Assembly: GCF_009392895.1 (NCBI RefSeq)
Contig: NZ_CP045488.1
Coordinates: forward strand, 1,364,001-1,428,000
Reading direction: 5' to 3'
Source: Natronorubrum aibiense
GTDB taxonomy: Archaea; Halobacteriota; Halobacteria; Halobacteriales; Natrialbaceae
Length of the DNA: 64,000 nt
How positions within the stretch are numbered: position 1 is the first letter of the stretch; each line of letters opens with the position of its first letter. This document shows positions 1 to 64,000 of the stretch, in pieces. The notes beneath the pieces were generated by a model. It worked only from the letters and a program-made list of their open reading frames with translations. It searched no databases and was not told the DNA's origin. The translations under genes and the position numbers were made by a program.

Positions 1-600
1 GGTTCCTACAGTACGACAGTTGATCTTGACAGTTACGACAAAGGTGAATACACGATTTATGGTGCTGCCCTCAGTGACGACGAGGCAGAGGGCTATCCGG
101 CACCGATCGCTATCCAGGGCGGGGAAACAATGACTGTGAGCGAAGATGACAGCAGCGATGATGATAATGATAAAAAAAGTGATGATGATGATAAGATGGA
201 CACAGATGAGGAAGTGAATGAGTCTGATGAGTCTGAAAATAAAACAGACAGTGAAGATAGTGAACCGGACATGCCTGGTAATGAAACTGACAATGGGAAT
301 GGTGTGTCAGATATGCCCGGTAATGAAACCGACAGTGAAGAGGGTGAGCCCGACATGCCTGGCAATGAAACTACCCCTGACTTAGAGGACACCTCCGAAA
401 ATGAAACCGAAGAACACGGTGATGACGAGGAGGGTGGAAACGAAACGGGTGTTATAAATCCAAACGAAGAGTCCGACAATGAGACCGGAGATCAGGATGA
501 AGACGCGGTTGGAACGCCTGGTGTAGTCTTCCTCGCGGTTTTCTTACTTCTTGGTCTGCTTGCGTTCGGTAGTCACGTCCGTGAAGGCGAACAGGATTGA
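1..600 (+). CDS. C-terminal part of a surface glycoprotein (5' end outside window)
   Basis: The frame is open from the first base, so the N-terminus lies upstream of the window. Visible are about 40 residues of a folded extracellular domain, then a very acidic Ser/Asp/Glu stalk, one hydrophobic segment near residues 174-190 and a short charged tail (HVREGEQD). The stalk contains the unit DMPGNET three times and eight N-X-S/T sequons (NES, NKT and six NET), so it looks built for dense N-glycosylation. The layout is that of a type I cell-surface protein: glycosylated stalk, one membrane anchor, short cytoplasmic tail. The anchor starts GTPGVVF, loosely like a PGF-CTERM signal but without the exact motif. 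Function of the missing domain is unknown. Confidence 0.8.
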   Translation, partial: GSYSTTVDLDSYDKGEYTIYGAALSDDEAEGYPAPIAIQGGETMTVSEDDSSDDDNDKKSDDDDKMDTDEEVNESDESENKTDSEDSEPDMPGNETDNGNGVSDMPGNETDSEEGEPDMPGNETTPDLEDTSENETEEHGDDEEGGNETGVINPNEESDNETGDQDEDAVGTPGVVFLAVFLLLGLLAFGSHVREGEQD

Positions 601-650
601 CCTCCTCCCGCGCCTACAGTCGCTGAAATCCCATCATGGGAATTCATGCC
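598..650 (-). repeat. IS200/IS605-like end debris
   Basis: Directly after the first stop codon lies the string gacctcctcccgcgcc followed by a short palindrome TCCCAT-c-ATGGGA (629-641). On the minus strand this reads ...gcgcgggaggaggtc, which resembles the right ends of haloarchaeal IS1341-type (IS200/IS605 family) elements. No tnpB sequence adjoins it. This is recognition by resemblance only. Confidence 0.3.
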
Positions 651-726
651 AATCGATTCGGTTTTATGGTTTTCGTAATCTATGTGAAAAATGAAGTGTC
701 TGTGTCGAATCAGGTGAGGACGTTGA

Positions 727-951
727 GTGGGGGCCAAGAGATCGGTCAACTGCGGCCACTCTGGAAACTCCAGTGAACCACACCTCCACTTCCATGTCCA
801 TGACCACGACCACGCGATCCCGTACATCGGAGCAAGCCTTCCCATCCAGTTCGACGCAGTCATGACTCACCCCAAACTACCGTCGACCGAGCGCAAACAG
901 ACGTACATCCACTGCGGTCAAACAATCGCATACGACACTACCCCTGGTTGA
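727..951 (+). pseudogene. Remnant of an M23-family metallopeptidase (LytM-like)
   Basis: A 74-codon GTG-start frame encodes CGHSGNSSEPHLHFHVHD near its N-terminus. This matches the last conserved block of M23 (LytM/duplicated hybrid) peptidases, where GNSG-x-PHLHF carries the zinc-binding H-x-H. The block is followed by the typical ending GASLPIQFD. The N-terminal two thirds of the domain, including the first zinc-ligand motif, is missing, and nothing upstream restores it. The fragment sits between two surface-protein genes, next to insertion-sequence-like debris. I read it as a decayed gene; expression as a short protein cannot be excluded. Confidence 0.6.
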
Positions 952-1013
952 CTGATCAAATATCGGGATTTTCCTCGGAAATGTTAAAACGGTGTAGTGT
1001 AATGTAGTGAAGT

Positions 1014-3104
1014 ATGACGCAACGTGATCGTCTTATAACTGCAATATTCCTTACCGCAATCATGCTTCTTGCACCGATTGCTGGGGTCGCTGGTGCAGCC
1101 AGCGGAGCAGGGACGACAGCAGACGGGTCGACTAGCGATTCTAATGAGGCTGAGTTCCACGAAATCGACGAGAATGTTGAGGTTTGGGAGCGGTCAGCGC
1201 TTCCGCTGCGTGCCGATACCGACGCCGACGGCTCGATTACAGTCCAAAACCTCTTGCTTGACGTAAAGACAACTCAGGGTGGCCCAGACTCTGCAAACCG
1301 TGACACTCTGTCCGTCTACAAAACAGGTACAAATGTCGGGCTCACATTCGACGGTTCAGGACTTGCTGCTGACACGAGCCAGTTTGGTGACGATGATGTC
1401 CAACTGCTTCGTGCCCACCTCCAGGAAGACACTGCTGAAGATGATGTCACCGTTAGCGAACTGCCAACGAGTGGGCAGGAGTTAACGGATGAACTCACAG
1501 CAGAGAATCTTGAAAATCTCAACAACAACGTTTCATTCAGCGTTGAAGATGAACAACTTGCGGAAGATGGCACTCTCGAGACGGACGTTACAGTTGACGA
1601 TTCTGGCCTTCACATGTACGTTCTCGCGCTTGGTGATGGACTGTCCGACGACGGTGAGGGTGATCTTTCGATCGATGGTGAGACAAAAATCATCGGTGTC
1701 GAACAACTCGTCGCTCAGGATAGCCCCTCAGACGTTACTGTTGACGATTCTGCCGAGCCTGGCGATACCATCAGCTTCGATGTCGCCGCGACAGAGTGGG
1801 ATGACAATACGACCCACAGTGTTGTGCTATACGATGAAGAGACCTTCACGAGCAGCACAATGACGATCAACGTCACCGAAGACTTCTCTACTGATCTCTC
1901 TCCGGAGGATGTGACGATTGATCACACAATTGGAGAAGTCAACGGTGTTCAGAACGTCAGTGGTGATCTCAGCGCTTTCGGACAGACACTCGCCGAACGG
2001 AATTCGACCGGTATTCTCCAGACTGCAGATCTGATCAGCTTCCTCGCAAGCGAAGCTGATCTCGATGACTCTGAGGAACCTGAAACCGAGTCTGACGATG
2101 ACGTGCTTGATGCTTCATCTGTGATTGTCCAAACCGACGGCAACGAAGCGACGGTCGAAGTCGAAACCTTTGGAAACTGGACCGAAGGTGACTACCGCTG
2201 GATTCATATGGCCGCTGGCTCCTCGAGTGATCAGTTCCAAGCAAATACGGACATGATCACGATCGAAGAGGATGACAGTGACACAGGTGGTGGTGGCGGC
2301 GGTGGTGGCGGCGGTGGTGGCGGTGGCGGTGGCGGTCCCATCGATCCAGGCCCAGATCCCGAACCTGAGTTTGAACTCTCGAACGTGACTGTGAGCAACG
2401 CTAAGATCATGACTGGTGACTCTGTCGACATCACGGGTACGGTCACCGAGGAGGCCGGTTACAGTGGACCCTTCGTCGCTGAACTGATCATCGACGGTGA
2501 GGTCGTCGATACAGAAGACATCGAGATGGCTAGTAACGCCGAAAAAACGGTGACGTTCACACACACCTTCGATGAGGAAGGTGAGTACGAGGTTGCGCTC
2601 AATGACGTAACCGCTGGAACGGTCAGTGTCCACGACTCTCTTGAGGCTCAGTTCGACGTGACCGACGCATCGCTGAGCGAGGACGAGATCAAAGTCGGTG
2701 ACTCTGTCGACGTGACCGGAACCGTCGAAAACACTGGCTCGAAGGTCGGAACGTTCACCGCTGAACTGACCGTCGATGGTACTGTCGTCGCCGAACAAGA
2801 TGTCACTGTCCCCGCTGGCAAGTCGAAGACAGTCACGCTCACCGATTCGTTCGATGAAAGCGGTGAATTCGAGATCGCGGTGAGTGGGACCTCTGCTGGC
2901 ACATTGACTGTCACCGATACTGATACCAGTGATGACAGCGATAGCGATGACAGCGATAGCGATGACGCCGATAGCGATGACGGCGGCGATGATGGCGGCG
3001 ATGATGACGATGGTGATGACGATACTATCCCTGGATTCGGACCTGCAGTGGCAGTTCTCGCGTTGCTCTCAGTTGCGTTGATCCGTACACGCCGACAGTC
3101 GTAA
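1014..3104 (+). CDS. Secreted PGF-CTERM surface protein with poly-glycine hinge
   Basis: A 696-residue protein. Residues 1-29 form a Sec-type signal (MTQRDRL, hydrophobic core, AGVAGAAS). An acidic N-terminal domain of about 390 residues matches nothing I can name. A run of about 18 consecutive glycines (around 425-442) then acts as a hinge. Two similar beta-sandwich modules of about 85 residues follow (about 455-545 and 553-637), each with GDSVD-TGTV, which looks CARDB-like. After a Ser/Asp repeat comes IPGFGPAVAVLALL and an RTRRQS tail, a PGF-CTERM signal. In haloarchaea such signals are processed by archaeosortase A (ArtA) and the protein becomes lipid-anchored. The gene is monocistronic, and the ATG at 1014 gives a clean signal peptide. 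Function unknown. Confidence 0.88.
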   Translation: MTQRDRLITAIFLTAIMLLAPIAGVAGAASGAGTTADGSTSDSNEAEFHEIDENVEVWERSALPLRADTDADGSITVQNLLLDVKTTQGGPDSANRDTLSVYKTGTNVGLTFDGSGLAADTSQFGDDDVQLLRAHLQEDTAEDDVTVSELPTSGQELTDELTAENLENLNNNVSFSVEDEQLAEDGTLETDVTVDDSGLHMYVLALGDGLSDDGEGDLSIDGETKIIGVEQLVAQDSPSDVTVDDSAEPGDTISFDVAATEWDDNTTHSVVLYDEETFTSSTMTINVTEDFSTDLSPEDVTIDHTIGEVNGVQNVSGDLSAFGQTLAERNSTGILQTADLISFLASEADLDDSEEPETESDDDVLDASSVIVQTDGNEATVEVETFGNWTEGDYRWIHMAAGSSSDQFQANTDMITIEEDDSDTGGGGGGGGGGGGGGGGGPIDPGPDPEPEFELSNVTVSNAKIMTGDSVDITGTVTEEAGYSGPFVAELIIDGEVVDTEDIEMASNAEKTVTFTHTFDEEGEYEVALNDVTAGTVSVHDSLEAQFDVTDASLSEDEIKVGDSVDVTGTVENTGSKVGTFTAELTVDGTVVAEQDVTVPAGKSKTVTLTDSFDESGEFEIAVSGTSAGTLTVTDTDTSDDSDSDDSDSDDADSDDGGDDGGDDDDGDDDTIPGFGPAVAVLALLSVALIRTRRQS

Positions 3105-3403
3105 CAGCTGCCAATATCATTTTGATCGTGAATTCAATTTTTTGTTTCTCGAGAGCGACATCTACACTCTTCAGATTGATGGCACGACCCGTGCGATTCG
3201 AGTAGGACGACTACAACTGGTTGGGAAAACTATTCACTCACGAAAGTCCCAAAGAAGTGTGCACAAACCTGCAAGTTGCTTCCGTGGTCGTTCGAGACAG
3301 CTTACCGTCTCGTGATGACAGAGAGTAAAGCTCTCTCGAACCAAATCGGTCAGCTGAACCCCCAACGGAAAAAATATCGCGTTTTAATACTGAGGAGGGA
3401 ATA
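3105..3403. other. Convergent intergenic region with T-rich terminator candidate
   Basis: This gap lies between two convergent genes. An oligo-T tract (aattttttgtttct, about 3138-3151) lies 35 bases after the surface-protein stop and is a plausible archaeal intrinsic terminator for it. On the minus strand, the ABC operon ends at 3404. The short frames in the gap show no domain-like sequence. Confidence 0.4.
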
Positions 3404-4642
3404 TCAAAGATATTCGAGCGGTGGCGTTCGACTGAGCCGCCAGCCAGCCAGTGCGGCCGCAACCGTACCGATCACGACCGCGATCGCCAGCGCACTCGCG
3501 AGAATCGTCGGTGACGTCTGGACCAACCCGTCGAAGCCGACAACGGCCGCCGCGAGTCGGTTCAACAGGCCGACCGCAGGCGGCGTGAGGACGAGTCCGA
3601 GAACGCCGCCGAGGAGACCGATCGCGAGACCTTGTCCGAGGACCGAGGCCACCAACAACGACGAGGAGATTCCTTGCGCTGAAAGCGCCCCAAAGGCCGC
3701 CCGTTGCTGGAAGATCACGAGCGTGAGCAGGGTGTGTGTCAGTGCGATCCCCGCTCCGAGCGCGAGGACAATCAGTGCCCCGCCTGCAGCGAGGATGAGC
3801 ACCTGTTCCTGAAGGACTGCCTCGAGTTGCTCTTGGTTCGAGCGAATCTCGTACTCGGGATGATCCTCGGCCAGGCTCGTTTGAACGGTGTCGATATCTG
3901 CGCCATCTTCGAGGGTGATCGTGATGAACGTCGCGGGCTCGGTTTGGGTCGTGCCCGTCGCCTCATGGAGTTCGGAAAGCGGCATCACCACAGTTGGAGC
4001 ACCGAGCATCCGCTCGAATGTCGAGGAGATACCGACGACGGTCATCTCTGTGTTGCGGGCGACAGCAAGTGAGCCACCGACATGAATCGTGTCGCCGACC
4101 TCGACATCGAGTGCTCGAGCGGTCTCCTCGTCGATGAGAACCTCGTTGGTTCGCTCGCCATCGTAGCTGCCGTTCGCGTAGTGTGGGTCTCCTCTCAGTT
4201 CCTCTCCTTCTGTGACTTGAACCGCACTGCCGCTTCCGGGAACGCCGGTCCCAATAAATGTCTGGAAGTCGTCATCTTCGCTAGTTCCAACGTATACTGT
4301 TTGGAATGCGAGTGGAACCGCATTTTTGACATCGTCATGAGATTGCATTTCGGCAGCAACACTCCGAGAGTCAGTCAGCGAGTTCTCGAAGCCGCCACCA
4401 CCAGCGGGTGTGAGCCGTGTCTCGCCTGCGGTTACCCACAGATCCCGGTCAGCCGCATCGAACTGTTGTTCACCGGTCTCGAGGACACCCACGCCGACGC
4501 CGGCGAGGAGCGTCATCGCGAGGACGGCCAACCCCACGCCGATGATTGCAAGGCCAAGTCGTAATCGGTGGTGGCGGAGTTGGCTGATCGTGATTCCGCC
4601 GGCGACACGAAGGCGAGCAAGCCAGCGTTTGAGACTCATCAC
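3404..4642 (-). CDS. ABC transporter permease, MacB/FtsX type (second permease)
   Basis: A 412-residue membrane protein with one N-terminal helix (about 27-54), a large extracytoplasmic MacB-PCD-like domain (about 60-265), and three C-terminal helices within the FtsX domain (from about 280 on). It is the last gene of a three-gene operon and overlaps the upstream permease by four bases (ATGA). The extracytoplasmic part contains PHYANGSYDGERTNEVLID, nearly the same motif as in the upstream permease, so the two arose by duplication and probably form a heterodimer. Such systems export or sense lipids, lipoproteins or peptides by mechanotransmission. The substrate is unknown. Confidence 0.88.
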   Translation of the reverse strand: MMSLKRWLARLRVAGGITISQLRHHRLRLGLAIIGVGLAVLAMTLLAGVGVGVLETGEQQFDAADRDLWVTAGETRLTPAGGGGFENSLTDSRSVAAEMQSHDDVKNAVPLAFQTVYVGTSEDDDFQTFIGTGVPGSGSAVQVTEGEELRGDPHYANGSYDGERTNEVLIDEETARALDVEVGDTIHVGGSLAVARNTEMTVVGISSTFERMLGAPTVVMPLSELHEATGTTQTEPATFITITLEDGADIDTVQTSLAEDHPEYEIRSNQEQLEAVLQEQVLILAAGGALIVLALGAGIALTHTLLTLVIFQQRAAFGALSAQGISSSLLVASVLGQGLAIGLLGGVLGLVLTPPAVGLLNRLAAAVVGFDGLVQTSPTILASALAIAVVIGTVAAALAGWRLSRTPPLEYL

Positions 4643-5853
4643 GGGACACCTCCGGTGACACGTCGCGTCAGTATGAGCAGAATCGGTAACGAAAGGATAC
4701 CGATCAGGAGTCCGGCGGCGACTCCGTACGCGACGAAGAGAGGATGGGACGTCGCGATCGGACCGGTCGTAATCGTTTCAGTTGCGATATAGTTGGTCAG
4801 CCGGATTCCGCCAAGACCCACGACCGAGCCTACTAATCCACCGAGTCCAGTTACCACGAGCGTCTGAACGCCGATCAATCCGAGCTGGCTGTGTGTCGAG
4901 AGACCGAGCGCGGACAGCGTTGCCAGCTGTCGGCGATCGGCGACGACCTCAAGCCCAGTCGTTGTGAGGACGAACAGCGTTCCGACAGAGATGGCGACGA
5001 CAAACGCTGTCAGCGCGAGTGCAAACGGGAGCCCCGACTCCGTGGCCTCACTGGCGGTAAGACCACCCCGAGTGAGGACATTGGACTGCGGATAGATTCC
5101 TGCCAACTCGTCTTCGACCGCTGGTGAGTTCGACCCGACGACGAACTGGTCGGCTTGATCGTGTTTGTCGTCACCGGTCAAGGTCTGGAGCTCGCTGAGC
5201 TGGACGACGGCGGTCGGGATGTCGCCAGCAGCACTCGTTCCGTCATCAGTCGCCGTGACGACGAAGGAGTCATTTCCGGCGACCGTCACTCTGTCACCAG
5301 AATCGGCCTCGAGCAGGCTGCTGGCGCTCCGCGAGAGGACGATTTCGCCGGTCCAGTCGCCGTCGTAGCTGCCGTTCGCGTAGTATGGATCGTTGTCGGT
5401 CAGTCCTGTTGTCGAGACCTCGGCAATCCGATCGAAACCGGGCGAGTTGATGACGCCAATCGCCAGGACATATTCGCTTTTGTCTCCGACCTCGAGACGG
5501 ACTACCTGCGAGAGAACCGGCGATGTGAACGTCACATCGTCCGTCGCTCGAATCTGCCCGGTGGTCTCGTGGACGGAACCGAACTGGGGCTGATCAGTCG
5601 CCAGCAGCGACGATCGCTCGCCGTCACTTTCGGGAACAACCCAGTAATCAACGTCGTCGTCGTACACTGTCGTTCCGGTCGCGAGACCGATGCCGATGCC
5701 CGTTACGGTGACCAGTAATGCAATCACGACTACGACGCCGAGGATGCTGAACCGGATGCGTGTTTGATCTGTCTGGGTCGCACGGGAGATCGTCTGGCGG
5801 ACGCCAACGCGGATGATACCAACCCACCGCGTGAGTCGCTTTCGAAGGTTCAT
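4639..5853 (-). CDS. ABC transporter permease, MacB/FtsX type (first permease)
   Basis: A 404-residue protein with the same plan as its downstream neighbour: one N-terminal helix (FSILGVVVVIALLVTVTGIG, about 32-58), an extracytoplasmic domain of about 200 residues, then three helices in the FtsX domain (about 262-288, 325-350, 372-396). It overlaps the ATPase gene upstream and the second permease downstream by four bases each, so all three are translationally coupled. The shared motif YANGSYDG in both permeases marks them as paralogs. The substrate cannot be inferred. Confidence 0.88.
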   Translation of the reverse strand: MNLRKRLTRWVGIIRVGVRQTISRATQTDQTRIRFSILGVVVVIALLVTVTGIGIGLATGTTVYDDDVDYWVVPESDGERSSLLATDQPQFGSVHETTGQIRATDDVTFTSPVLSQVVRLEVGDKSEYVLAIGVINSPGFDRIAEVSTTGLTDNDPYYANGSYDGDWTGEIVLSRSASSLLEADSGDRVTVAGNDSFVVTATDDGTSAAGDIPTAVVQLSELQTLTGDDKHDQADQFVVGSNSPAVEDELAGIYPQSNVLTRGGLTASEATESGLPFALALTAFVVAISVGTLFVLTTTGLEVVADRRQLATLSALGLSTHSQLGLIGVQTLVVTGLGGLVGSVVGLGGIRLTNYIATETITTGPIATSHPLFVAYGVAAGLLIGILSLPILLILTRRVTGGVP

Positions 5854-6644
5854 TTGTCGCCGTCACCGCGGATCGTCCCGTCTTTGAGCCGGACGATGCG
5901 GTCAGCGATCGCCAGCGTTGGCTGATCGTGAGAGGCGAGTACGACGGCCCGGTCGTCCGCAATGCGTTCGAACTCGTTCAGGACGCGCTCGCCCGTTTCG
6001 GTGTCGAGTTCGCCCGTCGGCTCGTCGGCGATCACCAGCGTCGGGTCAGTCACGAGCGCACGGGCGATCGCCACCCGCTGTTGTTCGCCGCCGCTTAATT
6101 CGCCGGGACGGTGTCCGACTCGGTCTCCGAGTCCAACCCGCTCGAGCAATGCTGTGGCTCGCTTTCGCCGCTCACGTTTTCCAACGCCGAGTTCGACCAG
6201 TGGGAGCGCAACGTTGGCCCGCGCGGAGAGTGACTTGACCAGATGGAAGTGTTGAAAGACGATTCCGACATGCTCGAGTCGGAGTCGCGTTCGCTGTCGA
6301 TTCGAGAGCGTCTCGAGGTCTGTCTCCTGAAACGTTACGGTCCCCTCAGTGGGTAGTTCCAACCCGGCAAGCAGGTGAAGGAGCGTCGACTTGCCGCTGC
6401 CGCTTGGGCCGGCGAGGCCGACGATCTCGCCCGGTTCGATCCCAATGGAGGCGTTCTCGAGCGCCCGTACTCTTGGTGCCTCTGATCGGCCGAGTAGCGT
6501 TCCAAGTCGGCCGGGATCCGACCCCCGCGTGTAGATTTTGGTCACGTCGGAAGCGCGAACGACGGGTGGATCGGTGTGTTCGCGAGTGCCAGCGACAGTG
6601 CCGTCGCCGGGTGGTGCGGAAGCGGCAGGTGTAGGCGGCGTCAT
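5850..6644 (-). CDS. ABC transporter ATP-binding protein, MacB/LolD type
   Basis: The 264-residue nucleotide-binding subunit of the exporter. Walker [10 protein letters not shown] is at about 79-87, the signature [15 protein letters not shown] and Walker [13 protein letters not shown] follow, then an H-loop ASHDQPT. The N-terminal 28 residues are low-complexity (Pro/Ala/Gly) and typical of start-site extensions; a later in-frame start is possible. First gene of the operon, with its promoter in the divergent space to the small membrane protein at 6793. The family (MJ0796/LolD/MacB) forms a dimer under two FtsX-like permeases. Confidence 0.93.
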
Positions 6645-6792
6645 ACTGTGGACAGTCAGCTATACCCCATTAATTGTCCCGATTCCTGAATATCAACTGA
6701 AAATTTCAAGGGTTTCTCGCTACCTCTCAAAGGTAACTCCTGTCAACAAAATCCCGTGGGTTTACAGGGACTGGCTTCACCTACAGAGATAG

Positions 6793-7074
6793 ATGCCGAC
6801 GCACCGACGAATGCGGTTTATCCGCGGACAACTCGCTTGGATGGTTGCTGCCGTGCTGGCTTTGTCCGTGCTCGGCTCGTTTTCCTACGAACTGTTCTTT
6901 GTCCTCTCGTTGATCGGCCTGCTGATTGTCACAGAGCTCACAGCCCCGTTTGCCGTCACACCCGAGTGGCGGCGTCGACTTCGGTGGCTCATCCTACTCG
7001 GATTAGTTGGCTTTGCGGTCATCGTTGTCCGCCGTATCCTCGAGATTCTGCCCCCGGAGGTGCTTCCATGGTAA
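6793..7074 (+). CDS. Small membrane protein at the head of the DUF4350-MoxR genes
   Basis: 93 residues with two to three hydrophobic segments (about 13-32, 33-55 and 66-84) and a basic N-terminus (MPTHRRMRFIRGQ). The stop at 7074 is 28 bases before the DUF4350 gene, so the two are probably co-transcribed with MoxR. No catalytic motif. Its position suggests a membrane partner of the DUF4350/MoxR/DUF58 set; that role is inferred from neighbourhood only. Confidence 0.7.
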   Translation: MPTHRRMRFIRGQLAWMVAAVLALSVLGSFSYELFFVLSLIGLLIVTELTAPFAVTPEWRRRLRWLILLGLVGFAVIVVRRILEILPPEVLPW

Positions 7075-7102
7075 CTCGCTGTCTTGAGTTGGAGGTGACA
7101 CA

Positions 7103-8224
7103 GTGAATCCCCTCGAGTGGATCCGCGACGACGCAGGGATCGATTGGCCACGAGTGTTGCTCGTCACCCTGTCGATTACCGTGCTCATTGCAGTGGGCGT
7201 CGCAGCAGCGACGTCGACGGCGGCGTTTGGCCCGTACAACCCCTCATGGGATGGATCATCCGAACTCCGACAACAGATCGAATCGGAACCAGGCGTTGAG
7301 AGTGAACTGATTCGTGATACAGCCCGGTATGACGCCTACGATCCGAACGAGACGGTCGCGTTCGTTATCGCACCGGAAGAACAGTATACAGCGGCTGATG
7401 CTGAACGGCTACAGCAGTTCGTTGAAAATGGTGGAACACTTGTCGTCCTCGAGAACTTCGGCACGAGCGGCAACGAGTTGCTGGAGACTGTAGGGGCCGA
7501 AACCCGTGTCGATGGCGTCTTGCTCAGAGACGAACAGGAGTACCACCGTGGGCCGACGATGCCGATTGCAACCGGTGTTGAGAACGATACACTTACTGAA
7601 GATGTTGAGCAGCTCACACTCAATCACGCATCGGCACTTGAGCCGGGTGAGGCCACGGTACTGGTCCGAACGAGTGAGTACGCCTATCGCGATGCGAATC
7701 GGGATGACCAACTGAGTGGCGATGAAGAACTCGCGGCGTCTCCCGTTGCAACCGTTGAGAACGTCTCTGACGGTCAGGTGGTTGTCGTCGGTGACCCAAG
7801 TATTGCGGTCAATGCGATGATCGACGAACCAGACAATGCAGCGTTCCTGCAGCGACTGTATACTGATTCGGACCACGTACTGATCGACCTCTCTCACGGT
7901 GAAGAGCTCCCACCGCTTGCCGGTGCAATGCTTACGCTGCGTGGCTCACCCCTATTACAGGTGCTCGTCGGTGGACTCGGGATCGGAGCGACTGTGCTCT
8001 TCTCGAGACGAGCTGTTCATCCTGTACTCGAACGAATTCAGACAGTGGTTGGTAGTCGCCACGGTCCTGTTGACGAAACTGCCGTTGAACCGGTTCTGGA
8101 ACTCGATGACGAGCAGCGGGCAACACTCCTTCGGGAGCGCCATCCCGACTGGGACGAACAGCGAATCCAGCGCGTGATGGCAGCGTTTAACCGTGATGGA
8201 GCGAAACGAAGAGACGACGAATGA
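7103..8224 (+). CDS. DUF4350 domain membrane protein
   Basis: 373 residues, GTG start. A signal-anchor helix lies at about 17-34. A DUF4350 domain follows, with DPNETVAFVIAPEEQYT and LQQFVENGGTLVVLENFG, the pattern of a class-I glutamine-amidotransferase-like Rossmann fold that lacks the catalytic triad. A second helix sits at about 290-305 (LLQVLVGGLGIGATVLF), then a cytoplasmic tail of about 65 residues. The stop overlaps the MoxR start by four bases. In many bacteria and archaea DUF4350 genes travel with MoxR ATPases and DUF58 proteins. The molecular role of the family is not established. Confidence 0.82.
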   Translation: MNPLEWIRDDAGIDWPRVLLVTLSITVLIAVGVAAATSTAAFGPYNPSWDGSSELRQQIESEPGVESELIRDTARYDAYDPNETVAFVIAPEEQYTAADAERLQQFVENGGTLVVLENFGTSGNELLETVGAETRVDGVLLRDEQEYHRGPTMPIATGVENDTLTEDVEQLTLNHASALEPGEATVLVRTSEYAYRDANRDDQLSGDEELAASPVATVENVSDGQVVVVGDPSIAVNAMIDEPDNAAFLQRLYTDSDHVLIDLSHGEELPPLAGAMLTLRGSPLLQVLVGGLGIGATVLFSRRAVHPVLERIQTVVGSRHGPVDETAVEPVLELDDEQRATLLRERHPDWDEQRIQRVMAAFNRDGAKRRDDE

Positions 8225-9234
8225 GCGTCGAGCACCCCGCTGACGACGAGATGTCGAGCAGCCCCGAGGCGATCTACGATGCGTTGCGCGACGAAATCGG
8301 TCGCGTCTTGATCGGAAACGAATCGGCAGTCGAGCATCTCACGGTCGCCCTCCTGACTCGTGGCCATGTTCTGCTTGAGGGAGTCCCAGGTGTAGCGAAA
8401 ACGACGCTCGCGAACCTGTTCGCACGTGTGACTGGACTCGAGTACAATCGAATCCAGATGACTCCCGATATTCTGCCAGCGGACATCACGGGGACACACA
8501 TCTACCGGGAGAACAGCGGTGAGTTTGCACTCCAACGCGGGCCCGTCTTTGCCAATCTGGTCGTCGCTGACGAGATCAACCGGGCGACGCCGAAGACCCA
8601 GAGTGCGTTGCTCGAGGCAATGCAAGAACGTCGCGTCACAATCGAAGGTGAGACCCTTGCTTTGCCGCTGCCGTTTATGGTCGTCGCAACGCAGAACCCA
8701 CTCGAGATGGAAGGGGTCTTCGAACTCCCGGAAGCCCAGCGAGACCGCTTCCAGTTCAAACTCACGATCGATCTTCCCGACCGAACGGATGAACGCGAGT
8801 TGCTCGACCGGTTTGATGACACTCCTGACCTTGGCCCAGACGACGTCGAACAGGTCGTCGAAATGTCGGAAGTGCTGGCTGCACGTGATGTCGTCTCGTC
8901 GGTCTACATCGCTCCACCGGTCAAGGAGTACATCCTCGATCTTGTCGAAGCGACACGAACCCATCCGGATGTGACCCACGGTGGCTCGCCTCGAGCAACG
9001 CTTGCGTTCCTCGAGGGTGCAAAAGCACGAGCGGCCATCCACGGCCGTGAGTACGTGATCCCCGACGACGTGAAAATCCTTGCAGAGCCGACCCTGGTTC
9101 ACCGACTTGTCTTAAGTACGGACGCAGATCTGAGCGATGTGACGCCTGCAGAGGTCATCGCTGATATCGTCGATTCGATCGAACCGCCGGGGGCAGATGC
9201 GGCCGAGCCACCAGCAGAACCGGTTAGAAACTGA
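8221..9234 (+). CDS. MoxR-family AAA+ ATPase
   Basis: 337 residues. Walker A GVPGVAKTT at about 54-62, Walker B VVADEINR, sensor region ATQNPLEMEGVFELPEAQRD (the standard MoxR block), and a C-terminal lid domain with GGSPRATLAFLEGAKARA. MoxR proteins are thought to act as chaperones that assemble or activate VWA- or DUF58-containing partners. The likely partner is the DUF58 protein encoded convergently at 10642-12093. Translation is coupled to DUF4350 by a four-base overlap (ATGA). Confidence 0.95.
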   Translation: MSVEHPADDEMSSSPEAIYDALRDEIGRVLIGNESAVEHLTVALLTRGHVLLEGVPGVAKTTLANLFARVTGLEYNRIQMTPDILPADITGTHIYRENSGEFALQRGPVFANLVVADEINRATPKTQSALLEAMQERRVTIEGETLALPLPFMVVATQNPLEMEGVFELPEAQRDRFQFKLTIDLPDRTDERELLDRFDDTPDLGPDDVEQVVEMSEVLAARDVVSSVYIAPPVKEYILDLVEATRTHPDVTHGGSPRATLAFLEGAKARAAIHGREYVIPDDVKILAEPTLVHRLVLSTDADLSDVTPAEVIADIVDSIEPPGADAAEPPAEPVRN

Positions 9235-9266
9235 GAAGACCTCTCGTTTTCGGCTAGCAGAGCGGG

Positions 9267-10160
9267 CTACTCGTCTTCGGGCGCTGTTTCTGGATTCCAG
9301 CGGCAGGTGACCAGCCAGTCGGCTCGGTCGTCGCCAGGTGTGACCTCGAGCGTAACGGGTTGATCAAGCCCAGCGGCGAAGCCGACTGCAAGGAAAGACG
9401 GAATGGGATGATCGATTCGATCGATATCGCCGAACGCGCTACCGGTAATCGAAATCGTCGCCCGGCCGTCGGCTGCGTCGATATCGGCGTCGGCACGTTG
9501 TGCGAGTTCGAACTGTTCGACGAGACCGTCAGTCAACTGGGACGCAAGTGCTGCTGGCTCAGTCGCAATCGCTCCAGTCACAGCTTGCTCGAACTCATCG
9601 AAGAGTTCGGCGCCGGTCGCCTCGAGGAGGAGACCGCGTGAATCGTCGTCGACGACGATCGGTCCTGCCTCGTCATCCGGCACGGAATATGCTGTGTTCT
9701 GGGGCACATAGAGGCGGGCAGGGACCGTCTTTCCGGGCACGTACACTCGATCGTCACGGAGTCCGAGTTCGTCAGCAATCGCAGCGACATTCGTTGCACC
9801 CGCAGTGTAGACGCGTTCGCCGACGTCGGCAGCGACGAACTGACTCGGCGTGAGATAGTAGGTCAGTACCGCCCCGAACAGGCCGGTTGCACCGAGTGCA
9901 ACGAGGACATCCCGTGCATCGGGAAAGAGCACACCGCCGAGTGCTGCGATGATACCGACCGCTGCAAGCCCGAGTGCCGTCGCCTGGTAGCGTGATTGGC
10001 GTGCCCGAACGTACTCCTCGCGTAGCCGGCGATTTTCCTCCGTCAGCACTTCGACCTGCGCCGCGAGTTCAAGTTGTTCGTCGCTGTCTGTCGTCTCGCT
10101 ATCAGTCTCGTTGGTCGTGGGCGAACGTGGCTCGGCCATCTCGACGTCGTTGCTACTCAT
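9267..10160 (-). CDS. Coiled-coil, two-TM protein of the DUF58 operon
   Basis: 297 residues. An acidic N-terminus leads into a short coiled coil (LAAQVEVLTEENRRLREEY, about 32-50). Two membrane helices follow (about 61-80 and 84-103), then a soluble C-terminal domain of about 190 residues containing RVYVPGKTVPARLYVPQ. It is the last of three minus-strand genes overlapping by four bases each and converges with moxR across a 32-base gap. I do not recognise a named family with certainty. Its conserved neighbourhood suggests an accessory factor of the MoxR-DUF58 system. Confidence 0.78.
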   Translation of the reverse strand: MSSNDVEMAEPRSPTTNETDSETTDSDEQLELAAQVEVLTEENRRLREEYVRARQSRYQATALGLAAVGIIAALGGVLFPDARDVLVALGATGLFGAVLTYYLTPSQFVAADVGERVYTAGATNVAAIADELGLRDDRVYVPGKTVPARLYVPQNTAYSVPDDEAGPIVVDDDSRGLLLEATGAELFDEFEQAVTGAIATEPAALASQLTDGLVEQFELAQRADADIDAADGRATISITGSAFGDIDRIDHPIPSFLAVGFAAGLDQPVTLEVTPGDDRADWLVTCRWNPETAPEDE

Positions 10161-10645
10161 GTCTCAAATTTGGTGTCTGTTGTGTGCTCATCGGGAACGA
10201 GTCCAAGGCGGACGAGTTCGTACCGGTGGAGGGTGTACGCTGTAAGCGCGAAAACGGCAAGCAGGATGCTGGCAGCGAGCCACAATGGTTGCGCCTGGCT
10301 CCCGGCCCACGCAATGCTGACCAGTCCGACAGCGCTCACAAGCGCGACGGCAACATTGCTGAGCGAGTTCGTGGCTCGGCTGCTCAAAACGAGCACGAAC
10401 ACGAACGCGAGTTCGATGTCGATGAAGGTGAAAAGATCGATATCTCCCGAAAACGCCGTCGCGAGCACAACGTGTCCCGCTGCGATCGCATACGGAATCC
10501 CGAGTGTATACCAGATGACTGCCGTTGTGAGTGCGGCAACAGTGCCAGTAGGGCCGGCGGCAAGCGTGAGCACTGCGGTGAGGACAGCGAGTGCGCCGAT
10601 CGTTGGCCAGTCACGTCCTGACTGTTCGTCGGCAGCCGTGCTCAT
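10157..10645 (-). CDS. Four-to-five-TM membrane protein of the DUF58 operon
   Basis: 162 residues, nearly all hydrophobic, with segments at about 13-32, 33-58, 68-88, 92-115 and 117-138. It overlaps its neighbours on both sides by four bases, so it is translated from one transcript with the DUF58 gene. It has no charged catalytic motif and is best read as a structural membrane subunit. Unnamed family. Confidence 0.75.
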   Translation of the reverse strand: MSTAADEQSGRDWPTIGALAVLTAVLTLAAGPTGTVAALTTAVIWYTLGIPYAIAAGHVVLATAFSGDIDLFTFIDIELAFVFVLVLSSRATNSLSNVAVALVSAVGLVSIAWAGSQAQPLWLAASILLAVFALTAYTLHRYELVRLGLVPDEHTTDTKFET

Positions 10646-12093
10646 GCACGACCTCCTCGAGTGTGGCTTCGGTTCGACGAGAGCACAGTCGAGAGTCGAT
10701 CCGCTGGCCCAACCTCGAGTGCAGTCACGCGAGTCATTCGATCAAGCTCTCGCCGCAATTCCTCGAACTCGACGTAGCGGTCGTAGGCCCGGTCGATATC
10801 TGCGAGCCCACTCGGCTCATACAGAACTGTGGGTGCGAGCAAGATCATGACTGTGTTTCCGTTTTTGCGTGCGAGTTTGACCGTCTCGAGCAGCTCTGTC
10901 GGTCGTGAATCGTCAGTGAAGATGACCGTCCAGAGACTGTCGAGACTGCGATTGTGTGCTGTTCTGACGGCACCGTAGAGTGGATCTGAGTCAATGCGGT
11001 CACGGTACCGTTCTCGAGTCGCGTAAAACGGTTGGAGCGTCGTCGCGAACGTATCCGTGTCATCCTTGATCGCCGCCAGCTTCTTTCGAGCAGCCGCCGC
11101 AGTGAGTTGCTGTCGACTCTCGCTGGCGCCGGACGCTGGCTCACATGGTGGGTCTGCGGGCGTTGGCTCGAGGGTGAGGAGTTGCTGTCGAACGTGGGTG
11201 TACGTCGCGGGCATCGTCGCGGGCTCGACACGGGAGGTCACGCCGCCATCGCCGATAGTGAGCAGCCCGAGCGGGTCGCCGAGTCGTCGTGCGCTTGCGG
11301 CTGTTGCGAGCGCGACTTCGCGAAGATAGTCGAGTTTCGTCTCACTGTGTGCCCCCGTCGCGAGCGTGGCACGATGATCGACGACGAGGAGCGTCCGTCG
11401 ATCGGTCGTGGCCTCGAACTCTCTGACGTGTGGGGTCGCCAGCCTGGCTGTTGCCTTCCAATCGATTTGATCCGCCGTGTCACCTGGAAGGTATTCCCGC
11501 AGCTCTGCCGGCTCGAGTCCGGATCCCAGCTTTCCACCATCGTGTTCGCCGTATACTGTCGCAATTTGAGTGCCGCCGTCGCCGACATGAATCGTCCGCG
11601 GGCTACGTGGGTTGACGGTCACTTCCGGTGTCGTACCCAGCGAAAGTGTTTCGCGGACGAATCCATTCGAGACTGTCACAGTCGGCTCGTCGAATCGGTG
11701 CTGGCCGGCGATCGGCCACGAAACATCGACCGTGTGCTCAGCGCTCGAGTCAGTCGGGTTGAGTGTTAGCGCCAACTGGTTGTCTGCAACGGCTGCCGCC
11801 GGCAGTCCAGCGTCGACCTCGAAGCTGAGTGGTGAGTCTGCCTCGAGCGTCGCCGTGAGAGTGACCGGAACCGTATCCGTTGTCCGAATCCCCGACTGGC
11901 CGACCGACTGACGGATCTGTAGGGAGGCGACACCGTGCTCGAGTGCTCGAGTGAACTGATACTGGCGTATCAACACCCACGCGCCAACCAGCCCAGCACC
12001 GCCAAGGAGGAGTGGGCTGGCGGTAACGACTGCAAGCACCGCGAGAACCCCTGTGAGCGAAATCGCCGCCCACAGTTGACGCGTAGGATACAT
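10642..12093 (-). CDS. DUF58 domain-containing membrane protein
   Basis: 483 residues. Two adjacent N-terminal helices (about 7-42) are followed by a beta-rich extracytoplasmic-like region, then the DUF58 signature: LREYLPGDTADQIDWKATAR (about 185-204) and HVREFEATTDRRTLLVVDHR. The latter begins a degenerate von Willebrand A fold extending to about 460. DUF58 proteins occur next to MoxR ATPases, DUF4350 and DUF4129/transglutaminase proteins; a role in envelope biogenesis has been proposed but not shown in archaea. First gene of its operon. The natural divergent neighbour, the DUF4129 gene, now sits 6.3 kb away beyond an inserted cassette. Confidence 0.88.
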   Translation of the reverse strand: MYPTRQLWAAISLTGVLAVLAVVTASPLLLGGAGLVGAWVLIRQYQFTRALEHGVASLQIRQSVGQSGIRTTDTVPVTLTATLEADSPLSFEVDAGLPAAAVADNQLALTLNPTDSSAEHTVDVSWPIAGQHRFDEPTVTVSNGFVRETLSLGTTPEVTVNPRSPRTIHVGDGGTQIATVYGEHDGGKLGSGLEPAELREYLPGDTADQIDWKATARLATPHVREFEATTDRRTLLVVDHRATLATGAHSETKLDYLREVALATAASARRLGDPLGLLTIGDGGVTSRVEPATMPATYTHVRQQLLTLEPTPADPPCEPASGASESRQQLTAAAARKKLAAIKDDTDTFATTLQPFYATRERYRDRIDSDPLYGAVRTAHNRSLDSLWTVIFTDDSRPTELLETVKLARKNGNTVMILLAPTVLYEPSGLADIDRAYDRYVEFEELRRELDRMTRVTALEVGPADRLSTVLSSNRSHTRGGRA

Positions 12094-12120
12094 ATATCAC
12101 CGATTTGTGGGTGTCCTGTT

Positions 12121-12261
12121 GAAGCTACTGATTTCGTGAAACTGGCTGCCGGGAGCGTTGTTACTGGTCGAGGCTCGAAACAGATCAAACCACAACGGAG
12201 TGAGCGAGTAGGATGGAGATCCTGCACCCGTATCGGTGCCGGTGAACTAAAACCAGCGTGA
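12121..12261 (+). pseudogene. C-terminal tail remnant of an IS1341-type TnpB
   Basis: The frame ending at 12261 reads GSVVTGRGSKQIKPQRSERV and then a Cys/Arg-rich tail. This resembles the low-complexity C-terminal tails of some haloarchaeal IS1341-type (TnpB) proteins. It is followed at once by a strong GC hairpin, as expected at the right end of such an element. The RuvC and zinc-ribbon parts are absent. Identification rests on tail similarity and the hairpin, so it is tentative. Confidence 0.45.
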
Positions 12262-12264
12262 GTT

Positions 12265-12286
12265 CCCCGTCCCACCGTGGGCGGGG
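12265..12286 (+). other. GC-rich stem-loop, IS200/IS605 right-end-like or terminator
   Basis: CCCCGtCCCA pairs with TGGGCGGGG around a three-base loop, leaving one bulged T, and is followed by gtacttcac. It directly follows the TnpB-tail remnant and lies 12 bases beyond the stop of the convergent acyl-CoA synthetase gene. It may be a transposon right-end structure, a transcription terminator, or an end reused as a terminator. Confidence 0.5.
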
Positions 12287-12297
12287 TACTTCACTGC

Positions 12298-13809
12298 TTA
12301 CGATAGTGATGATAGTGACTCAAACATCTCTCCGAGGGCTACGCGGTCGATCTTTCCAGTTGCAGTCCGGGGGATGTCGTCAACGAACTCGATTTGTTCT
12401 GGGATCTCATGTTCTCCGAGGCGAGCCCTGCAGATCTCACGTATCTGTGCTTCTGTGACGTCGCTGTCACGCGTGACGATGGCCGTGATAACTGCCCCCT
12501 TGAGATCGTCACGGACATCGATAACCGCCGCTCCTGTGACACCGTCAATGTCATAGAGAACCTCCTCAATTTCGCGTGGATAGACGTTTGCACAGCCGAC
12601 GGTGAACATGTCCCCGCGCCGACCGACGACGAAGAGGTGGCCATCGTCATCGAGATATCCGATATCTCCCGAGCGAAGCCACCGCTTTCCGTCTCGCTCG
12701 ACGAATGCTTCGGCATTGCGTTGTTGCCGTTCGAATCCGGGTGTTACTGTATCGCCCCGCCAGAGCAGTTCACCACGCTCTCCGCAGTCGACTGGCTGGC
12801 CCGTGTCGATATCCTCGATTCGAAGGTCGACGACTTCACGAGCAGGCGGGCCGACACTGCCGGGCTTTCGAACGTCCGTGTCAGGTCGATTAAACGCAGC
12901 CAGCGGTGTGGTCTCGGTCATTCCATAGCCCTCGAGGACCGTCGCATCGAGCGTTGCCTCAGCGTCGTCAAGCTGCGCCGTCGGCATTGGTGCCCCGCCA
13001 ACGACGACTCGCTCCAGTGACGAGAAATCGTAGTCATTGACGTTATCGTCGGCAACCAGATCACGCACCATGTTCGGCGTGAGGAATGTATAGGTGACGT
13101 CTCGAGTCTCGATAGTCTCCGCCACGGAAACGGGATCCCACTCCGGCAGGAACCAGTTCTCTGCCCCGGCAAGGAGTAGTGGAGTGGTCGTGACGTTGAG
13201 TCCCGTAACGTGGAAACATTGACTCACCGTTAGCCCGATATCATCCCGCGTCAGGCGGTGATAGGTACGAATCCCCCGCGCATTGGCAATGATATTGCCG
13301 TGCGTGTGACGGACGCCTTTCGGCCGTCCAGTCGTGCCGCTACTGTAGACAACCGCTGCTATCTCGTCGCTCCGTCGTGGATACACCGTGTACGTGTTGG
13401 CCGCGTCCTCGAGCAGGGTCTGAAAACGGGGGCCGATGCTCCCATCGACGGTTATCGCTGTTTCCACGTTTGTCGCGACCGATTCGAACGCCTCGTCGGT
13501 CACGAGCACCGAACTGTCACTGGTGGCGAGCACGTAGCGGACCTGCTCGTCGTTGAATCGCGTGTTGATAGGTACGGGAACGGCGCCGTGCTTCATCGCA
13601 CCGAGATACGCAGTCAAGAACGGCACCTGGTTCCGGAGGCAGATAGCGATGCGTTCGCCGCGATCCACACCGCGCGCCGCAAAAAGATTCGCCGCCGCGT
13701 TAGATGCCGCCGACAGTTCGACATACGTTATCCGTCGCTCCGGGTCGCCTACCGCCCACGAATCCGGAATTTCCCTCGCGGCGTGATCAACGACGTTCCC
13801 GAAGTTCAT
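12298..13809 (-). CDS. AMP-forming acyl-CoA synthetase (ANL superfamily)
   Basis: 503 residues, full length for the family. The A3 phosphate loop is YSSGTTGRPKGVRHTHGN (about 155-172), A5 is GYGMTET, A7/A8 is RSGDIGYLDDDGHLFVVGRR, and the A10 catalytic lysine sits in TATGKIDRVAL near the C-terminus. It activates a carboxylic acid as the acyl-adenylate and transfers it to CoA; the acid is not predictable. It has the same orientation as the IclR gene upstream, so it is a candidate IclR target. It belongs to the 6-kb cassette that separates the DUF58 and DUF4129 genes. Confidence 0.93.
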   Translation of the reverse strand: MNFGNVVDHAAREIPDSWAVGDPERRITYVELSAASNAAANLFAARGVDRGERIAICLRNQVPFLTAYLGAMKHGAVPVPINTRFNDEQVRYVLATSDSSVLVTDEAFESVATNVETAITVDGSIGPRFQTLLEDAANTYTVYPRRSDEIAAVVYSSGTTGRPKGVRHTHGNIIANARGIRTYHRLTRDDIGLTVSQCFHVTGLNVTTTPLLLAGAENWFLPEWDPVSVAETIETRDVTYTFLTPNMVRDLVADDNVNDYDFSSLERVVVGGAPMPTAQLDDAEATLDATVLEGYGMTETTPLAAFNRPDTDVRKPGSVGPPAREVVDLRIEDIDTGQPVDCGERGELLWRGDTVTPGFERQQRNAEAFVERDGKRWLRSGDIGYLDDDGHLFVVGRRGDMFTVGCANVYPREIEEVLYDIDGVTGAAVIDVRDDLKGAVITAIVTRDSDVTEAQIREICRARLGEHEIPEQIEFVDDIPRTATGKIDRVALGEMFESLSSLS

Positions 13810-13858
13810 GAGCGGATGAATAACGCACCGGACTATCTCATTTTTTGTGACTAGATTA

Positions 13859-13871
13859 CATATCAGATATG
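13859..13871. promoter_or_regulatory. Palindrome upstream of the acyl-CoA synthetase gene
   Basis: CATATC-a-GATATG is a perfect 6+6 palindrome with one central base, 50 bases upstream of the acyl-CoA synthetase start. It could be an operator for the neighbouring IclR regulator. Chance occurrence in AT-rich intergenic DNA is also possible. Confidence 0.3.
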
Positions 13872-14039
13872 AATTGTGTGCCTGACCGAGTTGATTACCT
13901 CCAGATTTCGTTTCTCGGGATGATTTTGTAATTTGACCTCTGTGCCATATTGTGGGACGAAACCAACCTGAAGTCAGTGATTTCGATGACGTGGTGGGGC
14001 CTGCCTCGAGACTAGGTCATGCGAAAGAGCTACGGAGTG

Positions 14040-14885
14040 CTACTCGGGGCCGGCAAAGACGATATCTGCTCTGATATCGTCCGCACTTTCTGTGACAAGG
14101 CCGGGAAGTCCTTCGTCAAGTGCCTCCCGCATCTCGTTGCCGGCGCCGTATGCAGCTACTGCGCCGTAAACGGTCTGTTCGGTCACGATGGGAGCGGCAA
14201 TACCAACCATCCCATTGATGAGTTCTCCCCGATCGATGGCGTATCCCCGGTCTCGTATCGTCGCCATCTCTGATTGGAGGTTATCCGTGTCAGTTATGGT
14301 CTGTTCCGTCCGGGCTGTCAGGCCCTGTTGATCGACGATCTCTGTGATCCGTTCGGACGGCAGGTATGCGAGTATCGCCTTCCCTGGCGCGTTAGTGTGA
14401 AGCCGTGCACGTATTGGATACGCTTGCTGAGTAGTACGTGTGCCCTCGTTGGGAGCCCACTTCGTGGACTGAATTACTGCTGCATCTCCATTCTCCTCAA
14501 TGACGAGTTGGCAGTACCGGCCTGACTGTTCTGCAAGCGATTCAACGGTGTCGCGGCCGTGCTGGAACACAGTTCGCGTGTTCCGTGATTCCTGCCCGAC
14601 GTGGAGGTATTGAGTCCCGAGCCGATAGGATCCTTCTTCTTCGACGAGGTAGCCCAGCGTCGCGAGCGTCCGGAGATGGTTATGAACGGTGCTTTTCGGG
14701 AGCGTCAATGCGTCTGCGAGTTCAGTCGCTCCTGCTCGACCACGCTCGCGTAACTCGTCGACGATAGCGTACGACCGTTTGACTGAGTTGATCGGAACTG
14801 CTGGGTCCTCGTCCATGGCCGGTCGTCGATGGCTATCTTCTTTAATTTGTTCGATAATATGGGACGAAGGCGGTTTTGTTGCCAT
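14040..14885 (-). CDS. IclR-family transcriptional regulator
   Basis: 281 residues. An N-terminal winged helix (about 35-95: RSYAIVDELRERGRAGATEL, LPKSTVHNHLRTLATLGYL) is followed by the IclR effector domain (about 110-280) with APGKAILAYLPSERI and a GMVGIAAPIV stretch typical of the small-molecule pocket. IclR proteins bind carboxylic-acid-like effectors, which would fit the adjacent acyl-CoA synthetase and sugar/alcohol oxidase genes. It is divergent from the Tat small-subunit gene across a 263-base AT-rich spacer carrying an inverted repeat. Confidence 0.92.
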   Translation of the reverse strand: MATKPPSSHIIEQIKEDSHRRPAMDEDPAVPINSVKRSYAIVDELRERGRAGATELADALTLPKSTVHNHLRTLATLGYLVEEEGSYRLGTQYLHVGQESRNTRTVFQHGRDTVESLAEQSGRYCQLVIEENGDAAVIQSTKWAPNEGTRTTQQAYPIRARLHTNAPGKAILAYLPSERITEIVDQQGLTARTEQTITDTDNLQSEMATIRDRGYAIDRGELINGMVGIAAPIVTEQTVYGAVAAYGAGNEMREALDEGLPGLVTESADDIRADIVFAGPE

Positions 14886-14910
14886 TTTATAAGAGATGCA
14901 AATAACCTAT

Positions 14911-14938
14911 TGGTAATCTAAATGCTATTATATTACCA
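14911..14938. promoter_or_regulatory. Inverted repeat in the IclR / oxidoreductase divergent spacer
   Basis: TGGTAAT (14911-14917) and ATTACCA (14932-14938) form a perfect 7-base inverted repeat with a 14-base spacer, 26 bases upstream of the IclR start. The position suits autoregulation or control of the divergent genes. No experimental support. Confidence 0.35.
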
Positions 14939-15148
14939 TTGGCTAGTGGATTTCAATGACACCGCCTAAAAAAGGCCTATAGGTGATTTAATTGGATATA
15001 GTTGCGTTTCTATTTTCGAAATCTTCAGGTGTAACTCTGTAATGATGTAATTTTTATCAGTTGCATACATTTATAAAATGTCGTGTGATTCCCTTGTGTT
15101 GGCGTCACACAGTGACAAACGGTGTTGCTGGCGTGACCTGGAACACAC

Positions 15149-16285
15149 ATGCAAGGAAATGATGGGAACCAAGTAAGCCGACGGGGCGTCGTGAAAGGAA
15201 TTGGCGGGCTCGCAGCGCTGTCAATGTCGAACGCGACCTTCGAGACTGCTCAAGCAGCGATGGATGCACCACTGCAGAGCGACCCCCACACGGCGGACAC
15301 GTACCGATCAATTGTCGATGCAATTGTGCCACGAACACCGGAGCTTGAGAACGAACTCGGGCCAGAACACGTCCCCGGCGGTCTCGACGTCGGGTTAGAG
15401 AAGTTCCTCATCTGGGATTTCAACCATTTCCAGGAAATCCGTGCTGAGATGGTGACCGAGAAAGACTCGCTCCTCGATCTCTCAGACGATTCGGGACCGG
15501 AGATGCCACGGAGCATGTTCGAAACAGCCGTCGACACAACAGGCCTCGGATCTGACCTGAACGCGATACTGGATCTCGCAGACGTTAGCCTCTTGGAACT
15601 CGACCTGGACGGCGAGAAACTCGAGGAGTACCTCACGTTCGGCTCGCTTGTGCAACTGGAAATCGGGTTTGCCGACTGGGACGAAACCGCGGAGGGGCCG
15701 GCGGAGTTCGAACTGGTCGTCGAGACGACTAACGAATCGGTCCATCGAGTCCTCCAGAATTACCCCTATGCGTCGATATTCACGCTCGTGTTCGACCTCG
15801 TGGCCGCGGAGTTCCTCACACTCGGGAAGAACGAAGATCCCGTCTCACCGAACGAGGAATTTCCGGGTGGGGGGACGTTTACTCGTCTCTCTCGAGAGGA
15901 CCGACTGCGGTGTCTGTGGACGATCGTCGATGGAGGTGCCATCGACACGCTCGACGATCTCCTGTCGCCGCTGGTGCCAGACGTCGGCATCCTAAAGTAC
16001 GTGGTTATGGCCGTCAACGGCCTCCACGGCTTCGGCTACTACACCGAGTGGTCCGGATACGGAGACACGAAGACGAACACGCCCAACGAGCGCAAAATGC
16101 AGCAGGATCCGGCCGACGTCCAGAGCCGTCAGCAGAGCGGCTATCCCGGCCCCGCTCCAGGATACGCGGCCGACTGGCGTCACGCCGTTCCGGGCGGGTT
16201 CAAGGACCCGAAGGCCAAGAACCTGAACCTCCCGGATGACCTGACTGGCGATGATGTCATTGACGGGATCGGAGGTGACACCTGA
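15149..16285 (+). CDS. Tat-exported small subunit of a GMC oxidoreductase (gluconate 2-dehydrogenase subunit 3-like)
   Basis: 378 residues. The N-terminus carries a twin-arginine signal (SRRGVVKGIGGLAALS, residues 10-25). The region DTYRSIVDAIVPRTPE (about 50-65) matches the start of the gluconate 2-dehydrogenase subunit-3 family, where this subunit escorts the FAD subunit. The protein is longer than bacterial subunit 3 (about 200-250 residues), with extra C-terminal sequence rich in Pro/Gly. The stop overlaps the GMC gene start by one base, so subunits are made together. Export through Tat would carry the folded, FAD-loaded partner. Confidence 0.8.
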   Translation: MQGNDGNQVSRRGVVKGIGGLAALSMSNATFETAQAAMDAPLQSDPHTADTYRSIVDAIVPRTPELENELGPEHVPGGLDVGLEKFLIWDFNHFQEIRAEMVTEKDSLLDLSDDSGPEMPRSMFETAVDTTGLGSDLNAILDLADVSLLELDLDGEKLEEYLTFGSLVQLEIGFADWDETAEGPAEFELVVETTNESVHRVLQNYPYASIFTLVFDLVAAEFLTLGKNEDPVSPNEEFPGGGTFTRLSREDRLRCLWTIVDGGAIDTLDDLLSPLVPDVGILKYVVMAVNGLHGFGYYTEWSGYGDTKTNTPNERKMQQDPADVQSRQQSGYPGPAPGYAADWRHAVPGGFKDPKAKNLNLPDDLTGDDVIDGIGGDT

Positions 16286-18039
16286 TGAACGACCCTGACG
16301 TCGTCGTCATCGGTGCCGGTGCGGACGGTCCGGCCGCTGCGTCACGACTCGCTCGCGAGCACGGCCTCGACGTCCTCATCCTCGAGGGTGGTCCGTGGCA
16401 CGGCAACGAACAGTGGCCCGAGCCACACGCCGACGCCGGCGGGACGGTGAGTACGGATCCCGACGATCTCGATGGAAAGTTACTGGACGATCAGTTCACC
16501 CATCGAGAAGCCGACGCGAACGACCCCACTCACGGCTACCTCCGCGTGGGTCCGGCCGATCACTCGCGAGCGCCGTGGTTCCGGAATCTCCATCAGAACG
16601 CGTTCATCTGGCAGGTCGGCGCGGTCGGTGGCACTTCGCTCCACTACTTCGCGAACCATCCCCGGGCGTATCCCTACGCCATCGACGAGCAAGAGCACTG
16701 GCCGATCTCGTACGAAGACCTCGTTCCGTACTATCAACTCAACGAGGAAGTGACGAGTACCCAGCAAGCGCCGATGACGGCCAAGGAGGAGGTATTCATC
16801 GAAGGAGCGACGAACGCCGGCTACCCGCTCATCGATACAAAGAACGTCACGGAGACGGGGTGGAGACCACAAGCCAACGCCGTCGCAGTTCCTGGAGAGG
16901 AAACAGCGACCGACCAGCCACTCGATTCCAACTACGAGGGATCGTTCAGTTATGATGACGGGTTCCGCGGTGACACGCTCGTCGGCGACCACTTCCAAGG
17001 CTCATCGACTCCCATCGACGCACCAGTTCGCGAGAAGGCCCGCAAATCCGCGAACGTGAGCTGGGTGCCGCGAGCGCTCGATACGAACGACGACCCCGAA
17101 GCGGGGAACGTCGCGATTCGCCCGAACGCCTTCGTCACGAACATTGAAACCGAAGAAGGGCTCGGGACGATGGAGGCGACGGGCGTCACGTTCCGCGACT
17201 CTTGGTCCGGTAGCTCACAGACGGTCTCGGCCGACGTCGTCGTCCTTGCTGCTGGCTGCATCGAATCACCGCGACTCTGGCTCAATTCGGGCCTGCCGGA
17301 CGATGGCTGGGTCGGCAAGGGACTCACGACCCACTGGTTCGACTGGGTCGTCGGCGTCTACGATGACGATACCGTCGCTGAGATCAACCCCGAGAATGAG
17401 CACATGGACCCCTACGTGGGTCAGAACTCCGCAGTTCGGTTCGACAAACCCGGGATCGGCGGACTCGAAGACATCGGCATGTCTCCGGGGCTCGTCTCCT
17501 ACGCCGACTACCTCTTTACCGAGGCGGGGTACAGCTTCGACACGCCGGTCGACCCCGACGAACCGTGGGACACCCGTGGCTACGTCGTCGGCAAGGAACT
17601 CAAGCGCCGGATGTCGGATTACCGCCAGACAAAGGCACTCCTGATCCTCACCGATGACCTCCCGCATCAGGACAACGGCGTCTCGTTGGACAATACGTTC
17701 AGCGACGAACACGGTCCGGTTCCGAAGGTCAAGTACGAACCCCATCCCGACGACGATGCAAAGCGGGACGAACTCTCACGCATCGCCGCGAACATCCATC
17801 GTGAGGCCGGTGCCGATCACGTCCACCGCTGTGAGTGGCCACCGTTGTTGCTTCATATGCAATCGACGATGCGAATGGGGAAGGTGCTTGACGAGAACGC
17901 CGAGGCGAAGAACGTCTCGAGGCTCTTCGTCGCCGATCACTCCGCGTTGGCGAACGGACTGGGTGGTCCGAACCCGACCAATACCGGGCAAGCGCTCGCA
18001 CTGCGGACCGCCGATCGAATCGGCGACCTCTACTTCTAG
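16285..18039 (+). CDS. GMC-family FAD-dependent oxidoreductase (large subunit)
   Basis: 584 residues. The FAD-binding Rossmann motif VVVIGAGADGPAAASRLARE is at the N-terminus. The mid region holds GAVGGTSLHYFANHPRAYP (substrate/FAD contact), and the C-terminal GMC_C block contains LLHMQSTMRMGK and GPNPTNTGQALALRTADRI. This is the architecture of gluconate, 2-ketogluconate and sorbitol dehydrogenase large subunits: oxidation of a sugar or alcohol with FAD. It has no signal peptide of its own, which fits export bound to the Tat-signal partner. No cytochrome c gene follows, unlike classical three-subunit enzymes. Substrate unknown. Confidence 0.9.
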   Translation: MNDPDVVVIGAGADGPAAASRLAREHGLDVLILEGGPWHGNEQWPEPHADAGGTVSTDPDDLDGKLLDDQFTHREADANDPTHGYLRVGPADHSRAPWFRNLHQNAFIWQVGAVGGTSLHYFANHPRAYPYAIDEQEHWPISYEDLVPYYQLNEEVTSTQQAPMTAKEEVFIEGATNAGYPLIDTKNVTETGWRPQANAVAVPGEETATDQPLDSNYEGSFSYDDGFRGDTLVGDHFQGSSTPIDAPVREKARKSANVSWVPRALDTNDDPEAGNVAIRPNAFVTNIETEEGLGTMEATGVTFRDSWSGSSQTVSADVVVLAAGCIESPRLWLNSGLPDDGWVGKGLTTHWFDWVVGVYDDDTVAEINPENEHMDPYVGQNSAVRFDKPGIGGLEDIGMSPGLVSYADYLFTEAGYSFDTPVDPDEPWDTRGYVVGKELKRRMSDYRQTKALLILTDDLPHQDNGVSLDNTFSDEHGPVPKVKYEPHPDDDAKRDELSRIAANIHREAGADHVHRCEWPPLLLHMQSTMRMGKVLDENAEAKNVSRLFVADHSALANGLGGPNPTNTGQALALRTADRIGDLYF

Positions 18040-18373
18040 CCTACTACCATTCTGACCTTGCTTTGTTCTCTGCGCACTGTGGCAGCAAGTTTACCACCCC
18101 TCACTCTACCGACTTGACCAGATACCGAAGACGAGGGTACTGTCCACTAATGTGTCTGGAACGTCCGTGACGAACTTTCAGACTAGCCATTTTGATGGAC
18201 GCCCTCCATGACCCTTTCACTAACGTTTTCAGCCGTCGCTAACCGTCCAATGGAGACTGCTACCGCGGGGGGTATCTGCAAAGGGTCATCGAAGCGGGAA
18301 GCCCCGCTCTCAACAAACGAGCACAAGTGAATGAGGTAGATAGAGTAGTTGACCGTGTCAAGAGAACAGTTTT
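18040..18373 (+). other. Intergenic region with nested inverted repeats, IS200/IS605 right-end-like
   Basis: Two structures stand out. TGACCCTTT (18209-18217) and AAAGGGTCA (18280-18288) are perfect inverted repeats. Just after them AGCGGG-aagc-CCCGCT (18293-18308) forms a hairpin, followed by an Asn/Glu-codon-like tract and the end string agagtagttgac (about 18342-18353). The pattern of hairpin followed by gtagttgac recalls the 12265-12295 end (hairpin followed by gtacttcac). I read it as right-end debris of an IS1341-type element. No protein-coding remnant is clear. Confidence 0.4.
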
Positions 18374-18400
18374 TTGCCGCCGGCCTCAAATTCGAGAACT

Positions 18401-20485
18401 GTGACAACTGCCGTCGGCCGGACGATCGTCCTCGTGGTACTTCTGGTCTGTCTCCCGCTTACTGCAGTCGGTGGCGCGGTTGCAGCTCCAGCTGACAGCA
18501 CCAACGAACGCGTTGCGTTCCAGCAGGACACGCCGGACGATGGGTCCGAGGACAACGAAACTGTCCGGCATCAGAATCCCGACGAGTACGATGAAGACGG
18601 CGATAGCGAGGCAACTGAACGCTGGCTCTCCGACTGGATGTCGAGTCAACTCGAGGGTAGCGCCGTCGAACTCAGTGAGGGCGAGTATGACCTCGCACGC
18701 GAGTACGTCGATGAGGAGTACCGTGACCGATTCGAGCAGTACGTCGACGTGGCCGGCGATACCGAGAGTGGAGCGAACAACTCCTACGAGGAGGCCCAGA
18801 ACGAACAAGAAGAGTTGACGGATTCAGTCGAAGAGTACCAGGACCTCAAATCCCAGTACGAGGCCTCACGCGAGACAGGTAATGAAGAGCGCGCCCGTGA
18901 ACTCGCTCGCGAACTCGAGGTGCTTTCAAACGACATCGAATCGTCGAGTCAGCAACTCCAGGACCACTACGGTGCCATCAGCGAAGACGAAGATATCGAT
19001 CTGTCCGACGCAAGTGCTGCGATCGAAACCGTCAATCAGGACGTTCAGACCGAACAGGAAGTAATTCGCGAATCGGAGTTTGTCGAAACCGAACTGACCA
19101 TCGAGCCGACGAATACGGACATCTCGTTTACCGAGCCGCTCGTTGGAACCGGTGAGTTGCGAACGGCAGATGGCGAGCCGATTGCGAACGAGGAGATCCG
19201 TCTCGATATCGGCAACCAAACGATTCAGGCTGAGACAGACGGCGCTGGATCGTTCGACTTCGAGTACCGACCGATCTCCGCCCCGCTGTCTGCAGAGACA
19301 GTGACGGTTCGGTACGCCCCGGAGACACAGTCGGTCTATTTCGGCAGTGAAACTGACGTGGCGGTTTCGATCGAACAGGTTGAGCCAACGATCACTGCGC
19401 CAGTCGTCGATCCCGAACAAGTGGCGTTCGGTGATGAGCTTGTCGTCGAATCCGAACTATACGTCGATGGTGTACCAGTCGATGGTGTGCCCCTCTCGGT
19501 TTCGAGTGGTGGCGAATTCCTGGGCGTCACCGAAACCGTAAATGGATCGTTCACGGGATCCGCGACAGTTCCTGCCGGCATCTCTGCTGGTGAGCAGTCG
19601 GTGCGAGTTGCACTCCCCTTCGAAGACCGAGCGCTCGCAAGCACTGAGGCAGAAACGACAGTAACGGTGACGGAAACTGAGCCTGATCTCTCCATCTCTG
19701 CGAGTCAGACCGACAACAGTGAGGTGGCGGTCAACGGAACACTCGAGGCAGCCGGCAACGGCGTCGGAGCCCAATCAGTACAGTTGCTCGTCGATGGAGA
19801 AGTCCTCGAGACGGTTACGACCGACGAGACTGGCGCGTTCACTGGCTCGGTTTCGCTGCCCGAAGGGACGACCGCGGGTGATGTTCAACTCGTTGCCGTC
19901 TACGACGACGATGGGACAAACCTAGCACGAACGGAGGCTGCGACGACGGTTTCGCTCTCGAGTGCCAGTAACAGCAGCGCTTTCTTGCCGACGTGGATGT
20001 GGCTCGTACTCGGACTATCTGTTGTCGTGGCTGGTGTGGCTGGCGTCTACTGGTATCGCGATCGGACGGAGTCGACATCACCATCTGACAGTCAAGCCGA
20101 CGAGAGCGACCCAGTGGCGACTGTTGACTCGGTCGAGTCATCGTCGCTCTCTCAGGCACTGCTGTCACAGGCTGCCACGCAACTCTCGCGTGGTGATGCC
20201 GATGGAGCGGTCCAAAACGGCTACGCGGCAGTCCGCACACATCTCGAGTCCCAACTTGAGATAGCCGGTGCGCTCACTCACTGGGAGTTCTATCGACAGT
20301 ACCGCGAGCGCGACCCGGCTTCCGCGGATTCAGTCACCACGCTCCGGGACGTCACAGAAGGGTACGAACAGGCGACATTCGGCCGCGAGGGAATCTCTGA
20401 ACACGACGCCGAGACCGTTCTCGAGCGCGCGCGAGCGCTGTGTGGGCTCGAGGAGACTACTTCGACCAGTCCGGCAGACGATTAG
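18401..20485 (+). CDS. DUF4129 domain membrane protein with Ig-like repeats
   Basis: About 694 residues from the GTG at 18401; an in-frame TTG at 18374 would add nine. A signal sequence (VLVVLLVCLPLTAVGG) is followed by an acidic helical region with coiled-coil character (about 110-225), then three or four beta-sandwich repeats (about 230-520). One membrane helix follows (WMWLVLGLSVVVAGVAGVYW) and a cytoplasmic DUF4129 domain at the C-terminus (LSRGDADGAVQNGYAAVRTH, ALTHWEFYRQ). DUF4129 domains usually end transglutaminase-like proteins coded beside MoxR and DUF58; here the transglutaminase core is absent. It is probably the detached partner of the DUF4350/MoxR/DUF58 genes. Confidence 0.83.
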   Translation: MTTAVGRTIVLVVLLVCLPLTAVGGAVAAPADSTNERVAFQQDTPDDGSEDNETVRHQNPDEYDEDGDSEATERWLSDWMSSQLEGSAVELSEGEYDLAREYVDEEYRDRFEQYVDVAGDTESGANNSYEEAQNEQEELTDSVEEYQDLKSQYEASRETGNEERARELARELEVLSNDIESSSQQLQDHYGAISEDEDIDLSDASAAIETVNQDVQTEQEVIRESEFVETELTIEPTNTDISFTEPLVGTGELRTADGEPIANEEIRLDIGNQTIQAETDGAGSFDFEYRPISAPLSAETVTVRYAPETQSVYFGSETDVAVSIEQVEPTITAPVVDPEQVAFGDELVVESELYVDGVPVDGVPLSVSSGGEFLGVTETVNGSFTGSATVPAGISAGEQSVRVALPFEDRALASTEAETTVTVTETEPDLSISASQTDNSEVAVNGTLEAAGNGVGAQSVQLLVDGEVLETVTTDETGAFTGSVSLPEGTTAGDVQLVAVYDDDGTNLARTEAATTVSLSSASNSSAFLPTWMWLVLGLSVVVAGVAGVYWYRDRTESTSPSDSQADESDPVATVDSVESSSLSQALLSQAATQLSRGDADGAVQNGYAAVRTHLESQLEIAGALTHWEFYRQYRERDPASADSVTTLRDVTEGYEQATFGREGISEHDAETVLERARALCGLEETTSTSPADD

Positions 20486-20625
20486 CTATCTGGTGCACCG
20501 TTGAAACCCTCGACAGATGATTGGTTTCAACGTCGGTACAGCCGCCCTTCTCCAGTGCCTCCCAGCAACAGCCGACCAGTCATTTAATCGCTCAGAGGGC
20601 TTATCACCAGCAGTAGAACCATCGA

Positions 20626-22284
20626 ATGCGCGAGCTCCGAGACATTGAGGGGTTGCATCCGCGAGATCTCACGCAACGTCAACGACTGTTAGTGACCTTC
20701 GTGGTCAGTCTCGGTGTGGTTGTCCTCTTTTATACGCTCGTTTACAACTGGGGGATGCAAGCGCTCGAAAATCGCCCCCAGTCTGTCTTTCGGTCGTTCC
20801 AGACAGTGATTGAGACGATGACAACGACCGGCTTCGGTGCGGATTCACCCTGGGCGACGCCGGTGATGAACGTCTTGATGGTGACGATCCAGTTGACCGG
20901 CGTCGTCATCGGGTTCGTCGCGCTGCGTGTCTTGGTCATCCCGCTGTTCGAGCAGACGCCGCTGAACCTTGCCGAGCGCCTCACAAGCAAAGCCGACCAC
21001 GTCGTCATCGCGGAGTACCAGCGCGACACCGACATGCTGCTCAACGAACTCGAGGAACTTGATATCGATTACGTCCTCATCGAATCCGACATAGAGGAGG
21101 CGAAGCAACTCTCGGATGACGGGTATCAGGCAATCAACGGCAATCCGGAGGATCGAGCCGACCTCGACCGTGCGACGATCGAGCGAGCGTCACTACTCAT
21201 CACCGACGCTGGCGATAAAACCGCGAGTATCGTCCTGACCGCGCTGGAGGCCAACGAGGACCTGCGGGTAATCAGTTTCACCGAGTCAACGCGCCATAAC
21301 GCAGCACTCGCGGAGGTTGGCGTCGACCGCAGCGTCGCTCCACACGCACTGATCGGCCGGCGACTGGCGGAGAAAGCGACGACGCCCGTCACGGTCGATG
21401 AATGGTCCGAAGAGGGTGAAATCGACATCCGTGAGATACTCGTCCGGCGGGATAGTCCGCTCCACGGCGTTCGGGTGCGTGACTCGCCGATAGCGAACCA
21501 CCCGAATCTGACTCTGGTCGCCGGGTGGTTTGACGGTGAGCTACGGCTGCCGCCGTCTCCCGACGACGAACTCACGCCTAACACCGTCCTGACCGTGGCT
21601 GGACCAGAGAACGAGATCGACGAGATGACGACCGAGATCGGCGACGTCCGATCGCGCCCCATCGCGCCCCCCTCGGAGGTGGTCGTCGCCGGCGTCGGCG
21701 AGGGCGGAACCGCCGCCGTCGAGGCGCTCCCGCCAGACGTCTCGGTGACGACCGTCGACCAATCGGAGGAGCGCGATCCCGACATCGTCGGTGATGTTAC
21801 CGAACCCGAAACGCTCCGCAAAGCCGGCATCGACGATGCCTCGGCGCTGGTCGTCACCGTCGACGACGATTCGACCGCATTGATGACCATCGCCGTCGCC
21901 CGCTCGCTCTCCAGCAGGGTGGAGATTCTCGCACGCGTGACCGATGGAGAGAAGACGAGGGCAGCGTTCAGAGCAGGTGCTGACTACGTCCTGTCCATCC
22001 AACGAGTGTCCGCTCGACTGGTCGCGGCGGAGATTCACGGTGAACATATCATGGATCCAGCGAGTCAGATCCGCTTCATTCGAGCCGACGCGGCTCCGTT
22101 CGCCGGCGAGACGGTGGCGGAGGTCCGTCGCGACACCGACCGTGATTGGACCGTAATCGGCGTCTCGCGCGACGAGGCTGTTCACACCGACGAACGTACC
22201 ACCATCAAGGCCGACGACGACGTGTTCGTCGCGGGAAGCGACGAGGCGATTCAGGAGTTCGAACGAACGGTCGCCACCTCGTGA
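20626..22284 (+). CDS. Two-TM potassium channel with two RCK (TrkA) modules
   Basis: 552 residues. TM1 about 21-41, a pore loop with the filter TTTGFGAD (66-73), TM2 about 81-107, then an RCK-N domain (HVVIAEYQRDTDMLLNELEE), a TrkA-C domain and a second RCK-N/TrkA-C pair (about 350-550). The first RCK dinucleotide motif is degenerate (VVIAEYQR rather than GxGxxG), while the second (VAGVGEGGTAAVE) is closer to consensus. The filter TTTGFG differs from the common TVGYG but is compatible with K+ channels. Likely role: regulated K+ flux, central to salt-in osmoadaptation. Confidence 0.9.
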   Translation: MRELRDIEGLHPRDLTQRQRLLVTFVVSLGVVVLFYTLVYNWGMQALENRPQSVFRSFQTVIETMTTTGFGADSPWATPVMNVLMVTIQLTGVVIGFVALRVLVIPLFEQTPLNLAERLTSKADHVVIAEYQRDTDMLLNELEELDIDYVLIESDIEEAKQLSDDGYQAINGNPEDRADLDRATIERASLLITDAGDKTASIVLTALEANEDLRVISFTESTRHNAALAEVGVDRSVAPHALIGRRLAEKATTPVTVDEWSEEGEIDIREILVRRDSPLHGVRVRDSPIANHPNLTLVAGWFDGELRLPPSPDDELTPNTVLTVAGPENEIDEMTTEIGDVRSRPIAPPSEVVVAGVGEGGTAAVEALPPDVSVTTVDQSEERDPDIVGDVTEPETLRKAGIDDASALVVTVDDDSTALMTIAVARSLSSRVEILARVTDGEKTRAAFRAGADYVLSIQRVSARLVAAEIHGEHIMDPASQIRFIRADAAPFAGETVAEVRRDTDRDWTVIGVSRDEAVHTDERTTIKADDDVFVAGSDEAIQEFERTVATS

Positions 22285-22331
22285 CTTCGGGGCTGTCGAA
22301 CTCATTCACTATCTTTAGTCAGCGAGAGAAT

Positions 22332-22370
22332 CCCGTCCTGAAGCCGAGAGACGCGAGGCTGAAGGGCGGG
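22332..22370 (+). other. GC-rich two-tier stem-loop after the channel gene
   Basis: CCCGTCCT pairs with AGGGCGGG (one G-T wobble), and inside it AGCC pairs with GGCT around an 11-base loop. It lies 48 bases after the channel stop. Flanking strings (gagagaatcc before, cgtgaatcgcgtcac after) resemble IS200/IS605 right ends. It may be transposon-end debris, a terminator, or both. Confidence 0.45.
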
Positions 22371-22465
22371 CGTGAATCGCGTCACTCGATTACACAACTA
22401 CCGACGAATGCTGACTGGATATTCCACGCCAATCCATACCATTAAAGAGAGTCACCTGCACGAAT

Positions 22466-22825
22466 TCACAACTCAATTGGTTCGTCGAGATTCGGATCGG
22501 TACCGAGGATTGCAGATAGATGGGGCTGTAGCTGGTCGAACTGTTCCGTTGGTTCCACGAGTTGACGTTCCGAATCGTATTCGATGACCCCTGCCGATTC
22601 TAACTTTGGAATGTGCGTGTGGGATAGCGAGGACTGAATCTCCGTTAGCACCTCTTCAGAAGCTTCGGTAACTGGTGTATGATGATTATAGTTGAGAATC
22701 GTACTCCTGAGGTCATTCACCGTCAACGAACGCTGTTCTTCTGCGAGTACCGCGAGGATGATGCGACGATGCTCATCTCCACACACGTCGAGCACCGTGT
22801 CGAATGCGATGGGATTTTCGCTCAT
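22466..22825 (-). CDS. DUF7344-type winged-helix regulator
   Basis: 119 residues. The opening FDTVLDVCGDEHRRIILAVL and the middle SLSHTHIPKLESAGVIEYD are the hallmarks of a large haloarchaeal winged-helix family now listed as DUF7344, in which the second block is the recognition helix plus wing. Such proteins are small DNA-binding regulators with mostly unknown targets. It lies 59 bases downstream of the HTH-10 regulator, same strand, possibly co-transcribed. Confidence 0.82.
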   Translation of the reverse strand: MSENPIAFDTVLDVCGDEHRRIILAVLAEEQRSLTVNDLRSTILNYNHHTPVTEASEEVLTEIQSSLSHTHIPKLESAGVIEYDSERQLVEPTEQFDQLQPHLSAILGTDPNLDEPIEL

Positions 22826-22884
22826 TAGATCATCTTCAGACGACCTGCCCGGATCACCTCCACTTTTTAGTATCCAACACGCTT

Positions 22885-23556
22885 TTAAGTCCTCTGTTGA
22901 GAGGGAGCCGATATGTCGGATAATGTCTCCCCGAGGATGTGCTTAATTCCGCGCCGGAGTCTGGATGCGACGGCCTGCTGTGAGATGCCGAGTTCGTCGC
23001 CGATTTCTTCCATCGTTGTCTCGCGCGGGGATTCGAAGTAGCCGCGCTCGTAGGCCAGCACCAGCGCCTCTTGCTGGGTGTCGGTCAGCGCCGCCTCGGT
23101 ACCCGTCTCGACCGGCGTGAGCGCGTGCAGCTCCGTGAGCGTGAGCTGGATATCCAACTCTCGACAACGGGATTGAAAATCAGCAATATCGCTACGGGTG
23201 TCACCACGAATATCGAACGTCCACTGCTTGTCCGTCCCGACGGCTTCGATGAGCGCGACCTGCGTCTCCGTCAGCGTGGTTAACACGTCGTCGTAATCCA
23301 CCGCCCATTCGACGCGTAACAGATGCTCGTCTTCGACGGAGTCGATGAACTGGATTCGCTTCACGCCGGGATGCTCCGAGAACGCATCTTCGACATCGTC
23401 AACTGTGGTTCCCCGAACCCAGAAGTAGGGGATCACCACCTCTTGAGCGGGGATGATCCGCTCCAGTTCGATCGACACATCTGGCAGTTGTTCGAACAAC
23501 GTCCCCAGCGGGAACTCATCCGATGGAACCGCAAAGGAAGCCTCTGTAGCCATCAT
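22885..23556 (-). CDS. Bacterio-opsin-activator-type HTH-10 regulator
   Basis: 223 residues. The N-terminal half (about 1-150) has the fold-defining pattern of the Bat GAF/HTH-associated domain (FEQLPDVSIELERIIPAQ, VEDAFSEHPGVKRIQFID). The C-terminal HTH-10 domain carries LTDTQQEALVLAYERGYFES and ISQQAVASRLRRGIKHIL, the sigma-70-region-4-like reading helix of Bat-family proteins. No separate sensor (PAS) domain. The target is unknown; co-orientation with the DUF7344 gene suggests a joint regulatory pair. Confidence 0.9.
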   Translation of the reverse strand: MMATEASFAVPSDEFPLGTLFEQLPDVSIELERIIPAQEVVIPYFWVRGTTVDDVEDAFSEHPGVKRIQFIDSVEDEHLLRVEWAVDYDDVLTTLTETQVALIEAVGTDKQWTFDIRGDTRSDIADFQSRCRELDIQLTLTELHALTPVETGTEAALTDTQQEALVLAYERGYFESPRETTMEEIGDELGISQQAVASRLRRGIKHILGETLSDISAPSQQRT

Positions 23557-23715
23557 CCAATCCGTGGTGCCCTGAGCGTAAATACTCTCTACGGGACTGT
23601 GAGACTAAGTCACGAACATATTTTGCGTTTCGTGTTCGGCACCGACTCGATATATCTTTGCCCTGTACTTACCATTCCCTACGAGTCCAATAGGCGTGTG
23701 ACTGGTTCTATGACA

Positions 23716-23773
23716 CGCTAAGTCAAGCGAATCGAAGATTCGCGTACCTCGTAAATCTCCGATTTGCTTAGCG
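23716..23773 (-). other. Branched stem structure next to a TnpB relic
   Basis: CGCTAAG (23716-23722) pairs perfectly with CTTAGCG (23767-23773). Inside lie two more stems: GCGAATC-gaa-GATTCGC (23727-23743) and AAATC-tcc-GATTT (23753-23765). The result is a three-way junction in 58 bases. It lies just beyond the 3' side of the TnpB remnant on the same strand, where IS200/IS605 elements encode the right-end (omega/reRNA) structure. Confidence 0.5.
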
Positions 23774-23799
23774 TTGGGATATTACGGTTTGCAGTCCAC

Positions 23800-24000
23800 C
23801 ACTTGGTCACGTGGTAAGAATCAGCGTGGCAAGTCATCAGGTAGACTTCGGGCTGTGCCAACCAGCCGGTACTCCTATCCTCGCCGAAACTGGTCGAAGA
23901 CTCGGAGTTACTTGTGTTGATGTCGAGACGGATGTTCTCCGCCACGTTCACGTCAGCATTGAATGCCGTATCATACCCCTCACAGACGTTTATCAGGGAA
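23800..24000 (-). pseudogene. TnpB (IS1341-type, IS200/IS605 family) C-terminal relic
   Basis: The minus-strand frame contains GYDTAFNADVNVAENIRLD, equivalent to the last zinc-ribbon/RuvC-III block of TnpB (where a GY-x-ADxNAAxNI pattern holds the last catalytic Asp). After it comes GEDRSTGWLAQPEVYL, the standard tail of haloarchaeal TnpB proteins. The paired CxxC of the ribbon is disrupted and everything upstream is missing. It is therefore an inactive remnant, pushed up against the start of the DUF1616 gene on the opposite strand. Confidence 0.65.
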
Positions 24001-24114
24001 AATCTCGAGGGAGAACGCTGCCTGCGGTGGTTTATGTCCGCATTTCCGCTCTGTTTGTCAAGTCCAAGCCGTGACCGGTTTCCTTTTATTGATGTCATTG
24101 TTACGTAGGGACGA

Positions 24115-25218
24115 ATGGTTGATTCGCGTTCGCTGGTGGCCATGCTTCCGCGACCAGTGCGGACGCTTCCGGCCGACCTCGCTGCCGTTCTCGTGGTCTT
24201 GATTCTGACGAACGTCGCCGTGCTCGCACCAGTTATTCGAGAGACTCCGCTTCGGGTGCCGCTCGGGCTCGCGTTCGTTCTTTTCGTGCCCGGCTACGCG
24301 TTTATTGCAGCACTCTTTCCCGAAGCCGGTGTGTCTCCAACCGCCGAGGAGGACCTCGAGTCCAGTGGAGATGACGACAGCGGCGGGCTGATACAGTCAA
24401 GGGTGCTTGACCGTGATCGTTCGGGGATCGACGGGATCGAACGGGTTGCGCTGTCGTTTGGGCTTAGTATCGCGATCACACCGTTGCTCGGGCTCGTGTT
24501 GAACTTCACGCCGTGGGGAATCAGACTGGTTCCGATCATGGTTACCGTAAGCGCCTTTACCGCGGTTGCGACCGCCGTCGCCGCCGTTCGTCGGTGGGAA
24601 CTGCCAGAGGACGAGCGGTTCCATGTTCCCTATCGTGAGTGGTATGCCGCCGGCCGGTCGGAACTGCTCGAGCCGGATACTCGAGGTGACGCCGTCCTGA
24701 ACGTGATCTTGGTTCTCTCGGTGATGCTGGCCATCGGAACTGTCAGCTACGCGGTCGTGGTGCCTCCTGAGGGAGAACAGTTCTCCGCCGTGTATGTTCT
24801 AGGCGAAGATGATGATGGTGAACTCGTCGCCGATAACTATCCAACCAATTTTACCCAAGGTGAGAGTCAGGAGATCGTTCTCGGTGTCGACAATCACGAA
24901 CACCGAACCGTCGACTACACCGTCGTCCTCGTCGAACAACGGGTGTCTACTGAGACCAACGAGACTGTCAACGACGATGGCGAAACGGTCGTCGAAAACG
25001 AGACTGTTGTCGAAGAGCAACGCGAACTCGATCGCTTCGAGACGCAGTTGGCTCACAACGAAAGCTGGCACCATCCTCACGATATAGAGCCGACGATGAC
25101 TGGCGAGGATATCCGGCTCGTCTGGCTGCTCTATCCCGACGGTGAGGTCCCCGAGGAGCCGTCGATGGAGAGCACCGAATACTCTGTTCACCTCTGGGTC
25201 GACGTTAGCGCTGAGTGA
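24115..25218 (+). CDS. DUF1616 domain membrane protein
   Basis: 367 residues. Two N-terminal helices with VLVVLILTNVAVLAP and the diagnostic FVLFVPGYAFIAALFPEAG define the DUF1616 family. Further helices lie near 118-135, 141-160 and 198-220. The C-terminal half is an extracytoplasmic beta-rich domain (about 225-367) with several N-X-T sequons. DUF1616 genes often lie beside sugar-nucleotide and surface-glycan genes in haloarchaea; here the glmU-like gene follows, 194 bases downstream. Function not established. Confidence 0.85.
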   Translation: MVDSRSLVAMLPRPVRTLPADLAAVLVVLILTNVAVLAPVIRETPLRVPLGLAFVLFVPGYAFIAALFPEAGVSPTAEEDLESSGDDDSGGLIQSRVLDRDRSGIDGIERVALSFGLSIAITPLLGLVLNFTPWGIRLVPIMVTVSAFTAVATAVAAVRRWELPEDERFHVPYREWYAAGRSELLEPDTRGDAVLNVILVLSVMLAIGTVSYAVVVPPEGEQFSAVYVLGEDDDGELVADNYPTNFTQGESQEIVLGVDNHEHRTVDYTVVLVEQRVSTETNETVNDDGETVVENETVVEEQRELDRFETQLAHNESWHHPHDIEPTMTGEDIRLVWLLYPDGEVPEEPSMESTEYSVHLWVDVSAE

Positions 25219-25350
25219 GACTGTCGAGTTGTGGCTTTCGACTGACCCGGTAGGCGAAACGTGGCAGGGATAACCATCAAGACGCCGTTCGTTGTGTTTC
25301 GAGGTGGGAGGGATCGTCGTTTTGGAGCGGAGGTCCGATCTCATAGCGGG

Positions 25351-25358
25351 TTTATAAC
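25351..25358 (+). promoter_or_regulatory. TATA-box candidate for the glmU-glmS operon
   Basis: The string TTTATAAC stands alone in a GC-rich background, 62 bases upstream of the ATG at 25413, and fits the haloarchaeal TATA consensus. A transcript starting about 25 bases downstream would carry a leader of roughly 35 bases. Confidence 0.4.
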
Positions 25359-25412
25359 TGGTGATTGAGAAAACCAATAGTAATAAGGGGATACTCTACA
25401 CGTAGTTGTCAT

Positions 25413-26588
25413 ATGGATTCTGTTTCCGCAGTCGTCCTCGCTGGCGGTGAAGGAGAACGACTCCGGCCGCTGACGCGCAATCGGCCGAAGCCGTTGCTTC
25501 CCGCCGCAACGACGCCGATCCTCGAGCACGTATTCGATCAACTGCTCGAGGCCGGCGTCACCGAGATCACCGTTGTCGTCGGCTACGGCCGTAACCGCGT
25601 GCAGGCGTACTTCGGACCGACCTATCGGAACGTTCCGCTGACCTACGTCACCCAGAACCAACCACTTGGCAGCGGCCACGCGTTGCTGGCCGCTGAGTCC
25701 GAGGTCGACGGGACGACGCTCGTCGTCAATGGTGACCAGATTGTCGACAGCCAAATCATCAGTGACGTTCTCGAGGCACACGATAACGCGGCGGCAACAC
25801 TCGGATTGCTCAACCGGCGCGACATCGAATCCTACGGCGGCGTCCTTCTCGAGGACGGCGCTGTCACGGAACTCGTCGAAAATCCACAGGATGAGCGCGG
25901 GTACCGGTTCAACGCTGGTGTCTACGCCTTCGAGTCGGCAATCTTCGACGCGATTCGCGCTGCCGAGCCGCGTGCCGGCGAGCAGTCGCTGATCGACGGG
26001 ATCATCGAACTTCTCGAGTCAGGTGCTGATGTCCGTGGAGTCATTTCGGAGGGACTCTGGGTTGACGCTACCTATCCATGGGACTTACTCGACGTCTCGT
26101 TCGAACTGTTCGAGGCAGGACTCGTCGAAGGGGATTACGAAGACCCCAGCGCTGGTGCAATCCATGACTCGGCTGTCATCCGCGAGCCCGTCGTCATCGC
26201 GCCCGACTGTGAGATCGGTGCGGGAGCCGTCGTCGGTCCCTACGCGTGTCTCGGCGAAAACGTCACTGTCGGATCGAACGCGGTTGTCGAACGCAGTGTG
26301 ATCGATACGGACACGCGCATCGGTACGTCGGCGACCGTCGCCGACTGTGTGACCGGCGTCGGTGTGACGATCGGCAACGGAACGGTGATCCCCGGCGGTC
26401 CTGGCGACGTCCGCGTCGGTGACCGCGTCTTCGAAGGCGAATCGCTCGGCGCCTTGCTCGCTGACCGCGTTACCGATCAGGGTGGCTCGACGTACGTTCC
26501 TGGAACCGTCGTCGGACCGGAAGCCAACGTCGAGGCTGGGGCAACCGTTCGTGGCACCCTCCCAGAAGAGACGGAGGTGCGATCGTAA
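25413..26588 (+). CDS. glmU: Bifunctional sugar-1-phosphate nucleotidylyltransferase / acetyltransferase (GlmU-like)
   Basis: 391 residues from the ATG at 25413. An upstream frame start at 25365 would add 16 residues ahead of the conserved N-terminus and is less likely. The N-terminal nucleotidyltransferase domain opens with AVVLAGGEGERLRPLTRNRP and contains the metal-binding NGDQIVD. The C-terminal left-handed beta-helix has hexapeptide repeats (IAPDCEIGAGAVVGPYACLG) to the end. Archaeal homologs make UDP-GlcNAc from GlcN-1-P by acetylation and uridylylation. It overlaps glmS by one base (TAATG), so one operon makes the precursor and the product. Exact sugar specificity is inferred from this pairing. 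Confidence 0.9.
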   Translation: MDSVSAVVLAGGEGERLRPLTRNRPKPLLPAATTPILEHVFDQLLEAGVTEITVVVGYGRNRVQAYFGPTYRNVPLTYVTQNQPLGSGHALLAAESEVDGTTLVVNGDQIVDSQIISDVLEAHDNAAATLGLLNRRDIESYGGVLLEDGAVTELVENPQDERGYRFNAGVYAFESAIFDAIRAAEPRAGEQSLIDGIIELLESGADVRGVISEGLWVDATYPWDLLDVSFELFEAGLVEGDYEDPSAGAIHDSAVIREPVVIAPDCEIGAGAVVGPYACLGENVTVGSNAVVERSVIDTDTRIGTSATVADCVTGVGVTIGNGTVIPGGPGDVRVGDRVFEGESLGALLADRVTDQGGSTYVPGTVVGPEANVEAGATVRGTLPEETEVRS

Positions 26589-28378
26589 TGTGTGGGATTA
26601 TCGGTTACACCGGCAACGAGGGGGACGTCCTCGATGTCCTAATGACCGGCCTCTCGGGCCTCGAGTACCGTGGCTATGACTCGGCTGGGGTCGCCGTGTC
26701 GAACTCCTCGCTGTCCGTCCACAAACGCGAGGGAGAGGTGTCGGCGCTCGAGGCCGCCGTTCCCGACGATGATCTCGATGGATTAGCCGGCATCGGCCAT
26801 ACCCGCTGGAGCACCCACGGGCCGCCATCGGACGAAAACGCCCATCCGCATACGGACGCCGAGTCGACGGTGGCTGTCGTCCACAACGGTATCATCGAGA
26901 ACTACCAGGAACTCCGCCGCGAGCTTGAAGCCGACGGCTACGAATTCACGAGTGAGACCGACACTGAGGTTATCCCTCACCTGATCCGGGCGGCGCTCGA
27001 TACAGGAGCCGACCGTGAGGAGGCGTTTCGGGAAGCCATCCACCGACTGGAGGGAAGTTACGCCGTCGCCGCCGTGTTCAACGGCAGCGAGACGGTGTAT
27101 GCGGCGCGCAACGAGTCGCCGTTGGTCCTCGGAATTGGCGACGATGGCCATTATTTAGCGAGTGACGTCCCAGCGTTTATCGAGTTCACTGATCAGGTGG
27201 TCTATCTCGAGGACGGCCAGTTCGCACGCGTCAACCCATCCGGCATCGTCGTCACCGACGAGCAAGGGGCCGTCGTCGAGACGGCCATCGAGACGATTGA
27301 CTGGGATCCCGAAGACGCCGGCAAGTCGGGGTATGACCACTATATGCTCAAGGAGATCCACGAGCAGCCGACAGCAATCCGCAAGTGTCTCCGGGAGCGT
27401 GTCAGCGAACTCGAGGGGACCATCGATGTCGACGCGTTGGCCGACTTAGAACATGACGGGCCCGTACAGTTCGTGGCCTGCGGCACGTCGTATCACGCTG
27501 CGCTGTACGGCGCAAAACTGCTGCGAGAGCGTGGTGTCCCGGCACAGTGTTTTCTCGCCAGTGAGTACGAGGTCGATGCAATTCCGGCTATCGAGGAGAC
27601 GCTTGTTGTCGGTGTCACCCAGAGCGGGGAGACTGCCGACACGATGAGTGCACTGCGGGCAGCAAACCAGATCGGTGCGATGACGCTTGCACTGACGAAC
27701 GTCGTGGGGAGCTCTGCAGCCCGGGAGTGTGATCACGTGATGTACATCCGGGCCGGCCCCGAGATCGGTGTTGCCGCGACCAAGACATTTGCGAGCCAGC
27801 AGGTTGCGCTGGCGATGCTCTCGAGCGTACTCTCCGGCGAGGGTTCGATGGAGTTCGTCGAGCGACTGCGTGATTTGCCCGATCAGATCCAGAAGGTCCT
27901 GGATGAGTCGAACGCACGTGACATCGCCGACGCGTACGAGGGCTCGGACGCCTACTTCTTCATCGGTCGGGGGTACAACGCTCCCGTCGCACTCGAGGGC
28001 GCCCTGAAAATGAAAGAGATCTCGTACGAACACGCCGAAGGCTTTGCCGCCGGCGAACTGAAACACGGCCCGCTGGCGCTGGTGACTGATCAAACGCCGG
28101 TGTTTGCGGTGATCGCTGGGGACACGAACGTCTCGAAGACGCTCGGCAACGTCAAAGAGGTGGAGGCTCGCGGTGCACCCGTTGTCGCCGTAACCGATTC
28201 GCCCGAGCAGGTTGGGCAGTACGCCGATCACGTCCTCGAGGTGCCATCGGCGGGGCCGCTGCTGACGCCGATTCTCGCGAACATTCAGCTGCAGTTGGTG
28301 TCGTACTGGGTGGCCAATCGGATGGGGCGGTCGATCGACAAGCCGCGGAACTTAGCAAAGAGCGTCACCGTCGAGTAG
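26588..28378 (+). CDS. glmS: Glutamine-fructose-6-phosphate aminotransferase (isomerizing)
   Basis: 596 residues, normal for GlmS. The N-terminal glutaminase starts with Cys2 (MCGIIGYTGNEGDVLDVL) and carries LSGLEYRGYDSAGVAV and HTRWSTHG. The C-terminal half has two SIS domains (GTSYHAALYGAKL, TQSGETADTMSAL) and ends KPRNLAKSVTVE as in all GlmS proteins. It converts fructose-6-phosphate and glutamine into glucosamine-6-phosphate, the entry to amino-sugar nucleotides used in archaeal N-glycans. Translationally coupled to the GlmU-like gene. Confidence 0.97.
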   Translation: MCGIIGYTGNEGDVLDVLMTGLSGLEYRGYDSAGVAVSNSSLSVHKREGEVSALEAAVPDDDLDGLAGIGHTRWSTHGPPSDENAHPHTDAESTVAVVHNGIIENYQELRRELEADGYEFTSETDTEVIPHLIRAALDTGADREEAFREAIHRLEGSYAVAAVFNGSETVYAARNESPLVLGIGDDGHYLASDVPAFIEFTDQVVYLEDGQFARVNPSGIVVTDEQGAVVETAIETIDWDPEDAGKSGYDHYMLKEIHEQPTAIRKCLRERVSELEGTIDVDALADLEHDGPVQFVACGTSYHAALYGAKLLRERGVPAQCFLASEYEVDAIPAIEETLVVGVTQSGETADTMSALRAANQIGAMTLALTNVVGSSAARECDHVMYIRAGPEIGVAATKTFASQQVALAMLSSVLSGEGSMEFVERLRDLPDQIQKVLDESNARDIADAYEGSDAYFFIGRGYNAPVALEGALKMKEISYEHAEGFAAGELKHGPLALVTDQTPVFAVIAGDTNVSKTLGNVKEVEARGAPVVAVTDSPEQVGQYADHVLEVPSAGPLLTPILANIQLQLVSYWVANRMGRSIDKPRNLAKSVTVE

Positions 28379-28575
28379 GCGGAGCGTCGCGTCGTCCGGG
28401 GACTTTGTGTTCACTGTCATGCAGTGGTTCTCAACTCTTTTGCATTTTTCCTCGAAGAGGAGAGCCATTAGTACGATTGTTTACCGATTAATTTCCTGTA
28501 TGATTTGATAAATAATCTGTGTGCGCTACTGATGTGTATTGTGAGGGTATGTGAAACCATCTTTGATGTATTTGA

Positions 28576-28586
28576 AATTATATATA
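28576..28586 (+). promoter_or_regulatory. TATA-box candidate for the CFI-box surface protein
   Basis: The run aaattatatata ends about 37 bases upstream of the ATG at 28623. That spacing would give a very short leader, common in haloarchaea. The 244-base gap after glmS is otherwise AT-rich and featureless. Confidence 0.4.
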
Positions 28587-28622
28587 GGAACTCTAATCAA
28601 ACATGACTGGTGACACATAACC

Positions 28623-31070
28623 ATGAGTGATAGCGGATACAATCCTGCGGGAGAGACACATGAGGTCACGTCAGTATCGGATCCGAAACGCCGCCAATTG
28701 CTGAAGGCTGCTGGTGTCGGTGCGATTGGAACGGTCGGACTCGGTGCAACCGGTTCGACGACGGCTGTGGCGTCGTCATCCGAGGATTTGGTGGATATCC
28801 GTTTTCAGAATCGACCAGAGCCAGGAGACGATTTTGTCGACGTCGTGGCTGAGCTAGACGAGGAGTACGAGACAGAGTTCCTCGAAATCCGTGCATTCGA
28901 TGAGAGACGGAACGAACTGACAGCAGAGGTCAAGACCGTTTCACTGGACTCGGATGGAGATAAACGAATCCAACTTACGGAGTCACTCGAGGCAGGCGAC
29001 TTTGTGGAGGTCATGCTCCTCGAAGAAGGTACTGACGACCCTCAGGAGGCAGTTACGGGTAAATTTAGTGCTGTCAACGAGACACACATCGAGTTCCGAG
29101 AGCATCCAGCTGCTGGCGACGGTTCTGTCGAGGTCTCTGCGATCGCCAGCGACGAGGATCTGGAAGATGGGCTAGAAATCCGTGTTAGCGATGACTCGGG
29201 TCACGAACTCACCGCAGATCCTATCCCTGTCCATTGGGACCCTTATCTGTTGGTCGAACTGAACGATTCTCTATCCGAAGGAGACGAGATTACCGCCTTC
29301 CTTCAACCAGAAGGAGAGTACGACCCGGATGCAGCAGTCCGTTCGGTCACGGTGACAGTTTCGGAGTTACAAACGACGGTAGAGATGCCGACTCGCCCGG
29401 AATCGGGTGACGAGGTTGTCGACGTCTCGGTCACTGTTGCTGATGACCACTCAGATACTCTCGAACTCCGTGCATTCAGTTCGTCTGGTGACGATCTGAC
29501 AGCGGAGGCCGTCGCCGTCGAACCAGGTGCTGTCTCTGAGGAATCAATTCCACTTATAGACTCGCTCGAGGCAGGCGACTTTGTGGAGGTAGTGCTTCTC
29601 GAAGAAGGGATTGACGACCCTCAGGCGGCAGTTGCGGACGACTTCGGGGCTGTCAACGAAACGCACATCGAATTCCGAGAGCAACCGGCTGCTGGCAACG
29701 ATTCTGTCGAAGTCTCTGTGATCGCCAGCGACGAGGATATAGAAAATGGATTAGAAATTCGTGTCAGTGATAGCTCGGATCAAGAACTCACTGCAGATCC
29801 GTCTCCTATCTATTTTGATCCTTCTATGTCGGTTGAACTGAACAAGTCTCTCTCCAAAGGAGATGAGATCACTGCCTTCCTTCAGCCGCAGGGTGAGTAC
29901 GATCCAGATGCGGCAGTTCGTTCGGACACCGCAACGGTCGAGTTCGAAACGTCTATCGATATTCTGAGTCCGCTGGATGTGGGTACAGAGGTCATCGACG
30001 TATCCGTCACTGTCGCCGATGACCATGATGCAGACACTTTTGAGGTCCGTGCGCTCGATATGTTTGGCGATGACCTGACGGCAGAAGCTGCCTCCGTCTC
30101 TTCAGGTGAGGCCGTAGAGACACAGATCCACCTGTCGAAGGCGCTCGAGGCGGGCGATGTAGTGTGGGTTGCACTATTCAACGAAGGCGATGATGATCTC
30201 GAAGCGGCGATCGAGCAGCGTCACCGACCCGTCGACGAGACGCACATCGAGTTTCAACAACCACTGGTCGATGGTGACGATGAAGTCTGGATTTCTGCTA
30301 CCGTTGAACAGAGCGTTGAGGATGAGGTGGTGGTCCGTATCGGTGATGAATCGGGACGCGATCTCACTGGAGACCCGCTAGAGCTCAGGGGTGGATCTTG
30401 GTATAGCTGGCTGCTATCGTTGACCACACCGCTCTCCGAAGGTGACGAGATCACGGCTGTTATACAGCCACCCGGAGAGTACGATTCTGAAAAGGCACTC
30501 GTATCAGCGACCAAGACAGTCGAAGATGCAGAGTCGGTGCTTACAGCGGAGTTCACGTATTCGCCTGATTCACCCGACGTTGAGGACGAAGTGACGTTCG
30601 ATGCCAGTGAGTCTGGGCCGGCTGAGGGGATCGAACAATACCATTGGGACTTTTCCGGTGAGGACGGGGCCACTCGGGAGGGCAAGCAGGTCAGTTACAC
30701 GTTCGACGAGCCGGGTGAACACGAGGTCATGTTGATGATAGAGACTGACGGCGGTCAGTCGGCGGTCACGACAGAGACCATCACCGTACGCGAGGGCTGC
30801 TTCATCGCCACGGCAGCGTGTGGGACCCCTGATCACGAGCAAGTTCAGACGCTTCGTTCGTTCCGGGACACAACCCTGAAAGGGAACGCCGTCGGCGAAC
30901 TACTCATCCGTTGTTATTATGCAACCAGTCCACCGGTCGCAGACTGGGTGGCTGAAAGCGCGCGTCGCCGGTCGCTTGTTCGTTCAACGATCGTTCGGCC
31001 AGCTGCTCGCCTCTCGTCAATGCTTGGCCTCGATGGTACCATGGGTGGCGACACTTCCTCGGACGACTGA
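28623..31070 (+). CDS. Tat-secreted repeat protein with PKD domain and CFI-box C-terminus
   Basis: 815 residues. A Tat signal (PKRRQLLKAAGVGAIG, about 21-36) is followed by three super-repeats of about 195 residues (about 55-255, 256-442, 443-640). Each is made of two related beta modules and contains the boundary motifs LEAGD-V-V-L, DETHIEF or NETHIEF, and EGDEITA-QP-GEYD. A PKD domain comes next (about 641-724: YHWDFSGEDG, VSYTFDEPGEHEV). Last is a C-terminal CFI box (GCFIATAACGTPDHEQVQ, LRSFRD) with a helical tail. CFI-box C-termini are found on exported proteins in bacteria and archaea and may be sorting or anchoring signals. Repeats 1 and 2 are also close at DNA level. Role unknown; adhesin or structural coat is a guess. 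Confidence 0.85.
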   Translation: MSDSGYNPAGETHEVTSVSDPKRRQLLKAAGVGAIGTVGLGATGSTTAVASSSEDLVDIRFQNRPEPGDDFVDVVAELDEEYETEFLEIRAFDERRNELTAEVKTVSLDSDGDKRIQLTESLEAGDFVEVMLLEEGTDDPQEAVTGKFSAVNETHIEFREHPAAGDGSVEVSAIASDEDLEDGLEIRVSDDSGHELTADPIPVHWDPYLLVELNDSLSEGDEITAFLQPEGEYDPDAAVRSVTVTVSELQTTVEMPTRPESGDEVVDVSVTVADDHSDTLELRAFSSSGDDLTAEAVAVEPGAVSEESIPLIDSLEAGDFVEVVLLEEGIDDPQAAVADDFGAVNETHIEFREQPAAGNDSVEVSVIASDEDIENGLEIRVSDSSDQELTADPSPIYFDPSMSVELNKSLSKGDEITAFLQPQGEYDPDAAVRSDTATVEFETSIDILSPLDVGTEVIDVSVTVADDHDADTFEVRALDMFGDDLTAEAASVSSGEAVETQIHLSKALEAGDVVWVALFNEGDDDLEAAIEQRHRPVDETHIEFQQPLVDGDDEVWISATVEQSVEDEVVVRIGDESGRDLTGDPLELRGGSWYSWLLSLTTPLSEGDEITAVIQPPGEYDSEKALVSATKTVEDAESVLTAEFTYSPDSPDVEDEVTFDASESGPAEGIEQYHWDFSGEDGATREGKQVSYTFDEPGEHEVMLMIETDGGQSAVTTETITVREGCFIATAACGTPDHEQVQTLRSFRDTTLKGNAVGELLIRCYYATSPPVADWVAESARRRSLVRSTIVRPAARLSSMLGLDGTMGGDTSSDD

Positions 31071-31610
31071 TTCGCGAGCAACAAATACGGTTCTGCGATC
31101 TTTCTAACGTGTTTTTGACACTGTCTCACTGAGCCTGTTTGAGAAGTGGACTGACTGTTGAGCTATCGATCAGAATGTTCGAAGGCCTGCTCAGTGAGGG
31201 CTATACGACTGATTCTGAAGAAATTGTAATAGCTCACCGATCTGAAAACGTCGGCCAGAAGCCGACGTTGAGCCCCCTCGTTCGGTCGCGGTGGGAATGG
31301 CAACCGAACAGGGATGCGATCGTCCGTCGCTGGTCGACAGTGCAACGATCGCGATTTGTGGCGAGGGATGTGATGTCTCAGTGTCGGTGGATTCTGTCAG
31401 TGTTGACAGTACTCCAACTCCTCGCCAACTGAATCTTCCATCCACTCCCAATTAAACCCGTTGGCCGTTTGACTTTTTATCATGTGTCGGAACGATAGAA
31501 TATCGCCCGCTTGTTTGGTATCTTCCATCCAGAAACGGACCTATCGCCTGCTGCACTGGCGCGTTGAGTTCAACAATTTGACCGTCGGTGGCGAAGGTCC
31601 TGCGATGTTT
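31071..31610. other. 540-base gene-free interval
   Basis: No frame in this interval has domain-like content. It holds the three-hairpin cluster listed separately (31247-31352). A T-rich stretch near 31470-31480 (gactttttatca) could be a TATA element or terminator for either strand. The flanking genes converge on it. Confidence 0.4.
31247..31352. ncRNA. Three consecutive perfect hairpins; candidate structured RNA
   Basis: AACGTCGGC-cagaa-GCCGACGTT (31247-31269, 9-base-pair stem), GTTCGGT...ACCGAAC (31280-31309, 7 bp) and GCGATCGT...ACGATCGC (31316-31352, 8 bp, with an inner GTCG-ctggt-CGAC) follow one another with linkers of 10 and 6 bases. All three stems are perfect. There is no coding frame and no match to tRNA, SRP RNA or RNase P RNA that I can see. 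Either strand could be the transcript. It may be a small RNA, a 3' regulatory structure or a relic of a mobile element. Confidence 0.4.
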
Positions 31611-32492
31611 TTAGGAAGCGTCTTCACGACACTGTTCGATGGCTGGCTCCTCATCAGGAGTATCCGATGAATCACTAGCCGAGTCGTCGGTCTCCGACTC
31701 TGCTGTGAACAGTTCCTCTTCAGTCAGGTTCGTGACTAACTGTGTGTGCCAGTTAATGCGCGTCTCGAGGGCGGGGCCGCGCGAGAGGGTTTCGATGAGG
31801 AACGACTGTGCGTCCAGGTCTCGAGCAGCCTTGTGGACGAGCAAGCCGCTCGGTTCGTTTTCCGGCTTGGCAAAGGTATCGGTCGTGAACTCGAGGGCTG
31901 GTTCATCGACGTGGTTCTGGTTCACGGTGTCGGCAGCCTGCTTGGCATCGTCAGTGGTCTCGGTACTGTCCGAGTGGAAAATCGCCTGTCCGACGCCGTC
32001 GACAGGGCCGCCGGCGTAGATGCCGATCGACTCGTGGAGGTCGATAACCACGTCGGGATCGTAATGGGTGACGACGTTCCAGACCTCCCGGGCGAGCTCC
32101 GTCGTCGGCTCCTCGCCTTCGGGGAACTGACGGTTGAGATCGACGCCATCACTGCCTGTACGGGTCTGCTGTTCGACAGCCTCAGCGTTCACGTAGGGGA
32201 TCGTCACGAGCGTGCCGGCATCGATCTGCCACTCGGCGATACGGCCTGCTGCCTCGTACCCTGCAACTTCGTTGCCGTGCATTCCGCCGACGACCAGTAC
32301 CGTCGGTCCGTCGGCAGTTGCAGCCGTCTGGTACACCGTCGTCTCGTGCTCTGTGCCTTCGAGAATTTGATATGAATGTCTCGAGAGATCGGTGTCGGAT
32401 TCAGCGCTCGAATTAGCACCGGCGACGCCGGCGAGTACACAACTGGCTGCGGCTGTCAATACTGTCCGTCGAGATGTCTGCAATGACCCCAT
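31611..32492 (-). CDS. Exported succinylglutamate desuccinylase / aspartoacylase-like zinc hydrolase (M14 superfamily)
   Basis: 293 residues. A Tat-like signal (SRRTVLTAAASCVLAGVAGA, residues 7-26) is followed by the AstE/AspA fold. The first zinc motif GGMHGNE (His and Glu ligands) is near residue 72, substrate-binding VDLNRQFP near 117, and DLHESIGIY near 150. The expected third zinc ligand (a His downstream) may be the IFHSDS histidine. The C-terminal tail is acidic and short. The family cleaves N-acyl amino acids or trims peptides; an extracellular amidase or carboxypeptidase role is likely. Monocistronic. Confidence 0.85.
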   Translation of the reverse strand: MGSLQTSRRTVLTAAASCVLAGVAGANSSAESDTDLSRHSYQILEGTEHETTVYQTAATADGPTVLVVGGMHGNEVAGYEAAGRIAEWQIDAGTLVTIPYVNAEAVEQQTRTGSDGVDLNRQFPEGEEPTTELAREVWNVVTHYDPDVVIDLHESIGIYAGGPVDGVGQAIFHSDSTETTDDAKQAADTVNQNHVDEPALEFTTDTFAKPENEPSGLLVHKAARDLDAQSFLIETLSRGPALETRINWHTQLVTNLTEEELFTAESETDDSASDSSDTPDEEPAIEQCREDAS

Positions 32493-32977
32493 GTGATCGA
32501 TACCTCGGCAGAACAGACCTTTATTATAGATTTGATAGCGCGTCCCACCCGCCTGGCCGGTGAAAGCGATCGTTCTCTCTCAGGTAATCGAGCGTATGCC
32601 CGGTAGCTTGGGTGATCCACCGTTTCGAATCGCGGTTTCGCTGCTCGAAACTGTCACTGTCTCGTATGTATAGAGTGCAACTGTCCTGAAATCATCGCTA
32701 ACTCGATTGTAAATATAATAGTGTAGGTCCAAGAAAGGCGATAGCCGACGGATCCAGAACACGGAGGCGATTGCCCTCGCCGACTCGAGGCGACGTGGCC
32801 GATGAACAGGACTGGTCGCCGCTACCGGATTCACGAGCGGCCACCACTGACTGTGACCATCCGCCGCAATCCCGCCGAATGCCCGCCGTGAAACCGCCGG
32901 AACTGCGCTCCGGAGGCTGACGGTGTGAGACGGCGCTGTGATTCGATGGAAATCCGCTCAGACACCACCCAAAACAC
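32493..32977. other. 485-base gene-free interval between divergent secreted-protein genes
   Basis: The interval holds the promoters of the two divergent genes. An AT-rich patch (gtaaatataatag, about 32709-32721) is the only TATA-like stretch and lies far (about 260 bases) from the rightward gene. I see no RNA gene, repeat or convincing frame. Confidence 0.35.
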
Positions 32978-33736
32978 ATGACATTCGAAACCGCAACTCG
33001 AGAAACGCGATGGACCGTACTCGCCGCAGTGATGATCGTGTCGATGGTCGCTCTATCGACAGTCGCTGCGGGCGCAGCAACCGCGGCCGCTGCAGACGAT
33101 GGAAGTGCTGACTCCGACCTCGAGATGACGGTCGATGCACCGGATTCGATCGCAACGACTGAATCAGCCACGTTCGACGTCACCGTGACCACGTCCGATG
33201 GCGAGCCAGCCACGACTGACGTCGTTTTCGAGATCAGTGGTGAAGAGGTCGAAGAGGAACTCACTGCCAGCACCGACGACACGGGTGCTGCCACCTTCAC
33301 TGTTAAAGGGATTGCCCTCTCTGAAGGAGACTACGAGTGGACAGTCACCGCCGGTGGTGAGATCCAATCAGGGACACTCACTGTGACCGATTCCGCTGAC
33401 GACGGCGCTGCTGACGATGCTGGTGCTGACGACAGCGCGGCCGCCGCTGAGAACGATACTGCTGACGCCGATACCGCTGAAAACGATACCACGGCCGCTG
33501 ACAACGACACTGCTGCTAACAATAGCACTACTGACGCTGACACCGCTGCTGACAACAGTACTGCTGACGAGGATACCGCCGCTGATAACGACACCGAGGC
33601 CACTGAGGACGACACTGCGGCCGCTGAGAACGACAGCGAGACCGAAGAGGACGAACCGATGCCCGGCTTCGGCGTCGGCGGTGCACTCTCTGCCTTGCTC
33701 GCAGGAACGCTGCTGTTCGTCCGACGGCGTAGCTGA
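32978..33736 (+). CDS. PGF-CTERM surface protein with sequon-rich stalk
   Basis: 252 residues. A Sec signal (about 12-38, ending in an Ala-rich stretch) precedes one Ig-like beta domain (about 48-135: TTESATFDVTVTTSDGEPAT). A stalk of about 80 residues follows, made almost only of Ala, Asp, Glu, Asn and Thr with seven N-X-S/T sequons (NDT, NST, NDS). It ends MPGFGVGGALSALL and an FVRRRS tail, a PGF-CTERM archaeosortase signal. The stalk codons form a loose six-to-nine-base repeat, so slippage probably changes its length. Likely an anchored, heavily glycosylated envelope protein. Confidence 0.87.
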   Translation: MTFETATRETRWTVLAAVMIVSMVALSTVAAGAATAAAADDGSADSDLEMTVDAPDSIATTESATFDVTVTTSDGEPATTDVVFEISGEEVEEELTASTDDTGAATFTVKGIALSEGDYEWTVTAGGEIQSGTLTVTDSADDGAADDAGADDSAAAAENDTADADTAENDTTAADNDTAANNSTTDADTAADNSTADEDTAADNDTEATEDDTAAAENDSETEEDEPMPGFGVGGALSALLAGTLLFVRRRS

Positions 33737-33846
33737 GCAGGTGTCGACCGCGATTCGGCACCTCCTCTCGATGCATGACTGTTTTTGTTGATGCTGTGAA
33801 TCGACATATCTGAAAGCTTATGCCACCGCTCTCGGCTGCTACAGGT

Positions 33847-34026
33847 ATGCAACAGTACCGGCCGAAACCGACGCCGCCAGGACAGTCCAACGACTGTCTT
33901 GTCTGTGGCACCGAGATTGATGGCGATGCGGTGGAAGGGATCTGGGTGGAACGTGAGCACTGGCAGGCCCCGAACACATACGAACTCCACTGTCTCTCGT
34001 GTTGTATCGACCAGCTGAACGGATAG
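33847..34026 (+). CDS. Small zinc-finger-like protein
   Basis: 59 residues from the ATG at 33847 (an alternative start at 33820 adds nine). Two Cys pairs, CLVCG and CLSCC, are separated by 29 residues, with one His near the middle and one before the second pair. The rest is polar. Haloarchaea encode many such mini zinc-binding proteins, several shown to matter for biofilm or swarming, but this one has no named family here. It stands alone downstream of the PGF-CTERM gene. Confidence 0.65.
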   Translation: MQQYRPKPTPPGQSNDCLVCGTEIDGDAVEGIWVEREHWQAPNTYELHCLSCCIDQLNG

Positions 34027-34378
34027 CCAATATAATCGACCATCGCCGCCTGGGCCGACGTGGTCACACTGATTCTGTATGCTGTCGCGCCTTAACTGGC
34101 GATCAAGTGAGTGTATTGATCGACCAGACAGTCTCTATAATGCTCAATTGGGCTGCTGTTCTATTTGTGGGACAATTTGAACGGCGTGATCTCCGCCTGC
34201 TACCCGTTGGTTTCTGTGCCGAAACCTCGGTGAACATAGCGGCCCAAAACAGTCACCTTCATAGAGGGTTCAGATGTTCTCGAGGATTCCCTCGAGGGAG
34301 AAGGGATTCGGTGAATATCTCACGGCCAGAGACCGGCGGTGCATACTGAAGGGCACGGCGCTGGTGGCTCGAGTTGTT
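34027..34378. other. 352-base intergenic region upstream of the lipoprotein gene
   Basis: AT-poor to mid-AT sequence with a TATA-like tctctataatgc at about 34131-34142. The frame running from 34274 into the lipoprotein adds 35 residues with no signal peptide, so it is treated as leader. Nothing else recognised. Confidence 0.35.
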
Positions 34379-35506
34379 ATGGACGGAACCGATCCCGACC
34401 GGTCGCGTCTCGACCGCCGATCGTATCTCTCCGGCGCCACACTGGGCGTGGGCACACTCGTTGCGGGCTGCAGCTATGGCAGTGGGGATGAGACGAGCAC
34501 AGAGCAGACTGGGAGCGAAGCTGAGACGCCAGTAGATCAGGCGGAGAGCGAGGCTGATACAACCGCAGATCAGACTGCGGGCGAAGATGAGACATCGACG
34601 GACCAAACGGAATCGACAGGTGATGTGTCGCTGCGGATCACGGCGACGAACGCGCCCGTTACGGGTGGTGACGTACTTGAGATAACCGCCGAAATCGAGA
34701 ACACGGGCGAGACGGCGATCCGCCCAGCAGTCGACTACCTGGTTGATGGTGAGCGGCGATCGACGGTCACGACGACAGTTGCGTCTGGGGAGACAAAGCC
34801 ACTCGATCTTGGGAGCGTTCGGATCGCTCCCGTTGCAGAAGACGATACCATGACGGTTGGGATCGAGAGCGAGACTGCGGTGGCCGAACGAACGGTCGAC
34901 GTGCTTGCTTCCGATGACATAGCTGCTGTGCAGACCCCTGACCGTGAAATCACTGTGCAGTCGGACACAGCGGTCCTGTTCGACCTCGCTTCTGACGCAC
35001 TCGGTGAGTACGGTGGCACGACACACTGGTTTGTCGACGACGCGTACGCGGGCCACGCACAGGGACCGTGGCATACTGCCTACTACAGCCATCAGGGGGC
35101 CGAGTACTGGCGTCACACCTTCGATACGGCAGGCACCTACGAGGTGACGGCCGCCGTCGACGGTGACGAGCAGAACACTCGCGCGAGCTGGACGGTTCAC
35201 GTGACGGAAAGCGGGACTGCCGTGCCGGCAATCGATGGGAAACGGCCAGTTGGCGATTCGCTCGAGGCCGGCCGCGACGCGGACCTCGAACTGGAACTGG
35301 ACGTCACCCATCCCGACGGGGGTCTGGACCGCGTGGTCTGGTGGCTCGGGCATGCGGACCGCATTCTCGGCGTGAGTGACGTCAGTGGGGCCGACGACAC
35401 CGCAACGCTGACGCTCGACGGTGGCTGTAACGGCTGTCCGATCATCGCCTGGGTGATCAGCACGGACGGGACGATCACCGAAGAACAGGTCTGGCTACTC
35501 GAGTGA
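34379..35506 (+). CDS. Tat-dependent lipoprotein with CARDB-like domains
   Basis: 375 residues from the ATG at 34379, chosen because it places a Tat motif (RLDRRSYLSGATLGVGT) and lipobox LVAGC at the N-terminus; longer forms from 34274 bury them. After Cys27 comes an Asp/Glu/Thr/Gln linker with a loose repeat (STDQTES), then a CARDB-like beta-sandwich (about 80-170) and a PKD-like module (about 200-280) with GTTHWFVDD and HTFDTAGTYEVTAAV. A final beta domain ends GCPIIAWVISTDGTITEEQ. The C-terminal 220 residues recur as a decayed copy at 39229-39836. Surface-exposed, lipid-anchored; role unknown. Confidence 0.85.
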   Translation: MDGTDPDRSRLDRRSYLSGATLGVGTLVAGCSYGSGDETSTEQTGSEAETPVDQAESEADTTADQTAGEDETSTDQTESTGDVSLRITATNAPVTGGDVLEITAEIENTGETAIRPAVDYLVDGERRSTVTTTVASGETKPLDLGSVRIAPVAEDDTMTVGIESETAVAERTVDVLASDDIAAVQTPDREITVQSDTAVLFDLASDALGEYGGTTHWFVDDAYAGHAQGPWHTAYYSHQGAEYWRHTFDTAGTYEVTAAVDGDEQNTRASWTVHVTESGTAVPAIDGKRPVGDSLEAGRDADLELELDVTHPDGGLDRVVWWLGHADRILGVSDVSGADDTATLTLDGGCNGCPIIAWVISTDGTITEEQVWLLE

Positions 35507-35661
35507 GCCTCGGTCGCGTGAGCTATCGCTGCGGGGTTTACGGACAGTACCGGCGGCGAGGCATCAAGCCGGATGATCGCTGAGCGTTGGGCACACCTGG
35601 ATCGATAGTCGAGAAGAGAGATCGGCTGTGGGTCGCATGGTCCTAAGCGATATGTCTGGCC

Positions 35662-36144
35662 TCAGTCATCAATCATGGTTCGAACCAGTGGATAACACAT
35701 GCCAAGGACGGCACCATAGCCGATGAACGCCATCAGACTCGAGCCGTGCTGACACGGCAGCGGCAGATAGCCGCCGATTGCCTCCTGCCAAAGTGGCATT
35801 CCGTATGCGACGATGACGAGCCAGCAGATGTTCCCGTAGGCGAGCCCGAGCCAGCCGCCGAGGAACGGTGAGCGGAGCGCAACCGCGATCGGTGCCGGGG
35901 CAAACCGGTGGTTCGCGACGCGTGTCAACCCCGCGACGAACACGACAGCGCCGACAAAACCATGGGCAATGATGACCAGCCAGTCATGGCCCTCGAGGCC
36001 ATACAGTGTCGCGACAGCTTCGAGGCGTCCGGTTGCGGCTAGCACGCCGCCGAACGAGATACTGGCGAGCAGCGCTGCGACGATGACGCCAGAGATCATC
36101 CCGCCGGACAGAGCCTCTGATTTGGCTGACCGTCTGTATGGCAT
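35662..36144 (-). CDS. Four-TM membrane protein of unknown function
   Basis: 160 residues with four hydrophobic segments (about 15-37, 53-75, 93-118 and 137-153) and small charged loops. No catalytic or binding motif is evident. It lies between the lipoprotein gene and the small membrane-protein gene; the decayed duplicate of that pair has no counterpart of this gene. So it was either inserted here after the duplication or lost from the other copy. Confidence 0.75.
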   Translation of the reverse strand: MPYRRSAKSEALSGGMISGVIVAALLASISFGGVLAATGRLEAVATLYGLEGHDWLVIIAHGFVGAVVFVAGLTRVANHRFAPAPIAVALRSPFLGGWLGLAYGNICWLVIVAYGMPLWQEAIGGYLPLPCQHGSSLMAFIGYGAVLGMCYPLVRTMIDD

Positions 36145-36496
36145 GAATGTTCGTTCGATGTGACCGACTATACAAATATCTAATTAAATATCTGATGAAA
36201 ATGTATGAATAGAAAATATGATTGCTGTCTATCCAAAATATCTAGCACGCTTGACGGCAGCCAGTTGGAGGATTTCGTTCCGGATGTTGCCCGTCAAGTC
36301 GGTCGGTTGGATCGTTGTGGCGTCCTCGAGGGACTCGAGTTACGATACAGTGCTTTCAGAATGGCAATGATACTACACGATGATATCGCCTTAAGGAGGT
36401 GTCCGAATCGGACGCGACAGTCGCGTTTGCTATTTCTCGGTTGCGGTGGTGGGAGAGATGTGATCTCCAGTTGGCGACTTGGGCGACGTGGACATA
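36145..36496. other. 352-base intergenic region
   Basis: Contains an AT-rich patch just upstream of the four-TM gene (36160-36240; its promoter) and a small palindrome CGCGACAGTCGCG (36411-36423). No convincing gene. A weak coding-like stretch on either strand could not be tied to a family. Confidence 0.35.
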
Positions 36497-36832
36497 CTAA
36501 TATGGCCCAGCGTCACACCTCGAGAGCGCGTAGAGATCGAGTACGCTGAGGACGATGATCGTGAGCGGAAAGGCCACGTCCGCAAAGGTGGTGTGCTCGA
36601 GTCGGAGAGCGGTGATGATGATTGGTTCGGTGACCGCACCGTTGGTGAGGAGCGTGCCGGTGCTGAGAAAGACGAGCGCCGCACTACACATTGCAGCCCA
36701 GCTGAGGCCGCGTTTCCACTCTCGAGCGTAAATGTGTCCAGTGCCCGGGAAGCAGACGGCCAAGAGGTACGCCGGCCATATTTTGAGACGCGCGCGGAGG
36801 GTCGGGCGTCTCGTTGCGGATCGTGTGGACAT
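36497..36832 (-). CDS. Small three-TM membrane protein
   Basis: 111 residues. LLAVCFPGTGHIYAREWKRGLSW-like sequence (positions about 23-45; key residues Phe-Pro-Gly-x-Gly) is typical of small TM2-like or zinc-ribbon-associated haloarchaeal membrane proteins. Helices lie at about 20-32, 45-65 and 84-104. A decayed paralog at 39842-40060 keeps the second and third helices almost unchanged, which argues that the gene is real. Its ATG shares the CATG palindrome with a plus-strand ATG at 36831. Confidence 0.72.
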   Translation of the reverse strand: MSTRSATRRPTLRARLKIWPAYLLAVCFPGTGHIYAREWKRGLSWAAMCSAALVFLSTGTLLTNGAVTEPIIITALRLEHTTFADVAFPLTIIVLSVLDLYALSRCDAGPY

Positions 36833-36862
36833 GGACTATCGCCTCCGGGGGTCAGTCGGTTG

Positions 36863-37333
36863 GTGTTCGAGGTGGTCGACGATCGAGAGCATCTGCATAG
36901 CAGGTGTGTCCACGATCTCCCTCAAAAACGTCAGTCAGACGATCGTCCGACATGGCAGGTGTACGGGACTGGGAAGGACGTGCTCACCGAGGTGCTGGGC
37001 GAACTGCACGCCATTCACGAGCAACTCGAGTGTGTTCGCGACGAACAAACCTCTCTGGACACACGACTTGACGCCCTCGAGGATCGGACTGACCAACTCG
37101 AGTCGATGTTCGAGAGTCTCCAGGTGGCTGTTGACGCAGATATCCACCAGCTCGAAGCTACCGTCGAGAGCCGACACGAGGCCGTCGAAGGCAAACTCCA
37201 TCAACTCGAAGCGACAGTCGAGGACGTCGAAAAGACACAGCAGACAGTCCAAGACCAGGTAGAGCAGTTCCCGTCGTTTCGAGACGCTATTCAGGACGCC
37301 CTTCAGATTGAAACCCTGTCCACCGAAGACTAG
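36863..37333 (+). CDS. Coiled-coil protein, start uncertain
   Basis: About 156 residues from a GTG at 36863. The open frame extends further upstream but there it runs antisense through the small membrane-protein gene. Residues about 40-140 are a clear heptad coiled coil (LTEVLGELHAIHEQLE, LDALEDRTDQLESMFESL, HQLEATVE twice). The HQLEATVE repeat is internal duplication. No enzymatic motif. It may partner the divergent membrane protein. An ATG at 36831 lies in another frame, so a frameshift near the N-terminus is possible. Confidence 0.55.
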   Translation: MFEVVDDREHLHSRCVHDLPQKRQSDDRPTWQVYGTGKDVLTEVLGELHAIHEQLECVRDEQTSLDTRLDALEDRTDQLESMFESLQVAVDADIHQLEATVESRHEAVEGKLHQLEATVEDVEKTQQTVQDQVEQFPSFRDAIQDALQIETLSTED

Positions 37334-37443
37334 CGCGCTGGCCGCTGTACCCAGATCAATTCGGTGATTACCGGTTCTCAATTGCTGGAAGAGTAGTAAG
37401 ATTATTTATACATGTCTGCCATTATCTGCGTTCAGGATTTGTG

Positions 37444-37593
37444 ATGAAAGAACTCATTACGTCGGTACTCTCTCGGGATTGCAATACGACCGTTGTCCGT
37501 GAGTGCCGCCAGTGTGGAACAGGAGTATCGTCATCAGTCACAATCTGCCCGGTGTGTGGGTCTGAGCAGATCGTCGAATACATCATCGACTGA
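37444..37593 (+). CDS. 49-residue zinc-ribbon protein
   Basis: A short frame with ATG at 37444 encodes a protein with CRQCG and CPVCG separated by 12 residues, a compact zinc ribbon, and an acidic C-terminus (EQIVEYIID). The pattern is that of stand-alone haloarchaeal mini zinc-ribbon proteins. It is preceded by an AT-rich promoter-like stretch (agattatttata, about 37399-37410). The frame is too short for most gene finders. Confidence 0.65.
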   Translation: MKELITSVLSRDCNTTVVRECRQCGTGVSSSVTICPVCGSEQIVEYIID

Positions 37594-37746
37594 CACCGGC
37601 GGGAACGACGAGGAGGATGTCACAGTACGTGAACGAGGACAGCTGAATCTGGAAATCAGCTACAACTATTCTAATAGTATATTCTGAATTTCTTATTTGG
37701 ATAACTTTTATAATAATTGCCATATAGATGTCAATGGAGGGGGACA

Positions 37747-37917
37747 ATGGGGGAGCACACGGAGACTCGAGTGTACTGTCCAACTTGTGGGACGAGGATA
37801 GGAAAGAACAGGGAGACTCGGTCGTACTGTCCAACCTGTGACACCGTGCAGGAAATCAAGATAACAGTGCCGTGGCAGCCGGACTTTTGCGCCGAATGTG
37901 GAACTGATATCAACTAA
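37747..37917 (+). CDS. 56-residue protein with three CxxC motifs
   Basis: ATG at 37747; an upstream in-frame start at 37717 is possible. Motifs CPTCG, CPTCD and CAECG follow in series. The first two sit in a tandem duplication: ETRVYCPTCG and ETRSYCPTCD are coded by two near-identical blocks about 54 bases apart. Three Cys pairs could form one zinc site plus half of another, or a dimeric zinc site. A TATA-rich region (cttttataataattgcc) lies about 35 bases upstream. Unknown function. Confidence 0.6.
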   Translation: MGEHTETRVYCPTCGTRIGKNRETRSYCPTCDTVQEIKITVPWQPDFCAECGTDIN

Positions 37918-38192
37918 TCGTCTCGGTCAACGGTTCCAAGAGGAACGGACCTTGGCTGTTGGAAGTTCGGTTTATGATGCCAGCGACAGAATTGCCTGCG
38001 TCATAGCAGGAGCGATGTCTGGCACGCCCTCATCAAGCAGGAGGTCGTGGTGCAATCGCAACGCTCGATGAACGCTACTGTGAGACGGTCGACGACGAGG
38101 AACTGTTGGTGACTCTTATATTCTGTCAAGAGCACATTCAGGACTCGAAGCGATGCTGACAATGCCGTCTCCTGTGGATCCAGAAGGACTCG
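37918..38192. other. 275-base interval with unassigned coding-like stretch
   Basis: One plus-strand frame gives an acidic tail (about 38060-38158, LDERYCETVDDEELLVTLIF) without a start or a recognisable family. It may be debris of a lost gene. Nothing else supported. Confidence 0.25.
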
Positions 38193-38966
38193 CTACCGGA
38201 GTGTGATTTCAGCCCCTGGCTGAGGCTGATCGAATTCTGCTGCCGCTGAGCCCCCACGCAAGAAGAGTTCCATATATGGGTCATCCCCGCCTGCCGAGCC
38301 TGGAATTAGTCCAATTGCTCCTTCCTCGACCCCGGAAACGCCGTCGCTGACAGTGACCGCTGTCGCTGTGCTATTGAGTTCGACCGTGACTTCGTCGCTG
38401 TCCGGCTCGAATTCAGACACGCTGAGAGAGGTTTTGATGTTGCCGTAGCCATCAACGTGACAGACCACCATTGTCGGCTTTGGCGGCACCTCTTCGATTG
38501 ATCGCGTCGCACCGAGAGCGTCCTGGTTGCCGTTCGCGAGTTCAGCGACCCGTTTCGGAAAGGTGTCTCGAGACCGAAACTGTGTGCCGGTTTCCGGCGT
38601 GTCGATCACCCGGAACTCCTTGATGTTGTCCCTGATGAACGAGAGGTTGTAGCCTGCGTCGACTGCGACGACAGGTACACCGCTCTCCAGCATGAGATAA
38701 CAGAGTTTTCCGCCTTCATCAGCCCGTTGTGGCGCAGCTTCTTCGGTTCTGGGAGCTGTATTCGAATAAATAAGGAGGTCCTCGAATACGGGATTATGGA
38801 GTCCGAACTGTTCGATCCAGAATCCCGTTGCAACCGTTGACAGCGGTGGAACTGCGGTCGTTTGGACGTGATTATCCGGATCTTCCGCCTTCAGTCGATG
38901 GACGACCTCTGAGAAGGCGGGATCGGTGTTCCCGTAGTCCGCGATGAGATGGATGAACGTACTCAT
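38193..38966 (-). CDS. SAM hydrolase / SAM-dependent halogenase-like protein (DUF62 family)
   Basis: 257 residues from the ATG at 38966 (a GTG at 38978 would add four). The N-terminal domain begins HLIADYGNTDPAFSEVVHRL, in place of the usual DFG-x-D-x-YV. The mid block VVAVDAGYNLSFIRDN corresponds to the VDPGVG-x-R region, and the C-terminal domain has CHVDGYGNIKTSLS (the HVD-x-FGN-x-T-N motif). Family members hydrolyse S-adenosylmethionine to adenosine and methionine using an activated water. The usual Asp-Arg-His triad is only partly visible here, so activity is uncertain. A 53-codon frame lies immediately upstream in the same direction. Confidence 0.8.
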   Translation of the reverse strand: MSTFIHLIADYGNTDPAFSEVVHRLKAEDPDNHVQTTAVPPLSTVATGFWIEQFGLHNPVFEDLLIYSNTAPRTEEAAPQRADEGGKLCYLMLESGVPVVAVDAGYNLSFIRDNIKEFRVIDTPETGTQFRSRDTFPKRVAELANGNQDALGATRSIEEVPPKPTMVVCHVDGYGNIKTSLSVSEFEPDSDEVTVELNSTATAVTVSDGVSGVEEGAIGLIPGSAGGDDPYMELFLRGGSAAAEFDQPQPGAEITLR

Positions 38967-38974
38967 TGTCGCTC

Positions 38975-39136
38975 TCACTCGAGTCCGGTACTGGTGCTGC
39001 CGCGTTGGGTGATGCCGGTATTGGTCCCCAGCAGCCAGTTACTGCCCGTCATCGCTTTGTCTTCACTGTCACGGACTTCGACACCGTTGGAGCTGATGCG
39101 TGGATCAGTGACGTATAGCAAGCTTCCTGATTCCAT
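38975..39136 (-). CDS. Possible 53-residue leader gene of the SAM-hydrolase gene
   Basis: A short frame opens with ATG at 39136 and stops at 38975, overlapping the alternative GTG start of the SAM-hydrolase gene. The product (MESGSLLYVTDPRISSNGVE at its start, then a Gly/Ser/Thr-rich tail) is polar and soluble, and codon use looks normal. It could be a small co-translated partner, a translated leader, or chance. No family recognised. Confidence 0.35.
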   Translation of the reverse strand: MESGSLLYVTDPRISSNGVEVRDSEDKAMTGSNWLLGTNTGITQRGSTSTGLE

Positions 39137-39228
39137 GTGTATTCTTTGCATTCGTCTCGTACCAGATACCGGACGAGACCGTCTATACCTTTGCGTGTTT
39201 CAGTTCGTTGTGTAAACCGATGCTGTGA

Positions 39229-39836
39229 CGGTTCGAAACCGCGACCGCTGCAGCTGAACGCACGGTCGACGTGCTCGCCGCCGATGACTAGTCGTCGCGC
39301 AGACAACGTCTGCCCGCGAGATCACTGTGCAGCCAGGCACAGCGGTCCCGTTCGACGTCCCCGCCGACGCACCACTGGTTTGTCGACGACCCATATGAGA
39401 GCCATCACTGGGCCCTGGTACACCGCTTACTACAGCTATCAAGGAGTCGAGTACTGGCGCTACACCTTCGACACGGCGGGGACTTATGAGGTGACAGCAG
39501 CCCTCAACGGCGACGAGCAGAACGCTCGATCGAGGTTGACGGTCCACGTGAACCCGACCGGGAATGTAGCGCCAGCTATCGAAGAGGTTCGGCCGGCCAC
39601 CGGCTTGCTTGAGGTCGATCGCGACTCGGAGGCCGCCCTCGAACTGAACGTCATCCATTCGAACAGGAACCTTGACCGCGTGGTCTGATAGCTCGGGCGT
39701 GCGGACCGCATTCTCGGCGTGAGCGATGTCCACGGGTCCGACGCCACCACAGCGCTGATCCTCGATAATTGCTGTCCAATCATTACCTGGATGATCGGCA
39801 CGGACGGGACGATCAGGGAAGAACAGGGGTGGCTGC
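39229..39836 (+). pseudogene. Decayed copy of the Tat lipoprotein gene
   Basis: This stretch aligns with the C-terminal two thirds of the lipoprotein gene (about 34850-35500). Matching blocks include the codons for WHTAYYSHQGAEYWRHTFDT (here WYTAYYSYQGVEYWRYTFDT), EVTAA-GDEQN and LDRVV. Damage includes a TAG near 39289, a deletion before the Thr-His-Trp block, and a TGG-to-TGA change (gtggtctga, 39679-39687). The N-terminus with signal and lipobox is missing. It lies directly against the decayed copy of the small membrane-protein gene. Confidence 0.85.
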
Positions 39837-39841
39837 TTGAC

Positions 39842-40060
39842 CGGCGTCACGACTCGAGAGCGCGTAGAGATCGAGTACACTGAGGACGATAATCGTGAGC
39901 GGAAAGGCCACGTCCGCGAAGGTGGTGTCCTCGAGTCGGAGGGCGGTGACGATGATCGGTTCGGTGATCGTACCGTTGGCGAGGAAGGTGCCAGAACTGA
40001 GAAACACGAGCGCAGCACTACACGTCACTTTCGCGCGGTTGTATCCCGCTCTCGAGTCGC
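39842..40060 (-). pseudogene. Decayed copy of the small three-TM membrane-protein gene
   Basis: The sequence repeats 36514-36720 closely, including CSAALVFLSSGTFL and FADVAFPLTIIVLSVLDLYAL, but similarity stops at about 40060. That removes the first helix and the start codon region. An open frame (39813-40076) remains with a novel N-terminus, so a shortened product is conceivable. Since the conserved part is still open, the decay is mainly loss of the 5' end. Confidence 0.75.
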
Positions 40061-40102
40061 GGTGACTGCGAAGCAATTGACCTGCTGATCCAGTCTAGGT
40101 GT

Positions 40103-40175
40103 ATGATCGATTTGATTGGATTAGATGGGTGGCAGATGGACACCGGCGTATCCAGTGGATCAAGCGGTGATCGAA
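40103..40175 (+). pseudogene. C-terminal fragment of an aglF-like nucleotidyltransferase
   Basis: The bases encode IDLIGLDGWQMDTG and, after a one-base frameshift, YPVDQAVIEDLL and a stop. This matches the C-terminal block IDAIGLDGWRIDVGYPEDRD of the intact aglF-like gene at 60691-61434, and the DNA match is obvious base by base. The rest of the gene is absent. It marks the left border of the glycan island; an inverted, longer fragment of the same gene lies at the right border. Confidence 0.7.
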
Positions 40176-40614
40176 GATCTGCTCTAGCTGACAGTAATAT
40201 AGTCGGCTTGGCCAAGGAAAAAATGTTCTGTGATGCTTTCCCGGCCCTTGGAATTCTTGAAGAGATATCAATGCATATTCTTATTGTGATAGACACTCAC
40301 ACTCGAGTCAATATCCAGTAATTATTTATGTTCGCTATTTATACTATTCTTTGACTGAGATATTCGCTCAATACCAAGAACGGTTCTCTAGACAGCAGCG
40401 GTCGAGACGCCGGACTATGGGTGAGACACAGATTGGATACGCAGACGATGCAGACTCAAGGTCTCCAGTAGGGAGGTTTGATTTGAGGATTTATGCAGGT
40501 TCGAGTATCCATACTGTCGTCCGTCTCGATTGGTGTCTGTCCGACAACAATCCGTGGGTTGTCCTGTGAAACTCCCACCACGACCGTTCCGGTAGAGCGA
40601 GTTCATCACTACAC
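40176..40614. other. Left flank of the glycan gene cluster
   Basis: AT-rich patch at about 40316-40350 (aattatttatgttcgctatttatac) holds likely TATA elements for the cluster, about 250 bases before the first gene. No further gene remnant recognised. Confidence 0.4.
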
Positions 40615-41934
40615 ATGAGCAAGCACGTCTATACTGACCCGAAAGGGAAGGTCGAAGCGGCCACGGTCTGCATTGTCGGACTTGGCTACGTCGGCCTTCC
40701 ACTCGCGTACGAACTCGACGACGAAGGCCATCAGGTATGGGGTTACGACGTCGATCAAAACAAAGTCGACGTCCTCGAAGCCGGCACAGACCCAACTGGT
40801 GACGTCGGCAATGAACAAATCGCAGCCTGTGAAATCGACTTCACAACGGATTCGAGTGCTATCGAACAGGCCGAATATGTGATCGTGGCAGTTCCAACGC
40901 CCGTCGATGATCTCGAGAAACCCGACCTCGGCCTCGTCGAGAGTGCTGGGCGGACGATCGGTGAGCACCTTGAGGAGGATACGACTGTTGTCCTCGAGTC
41001 GACGGTCTACCCGGGTGCGACCCGGGAAGTGTTCGTTCCTGCACTCGAGGAAACGTCCGGATTAGACGCCGGTGAGGACTTCGGCGTCGGCTACTCTCCC
41101 GAGCGAATGGTGCCAGGCGACGATGAACATGGCCTCCGGAACGTCGTCAAGATTGTCAGTGGGCTTACTGATGAAACGCTCGAGGAAGTCGCTGCGTTGT
41201 ACGAGAGCATCGTTGACGCGGGGGTGCATCGAGCACCAACGATGGAGACCGCAGAGGCCGCAAAATGTGTCGAGAACACGCAGCGAGACCTGAATATTGC
41301 GCTGGTCAATGAGCTCGCTGTCGCCTGCGACCACCTGGGTCTGGATACGGAGTCGGTTCTCGAGGCTGCCGGGACAAAGTGGAACTTCCACGACTACCGC
41401 CCCGGACTCGTCGGAGGGCACTGTATTCCTGTGGACCCGTTCTATCTGATCTACGAGACCGAACAGCAGGGCTTTTCGCCGGAACTGATCCAGAAAGCTC
41501 GCGAGGTCAACGAGTACGTTCCGACCCACGTTGCCGATATGACGATCAAGGCGCTCAACGAGAGCGAGAAGGTGCTCGGAAACAGTCGCGTGCTCGTGCT
41601 TGGGTTGACGTACAAGCCTGATGTCGACGACATCCGAACCTCCGCGATCGACGGCGTGATCGACACGCTGCACGAGTTCGATATCGATGTCGTTGGGTTC
41701 GACCCCCATGCCGATGATGAACTCATGCGAGACGAGTTTGGGATTGAGGTTCAGGAGGAACTCGACGTCGAAGGGTTCGACGGACTCATCATCGGGACCC
41801 CACACAGCCAGTTCCACGGACTCAATTTTGGTGATCTGACGTACGATATGCGGTCCAACCCAGTCATGGTTGACGTCGATGGAACGTTTGAAAAGGAAGC
41901 GCTCGAGAATGAATTTACGTACAAGAAACTGTAA
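40615..41934 (+). CDS. wecC: UDP-N-acetyl-D-mannosamine dehydrogenase-type nucleotide-sugar dehydrogenase
   Basis: 439 residues. N-terminal NAD-binding CIVGLGYVGLPLAYELDDEG, central domain, and the catalytic cysteine in VGGHCIPVDPFYLIYETEQ. The C-terminal UDP-binding domain has VLVLGLTYKPDVDDIRTSA. The GGHCIP-DP motif is that of the WecC/CapL branch, which oxidises UDP-ManNAc or UDP-GlcNAc to the uronate, rather than the UDP-glucose dehydrogenase branch (GGSCFPKD, present in aglM here). First gene of the island operon; one-base overlap (TAATG) with the GT2 gene. Confidence 0.93.
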   Translation: MSKHVYTDPKGKVEAATVCIVGLGYVGLPLAYELDDEGHQVWGYDVDQNKVDVLEAGTDPTGDVGNEQIAACEIDFTTDSSAIEQAEYVIVAVPTPVDDLEKPDLGLVESAGRTIGEHLEEDTTVVLESTVYPGATREVFVPALEETSGLDAGEDFGVGYSPERMVPGDDEHGLRNVVKIVSGLTDETLEEVAALYESIVDAGVHRAPTMETAEAAKCVENTQRDLNIALVNELAVACDHLGLDTESVLEAAGTKWNFHDYRPGLVGGHCIPVDPFYLIYETEQQGFSPELIQKAREVNEYVPTHVADMTIKALNESEKVLGNSRVLVLGLTYKPDVDDIRTSAIDGVIDTLHEFDIDVVGFDPHADDELMRDEFGIEVQEELDVEGFDGLIIGTPHSQFHGLNFGDLTYDMRSNPVMVDVDGTFEKEALENEFTYKKL

Positions 41935-43019
41935 TGTATCGGGAACATAGCGTTGGTGTCGTCATTCCAGCATACAACGAAAAAGGGTTCGTCGGTGACG
42001 TGATCCGGGAGATGCCCGACTACGTTGACCGGATGTACCTCATCGATGACTGCTCTACTGACGATACGTGGGATGAGATCCATGAAGCTGCTCGAGAGGA
42101 TGCTGATGGGTTGGAACTCGAGTACACAGGCGGACTCGACGACAGTGGTGAAAAACGAGAAGCAGAGATCGTCGCAGACGGTGGACAAACGATGCTCGAG
42201 CGGCGAGCCATCGTTGAGGACTCGATCGGGCGTGTGGTTCCGATCCAGCACCGCGAGAACCTTGGTGCCGGTGGTGCGATTAAGACAGGCTATTTGGCCG
42301 CACTCAAGGACAAAGTCGATATTGTCCCGACCGTCGACGGCGACGGTCAAATGGATTTGTCTCAGCTGCCGAGGCTGATGGATCCGATTGTCGAAGACGA
42401 GGCCGATTACGCGAAAGGAAACCGATTGCTGTATAAGGAGTTCCGGTCGAATATGCCGCCGTTCCGTTTCTTCGGAAACTCGATCCTCACCTTCCTGACG
42501 AAGATCGCGTCGGGGTATTGGAAAACGATGGATCCCCAGAATGGGTATACGGCAATCTCTCACTATGCGCTGGCGAACGTGGGTATTGAAAATATGTACG
42601 AGTACTATGGCTACTGCAACGATCTCTTGGTGAAACTGAACGCCAAGGGGATGCGCGTGGCCGACGTCGCGATGCCGGCCGTTTACGGCGACGAGGAGTC
42701 GTCAATCGACTACACGACGTATATCCGGAAGGTGTCTGGGATGTTGTTGCGGAATTTCTTCTGGCGGCTGAAGGTGAAGTACCTCGTGCTCGACTTCCAT
42801 CCACTGGCGTTGTTCTACCTGTTCGGTGCTGCGACGACTGGACTGGGGATTGCCGGTAGCTTGTGGTCGCTGTACGCGAAGTTTGCGTTAGGTGACCCGC
42901 TGTTCATACGGGCGTCTGCGAGCCTGCTCCTGTTCTCAGTTGGGAGCATGTTCGTGATGTTCGCGATGCTGTTCGATATGCAGGCGAACGAGAGCCGGGA
43001 GGTGCAGGTCCGTGAATAA
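41934..43019 (+). CDS. GT2-family glycosyltransferase with C-terminal membrane helices
   Basis: 361 residues. The GT-A fold starts VGVVIPAYNEKGFVGDVIRE; the nucleotide-sugar metal motif is VDGDGQMD (about 119-126), with an acceptor-site FRFFGNSILTF later. An unusual 25-residue acidic insertion (ELEYTGGLDDSGEKREAEIV) interrupts the early part of the domain. Two C-terminal helices (about 282-305, 320-345) make it a dolichol-phosphate-sugar-synthase-like, membrane-attached enzyme, as for AglJ/AglD-type archaeal proteins. It would load a sugar on dolichol phosphate. Still GC-normal, unlike the genes that follow. Confidence 0.9.
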   Translation: MYREHSVGVVIPAYNEKGFVGDVIREMPDYVDRMYLIDDCSTDDTWDEIHEAAREDADGLELEYTGGLDDSGEKREAEIVADGGQTMLERRAIVEDSIGRVVPIQHRENLGAGGAIKTGYLAALKDKVDIVPTVDGDGQMDLSQLPRLMDPIVEDEADYAKGNRLLYKEFRSNMPPFRFFGNSILTFLTKIASGYWKTMDPQNGYTAISHYALANVGIENMYEYYGYCNDLLVKLNAKGMRVADVAMPAVYGDEESSIDYTTYIRKVSGMLLRNFFWRLKVKYLVLDFHPLALFYLFGAATTGLGIAGSLWSLYAKFALGDPLFIRASASLLLFSVGSMFVMFAMLFDMQANESREVQVRE

Positions 43020-43042
43020 ATCAAATTAATAGAATTTAATTT

Positions 43043-44170
43043 ATGACTACAGAAAACCTTCGGATTCTCAGAGTCGTACAGAGTACCTATCCAGAGGTCG
43101 TTGGTGGGGTGGGAATTCACGTCCACGAAATGTCTCGGCGGCAATCCGAAATGGGGCATGACGTGACTGTCTTGACAACCGACAACGGTGATCGGTCTTT
43201 GCCCCGAACCGAGCACCGAGATGGATATACACTCGTCCGTCATAAGGAGGTCGCACGACTGATTGACAACTCAATTTTCCCCGGAGTTATTAAATCACTC
43301 TATGAAAGAGCGAATGATTTTGATATAATCCATGCTCATTCACACCTCTATTTCTCTACAAATCTATCAGCCTTGATATCGAAGATCACCGATTCCAATT
43401 TGGTGATCACGAATCATGGATTCTACTCTCAAACGGCTTCGACAAGCATTCAAAAAGTGTACAATAGGACTATTGGAAAAGCGACACTCAATTCAGCGGA
43501 TCGAATCTTCTGTTACACACCACGTGCGAAGAACATTCTTCGAGAACATAACATTGGATCGCCTATCGAGATTATCAGTAATGGAATCAACTGTGAGATC
43601 TTCGCCCCGGAGAACGAGGAGGATGAGACCCAGCAGATACTCTTCGTAGGTAGACTGAAAAATGGAAAAAGGCCGGACGCCCTTATTCGTGGATTTGGAA
43701 AACTTGTCGATGAATATCCAAACTACCAACTAAAAATCGTTGGGGATGGACCGATGCTCCCAGACTTAAAAACACTATGTAATGAGAAGAACATCCAAGA
43801 GATGGTCACGTTCACGGGTGAGCTCTCGTACGACGAAATGCCAGACGTCTATAGACAAAGCGATCTGTTAGTCTTACCAACAAAAACGGAGGCTGCAATC
43901 CCGCGCGTAGTGATGGAAGCGTGGGCATGTAAAACCCCTGCTATTATGCCGAATATTCAGGAGATTGACGCAGAGATATTTAAAAAAGGAGGTATACTCT
44001 GTGATGGCACCCCGAGTGGTATCTACGACTCTGTTCGTCAACTGATCGAAGACGATCAGTTACGCTCTACGCTGGGTAACACGGGCCGGGAGGTCGTCCA
44101 AGAGAAGTACTCGTGGGCGGAAACTGTCGAAAAAACGACTGAGACATATTACGAGGTCGTCAATGAGTGA
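43043..44170 (+). CDS. GT4-family glycosyltransferase
   Basis: 375 residues with GT-B fold. N-terminal VVQSTYPEVVGGVGIHVHEM (acceptor loop), then the C-terminal domain with ILFVGRLKNGKRPDALIRGF and the E-x7-E motif in LPTKTEAAIPRVVMEAWACK. Retaining glycosyltransferase acting at the cytoplasmic face, donor unknown. Base composition drops from here on. It overlaps the DUF354 gene by eight bases. Confidence 0.92.
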   Translation: MTTENLRILRVVQSTYPEVVGGVGIHVHEMSRRQSEMGHDVTVLTTDNGDRSLPRTEHRDGYTLVRHKEVARLIDNSIFPGVIKSLYERANDFDIIHAHSHLYFSTNLSALISKITDSNLVITNHGFYSQTASTSIQKVYNRTIGKATLNSADRIFCYTPRAKNILREHNIGSPIEIISNGINCEIFAPENEEDETQQILFVGRLKNGKRPDALIRGFGKLVDEYPNYQLKIVGDGPMLPDLKTLCNEKNIQEMVTFTGELSYDEMPDVYRQSDLLVLPTKTEAAIPRVVMEAWACKTPAIMPNIQEIDAEIFKKGGILCDGTPSGIYDSVRQLIEDDQLRSTLGNTGREVVQEKYSWAETVEKTTETYYEVVNE

Positions 44171-45278
44171 CGTATTATTCACGATTCAACATCCAGCGGA
44201 CGTTCATCTCTTCCGAAATGCAATCCAGCAGCTATCGGAGCAACACGAGGTGCACGTATTTGTCCGAGAAAAAGACGTCAATATTGAACTGCTGAATCGA
44301 TATGACATCAAGCACGAAGTTCTCACCACCAGCACGCCGGGAATCGTAGGTACGGTCAAGACGCAGTTGATCTATGAGTACAAGCTCTTTCGCCGGGCGA
44401 TGGAGATTCAACCCGATGTAATGTGTGCTGACGGCGGGATTGCAATCAGCCATATCTCATCCGTCTTGGACTCCACGAGTCTCGTGTTTACCGACACGGA
44501 ACACGTGGTTGATAGCGCTCTCGATCGACGACACCTCATCTACAACTTCGCAGATGAAGTCTACACGCCGGACTGTTACTGGCTTGATCTCGGAGCGAAT
44601 CACTTCCAATACTCGGGCTATCATGAATTAGCATATCTGCATCCAGATCGATTCGAACCAGATCCGTCGATTCGACAACAGTTCGAGATCGACGACGACG
44701 ACGTGTCGATCGCTCTGTTGCGACTCGTTTCGTGGGAAGCATTTCACGACCGAGGTAATAGCGGTCTCTCCGAGATTGGGACGGTGATCGACTATCTCGA
44801 GGATAGCGGAATGGAGGTCTTCATCTCATCTGAAGGTGAGATCCCCGGCCAGTACGCACACCTCGAAGTTGATCTACCGGTCGATGAGATCCACCATCTC
44901 ATGTCCGAAGCGGATCTCTTCGTCGGAGAAAGTTCGACAATGGCCTCCGAATGCGCTATGTTAGGAACGCCAGCAGTCTTCATCTCGTCCCTTCAGTTGG
45001 GATACCTTGAGGAACTCGAGCACGAATATGATCTTGTCGTCAATCTCACCCCGAACGAAGAACAGTATCTCCTCAATGAGGTAGAAACGATTCTGGAAAA
45101 AGACGACCAATACTGGGAAACGCAGCGACAGCGACTTCTAGAAGATAAGATCGATACATCAAATTACATCGTGGAACGCATATCTCGGCATCTCAGCACC
45201 GATCATTCGACAAAGACGGACAGCATCTCGGCAGCATCGAAGAACTCTAGCGGACGCCAAGAGAATAACATAGAATGA
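44163..45278 (+). CDS. DUF354 family protein (GT-B-like)
   Basis: 371 residues. N-terminal VLFTIQHPADVHLFRNAIQQ and the central MCADGGIAISHISSVLDSTS and FTDTEHV blocks define DUF354, a family of glycosyltransferase-B-like proteins found in archaeal polysaccharide loci and related to UDP-GlcNAc 2-epimerases/MurG. The C-terminal half keeps LFVGESSTMASECAMLGTPA, which corresponds to the nucleotide-binding segment. A transferase or epimerase role on a UDP-sugar is likely. It overlaps both neighbours (8 and 4 bases), indicating coupled translation. Confidence 0.87.
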   Translation: MSDVLFTIQHPADVHLFRNAIQQLSEQHEVHVFVREKDVNIELLNRYDIKHEVLTTSTPGIVGTVKTQLIYEYKLFRRAMEIQPDVMCADGGIAISHISSVLDSTSLVFTDTEHVVDSALDRRHLIYNFADEVYTPDCYWLDLGANHFQYSGYHELAYLHPDRFEPDPSIRQQFEIDDDDVSIALLRLVSWEAFHDRGNSGLSEIGTVIDYLEDSGMEVFISSEGEIPGQYAHLEVDLPVDEIHHLMSEADLFVGESSTMASECAMLGTPAVFISSLQLGYLEELEHEYDLVVNLTPNEEQYLLNEVETILEKDDQYWETQRQRLLEDKIDTSNYIVERISRHLSTDHSTKTDSISAASKNSSGRQENNIE

Positions 45279-46507
45279 CCAACAGAATTCAACAGTCGAT
45301 CGACGATCGCGACAGCATGAAAGACAAAAACGTACTGGTGATCGCTCACCGGTACAGCCACTTTACGAAAGAACAGGTCGACGAATTGGCCGAGCGGGTG
45401 AACGAAATACACGTTTATGTACGCTACAATCGGCTCACTGATCTGAACAAGATCATCGAGACGGAGACACTGAAACAGTATGGAACGCACGATAAGGTTG
45501 TGGATTCCACGCCCGAGAACGTCACTGTTCATACGACTCCCTTAACCTACCTTCCGATCGACACCTGGTATCGGTATCTCGGGAAACATCACTACGCCGC
45601 CGTTCGACGGCAGGTCGCGAAGAATCCGGTTGATTTCGATCTCGTTCACTCTCATTTCGCCTGGACTGCTGGGTACGCAGGGGCCAAACTGGGTGAGGAA
45701 TACGACATCCCCAGCGTTCTAACGATCCACGAAGACGTTGATCGGCTCAACGAAGAACTTGCCTGGGACAACAGCGACCTAGAGTGGACGCTTCGAAACT
45801 CCGATGCAATCATTCGCGTGAACGAACGAGACTGTGAACGGCTGTCTTCGTTTAACGATACCGTCTACTCGATCCCGAACGGGTACGATCGCGATCGATT
45901 CCCATTGCTTGAGGCGGAAGAAGCGAGGGGCGAGCTTGATCTGCCGCACAATGCGTCGATCATCTTCTCGCTGGGAACTCTCATTCCTCGTAAGCGACCG
46001 AAGGCGTTGATCAGAGCTGTCTCCCAACTCGAGACAGACAATGACCTCATCTGTGCGATTGCAGGGCGAGGTGAACAACGCGAAGAAGTCGAGCAGTTAG
46101 CCCAGGAGGTGGGCGAGGATGTGGATATCCGAATTCTCGGCTACATCTCTGATGAAGAGTTAGCTGCCTGGATGAACGCATGTGATATCTTCGCTCTCGC
46201 AAGTTCGTCAGAGGGCAATCCGACGGTCATGTTTGAAGCGTTAGGATGTGGGAAGCCGTACGTCGGCACGAACGTCGGCGGCGTTGATGAAATTATCACG
46301 TCCGACGAGTATGGACTACACTGTCCACCGAATTCAGAAGAGGCCCTGATCGATATCCTACAAACTGGTCTTCAGACCGACTGGGACCGCGACGCAATCC
46401 TAGAGTACTCGGAGCAGTTCACTTGGGAACAAATCTCTGATCGGGTATTCCAAGTGTACAAATCCCTCTGGGATCAATCAACAGAACCCACCCTTGTTCC
46501 ACAATAA
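45275..46507 (+). CDS. GT4-family glycosyltransferase
   Basis: 410 residues. The GT-B fold has an N-terminal domain with VHSHFAWTAGYAGAKL, and a C-terminal domain with IIFSLGTLIPRKRPKALIRA and the E-x7-E motif SSEGNPTVMFEALGCGKPYV. An alternative start at 45317 (ATG, MKDKNVLVIAHRYSHF) would remove 14 residues and fits the fold start better, but the four-base overlap with the upstream stop supports the first ATG. Retaining transferase in the island operon. Confidence 0.92.
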   Translation: MTNRIQQSIDDRDSMKDKNVLVIAHRYSHFTKEQVDELAERVNEIHVYVRYNRLTDLNKIIETETLKQYGTHDKVVDSTPENVTVHTTPLTYLPIDTWYRYLGKHHYAAVRRQVAKNPVDFDLVHSHFAWTAGYAGAKLGEEYDIPSVLTIHEDVDRLNEELAWDNSDLEWTLRNSDAIIRVNERDCERLSSFNDTVYSIPNGYDRDRFPLLEAEEARGELDLPHNASIIFSLGTLIPRKRPKALIRAVSQLETDNDLICAIAGRGEQREEVEQLAQEVGEDVDIRILGYISDEELAAWMNACDIFALASSSEGNPTVMFEALGCGKPYVGTNVGGVDEIITSDEYGLHCPPNSEEALIDILQTGLQTDWDRDAILEYSEQFTWEQISDRVFQVYKSLWDQSTEPTLVPQ

Positions 46508-46517
46508 GTGACTATCG

Positions 46518-47687
46518 ATGGCTAATATACTCATCATTTCACCAGGACATGCCCCGGATCGCATCAGCCGACAACCGTGGGCGTATCTCCAAGGTCTCGC
46601 CGATCAACTCAGCGAGCGCGATCACAACGTGTCCGTCATCGGTGATGGACCACAATCGGCGGAGAGTTCCAAGACGATATCTACGAAGTTTCAATTCGTC
46701 GAATCAGTCCGTGATCCAGCCGCTATTGCTGAGGCTGCGAGAGCTTTCGATCCCGACGTCTGCTTGTGGTCACTCGCACCGATTGCATCCCTCTATCTGA
46801 CCCAGCGTGTACCGAAGATTGCAGACACGATGGTTGCAGTTGTGCCAGGACCACTCTATTCGCCACGGGACATTGCTTCGCAGCTTTCCCGTCAAGACTT
46901 CTCGAAACTCCCATCATATGCATCACTCGTTGCGAGTTCTTGTGTGCCGCAAGCATGGTTCTCGTACTTTTTGCGGTCGAATTTCGATTTCACCGTCGCA
47001 CCGACAACAACGATCGTCGACAAGGTATCTTTGTGGGGATACCCTCGAGAGAAGGCATTGCACGTCCCTCACGGACTTGATAGTGGTATTCTTACGAAAT
47101 TATCTGACGAGGAGTTTCGCGACGAGATTCCGTCACCGCCGGACGGAGACTACGTCGTGAATTTCGGGCCGCCAAGGCCGATTCGCGGCGCCCAGGATTT
47201 CGTCGAGGCTGTGTTGATGCTGCGGGAGGCCGGCCACGACGTGACCGGCGTCATGCTCGCGCGTATCGATGACGACGACGATCGCGACCTCCTCGAGGAG
47301 ATCAAGGGGGATCTTGTACGACGCGGCCACCAGGGGGCAATCCTTATCACAGACGCATATCTGACACCACATGAGCTGAAAACGTACATCTGCGGTGCGA
47401 CGGCAGCCGTGCTTCCGTACCGCATAGTGCAGTCGACGGTTCCGGTTTCGATCATCGAAGGACTCGGGCTTGGCTGTCCAGTTATCACAACCGATATCGC
47501 CGGCGCTCGTGAGCTCGCTCCGTCGGCTACTCTAACTGTAAGTTCGGGCAGCGTTGAAGAGCTTGTTGCAGCAATCGGACGTCATCTAAGCGGCGGCCAT
47601 ACCACTACTGAGGATCAGTTAACTGCTCATCTTCCGACCTGGGATGCCGCAGTAGGCCAGTTGGAGGAGGAAATATCGAAACAATGA
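46518..47687 (+). CDS. GT4-like glycosyltransferase
   Basis: 389 residues. N-terminal ILIISPGHAPDRISRQPWAY and LQGLADQLSERDHNVSVIGD form the acceptor domain. The C-terminal domain has YVVNFGPPRPIRGAQDFVEA (the donor-site loop beginning with NFGPP instead of the usual VGR) and a QSTVPVSIIEGLGLGCPVIT stretch where the E-x7-E pattern is reduced to one glutamate. So it belongs to GT4 but with an altered donor site. Ten bases after the previous gene; end of the tight glycosyltransferase run. Confidence 0.87.
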   Translation: MANILIISPGHAPDRISRQPWAYLQGLADQLSERDHNVSVIGDGPQSAESSKTISTKFQFVESVRDPAAIAEAARAFDPDVCLWSLAPIASLYLTQRVPKIADTMVAVVPGPLYSPRDIASQLSRQDFSKLPSYASLVASSCVPQAWFSYFLRSNFDFTVAPTTTIVDKVSLWGYPREKALHVPHGLDSGILTKLSDEEFRDEIPSPPDGDYVVNFGPPRPIRGAQDFVEAVLMLREAGHDVTGVMLARIDDDDDRDLLEEIKGDLVRRGHQGAILITDAYLTPHELKTYICGATAAVLPYRIVQSTVPVSIIEGLGLGCPVITTDIAGARELAPSATLTVSSGSVEELVAAIGRHLSGGHTTTEDQLTAHLPTWDAAVGQLEEEISKQ

Positions 47688-47770
47688 TGAAAAGAATCGA
47701 AGAGCATAGTAGGAGCATTTGCTCTAGCCATCGGTTTGTATAAGTACGTAGAAAAATACATTTCTCTCGA

Positions 47771-48463
47771 ATGAACGTACTAAAACCATCCGTACCTACT
47801 CTTCCTCCCGACCTCGAGATCGTCGGCTTCCTTGGGTCTGATGGAGTGGGAACGACGACGCACGCGGAACACGCTTCCCAATTTTTCGAATCAAGAGGCC
47901 TGAGAACCCACACGGAGTGGATGAGATTCAACCATCGTCTTTCACTCCCGGTCTTAGGACTCGGACGACTACTAGGGAAAACGCCCGAGTATCGTGATAA
48001 AAACGGGAATACGCTCCGCGCACATCACTTCGAGGATTTGAGCCTCTTGGCCGCCACCTATCAAAAGGTACTTCCTATTGACCAACGCCTGATGGTGAAA
48101 CAGAAGTTCGAATCCGTCCCTGATGATGCCGACGCGCTCATTTGTGACCGATTCATTCTGGACGGATTAGTCGATCTCGTTGTCGCCACGAAGGATATTT
48201 CGCTCTTAGAGAACTCTACTGCGGACCAGTTCTGGGAGTTAGTCCCTTCTCAAGCGACGATTATCGGTCTCGACTGTGATCCAGAGACGATCGCAGCACG
48301 TCGTCCTGATGTTGCACCTGACCCTTTCTTGGAACTCCGAACAAAAGTTTATAGACGCCTCTTTGAGAAGGATCGAATTGATGTGGTCGATACATCACAG
48401 CCAATAGAGGACGCAAGAGAAGATGTTGTAAATATATTTGAAGGAAATCATGGAAATTCATAA
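47771..48463 (+). CDS. Thymidylate-kinase-like P-loop protein with altered Walker A
   Basis: 230 residues. The opening EIVGFLGSDGVGTTTHAEHA aligns with the TMP-kinase P-loop (GxDGSGKST), but the invariant lysine is threonine (Thr28). The rest keeps the kinase layout: ICDRFILDGLVDLV (DR motif), LDCDPETIAARRPD (lid arginine region) and a final Asp-Val-Val-Asp-Thr strand. Its length is near normal for TMP kinases. A housekeeping dTMP kinase is unlikely here; homologs in surface-glycan islands are thought to act on a sugar, lipid or polyprenol. The change could abolish ATP binding. Overlaps the next gene. Confidence 0.75.
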   Translation: MNVLKPSVPTLPPDLEIVGFLGSDGVGTTTHAEHASQFFESRGLRTHTEWMRFNHRLSLPVLGLGRLLGKTPEYRDKNGNTLRAHHFEDLSLLAATYQKVLPIDQRLMVKQKFESVPDDADALICDRFILDGLVDLVVATKDISLLENSTADQFWELVPSQATIIGLDCDPETIAARRPDVAPDPFLELRTKVYRRLFEKDRIDVVDTSQPIEDAREDVVNIFEGNHGNS

Positions 48464-49076
48464 AAAACTATACCACGAGTTAGTCAGGAGTGACCGTCTT
48501 CCGATGCCATTGCGGGGAAGTATCAAACTCACAAGCCATTGGGTCTTCCAAGGGACTCGTCGGATGGATACTTTTGAGCGTGCGTTCAAACTCGGCTGTA
48601 CTGCTGTTTTTGCCTTCGTATTCTCTCGCAGACTAGATCGGACTGTAACTGCCTTATTACTCGGTCACAGTCTGAACTTCTTGCTAAATTCTCATGCCGT
48701 TTCTGCGCTTAGATCAATGAATCTCTCGTTCTATACGGAATGGGATGAATTTGACGCGTATGCAACCAATCTTTTGGATAATCTCACAGAGCGTAGCTGG
48801 GTGAAAACTATTTATGTTACTGGAAGTCTCAACGATAATCGTAATGAATGGCAACCTGGATCGGATCTAGATGTTATTGTTATCAGAAAACCAGGAATTA
48901 CAAACGGTATTAAGGCCGTGTTTGGCGCTCTTCTAGTCAGATTCTCCGCAACCGTCAATCTCTTTCCACTAGATATTTACTTTTTTGATAAAGAAGGAAC
49001 ACTTGAAGATCGCCTAATAGATAAACAGGAGAAATTGATTCCGTATAGTAATCAAAACAATAGAAATAAACGTTGA
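48450..49076 (+). CDS. Membrane-associated minimal nucleotidyltransferase
   Basis: 208 residues from the ATG at 48450; an upstream TTG (48438) is less likely. Overlap with the kinase-like gene is 14 bases. Two hydrophobic stretches (about 46-60 and 66-84) precede a pol-beta-type nucleotidyltransferase core: VTGSLNDNRNEWQPGSDLDV (GS-x10-SDLD, first two metal Asp) and FPLDIYFFDKE (third Asp). The C-terminus is basic. The family transfers a nucleotide to a protein, antibiotic or small molecule. Paired with the kinase-like protein, it may modify an island lipid or glycan. Confidence 0.72.
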   Translation: MEIHKKLYHELVRSDRLPMPLRGSIKLTSHWVFQGTRRMDTFERAFKLGCTAVFAFVFSRRLDRTVTALLLGHSLNFLLNSHAVSALRSMNLSFYTEWDEFDAYATNLLDNLTERSWVKTIYVTGSLNDNRNEWQPGSDLDVIVIRKPGITNGIKAVFGALLVRFSATVNLFPLDIYFFDKEGTLEDRLIDKQEKLIPYSNQNNRNKR

Positions 49077-49243
49077 ATTAGGAATATATTCATAGAATAT
49101 GTAACAGATGTATGAAATACAGAAAATAACATATGATACTGGTTGCGGATTTCGTGTGATCCGTAGGCTATTTAATTACGCATGTATACTATGAAAATAA
49201 GAATCGATAATTAATAAAGCCTAGTCGATTGAGGTCTCTCTGT

Positions 49244-50707
49244 ATGGGATTAGCTTCTCAACTAGGAGACCGTTTCAAAACGGCATTCCTATCTGAGATC
49301 GTTGGGCTCGTAGCAGGAACTATTTTAACTGTTCTTCTTGCACGCGTACTTGATCCAGATTCGTACGGTTTGTTGTTTCTTGCAATTTCAATTTTTACTG
49401 TGGCTAAACTTTTTAGTTCATTTGGAATTCCTAAGTCAGCTAGCCGATATCTTTCGGAATATAAAGAAAAAGACCCTAGCCAAATACCTCACATTTTACG
49501 CGAATCTCTTCTTATGAATTTACTAGTAATAACAGTAGTGGTTTTAATACTAATGAGCTTTAATAGTCGAATTGCTGGAATAATAGGAAATAATGATCTA
49601 TCTGAGTTCCTATTTTTTGGCTCTGGATTTATTCTCTTTGCTACCTTATTCACTTATGTTCGTCTCTCACTGCAAGGTTTGGAACATATACAAACTGCCT
49701 CTTTCCTTGATGCCATGAATAAATCAGGACGAGCACTATTTGCAATAGGCTTAGCAGTTCTTGGCTATGGTGCTCTTGGTGCATTAATAGGATATATTAT
49801 AAGTTATACTATAGTATCCTTCATTGGAATATTATATTTATACTTTCATTTTTATAGTGGTATTAGCAGTTCTAATATAGAAGACGGACTCCGTCATAAA
49901 ATAGCTAAGTATTCACTTCCACTTGCCATTACCCAGTCCGCGCATAGTCTTGATCATCAAGTAGACAGGATACTCATAGGTATCTTTGTAGGACCTGCTG
50001 GAGTTGCTTTTTATACACTTGGAAAACAGATTGTTCAATTTATTGAAACTCCTATGGCAGCACTTGGATTTACGCTCTCTCCAGCATACAGTTCTCAAAG
50101 AGCAAAAGGAAATACTGAAACGGCAGCTCGTATTTACGAAACAGCAATCTCTCAGGGATTATTATTATATATCCCAGCTGCTACAGGCGTAATTCTCTTA
50201 GCAGAACCCGGAATCACAGTGCTATTTGGAGATGAGTATCAAGGTGCTGCACCTGTCATACAAATTTTAGCCATATTTGTCGTCTTAAAATCAATTACTA
50301 CATTAACAAGCGATGGATTAGATTTCCTAGGTAGAGCACGTGAACGGGCGATAATTAAGGGAGTAACCGCGGTATTGAACGTTTTGCTGAATATCGTATT
50401 AATTCCAATTATGGGTGTTGTTGGAGCTGCGATAGCCACAGTTATCACTTATTCTATATATACATTTGGGAATGTGTTTATAATTCATAAGGAACTAAAT
50501 ATAAATACCTCGATGATGATTAAATACTCAGTTTCTGCAGTAATAATCTCTCTAATGATGGCCCTATCAATCTTGACCTTCTTCGACCTAACTGCAGAAA
50601 TCCCAGTATTAGTTTCGGCTGTATTATTCGGCGCGACTATCTGGACAGTAATAGTGATTCCAACTGGATTAATAAAGCTGGAACAAATAAAAGAAGCAGT
50701 AATTTAG
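49244..50707 (+). CDS. Wzx-type oligosaccharide flippase (MOP superfamily)
   Basis: 487 residues from the ATG at 49244; a TTG at 49229 is in frame. It has 12-14 membrane helices. The N-terminal pattern LGDRFKTAFLSEIVGLVAG and LLARVLDPDSYGLLFLAISI is that of polysaccharide-biosynthesis flippases, with a later LGRARERAIIKGVTAVLNVL block at helix 10-11. It probably moves the lipid-linked glycan across the membrane, like AglR in Haloferax. Very AT-rich with little GC-third-position bias, unlike a typical haloarchaeal gene, so clearly foreign in style. Confidence 0.92.
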   Translation: MGLASQLGDRFKTAFLSEIVGLVAGTILTVLLARVLDPDSYGLLFLAISIFTVAKLFSSFGIPKSASRYLSEYKEKDPSQIPHILRESLLMNLLVITVVVLILMSFNSRIAGIIGNNDLSEFLFFGSGFILFATLFTYVRLSLQGLEHIQTASFLDAMNKSGRALFAIGLAVLGYGALGALIGYIISYTIVSFIGILYLYFHFYSGISSSNIEDGLRHKIAKYSLPLAITQSAHSLDHQVDRILIGIFVGPAGVAFYTLGKQIVQFIETPMAALGFTLSPAYSSQRAKGNTETAARIYETAISQGLLLYIPAATGVILLAEPGITVLFGDEYQGAAPVIQILAIFVVLKSITTLTSDGLDFLGRARERAIIKGVTAVLNVLLNIVLIPIMGVVGAAIATVITYSIYTFGNVFIIHKELNINTSMMIKYSVSAVIISLMMALSILTFFDLTAEIPVLVSAVLFGATIWTVIVIPTGLIKLEQIKEAVI

Positions 50708-50727
50708 CTGAGGGTGTCATACAATTC

Positions 50728-51000
50728 ATCTCATTGCGTTCGTCCCAGGGAGCCGATCACGAACGAAGTCACCGAGCTTACTGTCGTACTCACGGACTCG
50801 GCGGTTGATTGCCGTAATCGAGGGCATGGACGTGAAGCCGTCGCCGTGGGCGACGGCATCACGATCGCTGAGCGAGGTGGCGAGTTCAGCAATCTGAAGC
50901 GAGATGTCTTCTTGATAGATGCGCTAGCCGTCGAATTCGATGAGATCTTCGAGTGGACGGAAGTAGGTAGGATCGTCGTCGGTAGTGTTTTGTCTTGGGC
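50728..51000 (-). pseudogene. Decayed GC-rich gene fragment, family not identified
   Basis: The minus strand encodes a readable, GC-normal stretch: DDDPTYFRPLEDLIEFDG, an in-frame TAG (near 50926), then RIYQEDISLQIAELATSLSD, followed by about 40 more residues to a stop at 50728. It looks like the C-terminal part of an ordinary haloarchaeal protein broken by a stop codon. I cannot assign a family. It interrupts the AT-rich island between the flippase and the first sulfatase-like gene, so it may mark an old insertion or deletion boundary. Confidence 0.4.
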
Positions 51001-51181
51001 GATGCTAACTGCGAACCGCACGTTGATTTCGGCGTGCATGGGGCACCTCGGGTAGGTACCAAAGGTGACCCCCTTTCACAGGAGTCAGTTATTGCTCTAG
51101 ACGAGTTTGAGACACGACCTATATGTTGGACCTCTCACTAAACGAAACAATTAGAACCCCTCAAACCGATGTTGTTTCTAC

Positions 51182-52561
51182 ATGAGATGGGATATTAGAA
51201 TGATGAATACTGTGACACCTAGTTTTCTAAAACCATATGCTGAATGGTGTTATCAAAAAACGAGAAATCAATATAAAAACATTAAAAATAACGTAGATCA
51301 TAATAAGCGAATTTCAAAAGTACCAGAGATAAATTTAGAGTCAAAAGACATTGTATTTATAACGGTTGACTGCTTGAGAAATGATCGCATTTCGAGACAT
51401 AATGACCGAGAAACAACCCCATTTTTAAATTCATCGGCAAACTATTCTGAGGGTGTCAGTGCATCATCTTGGACATACAGTTCAGTTCCTTCTTTACTAA
51501 CTGGATTGTATCCGCATAATCATGGTGCAGTATTTGATGTTGATTACCGTAATTATTTATCAGATGATTCATTAAGTTCAGTCCGTTCTGATGTTTATAC
51601 ACTTCCAGAACTCTTAGAGACTGCAGGTTATCGAACAGCATTCACAACAGGTATCACTACTGCACAAATACCACTTCATGGCCGATTTGGGTCCACAATA
51701 ATTAAAAATGACTCGGATTGCAACCAAATGTTTGAATATGTGAAAGATTGGTGGGAAAAGAATACTTTTGCGAATGGACGATTTGCATATCTCCAGCTCG
51801 CTGATCTGCACACTCCGCTTCATGAACCAGATAAACAATGGTTCAATGGCCCACTTTCCCTTGGTAACTTTGACTATGTCGATGGAGACATAGATAGTTC
51901 TGATTTTAGAGAATATCGTGAAAATCGATTCCGAGCATATGATAACCTTCTTAGAGCCATTGACTCTTCTATTGAATCTTTCGTAAATTGGTTAGATTCC
52001 CGAAGAGAATTGAAGGACACATTGATTATCGTTACAAGTGACCATGGGGAAGAACACTGGGAATGGACCAAGTTCGAAAAATCATCATTTAATGATCCAA
52101 GAGACCAATACGGAGTTGGACATGGTCATGCACTTGTTCCTCCGGTAACAGATGTTCCTATCTATACTTTAGGAAACATACCCGAATCATCTGAGACTCA
52201 GAATTCAACCATTGATATAGTTCCAACAGTTTTGGAAATGTTAGGATATAATAACGAATTGGATTATCAATTTGACGGTGAAAGTTGGATTGAGCCAACA
52301 GTATCGGATAGACGATTTCTCAGCGAAGAGACTGCTTATGGTCATAATCAACTAGCAGTTATTTCAGAGAAAGACCAGTTCATTTATATTCCATCAACTG
52401 AAGAAAGCTATCTCATAGATCGTGAATCCCAGTCGGTGGTTGATGACTTCAACAGTCAAGAGTATATGACCCACCTTCCTAAACGCTTCAAGACAGGAGA
52501 TTCAGTGAGTATTGATGGAGAAACAGAAGATCAGCTAGCCGCACTTGGTTATCTCGAATAG
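51182..52561 (+). CDS. Sulfatase-superfamily hydrolase/transferase
   Basis: 459 residues. The alkaline-phosphatase-like core begins at about residue 55 (IVFITVDCLRNDR with metal ligand Asp63). The nucleophile segment SASSWTYSSVPSLLTGLYPH has Thr98 where classical sulfatases have Cys or Ser (CxPSR-x4-TG). Metal ligands recur in TSDHGEEHWE. There is no signal peptide or helix, so it acts in the cytoplasm. Thr nucleophiles are known in the phosphoethanolamine/phosphoglycerol transferase branch. It may transfer or remove a phospho- or sulfo-group on the glycan. AT-rich. Confidence 0.85.
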   Translation: MRWDIRMMNTVTPSFLKPYAEWCYQKTRNQYKNIKNNVDHNKRISKVPEINLESKDIVFITVDCLRNDRISRHNDRETTPFLNSSANYSEGVSASSWTYSSVPSLLTGLYPHNHGAVFDVDYRNYLSDDSLSSVRSDVYTLPELLETAGYRTAFTTGITTAQIPLHGRFGSTIIKNDSDCNQMFEYVKDWWEKNTFANGRFAYLQLADLHTPLHEPDKQWFNGPLSLGNFDYVDGDIDSSDFREYRENRFRAYDNLLRAIDSSIESFVNWLDSRRELKDTLIIVTSDHGEEHWEWTKFEKSSFNDPRDQYGVGHGHALVPPVTDVPIYTLGNIPESSETQNSTIDIVPTVLEMLGYNNELDYQFDGESWIEPTVSDRRFLSEETAYGHNQLAVISEKDQFIYIPSTEESYLIDRESQSVVDDFNSQEYMTHLPKRFKTGDSVSIDGETEDQLAALGYLE

Positions 52562-52641
52562 GTTATTGAAACTACCTGTATTCTTATTGGTTGAACCTGT
52601 TGTTTATGGGGAATTTTTAGATATTCTGATAAATTCTCGTA

Positions 52642-54510
52642 CTAGTTACTTGTGATTAATTTGGCTTCGTCATTATTATAGACCACATCTCCAGCTGGTT
52701 TCGGCAGCGGTCCGTGCACTCCAAATGTGCGGCTATCATATCTCATATAATAAGCATTACTGTCCGTAGTCACATATGATCTATGGATATAAATACGATC
52801 AATATTCGGATTCAATTCCCCCCCATCAGGATAGTACGTATATATTTCTGCTTTATCATCATAGTGTCGATCAATAATCCGTACTGCTAGATTATCTCCA
52901 ACGATTGTTCTATCACCTTGATATTCGATCGCAGATGTATATGCATGATTCTCTGCACTTGTCATTGCATATCGTTCTGCGCCTGGAGCATCAAAAACGG
53001 GGTCATCAAGAGCCCCCATAAAGTTGAATGACATGAAAACAACTACTGTAAGAACACCTATAATGAATAAACCAGTTTTGATGTACTCTGGGAATACACG
53101 TGGAACTGTAGATATAGCAGCATATACGCCCACCGCCGCAAAAATACTGAGAATAATATAGATGAATATAAACCATCTACGTGGAATCAAGAAATTTAGT
53201 CCGACTATTGGCCCTCCAAATGAAAACGCGAAAAGCGTTCCCAATGCCATTCCTAATGGAATCGCGATCATCAACGATCGTCGAGTATTAGCCCTTAGCC
53301 ACGTCAACCCGCCAAGTATCCCCAGGCCAGTGAGCAATCCAACCCCGATTGTATGTTCTATTGTAAGTGCATTTGACCCTCCAAGAACAGCATTTTCGAA
53401 ATCAGGGAGAACAGCGCTCCTTGAACCTGCATTCTGTATATTTGCAACAAAACGTATAACTAGAGTTTGTAGGAAGGACAGATCACTGTTAATACCGAAT
53501 CGTGTTACCAGCCAATCCAAAATGATTAGGCATCCTACTATTAATGTGACATAGCTGGTTCGGATAGGTGAATAGTCCGTAATAGCCAAGTATGATATGT
53601 AAAATACGAATATAGTAACAAATGTAATAAAAAACGATATCTGATGTGAAAACATAAGTGCGATCACAGAACTGATCACCAGCATCAAAAATCGATCTGA
53701 GTTAGTTTGCGTAAATTGAAGGAAAGAGTAGATTGTCATAGTAAAGAAGATAGTTCCCAGAGTCGTTGAGACCGGCATGACCGACCAAGAGATTGTATAA
53801 TCTGAGATGCTGTATAAAAACCCAGCAAGCAATCCAACCTGGCTAGACCAATAGCGAACAGTAATTGAATAAACGAGAACTGTTGGCACGAGTACTAAAG
53901 CAACACCGCTTATAACAAATGCAGTAGCTCTGATCGGGAGATTGAGAATATGGCTCCCCGTTGCTGTCAATATATGGTAAAATGGGGCAAACCAATACTG
54001 TGATGGGGCAAGTGGAGCAAGTGTGCCGGCTGAAGCAATCTCTCCGGCTACTCGATTATGATAGAGTGAGTCAATTCCAATTTGAATGGCACTTGAATAA
54101 TATATCTGTACTCGGTGGAGTATACCAACTATACATAACCCTCCCAGGCTTATAATATCTGATGAATCGCTTAGAAACAACAAGAGGACGACACCATACA
54201 GGGCTATAATACTGCCATGGATCGCTGTTGTTCGTGTGTAGCCTGCATCTTGAAAGAGTACTATTGATACTGCAATAAGCAAAAACAGGCAAGTTATTAC
54301 AAGACGTACAGGAATTCTAATAGAAATAGATAATTCAGGACGGTCAGAAGATATAAAATAAACTACTGCTGCTAGGGTAATTGCAGGGGAAAGGACAATT
54401 GTATATGGATTTGTTATTTTAGTGGAAATAATCATTCCAACTAATCCAATAGAAAAGATACCTATTGCTGGGAGTTGTGTCTGGATGACTTTTTCCAGAC
54501 TTACATTCAT
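52642..54510 (-). CDS. Large multi-TM membrane protein (glycan polymerase / GT-C-like)
   Basis: 622 residues with about 13-14 hydrophobic helices over residues 10-500 and a soluble C-terminal domain (about 505-622) rich in Tyr and Asp. An extracytoplasmic loop after the third or fourth helix carries polar residues (HNRVAGEIASAGTLAPLAPS), as in GT-C glycosyltransferases and Wzy polymerases; a strict catalytic motif is not visible. It lies downstream of the second sulfatase-like gene, 42 bases apart and likely co-transcribed. Role in assembly of the island glycan is inferred from context. Confidence 0.75.
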   Translation of the reverse strand: MNVSLEKVIQTQLPAIGIFSIGLVGMIISTKITNPYTIVLSPAITLAAVVYFISSDRPELSISIRIPVRLVITCLFLLIAVSIVLFQDAGYTRTTAIHGSIIALYGVVLLLFLSDSSDIISLGGLCIVGILHRVQIYYSSAIQIGIDSLYHNRVAGEIASAGTLAPLAPSQYWFAPFYHILTATGSHILNLPIRATAFVISGVALVLVPTVLVYSITVRYWSSQVGLLAGFLYSISDYTISWSVMPVSTTLGTIFFTMTIYSFLQFTQTNSDRFLMLVISSVIALMFSHQISFFITFVTIFVFYISYLAITDYSPIRTSYVTLIVGCLIILDWLVTRFGINSDLSFLQTLVIRFVANIQNAGSRSAVLPDFENAVLGGSNALTIEHTIGVGLLTGLGILGGLTWLRANTRRSLMIAIPLGMALGTLFAFSFGGPIVGLNFLIPRRWFIFIYIILSIFAAVGVYAAISTVPRVFPEYIKTGLFIIGVLTVVVFMSFNFMGALDDPVFDAPGAERYAMTSAENHAYTSAIEYQGDRTIVGDNLAVRIIDRHYDDKAEIYTYYPDGGELNPNIDRIYIHRSYVTTDSNAYYMRYDSRTFGVHGPLPKPAGDVVYNNDEAKLITSN

Positions 54511-54552
54511 ACCATTATATATACGATTACTATGGTATATACTCTCGGTTTT

Positions 54553-55944
54553 TCACTGGAGATAACCTAAATCTCGAAGTTGATCTTTCATTTCAATGTT
54601 AAATTCAGCAGTTTGTTGATTACCAATTGGCTTTCCATACTCCATCATCCAATCCTCGTATTCTTCTTCTAATTCCTTTATGACCTCTGGGTTAGAAGTA
54701 GATACATCAGTGTCTTCATCTGGGAGTGAATATAATTCGGTTGTTTCATCCGATACCTGGAACTTCCACTCTTTAGTTCTCAGACTCGTAAGGTCTTCCC
54801 TATGGAATTGACTATCTGGAAAATTTGAATTATAGCTTGTAATCTCATTTAGGAGTGATTCAATATGAGTACCTCCTTCTTGAGTTATTGCTATTTCCCG
54901 TGGTTGTTTTCGAATGTCTAACCCGATTGGTACGGAATGATCTACCCCACATTCTGAACAGAGTATCTGCATCAGGTCTGCAGGCTGTACAAGTGAATCA
55001 CCCAACGGCTCATTGAGGCCATTCACAATTAGCGGAACATTTGTCACAGGATTGTTTATATCAATTACATGTGATAGTAATCCTTTCTCCCCGAAGTATT
55101 CCCCATGGTCTGCGGTTATAACTATGATTGGATTATCTAGCATTTGATGGGCGTACTCAACAAGTTCTCCAACCAAGTGATCAACATATGCCACACAAGT
55201 GTCGTACATTACACGGAGAGCTTTCCATTCTTCAGTAGTATACATATCCGATTCCGATATTTTTTCATGCAGATTGATGGCCATATCTAAACTAAGGTCA
55301 ATAGCATCATCTATCTCAAACGGCAGTTCGTCATCAAAATAGTCCCGCCAAGCAAGTGGGGGAACGTATGCAAAATGTGTATCTCCATGATGAAGATACA
55401 AAAACAGCGGATCATCGTCTTTGGCCTTTTCTTTGATATGATCTTTAGCAATAATATTGATTGGATAGCCTGTACATTGTTGATTAGTATCGAGAGTGAA
55501 TCCACCAGAGTGATTCCGGAAATTGGAGGCCCAACGGATAAGACCCTTGAAACCGACTTCCTTGGTTAAGTTTGATTTTGATAAGTAATGGAAATGATCA
55601 AATCCACGGTCAAGTCCTGTCTGAGGACTGAATTGTGCCACTGGAGATATGCCTGCTGTTTGGTAACCTGCTTCACGAAAAGCTTCAGGGATGGTCTCTA
55701 TTTCATTGGGCAAAGCTGAATCAGAATCCCATGTTTGGTGCGCTGATGGGGGTAAGCCAGTAAGAATTGATGCACTGGCGGGACGGGTCCAGATTGCGTG
55801 TGAGTGACAATATGGAGACCAATCTCCTTCATTAGCAATCTTAGACAGATTTGGCGTTGTCTCCCGAGGAGCCTCCCCTACAGAGACATGGTCTTGCCTA
55901 AGACTTTCCAAAGTGATCCAAATAACATCTCGTTTAGTCATCAA
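54553..55944 (-). CDS. Second sulfatase-superfamily hydrolase/transferase
   Basis: 463 residues. The fold starts DVIWITLESLRQDH, with Glu13 at the position of the usual first metal Asp. The nucleophile stretch SHAIWTRPASASILTG has Thr53 in place of Cys/Ser. Further metal motif TADHGEYFGEKG near the middle. The C-terminus ends in DQLRDLGYL, and the other sulfatase-like protein ends similarly (DQLAALGYLE), so the two are related despite modest similarity. No signal peptide. Probably acts on cytoplasmic glycan intermediates or lipids. Confidence 0.85.
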   Translation of the reverse strand: MMTKRDVIWITLESLRQDHVSVGEAPRETTPNLSKIANEGDWSPYCHSHAIWTRPASASILTGLPPSAHQTWDSDSALPNEIETIPEAFREAGYQTAGISPVAQFSPQTGLDRGFDHFHYLSKSNLTKEVGFKGLIRWASNFRNHSGGFTLDTNQQCTGYPINIIAKDHIKEKAKDDDPLFLYLHHGDTHFAYVPPLAWRDYFDDELPFEIDDAIDLSLDMAINLHEKISESDMYTTEEWKALRVMYDTCVAYVDHLVGELVEYAHQMLDNPIIVITADHGEYFGEKGLLSHVIDINNPVTNVPLIVNGLNEPLGDSLVQPADLMQILCSECGVDHSVPIGLDIRKQPREIAITQEGGTHIESLLNEITSYNSNFPDSQFHREDLTSLRTKEWKFQVSDETTELYSLPDEDTDVSTSNPEVIKELEEEYEDWMMEYGKPIGNQQTAEFNIEMKDQLRDLGYLQ

Positions 55945-56129
55945 TCAATATTATCATCTTACTATTATAAACGTGTTCAATCACGATATTCGGATATGGT
56001 AGCCAGATAGCTTCACTTAATAATTATATTGAATGCGTATACCAAGCAGCCCGTTCAATTGACTGTTATGAACGCCTTTGTTTTTGTAGTCGCTCTGTAG
56101 TTTGATTACGGTTCCTGGGATAACCAACG

Positions 56130-56632
56130 CCGATCCATCATCCATTCAGACCGATCGTGTCGATCGTCCGCCTACTTGGATCAACGAGTCAATCACCTCG
56201 CTGAGTTCGTACTCGCCGTGATCGCTCGGTTGGATGAGGTGCAGGCGTGGTAGATCACCGGTGTGAATGTGTAGAAGCCGGTCATCACGAGGTTTGATGG
56301 CGGGTCACCGGACTTCTTGACAACGTCCGTGCTCTCGCCGAACTTGTTGGTGTCACAGACGCCGTAGCGCGGCGCTTCGTCCCACGGTACTTCCTCGACG
56401 AGGTATACGGCGTCCGCGCGCTTCTCATAGGAATCAGCGTGGATATTCGGAAGTTCTCACGAGGAAAACAGCCTACTGAGAAAACCACACGACGAGAAAA
56501 ACTATGAACTAATCTGCTGATCCCTATCAGCCTGCCGGCGGACGACTCCTCATGCTTTGCCTGGAAGGTTTTGTCGCCGAGGATCAGCATGAAGTCGCCG
56601 ATGTGCTCCTTGACGGGGATGAGCGTGTCGAG
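56130..56632 (-). pseudogene. Decayed copy of the aglF-like nucleotidyltransferase gene
   Basis: This stretch aligns on the minus strand with about 60770-61160, the C-terminal two thirds of the aglF-like gene (codons for VMTGFYTF, SRYGVCDTNKYGEI-like and FMLILGDN are recognisable). It is broken by stop codons and small indels, and by about 95 unrelated bases inserted near 56437-56530. The 5' third is missing beyond 56632, where the IS630 flank begins. It is the right-hand partner of the small fragment at 40103. Confidence 0.82.
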
Positions 56633-56664
56633 CGACTCGCCTCAAGACCTACGCGCGCAACCTA

Positions 56665-57868
56665 GTGTTCTGTCAAACCCCATCCTCTAAGGCTATTATT
56701 CTAGCCGTCGTCTATGATGCAGTTATCCAGGGAGAATCATGACACGGAAGAAGTATATCGTTGATCTCAGCGAGGAAGAGCGCGCCGAGTTGAAGACTCT
56801 CCTCTCAGCAGGAGAGGAGAGAGTGCGAAAGCTCACCCGAGCACGGATCTTGCTGAGGGCCGACGACGGCTGGTCAGATCCACAGATCAGCGAGGCGCTG
56901 GACTGTAGCCCCGCTACCGTCCAGCGCACACGGAGGCGCTTCTTCGAAGAAGGGCTTGCGGCGGTGGATCGCCGCAAGCCCGATCGTGTCTATGAACGCA
57001 AACTAACGGTGCTGCAGAAGCCCGACTCGTTGCATTGGCGTGCAGCCAACCACCCATGGGGCACTCTCGATGGACGCTTCGGCTTCTCGCCGACGAACTC
57101 GTTAAACTCGAGGAGATCGACGTTGAGTCGATCTCCCACGAGACGGTTCGGCAGGTTCTAAAAAAACGACCTGAAACCGTGGAAATCGAGCCACTGGGTG
57201 ATTCCACCCGAGAACAACGCTGATTTCGTCGCACGAATGGAGGACATTCTTGATCTCTACCACGAACCGTACGATCCTTTCCGTCCTGTCGTCTGTTTTG
57301 ATGAATGTCCTGTTCACCTTCGTGGTGATGGGAAGGCGTCCCTGCCCGCGAAACCGGGCAGGGACGCCCGCTACGACTATACTTACAAACGCAACGGAAC
57401 ACGCAACCTCTTCGTATACTCTGAACCGCTTGTTGGCTGGCGGGAGATAACCGTCACCAACCGCCGCACAAAACAAGACTGGGCGAACGCGATGCACGCA
57501 CTGGTCGAACAGTATCCTGATGTGGAGATTATTCGCGTTGTCTTAGATAATTTGAACACACACCGACCAGGAGCACTGTACGAGACGTATCCGCCGGCTG
57601 AAGCCCGGCGGATACTCGAACGGCTCGAGTTTCACTTCACTCCGGTTCACGGAAGCTGGCTCAACATGGCTGAAATAGAGATCATCGTTCTCACCCGTCA
57701 ATGCCTTGATCGCCGAATTCCGGATGCAGCGACACTCCGTTCGGAGGTCGCTGCATGGGTAAGTGATCGAAACGAGAAGAGTTCTCAAATTGAGTGGCAA
57801 TTCACGACTGAAGACGCTCGCACCAAACTCTATCGACTCTATCCATCAATTGACGATTGACAGAACAC
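56665..57868 (+). mobile_element. IS630-family insertion sequence (about 1.2 kb)
   Basis: A 12-base perfect terminal inverted repeat GTGTTCTGTCAA (56665-56676) / TTGACAGAACAC (57857-57868) borders the element, and a TA dinucleotide follows both ends (56663-56664, 57869-57870), the target duplication usual for IS630. The flanks do not join into one gene: nucleotidyltransferase debris on the left, an ISH8-type transposase on the right. That means DNA was lost or rearranged beside it. The single transposase gene is frame-disrupted, so the copy is probably inactive unless a frameshift is programmed. Confidence 0.9.
56739..57860 (+). pseudogene. IS630-family transposase, frame disrupted twice
   Basis: The N-terminal helix-turn-helix (LTRARILLRADDGWSDPQIS, CSPATVQRTRRRFFEEGL) is read in the first frame until about 57005, where one base is missing. 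The next part (GAAEARLVALACSQPP, LADELVKLEEI) is in another frame to an A7 run near 57160. After it, the original frame returns with the DDE domain: VVCFDECPVHLRG (Asp 1), IIRVVLDNLNTHRPG (Asp 2) and PVHGSWLNMAEIEI (Glu). The two changes compensate, so only the middle 50 residues are out of frame. All catalytic residues are intact. Confidence 0.85.
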
Positions 57869-57870
57869 TA

Positions 57871-58600
57871 GGTCGAACAACACGAGGCGTTTTTCAAGCC
57901 ATGATCCTGTCTTGAACAGGGTGCTGTCGTGTGCTTTCTCGTCGGTAACGTCGATCCGTCCAATCGTCTGCTCGGTGCATTGTGGAGCAGGTGGAGCTTG
58001 AGTAATCGGGGTTTGGTTTGAATACTCGTTTCGGAAGCGTTCGCTCGAGTCGTCGGATCCGAATAGCGTACCGGCGTAGCCACGATTCAGAAGTGACGCA
58101 GACCACTCTCGCTCCAGCCTGCTCCTCGTGGCGGGCTTCGAACTGATCTGTGAGAAATTCGTGTAACCGTAACACCGTTCCATCAGCGATCTCACATCTC
58201 TAAATCGGTCGATATCAACGTCAACAGCGTCAGGAACAGCGACCTCGTCGAGCACGGTCTCGACGAGGTCGCGGAGGTACTCCGCGAACGTCGGCGTCAA
58301 CCGCTGATAGAACCCTCCCGGTGAAATCGTCTCATCGGCAGTATAGTTGTAAGATCGTCTGAAGCCGGCGAGTGTTCGGCTTTCGACTCCGGCGAAGCCG
58401 AACACGAATGCCCAGACGAAGGCAAGGATCTGGAGCTTGCGGTCACGTTCGACCACGCTGAGTTTCTCGGCGTGCTCTTCGAGGAACTCAGAGGGAAACA
58501 GTGTAGTGAGCCGACGCATAATCCGAGGTGAGGAGGTTTCGTTGTGCACACTCGAGACCTCCTCATTCCTTCCGAAAAGTAGCCTCGATAAGCCGCCGCT
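57871..58600 (-). pseudogene. ISH8-type (IS4 family) transposase, truncated
   Basis: The minus-strand frame from 58549 encodes the typical N-terminus MRRLTTLFPSEFLEEHAEKL, DRKLQILAFVWAFVFGFAGV and TISPGGFYQRLTPTFAEYL of ISH8-group transposases. A one-base loss after FRDV (near 58200) shifts the frame, and about 110 foreign bases interrupt it near 58008-58117. The gene is cut off after LVLFDL by the IS630 end at 57868. The catalytic C-terminal half is gone. Its outer end abuts the stop codon of the epimerase gene at 58621. Confidence 0.85.
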
Positions 58601-58620
58601 GTCATGCGGTTCTCGCTTAA

Positions 58621-59562
58621 CTAAAGACGGATGTTGACCAGCGCTTTAGCGACTCGTCGAACGGAGTCATCACTACTGAGCGATGGCTTCCAACCAAGTG
58701 CACCCAGTTTCTCGATGGACAACCTCATTTTTGGAATGTCGCCTGTCCATCCCCGATCACCACCAGTGTATTCGTAGTGAGGATCGAGCACCATCTCTTC
58801 GCTCACTATATCGGCAATACGATCGACAGACGTTGTCGTCTCTGTTCCCAGGTTGTAGGTGTGCATCGGCCCGCTGGATTCAGAAGCACGTTCGAGAACG
58901 TACCGAATCGCTTCCACACACTCCTCGACGTGCATATAGGACTTTGCCTGTCGGCCATTACCGAGGATCGTCAACACTTCAGGATTCTCGTCGAGTTTCT
59001 CCACGAAATCGGGAATCACACCAGCCCCAAACCGCGGACCAACAACATTTGCGAACCGGAAGTTCCAGACGGTAAAGCCGTGAGAATGAGCGTAGACTGA
59101 TAGAATCGATTCCTCCGCGAGTTTCGCGGCCCCATAGGTGCTAATCGGCTCGAGGGGCGCGTAATCTTCTGGCGTCGGCCGCGGAGCTTCCCCGTACACC
59201 GTCGAGGATGACGTGAACGCGATCTTGTCGACGTCCACTTCGTCCATTCGAGCGAGAAGCGATTGGGTCATCCCGACGTTCGCATCGAACTGCGCCCGTG
59301 GATCGTCACTGTTGACGTATTTATCGGCTGCTGCACAGTGGAACACTGCATCGAGGTCTTCTGTAACGACGTGCTCGAGTGTTTCTCGTTTCGAAAGATC
59401 TCCTTGAACGAATTCGGCGGTTTCGGGGACGGATTCGTGAACTCCGTTCGAGAGGTCATCGACGACGACGACATCGTTATGTTCGACGAGCTGGTGAGTC
59501 AGTTCAGATCCAACAAGTCCCGCACCACCGGTCACGAGGAGACGACAGTCTTCTAGATGCAT
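58621..59562 (-). CDS. NAD-dependent nucleotide-sugar epimerase/dehydratase (GalE-like)
   Basis: 313 residues, an extended SDR. The NAD motif VTGGAGLVGSELTHQLVEHN is N-terminal, the catalytic Ser in FTSSSTVYGEA, and YGAAK as the YxxxK motif. FRFANVVGPRFG marks the substrate-binding segment. C4-epimerisation of UDP-glucose or UDP-GlcNAc is most likely; dehydratase activity cannot be excluded. It is divergent from the nucleotidyltransferase gene at 59668. ISH8 debris begins within a few bases of the stop, but length and C-terminus look normal. Confidence 0.9.
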   Translation of the reverse strand: MHLEDCRLLVTGGAGLVGSELTHQLVEHNDVVVVDDLSNGVHESVPETAEFVQGDLSKRETLEHVVTEDLDAVFHCAAADKYVNSDDPRAQFDANVGMTQSLLARMDEVDVDKIAFTSSSTVYGEAPRPTPEDYAPLEPISTYGAAKLAEESILSVYAHSHGFTVWNFRFANVVGPRFGAGVIPDFVEKLDENPEVLTILGNGRQAKSYMHVEECVEAIRYVLERASESSGPMHTYNLGTETTTSVDRIADIVSEEMVLDPHYEYTGGDRGWTGDIPKMRLSIEKLGALGWKPSLSSDDSVRRVAKALVNIRL

Positions 59563-59667
59563 ACACCACAGATTCTATAGCTACTGTATGTGTTTTCCGG
59601 TGTCTCACTGGCTAGATAGATCGGTTAATCAAGAAAGTTTATCTGGGTTAAATATCATGTCTGGGGT

Positions 59668-60672
59668 ATGGATGCTATCGTTCTCGCTGGCGGATACGCA
59701 ACCCGACTCTGGCCGATCACGAGACGCCGGCCGAAGATGTTTCTCCCGATCGACGGCACCACGGTGATTGACCGGATCTTCGAAGAACTTGAGGCCGACG
59801 ACCGAATCCAGGACGTCTACGTCTCGACGAACACGGCCTTTGTCGATGAGTTCGAATCCCATCTTACCGACCGTCCATACAAGAAACCCACCCTTTCGGT
59901 CGAAGAGACGACTCACGAAAACGAGAAACTCGGTGTCGTCGGTGCGCTTGCCCAGCTGGTCGAACGGGAGGGACTCTCCGAGGACACGCTGATCATCGCG
60001 GGTGACAACTATATTAGCTTCGATGTCGGGGATTTCATCGATCATTTCGAGTCTCACGGCACGCCGACGATCGCCGCCTACGACGTCGGCACGCCGGAAA
60101 ACGCCACCCAGTATGGGGTCGTCGACGTGGAAGACGGCCGCGTCGTCGACTTCGAGGAGAAACCCGACGACCCAGAGAGTTCGCTGATCTCGATCGCCTG
60201 CTACGGCTTCCCCGCCGAGGCACTCGACCTCCTCGAGACGTACCTTGAGAACGGTAACAATTCGGACGAGCCCGGCTGGTTCCTCCAATGGCTTCAGGCT
60301 CGCAAACCAGTTCACGCCTTCTCGTTCGATGGTGCATGGTTCGACATCGGAACGCCGGGGTCGTACCTCGATGCAATCTGCCACCATCTCGAGGGTAGCT
60401 CCTCAATCGCTTCTTCTGCACGAATCAAGAACAGCCAAATCGGAGAGAACGTTCTCATTATGGAAGGTGCAGAAGTTGTCGATGCGACGATCGAGCGGGC
60501 TGTCATCTTTCCGGGGACGACCATCACGGACGCATCTGTTCGAAACAGCGTCCTCGATGAAGCGAGTGTCGTGGAAGGGGTCGATCTCGACGGTGGCGTA
60601 ATCGGATCGCATACGAAACTTCGGGATAAGCAATCGCAAAAGCGAACCGAACAGGCTCCCGAGATCGTATAA
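59668..60672 (+). CDS. Sugar-phosphate nucleotidyltransferase with C-terminal beta-helix
   Basis: 334 residues. N-terminal AIVLAGGYATRLWPITRRRP and the metal motif IIAGDNYISFD, then EEKPDDPESSLISIACYGF. After about residue 240 come short left-handed helix repeats (ARIKNSQIGENVLIMEGAEV) but without an acetyltransferase-length helix. It is related to glucose-1-phosphate uridylyl/thymidylyltransferases. It converges with aglF (18-base gap) and is divergent from the epimerase gene, making a sugar-nucleotide gene block. Confidence 0.9.
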   Translation: MDAIVLAGGYATRLWPITRRRPKMFLPIDGTTVIDRIFEELEADDRIQDVYVSTNTAFVDEFESHLTDRPYKKPTLSVEETTHENEKLGVVGALAQLVEREGLSEDTLIIAGDNYISFDVGDFIDHFESHGTPTIAAYDVGTPENATQYGVVDVEDGRVVDFEEKPDDPESSLISIACYGFPAEALDLLETYLENGNNSDEPGWFLQWLQARKPVHAFSFDGAWFDIGTPGSYLDAICHHLEGSSSIASSARIKNSQIGENVLIMEGAEVVDATIERAVIFPGTTITDASVRNSVLDEASVVEGVDLDGGVIGSHTKLRDKQSQKRTEQAPEIV

Positions 60673-60690
60673 CGTCGAACGATCTAACGG

Positions 60691-61434
60691 TCAGTCACTA
60701 ACTGCTTCGGTAACGTCTCCATCGACGTCCTGTAGCCGCTGTTCGGCTTCATCCCGATCCTCTGGATATCCGACATCGATCCGCCAGCCATCAAGACCGA
60801 TCGCGTCGATTGTCCGTCCGCTTTGAATCAGCAGGTCGATCGCCTCACTGATCTCATACTCGCCGCGATTGGAGGGTTGAACGAGATGGCAGGCGTTGAA
60901 GATCGCCGGCGAGAACGTATAGAAGCCGGTCATCACTAGGTTCGACGGCGGCTCCTCGGGTTTCTCGACGACATCCGTGATCTCACCATACTTGTTAGTG
61001 TCACAGACCCCATATCGGGAGGCTTCGTCCCACGGCACCTCTTCGACGAGGAAAGCAGCGTCCGCACGTTCTTCTTCTTGTCGACGGACGACGTCCTCGA
61101 GGTTCGCCTGGAAGATGTTGTCGCCGAGAATCAGCATGAAGTCGTCGTCGATGTGTTCTTCGACGGTTAACAGTGCATGGGCGAGCCCCTTCTGTTCGCG
61201 CTGATGGGTGTATGTGATCGGAACACCGCGGTACTCATCACCGTAGTGATCGATAACTTTCTCTTTGAGATAGCCCACGACGAGAACGAACTCCTCCGCG
61301 CCGAGATCGACGAGCTGGTCGAGACAGTGTGTCAGAATCGGTTTCCCGTCGACTTCGACCATTCCCTTGGGTTTATCTTCCGTCAGCGGCCGCAGACGCG
61401 TCCCCTCTCCTGCAGCAAGAACGACTGCTTTCAT
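60691..61434 (-). CDS. aglF: Glucose-1-phosphate uridylyltransferase-type nucleotidyltransferase (AglF-like)
   Basis: 247 residues, closely matching the AglF pattern of the Haloferax N-glycosylation pathway: AVVLAAGEGTRLRPLTEDKP, HQREQKGLAHALLTVEEHID, MLILGDNIFQANLEDVV and IDAIGLDGWRIDVGYPEDRD. AglF makes UDP-glucose from glucose-1-phosphate and UTP, feeding AglM. Here aglM lies divergently, 111 bases away. Two decayed fragments of the same gene type (40103-40175 and 56130-56632) flank the island, so this is the surviving copy. Confidence 0.92.
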   Translation of the reverse strand: MKAVVLAAGEGTRLRPLTEDKPKGMVEVDGKPILTHCLDQLVDLGAEEFVLVVGYLKEKVIDHYGDEYRGVPITYTHQREQKGLAHALLTVEEHIDDDFMLILGDNIFQANLEDVVRRQEEERADAAFLVEEVPWDEASRYGVCDTNKYGEITDVVEKPEEPPSNLVMTGFYTFSPAIFNACHLVQPSNRGEYEISEAIDLLIQSGRTIDAIGLDGWRIDVGYPEDRDEAEQRLQDVDGDVTEAVSD

Positions 61435-61545
61435 TAGAACGGTACTATCAGTATGATCGTAAATTCTTTTTGGTAACCTTGTGCCTCGGGATGGTTGTCA
61501 CTTCGATCACAAGGATAATCCGTTCTCACTGAGCGACATCAGATA

Positions 61546-62832
61546 ATGCACATCACGGTCATCGGCAGCGGCTACGTGGGGACGACGATTGCAGCCTGTT
61601 TTGCGGACCTCGGGCACGACGTGACGGCGATCGATATCGACGAGGAAATCGTCGACACGCTCAACGACGGACAGTCACCGATCTCTGAATCCGGACTCGA
61701 GAATCTCCTCGAGACTCACACCGGAAATCGACTCGAGGCCACTACCTCCTACGACGCCGTCCCCGAATCGGACGTCACCTTCTTGGCGATCGGGACACCG
61801 TCGAACGACGACGGTAGCATCGATCTCGGGGCGCTGGAAGCAGCGGTCGAGGCAACCGGTGAAGCCGTCGTAGACAAAGACGAGCGCCATCTGGTCGTCA
61901 TCAAGAGTACGGTGACGCCACCGAGCATCGAGACCGTGCTCAAGCCAGCAGTCCACCGAGGTGCAGATGGAAATGAGAACATCGAGATCGGGATGAATCC
62001 CGAGTTCCTCCGCGAGGGAAGCGCTGTTGCGGATTTCCTGCACCCGGATAAGCTCGTTTTCGGGGCGAGTTCCGAGTGGGGGATGGATCGATTGCATGCG
62101 GTGTTTGAACCACTGCTCGAGGACCACGATGCTCACATCGTCGAAACGGACCCGCAGACGGCTGCGATGATCAAGTACGCGAACAATGCCTTCCTCGCGT
62201 CGAAAATCAGTCTGGTCAACGATCTCGGAAACATCTGCAAGGAGTTCGACCTCGACGCCTACGAAGTGATGGAGGCGATCGGCCTCGATGACCGCATCTC
62301 AGAGCAATTCCTCCGCAGTGGTGTCGGCTGGGGTGGCTCCTGTTTCCCAAAGGATGTCAATGCAATCATCGCAGCCGCACGCGAGGAAGACTACGATCCA
62401 GCCGTCCTCGAGGCGACCGTCGAAGTCAACGACCGCCAGCCCGAACGCATGCTCGAGTTGCTCGCAGACTATGTCGAACTCGAGGGGGCCCGCATTGCAG
62501 TCCTTGGTTTGTCGTTCAAACCGAACACGGACGATATCCGGAACTCGCGGGCGATCCCCGTGATCGAATCGCTTCGCAGTCACGGAGCCGACGTGGTTGC
62601 CTACGATCCGGTCGCTGCCGACGAAATGGCCGAAAAGTTCCCGAATGTTGACTACGCGAAGACGGCTGTGGATGCACTCCAGGATGCAGACGGCACACTC
62701 GTCGTTACCGATTGGGATGAATTTAGCGACCTCGATAGCGAGTTCGACGAGATGGCAACCCCGGTCGTTATTGATGGCCGACGATGTGTCGAACGCCGCG
62801 ATGGTATCGTCTATCAAGGACTAACTTGGTAA
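61546..62832 (+). CDS. aglM: UDP-glucose 6-dehydrogenase (AglM-like)
   Basis: 428 residues. N-terminal NAD motif ITVIGSGYVGTTIAACFADL, central KYANNAFLASKISLVNDLGN and the catalytic Cys in GVGWGGSCFPKDVNAI. The C-terminal UDP domain has RIAVLGLSFKPNTDDIRNSR. The enzyme oxidises UDP-glucose to UDP-glucuronate with two NAD+. With AglF it supplies the hexuronic acids found in haloarchaeal N-glycans. The gene faces away from aglF, so both may share a regulatory spacer (61435-61545). Confidence 0.94.
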   Translation: MHITVIGSGYVGTTIAACFADLGHDVTAIDIDEEIVDTLNDGQSPISESGLENLLETHTGNRLEATTSYDAVPESDVTFLAIGTPSNDDGSIDLGALEAAVEATGEAVVDKDERHLVVIKSTVTPPSIETVLKPAVHRGADGNENIEIGMNPEFLREGSAVADFLHPDKLVFGASSEWGMDRLHAVFEPLLEDHDAHIVETDPQTAAMIKYANNAFLASKISLVNDLGNICKEFDLDAYEVMEAIGLDDRISEQFLRSGVGWGGSCFPKDVNAIIAAAREEDYDPAVLEATVEVNDRQPERMLELLADYVELEGARIAVLGLSFKPNTDDIRNSRAIPVIESLRSHGADVVAYDPVAADEMAEKFPNVDYAKTAVDALQDADGTLVVTDWDEFSDLDSEFDEMATPVVIDGRRCVERRDGIVYQGLTW

Positions 62833-63028
62833 CCGAAGAAAAACATGATGACTCGAGGAGGACCCACAGTGCAATGATGCCGGCCACGCCGAGACCGACG
62901 ATTCGAAGAGAAGTTGTCATACACAAAATGTGTGAATAGGCCACTATGAGGCACTGTGTTCGCCATACTTGTTTGGACGATCGATCTCGATAGCGTCACT
63001 TTAGCGGGTTCAGCTGCTTGTATAACCT
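62833..63028. other. Intergenic region after aglM with possible small membrane ORF
   Basis: On the minus strand from 62920 a frame reads MTTSLRIVGLGVAGIIALWV, one clear hydrophobic helix, and then runs into the end of aglM in antisense. It may be a truncated small membrane protein. No other feature. Confidence 0.25.
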
Positions 63029-63568
63029 GTGTTGCCCCTTGGCCACCTCGCGGTTGCCTATCTCTGCTATAGTCTCTTGACTCGAGTCCGCTTCAAGAGC
63101 CCACCAACACACGTCCCCGTGCTCATTGTCCTTTTCGCGAGTCTGTTCCCAGATTTACTCGACAAACCGCTGGCGTGGGGTCTGGGCCTTCTCCCATCGG
63201 GACGAACACTCGGCCATTCACTGCTCTTTCTCGTCCCACTTTCAATCGGGCTCTACGTATTCACCCGTCGGTATGGGCGTAGCGAGTACGCAGTTGCGTT
63301 TGCAATTGGCGTACTCCCACACAGTCCGCTCGATATCATGACACTGCTCTGGGATCCCTACTCGAGCGAGCAGTTTCTCTTGTGGCCGCTGTTTTCGTTT
63401 CCGATCCCACCAATCCTTGACTCATACCATCCACCGCTAGGTGCGTTCTACATCCTTTCGGAGCTCGGTTTCGCAGCGTTAGCGTTCATGCTCTGGTGGT
63501 ATGATGGCTTTCCCGGCTTCAAGTTACTCCGTGCTGGCTTCGAACAGGAGACGCACACAGCTAAATAA
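63029..63568 (+). CDS. DUF457 / YdjM-family membrane protein (metal-dependent hydrolase-like)
   Basis: 179 residues, GTG start. Four to five helices. The opening LPLGHLAVAYLCYSLLT, the block LFASLFPDLLDKPLAWGLG, then GRTLGHSLLFL and GVLPHSPLDI give the His/Asp signature of the YdjM/DUF457 family (LexA-binding, inner-membrane metal-dependent hydrolase-like). Members are found widely next to envelope genes. Its exact reaction is not known. It stands alone, 196 bases after aglM. Confidence 0.87.
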   Translation: MLPLGHLAVAYLCYSLLTRVRFKSPPTHVPVLIVLFASLFPDLLDKPLAWGLGLLPSGRTLGHSLLFLVPLSIGLYVFTRRYGRSEYAVAFAIGVLPHSPLDIMTLLWDPYSSEQFLLWPLFSFPIPPILDSYHPPLGAFYILSELGFAALAFMLWWYDGFPGFKLLRAGFEQETHTAK

Positions 63569-63711
63569 GGCGCAAAGTGACCAGCAACGCTTGCTGGATC
63601 GTCACAGTCAAATTGAGTCGGTTGATCGGTCTGAGATGACCCTACTCGTCGAAGTCTCACTACGTGCTATACCCCGTGTTGTTTACTGTCTAGAACTGCC
63701 ATTGTCATCGT

Positions 63712-63954
63712 ATGAGTGAAGTCATGGCTCGAGATCTCCAAGGGAAGTCCATTGTTGGGACCGACGGCACGACCTTTGGGACGCTGTACAACGTCACGAT
63801 GGATCACGAATCCGGCATGCTTTGTAATCTCATTGTCGAGCCGCACAAAGAGTCCTCGTCAATGGTTACTGACGAAACTGACGACAATCGACTTCATATT
63901 CCCGTTAGTCGGGTTAAAACGGTGAACGACCAGATCATCATTGACACCGATTAG
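63712..63954 (+). CDS. PRC-barrel domain protein
   Basis: 80 residues. After a short leader, ARDLQGKSIVGTDGTTFGTL and SGMLCNLIVEPHKESSS form the six-stranded PRC-barrel, ending IPVSRVKTVNDQIIIDTD. Archaea have many single-domain PRC-barrel proteins linked to RNA processing and cell division (CdpB family) or membrane attachment. This one carries an extra acidic insertion (VTDETDDN). A second ATG at 63724 could be the true start, since conservation starts there. Last gene in the window. Confidence 0.85.
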   Translation: MSEVMARDLQGKSIVGTDGTTFGTLYNVTMDHESGMLCNLIVEPHKESSSMVTDETDDNRLHIPVSRVKTVNDQIIIDTD

Positions 63955-64000
63955 GTGTCCGGCTGGAACTGCGAGTGGTTCAATTGAACTGTGTCGTGAG

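Follow-up and report, generated by a model that had tools for sequence, protein, structure and literature searches.

Two pieces of aglF lie in inverted orientation near the two ends of a glycan gene island in the haloarchaeon Natronorubrum aibiense. Are they the segments through which the island is exchanged, or do they have another origin? The window analyzed here is a stretch of 64,000 nucleotides of contig NZ_CP045488.1, and all positions refer to it. A preliminary description had placed a C-terminal aglF fragment on the plus strand (f1) and a longer fragment on the minus strand (f2) at the island borders and had taken them for homologous segments that allow the whole cluster to be swapped. 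The locus reads, in order, L, L', f1, core, f2, insertions, epimerase-nucleotidyltransferase, intact aglF, and aglM (Table 1).

Table 1. Features of the glycan island and its borders in the window (~, approximate limits)
Feature	Position	Strand	Content	Evidence or remark
L, resident left border	34843..36958		lipoprotein gene, 160-aa membrane gene, 111-aa membrane gene	
Interval L to L'	36959..39217		contains gene 38193-38978 (-)	
L', decayed second left border	39218..40023		34843-35502 fused directly to 36507-36689	78% and 89% identity to L
f1	~40046..40187	+	decayed C-terminal aglF fragment	tblastn; NCBIfam, AglF only; limits by eye
Dehydrogenase-GT2 pair	40615..43019	+	nucleotide-sugar dehydrogenase, GT2 glycosyltransferase	
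Island core	43043..55944		GT4 genes, DUF354, flippase, two sulfatase-like genes, 622-aa membrane protein	
f2	~56084..56662	-	decayed aglF copy, ~aa 78-235	blastn and tree
MITE-like insertion in f2	56424..56530		~107 bp, 15-bp inverted ends	inverted repeat and congener copies
IS630-type insertion (our assignment)	56663..57870	+	TA target duplication, matching terminal GTGTTCTGTCAA, transposase in two frames	
Truncated IS4-family transposase gene	57871..58549	-		NCBIfam NF033592, below cut-off
NAD epimerase, nucleotidyltransferase	58621..60672	-, +	next to aglF-aglM in Natrinema hispanicum too	blastn
Intact aglF	60691..61434	-		right edge of segment replaced relative to N. thiooxidans; 3' half without congener signal
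aglM (UDP-glucose dehydrogenase)	61546..62832	+	divergent from aglF	NCBIfam NF041297, 740.3 bits, cut-off 670

Identity and decay of the two fragments

Alignment of f2 to the intact aglF of the window with blastn gave one block of 76.8% identity over 56425-56118 (E = 9e-61) and a second of 80.7% over 56616-56533 (E = 3e-16). The N-terminus is missing, with about the first 77 residues. AglF is the best NCBIfam model for f2, with 82 bits versus 28 bits for the next family and a cut-off of 400. Thus, blastn and NCBIfam agree that f2 is a minus-strand aglF fragment, longer than f1, as had been described, although its span is somewhat wider than the 56130-56632 given earlier. In a tree of aglF genes of its type, built from the mapped blocks, f2 was placed with the Natronorubrum-type aglF genes, including the intact aglF of the window (UFBoot only 75), on a terminal branch of 0.38 versus a median of 0.08. 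Forcing f2 whole into the aglF alignment gave a branch of 1.2, which is meaningless because of the MITE, and the mapped-block tree was used instead. Copies of this ~107-bp MITE-like element occur at 86-89% identity in N. thiooxidans and two other congeners. The broken end of f2 abuts the element that we take to be IS630-type, and beyond it lies the truncated IS4-family transposase gene, presumably ISH8-like; all three insertions belong to the right edge region of the island.

The fragment f1 directly follows L' (39218-40023) and holds ~aa 184 to the end of aglF with a small deletion and one frameshift. It matches aa 188-222 of AglF at 63% protein identity (tblastn, E = 2e-7), and AglF is its sole NCBIfam match (E = 0.0013; 18 bits, far under the 400-bit cut-off, as it is a fragment). 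By eye, the frameshift follows DGWQMDTG, and the shifted frame reads YPVDQAVIEDLL up to a stop at ~40187. The plus-strand C-terminal fragment of the preliminary description is therefore real but longer than the 40103-40175 assigned to it; it is too short for placement in a tree. At the DNA level, f1 scores 30 and the best of 1000 shuffles reached 27, and for so short a sequence chance similarity, or a piece of an unrelated nucleotidyltransferase, might account for such a score. The protein-level and profile evidence refutes chance for f2 and makes it very unlikely for f1, so we consider this explanation of the pair extremely improbable. Alignment to the intact gene and NCBIfam both identify the fragments as aglF, as first proposed.

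The intact gene reaches the AglF family NF041313 with 442.5 bits (cut-off 400). Its coordinates and the orientations of the gene and both fragments were given correctly before, as was its location to the right of the island, but it is not the only intact one. The genome has three intact AglF-type genes: the one in Table 1, a second ~11 kb to its right (95%), and a third in another part of the genome (73%). The protein of the second copy (L010:8053-8793; G000:C1:1436062-1436787) is 95% identical to that of the window's gene, and this copy adjoins aglM-like fragments, a flippase, and a sulfatase-like gene, which make up another, partly broken aglF-aglM edge.

Island borders and the recombination signal

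The nearest relative among the genomes compared is N. thiooxidans HArc-T (G008), and a border-gene search across the genus found that only this species shares the borders. By blastn, collinearity of the two genomes extends on the left up to 36958 (82-83% over L) and resumes on the right at 60688, where the intact aglF has its stop codon. Between the same outer borders N. thiooxidans carries an unrelated gene set of ~27 kb, with island genes that are unrelated or distantly alike and none above ~42% identity. Because the borders are collinear and the genes between them are unrelated, the whole cluster differs between the same borders: the locus is a replacement-type island whose content differs between N. 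aibiense and N. thiooxidans, and the latter provides the different island between common borders for which a search had been suggested. The segment replaced relative to N. thiooxidans, 36959-60687, includes both f1 and f2, and the placement of the fragments just outside the island does not hold. Elsewhere in the window, ~19 kb (6566-25372) between two blocks collinear with N. thiooxidans have no counterpart at that place there.

Relative to Natrinema hispanicum, whose contigs are short and whose blocks were matched separately, conserved DNA stops at ~43015 and restarts at ~58655. The common blocks are the dehydrogenase-GT2 pair and epimerase-nucleotidyltransferase-aglF-aglM. Nucleotide identity of the dehydrogenase-GT2 pair is 89.0% to N. 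hispanicum (L149), 80.5% to L068, and 71.4% to the congener N. halalkaliphilum; that of the epimerase-nucleotidyltransferase pair to N. hispanicum (L060) is 74.2% over 1977 bp (blastn). Neither the comparison with N. thiooxidans nor that with N. hispanicum gave a homology junction at f1 or f2. Within the left pair, the dehydrogenase (40615-41934) scores 200.8 bits as AglM (NF041297, cut-off 670) and is assigned only to the nucleotide sugar dehydrogenase subfamily, and the GT2 gene (41934-43019) scores 54.5 bits as AglJ (TIGR04182, cut-off 325).

In the core, GC is 35-45% from ~48 to 56 kb, and the low-GC core stops at ~56.1 kb, the 3' end of f2. Two core proteins that were tested had no relative among 125 genomes of the family. 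Judged by annotation only, the genes of the island (those for glycosyltransferases and a flippase, the sulfatase-like genes, and the sugar-nucleotide genes) serve exposed surface structures.

On the left, L is marked by the repeat families D1, D2, D5-D7, and D10, and translation of L' shows frameshifts and stops. The relation of L and L' relative to N. thiooxidans is nearly unresolved, at 54 versus 38 informative sites. The gene in the interval between them encodes a SAM hydroxide adenosyltransferase C-terminal domain (Pfam PF20257). Just right of L, 393 bp (36963-37355) match N. thiooxidans at 87% in a different place (G008:C35:48751-49143); the rest of the interval has no N. thiooxidans match. 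With L and L' on the left and f2 and the intact aglF on the right, the borders are nested on both sides.

If clusters are swapped by homologous recombination in the flanks, the border genes may carry its trace. In the intact aglF, the proportion of synonymous differences between the window and N. thiooxidans runs 0.33, 0.26, 0.47, and 0.58 toward the island. Among comparable aglF pairs, which are not independent of one another, a rise at least as large occurs in 1.4% of one set and 0.9% of a second. Over the 5' half the two congeners are mutually closest (92.8%), and in the 3' half they share 86.5% and are no nearer to each other than to other genera. When N. hispanicum is added as the third sequence, the 5' block has site patterns of 56/17/21 and the 3' half of 25/26/22, and MaxChi puts a break near 61060 (permutation p = 0.03, a weak signal). 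The remaining aglM is also star-like (56/49/49). Since aglM too is without congener signal, the mosaic of aglF may stem from gene exchange in general and not from a single crossover at the border. The left border genes have dS of 0.28-0.53, which is not clearly raised. These sequence patterns modestly favor the view that the intact aglF at the right border has undergone homologous recombination.

aglF at island edges in other haloarchaea

In three genomes (loci L066, L068, and L085) the dehydrogenase-GT2 pair is preceded by an intact aglF of the same strand, at the position that f1 has in the window. The 428-bp spacer from f1 to the dehydrogenase at 40615 has no homology with L066 or L068. In L199 an mb111-like gene is divergent from aglF with a decayed aglF piece alongside, resembling the L'-f1 neighborhood. 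The same stretch (L199:8825-11271) comprises the decayed piece, an intact aglF, and the adjacent divergent mb111-like gene, beside a flippase. For f2, a precedent comes from the plasmid plAArc-T1-2-L, on which one cluster contains the dehydrogenase-GT2 genes, a variable core, and then aglF (-) followed by aglM (+), so that aglF faces back at the far end, in the position of f2. Divergent aglF-aglM genes occur in 25 of 80 named loci. In G009 the dehydrogenase-GT2 pair is kept, and the other end retains the nucleotidyltransferase and a piece of aglM. From such places, the aglF genes of relatives could readily have supplied f1 and f2, which would once have been edge genes.

Partial aglF copies are rare. 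Only ~10 were found outside intact genes at 180 surveyed aglF loci, and thus such fragments are no usual mark of island exchange. They are of mixed kinds (C-terminal, middle, and N-terminal) and lie on either side of aglF; a C-terminal aglF scar as a general mark of exchange was not borne out as a rule in these loci. Four Halorubrum loci (L084:10001-11860, L088:10001-12089, L094:9929-11993, and L098:10001-12096) have an intact aglF followed by a two-gene module on the opposite strand; ~1.0-1.2 kb downstream of the intact gene, and on its strand, lies a C-terminal aglF fragment. The module in L088, L094, and L098 encodes a DUF7342 protein (tested for L088) and a 146-aa protein, and that in L084 encodes 194-aa and 113-aa proteins of no confident family. 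In Natronococcus amylolyticus, C-terminal aglF-like pieces (L152:9585-9794 and 19055-19375; 47% and 78%) flank the dehydrogenase-GT2 pair.

Origin of the fragments and relation to known islands

We favor the explanation, with a probability of about 0.6 for the whole account, that an earlier version of the island had one aglF at its left edge and another at its right edge, and that f1 and f2 are what is left of these two genes, no longer functional. Arrival or rearrangement of islands with their own aglF edge genes would have happened here on at least two occasions. With three intact copies kept in the genome, the inner aglF copies would then have become redundant and decayed by frameshifts, truncation, and MITE and IS insertions. 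Whole clusters would be exchanged by homologous recombination, and this would take place in conserved genes of the flanks, among them the intact aglF, rather than in f1 or f2; the data give this step modest support. Counting against this account, no genome was found that has the window's island together with an intact aglF at the place of f1 or f2. In addition, the several insertion sequences on the right side mean that illegitimate events may explain part of the layout.

The preliminary description instead made f1 and f2 themselves the homologous border segments for whole-cluster exchange. Both are indeed aglF fragments near the two ends of the core with their 3' ends inward, and N. thiooxidans does have other content between shared outer borders. 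The homology boundaries, however, are at 36958/60688 with N. thiooxidans and ~43016/~58655 with N. hispanicum, neither of them at f1 or f2, and the mosaic aglF is the intact one (60691-61434). Moreover, if f1 and f2, being inverted, recombined within one chromosome, the island would be inverted, not exchanged. This role for the fragments is thus improbable, and the intact aglF is a better candidate for the crossover site; the proposal of cluster exchange stands for the locus as such, and the mosaic signal in that gene gives modest support to the part played by a sugar-nucleotide gene. Transposons could also have moved, duplicated, or deleted parts of aglF and the left border without any island exchange, and the IS630-type element, the truncated IS4-family transposase gene, and the MITE do lie in or beside f2. 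Because these insertions are within f2 or at its broken end, they are later than the f2 copy. No insertion sequence was noticed beside f1 or L', and replacement of the island between shared borders is observed independently, which leaves this origin unlikely.

Scarcely more probable is a landing-site origin, in which each incoming module restores a complete aglF toward aglM while the old C-terminal part stays behind as a scar on the far side (f2, f1). The four Halorubrum loci, with two different kinds of module, fit this pattern, and f2, beyond the epimerase-nucleotidyltransferase pair, stands in the same relation to the intact aglF as the Halorubrum fragments do to theirs. Yet three of those four cases share one module and may be a single event, fragments in the 180 loci are few and mixed, the junction points differ, and no integrase or repeated core sequence was identified. 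It is likewise unlikely that modules in haloarchaeal glycan islands in general have landed repeatedly in the 3' part of aglF, with an intact aglF restored next to aglM and C-terminal scars left on the far side; if they had, such scars would record the history of glycan switching.

Among aquatic microbes, one archaeon included, replacement flexible genomic islands have been described (Lopez-Perez et al. 2014, PMC4033161). In those islands synonymous differences peak at the border gene, which was taken as a mark of homologous recombination; a near-identical island in a divergent lineage is the strongest sign of recent exchange but is not needed for every island. Like them, the window has different surface-structure clusters at one place between conserved flanks. 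Unlike them, it was compared between species rather than strains, no identical island was found in a second lineage when two core proteins were compared with 125 family genomes, among them few strains of this species, and one border has IS and MITE insertions and decayed edge genes. A synonymous peak is seen in the right-border aglF, and values in the left border genes are not clearly raised. The locus thus fits a replacement flexible genomic island in place and content, and its border features are mixed.

Among haloarchaea, the cell-wall island GI1 of Haloquadratum walsbyi varies by homologous recombination and mobile elements, according to the part of that account used here (PMC4535781). It is a surface island like that of the window, with other genes in another genus, and that part reports no aglF relics such as those found here. 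The agl N-glycosylation clusters of Haloferax differ between strains, and their genes move horizontally (PMC5867893). AglF and AglM belong to one pathway there and here; unlike in the Haloferax clusters, aglF and aglM of the window lie at the island edge, and the left dehydrogenase and GT2 genes miss the AglM and AglJ cut-offs. The wider phenomenon is therefore already known; the window adds a fresh instance, and the fragments in it are ordinary relics. Haloarchaeal surface glycans have been discussed as influencing virus sensitivity and mating (PMC5867893). With a replaced segment, nested decayed edges, and a candidate crossover in the intact aglF at one locus, it can be asked which conserved genes serve to swap glycan clusters.

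Follow-up and report, generated by a model that had tools for sequence, protein, structure and literature searches.

Why does a glycan locus of the haloarchaeon Natronorubrum aibiense contain a protein that resembles thymidylate kinase (TMK), has lost the P-loop lysine and overlaps a nucleotidyltransferase (NTase) gene? When a gene of a glycan cluster is labelled 'thymidylate kinase', it is readily dismissed as part of nucleotide metabolism. We analysed a 64,000-nucleotide stretch of contig NZ_CP045488.1 (positions 1,364,001 to 1,428,000, forward strand; hereafter, the window), in which the two genes lie among the following features.

40615..41934, + strand, UDP-sugar dehydrogenase
41934..43019, + strand, GT2 glycosyltransferase, best window match of L015:5165-6112 and L071:216-1184 from related loci
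43043..44170, + strand, GT4 glycosyltransferase
44163..45278, + strand, DUF354-type protein
45275..46507, + strand, GT4 glycosyltransferase
46518..47687, + strand, GT4 glycosyltransferase with a conserved QPW motif (RQPW in the window), third constant member of the cassette
47771..48463 (including stop), + strand, TMK-like P-loop protein of 230 amino acids, Thr28 replacing the Walker A lysine
47834..47860, + strand, P-loop, codons 22–30 (GSDGVGTTT), codon 28 being ACG at 47852–47854
48450..48463, + strand, 14-base overlap of kinase end and NTase start
48450..49076 (including stop), + strand, pol-beta-type NTase of 208 amino acids with GS (125–126), SDLD (138–141) and a third Asp (175)
49229..50707, + strand, Wzx/MOP-type flippase

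A thymidylate-kinase-like protein without the P-loop lysine

The kinase frame (47771–48463) runs uninterrupted through 230 amino acids and its P-loop reads G22-S-D-G-V-G-T28-T-T, bearing out the claim of an earlier, sequence-only reading that the lysine is replaced; the Walker A pattern GxxxxGK[ST] is absent and GSDGVGTT stands in its place. Codon 28 (ACG) differs by a single base from the lysine codon AAG. A sequencing error here is scarcely credible—it would need one substitution in one genome, but the genome is assembled in 4 contigs (99.98% complete), the site is not a homopolymer and further window-specific losses accompany Thr28.

The family assignment made in that reading was right in kind, with sub-threshold profile matches for the window copy: the Pfam Thymidylate_kin score is 18.3 bits (cut-off, 27), confined to residues 108–218 and leaving the Walker half without a Pfam match, and TIGR00041 scores 12.7 (cut-off, 83.25). 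Its further statement that the remaining kinase motifs are in place was correct for the DR motif (D126-R127) and the Arg-rich lid (R177-R178), and the other P-loop positions checked are also kept, but CDRFILDGLVD occupies the place at which haloarchaeal TMKs carry DRYxxSRxAYQ. In thymidylate kinases, the DRYxxSxxAYQ stretch serves TMP recognition.

An AlphaFold2 model of the kinase, built from two sequences, was of moderate quality (pLDDT 70.4, pTM 0.69) and unsure at residues 26–28 (under 50) and 100–112. Its top Foldseek matches were TMKs (2pbr, E 6e-7, TM 0.54) and included PDB 5x8j, titled 'K16M mutant' of TMK; a profile search of the PDB also returned TMKs (best E 4e-8). The protein can be assigned an NMP-kinase fold. 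A tree built from 21 kinases placed the window protein with the kinases of the four related cassettes described below (L015, L070, L071 and L072), at a support of 94/91 that narrowly misses the level at which the tool calls a branch firm; the long branch of the window protein (2.0) makes its exact position unsure. Members of this clade both group together and lie between a GT4 and an NTase. Twelve kinases were split from the housekeeping TMKs (support 99/98), and those of genomes G123 and G138 (locus C3) were placed on the TMK side.

The relationship to thymidylate kinase is thus real, given the fold, the tree and the weak profile matches. A dTMP kinase identity was rejected, as the profiles are sub-threshold and both the Walker A lysine and the TMP-recognition stretch are missing. 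The window genome carries a separate, normal housekeeping TMK, and Thymidylate_kin matches above the cut-off were present in 194/194 class genomes searched. The missing stretch and the separate TMK support the earlier view that the locus does not serve dTMP synthesis, and the pair is very unlikely to make dTDP. The 194 genomes were also screened for second PF02223 copies, and those listed with more than one match, 11 in number, were re-inspected together with G344, G358 and G293 (the G358 and G293 kinases being known from the class-wide kinase similarity search rather than from the second-copy search). No backup (second) cassette kinase was found in the window genome.

The overlapping nucleotidyltransferase

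The NTase start (ATG, 48450) precedes the kinase stop (48461–48463), which confirms the 14-base overlap noted previously. The earlier pol-beta call was also apt in kind: G[SG], DxD and a third acidic residue are all present, with an NTP_transf_2 score of 18.6 bits that lies below the cut-off of 21. Residues G125, S126, D139, D141 and D175 are invariant in 5/5 sequences (window and four relatives), and the window NTase still looks catalytic. Two membrane segments had been proposed as well; in the N-terminal region of the window copy no 19-residue stretch exceeds 1.13 (Kyte–Doolittle), whereas maxima of 1.5–2.0 are found among the four relatives, and the hydrophobic segments appear marginal even in these. 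The structure model was poor (pTM 0.37), too weak for the fold to be read from it, and a PDB profile search matched only minimal nucleotidyltransferases, weakly (best E 0.066).

A glycan cassette shared by archaea and Chloroflexota

In the class, 4/391 genomes gave matches to the NTase at E ≤ 0.01, strong only in the window's own genome and in Halobaculum saliterrae (G293). A profile search across the phylum matched 17/246 genomes, three of them strongly (the window's own, G524 and G526, the last two belonging to two other archaeal orders). Order-wide searches around G526 (9/109 genomes at E ≤ 1e-4) and G524 (5/57 at the same threshold) each returned the seed genome alone as a strong match (E < 1e-90), and the remaining matches (E > 1e-6) look like generic NTase matches. 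With tblastn on plasmids, each protein of the pair gave one record, in both cases Herpetosiphon aurantiacus pHAU01, and a GTDB scan using narrow patterns from a two-row NTase alignment found the Halobaculum locus as the sole relative. A virus origin of the NTase was rejected: no relative was found in viral_contigs, where 0 of 117 pattern-matching stretches were confirmed.

The order GT4(QPW)–kinase–NTase is found in the window, in Halobaculum (L015/L051), in G524 and G526 and on the plasmid of Herpetosiphon (Chloroflexota), with cassette proteins of the relatives 23–33% identical to those of the window. The kinase adjoins the NTase in 5/5 loci found for this NTase family, and in each of the four relative loci it is placed after the QPW-motif GT4. 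The pair is therefore a real, recurrent unit of glycan loci, lying beside glycosyltransferases in both archaea and Chloroflexota, in agreement with the link between the two genes that the sequence-only reading had suggested. Upstream of the QPW GT4, Halobaculum, G526 and Herpetosiphon carry GT2, GT2, Alg14-like, Alg13-like and GT4 genes in identical order, and G524 has the second GT2 and an Alg13-like gene; the DUF354-type protein of the window may stand about where the relatives carry Alg14/Alg13. The Halobaculum NTase sits on the opposite strand. In Herpetosiphon, the NTase (L072:10614-11204, between Haur_5092 and Haur_5091) also overlaps the kinase by 14 bases, provided that translation begins at the ATG at L072:10614; the gene is missing from the PLSDB gene table for pHAU01.

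The part of the window beginning with the flippase (49229–55944; flippase, two sulfatase/phosphatase-like genes and a PMT_2-like membrane protein) has a GC content of 0.37–0.42, as against 0.54–0.62 in several other window genes, and looks like recently acquired DNA. Two arylsulfatase-like proteins encoded on opposite strands (51182–52561 and 54553–55944) flank a 622-amino-acid membrane protein.

Lysine in the relatives and a second partnership

Similarity searches with the kinase matched 8/391 class genomes at E ≤ 0.001, including the window's own genome and one fragment. The P-loop site was read in 15 relatives—the four cassette kinases; those of G358, G138 (locus C1), G069, G002, G344 and G043; those of G123, G100 and G138 (C3); and the solitary plasmid kinases L122 and L123. 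Lysine is present in all 15, the four cassette orthologues included, and threonine in the window copy alone, in what is a sample of homologues of which public protein databases hold many more. The count omits L008 (G295; a 52-residue match with two stops), L087 and L094 (partial matches in G177) and L095–L098 (frames of 630–700 amino acids matching only in the P-loop part), and housekeeping TMKs were tallied separately (lysine in 13/13 loci read). Conservation of threonine across the family, expected in the earlier reading, is rejected; by the test that the earlier reader had set, Thr28 is a local change. Among ten genomes of the genus, only the window's own has the cassette NTase, and no close relative of the window kinase usable for dN/dS was found.

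Six further kinases of haloarchaeal glycan loci, found through kinase similarity and not NTase similarity, each have a same-strand NTP_transf_5-type NTase upstream within two genes (loci L104 in G043, L009 in G002, L018 in G069, L020 in G344, L016 in G358 and L017 in G138), and all six keep the P-loop lysine. The NTase gene directly adjoins the kinase in G069, G002, G344 and G043, and is one or two genes away in G138 (C1) and G358. Its NTP_transf_5 Pfam score exceeds the cut-off in G069, G002 and G043 and falls short of it in G358 and G344. In G138, the protein lacks an NTP_transf_5 match but shares 32% identity with its G358 counterpart over 332 amino acids (E 9e-66). In total, an NTase lies within two genes of the kinase in 10/15 relatives. 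None was seen in the genes shown near the kinases of G123, G138 (C3), G100, L122 and L123, indicating that the kinase fold does not always depend on an NTase. The G123 locus holds sugar-metabolism-like genes. Similar kinases with the P-loop GPDGSGKTT and no NTase nearby occur on haloarchaeal replicons (L122:4992-5627, L123:4989-5693 and L103:5810-6424); those of plasmids L122 and L123 are annotated as hypothetical protein.

One TMK-like clade is thus tied to a dedicated NTase across archaea and bacteria, and related kinases to a second NTase family. This wider kinase/NTase module is a more interesting result than the private threonine.

Loss and retention in the window kinase

Besides the lysine, the window kinase has lost a hydrophobic helix: the mean hydropathy of residues 90–112 is 0.12, compared with 1.16–1.23 in the four cassette kinases (it is also low, 0.18 and 0.28, in two of the six NTP_transf_5-partnered kinases). 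In NMP kinases, mutation of the Walker A lysine removes most of the activity. As P-loop lysine mutants are generally poor enzymes, the kinase step should be lost or weak in the window, and we consider phosphotransfer most likely lost or strongly reduced. Continued activity without the P-loop lysine, with the phosphates enclosed by some other basic residue, seems improbable; the other P-loop positions checked, D126-R127 and R177-R178 are kept and overall conservation is on par with the neighbouring proteins, but lysine is retained throughout the 15 relatives and the corresponding mutants keep little activity. Another basic residue could nevertheless take the place of K28, which counts against the reading that we favour.

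Of the positions invariant in the other four cassettes, the window kinase keeps 28/40, the NTase 27/38 and the GT4 30/47, and a leave-one-out comparison showed each of the three window proteins to be the most divergent in its set. We considered whether the kinase is decaying faster than the genes beside it, and this was not seen. A conservation level equal to that of similarly diverged neighbours points to an old, divergent cassette in which the kinase is not obviously decaying, making a retained non-catalytic role plausible. These data also bear on a recent AAG-to-ACG loss of function in a single strain, which would have left a dead passenger kinase and a glycan without its former phosphate decoration. 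The single-base difference, the restriction of threonine to this genome, the accompanying loss of the hydrophobic helix, the branch length of 2.0 and the lack of a Pfam match in the Walker half all speak for such an event, but the frame is intact, the 14-base overlap is retained and conserved positions are kept at about the neighbours' rate, and we regard this account as possible but somewhat unlikely.

Proposed function of the pair

Our favoured reading, to which we give a probability of about 0.42, is that the kinase and NTase form the terminal decoration pair of a horizontally spread surface-glycan cassette, with kinase activity lost or much weakened in the window and the protein kept as a non-catalytic partner of the NTase. 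The constant set of glycosyltransferases, kinase and NTase, which adjoins a flippase in the window, is consistent with a lipid-linked glycan being decorated at a late stage. In the relatives, we infer that a membrane-associated TMK-fold kinase would place a phosphate on the lipid-linked glycan during its growth, or on a cap precursor, after which a membrane-associated pol-beta NTase would attach a nucleotidyl or phosphosugar group to that acceptor. For the window, absence of the P-loop lysine and of the hydrophobic helix would have abolished or strongly reduced phosphotransfer, and the kinase would probably persist as a partner of the NTase. Weighing against this reading are the five kinase relatives with no NTase nearby, the confinement of threonine to one sequence, the opposite-strand NTase of Halobaculum, the marginal hydrophobic segments of the relatives and the low helix values of two NTP_transf_5-partnered kinases. 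A narrower version, which we think doubtful, is that a TMK-fold pseudokinase holds or switches on a membrane NTase and that nucleotidylation of the glycan proceeds with no phosphorylation before it.

Alternatively, the pair may make, or may once have made, an activated sugar, with a free sugar or a sugar phosphate as substrate of the kinase, whose product the NTase would convert to an NDP-sugar for the cassette glycosyltransferases. Kinase/pyrophosphorylase pairs are a common logic of sugar activation, and here a kinase and a nucleotidyltransferase adjoin glycosyltransferases. However, sugar nucleotidyltransferases are usually of a non-pol-beta fold, pol-beta enzymes use hydroxyl acceptors and the hydrophobic segments of the relatives point to a membrane substrate; we therefore hold sugar activation to be unlikely. 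The rival readings overlap and are not mutually exclusive.

On the narrower, pseudokinase version above, the ancestral pair, spread between archaea and Chloroflexota, would stand for a previously undescribed way of decorating lipid-linked surface glycans in two steps, phosphoryl and nucleotidyl. The kinase/NTase linkage makes such a modification testable, and with the window copy nature provides a case in which an enzymatic need for the kinase can be told from a need for it as a partner only. In the literature searched, outside which most subscription papers lie, we recognised no report on a TMK-like kinase/nucleotidyltransferase pair in glycan loci.

Comparison with known systems

Thymidylate kinases (PF02223/TIGR00041) share the NMP-kinase fold, DR motif and Arg-rich lid with the window kinase, which differs in its sub-threshold scores, in lacking the DRYxxSxxAYQ stretch and the Walker A lysine, and in belonging to a separate clade. 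The window NTase has the GS, DxD and third Asp of the pol-beta superfamily (PF01909 NTP_transf_2/PF18765 Polbeta); it differs in a constant block that follows DLD (R146, G149, N152-G153) and in an N-terminal part, ~100 residues long, whose segments are marginally hydrophobic, and it has no close solved relative (best E 0.066). The NTP_transf_5 (PF14907)-partnered kinases resemble the window pair in that a nucleotidyltransferase gene lies no more than two genes from a TMK-like kinase, but the partner is of another NTase family and lies upstream of the kinase, which keeps its lysine. A parallel in the logic of the steps is PsmK/PsmN of the lasso peptide pseudomycoidin, a kinase and a nucleotidyltransferase-like enzyme that act serially on one acceptor, the second on the phosphorylated product of the first (review, PMC9266682). 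The substrate there is a peptide, unlike that proposed for the window pair; on that pattern, phosphorylation of a glycan by the ancestral pair would be followed by its nucleotidylation or glycosyl-phosphorylation.
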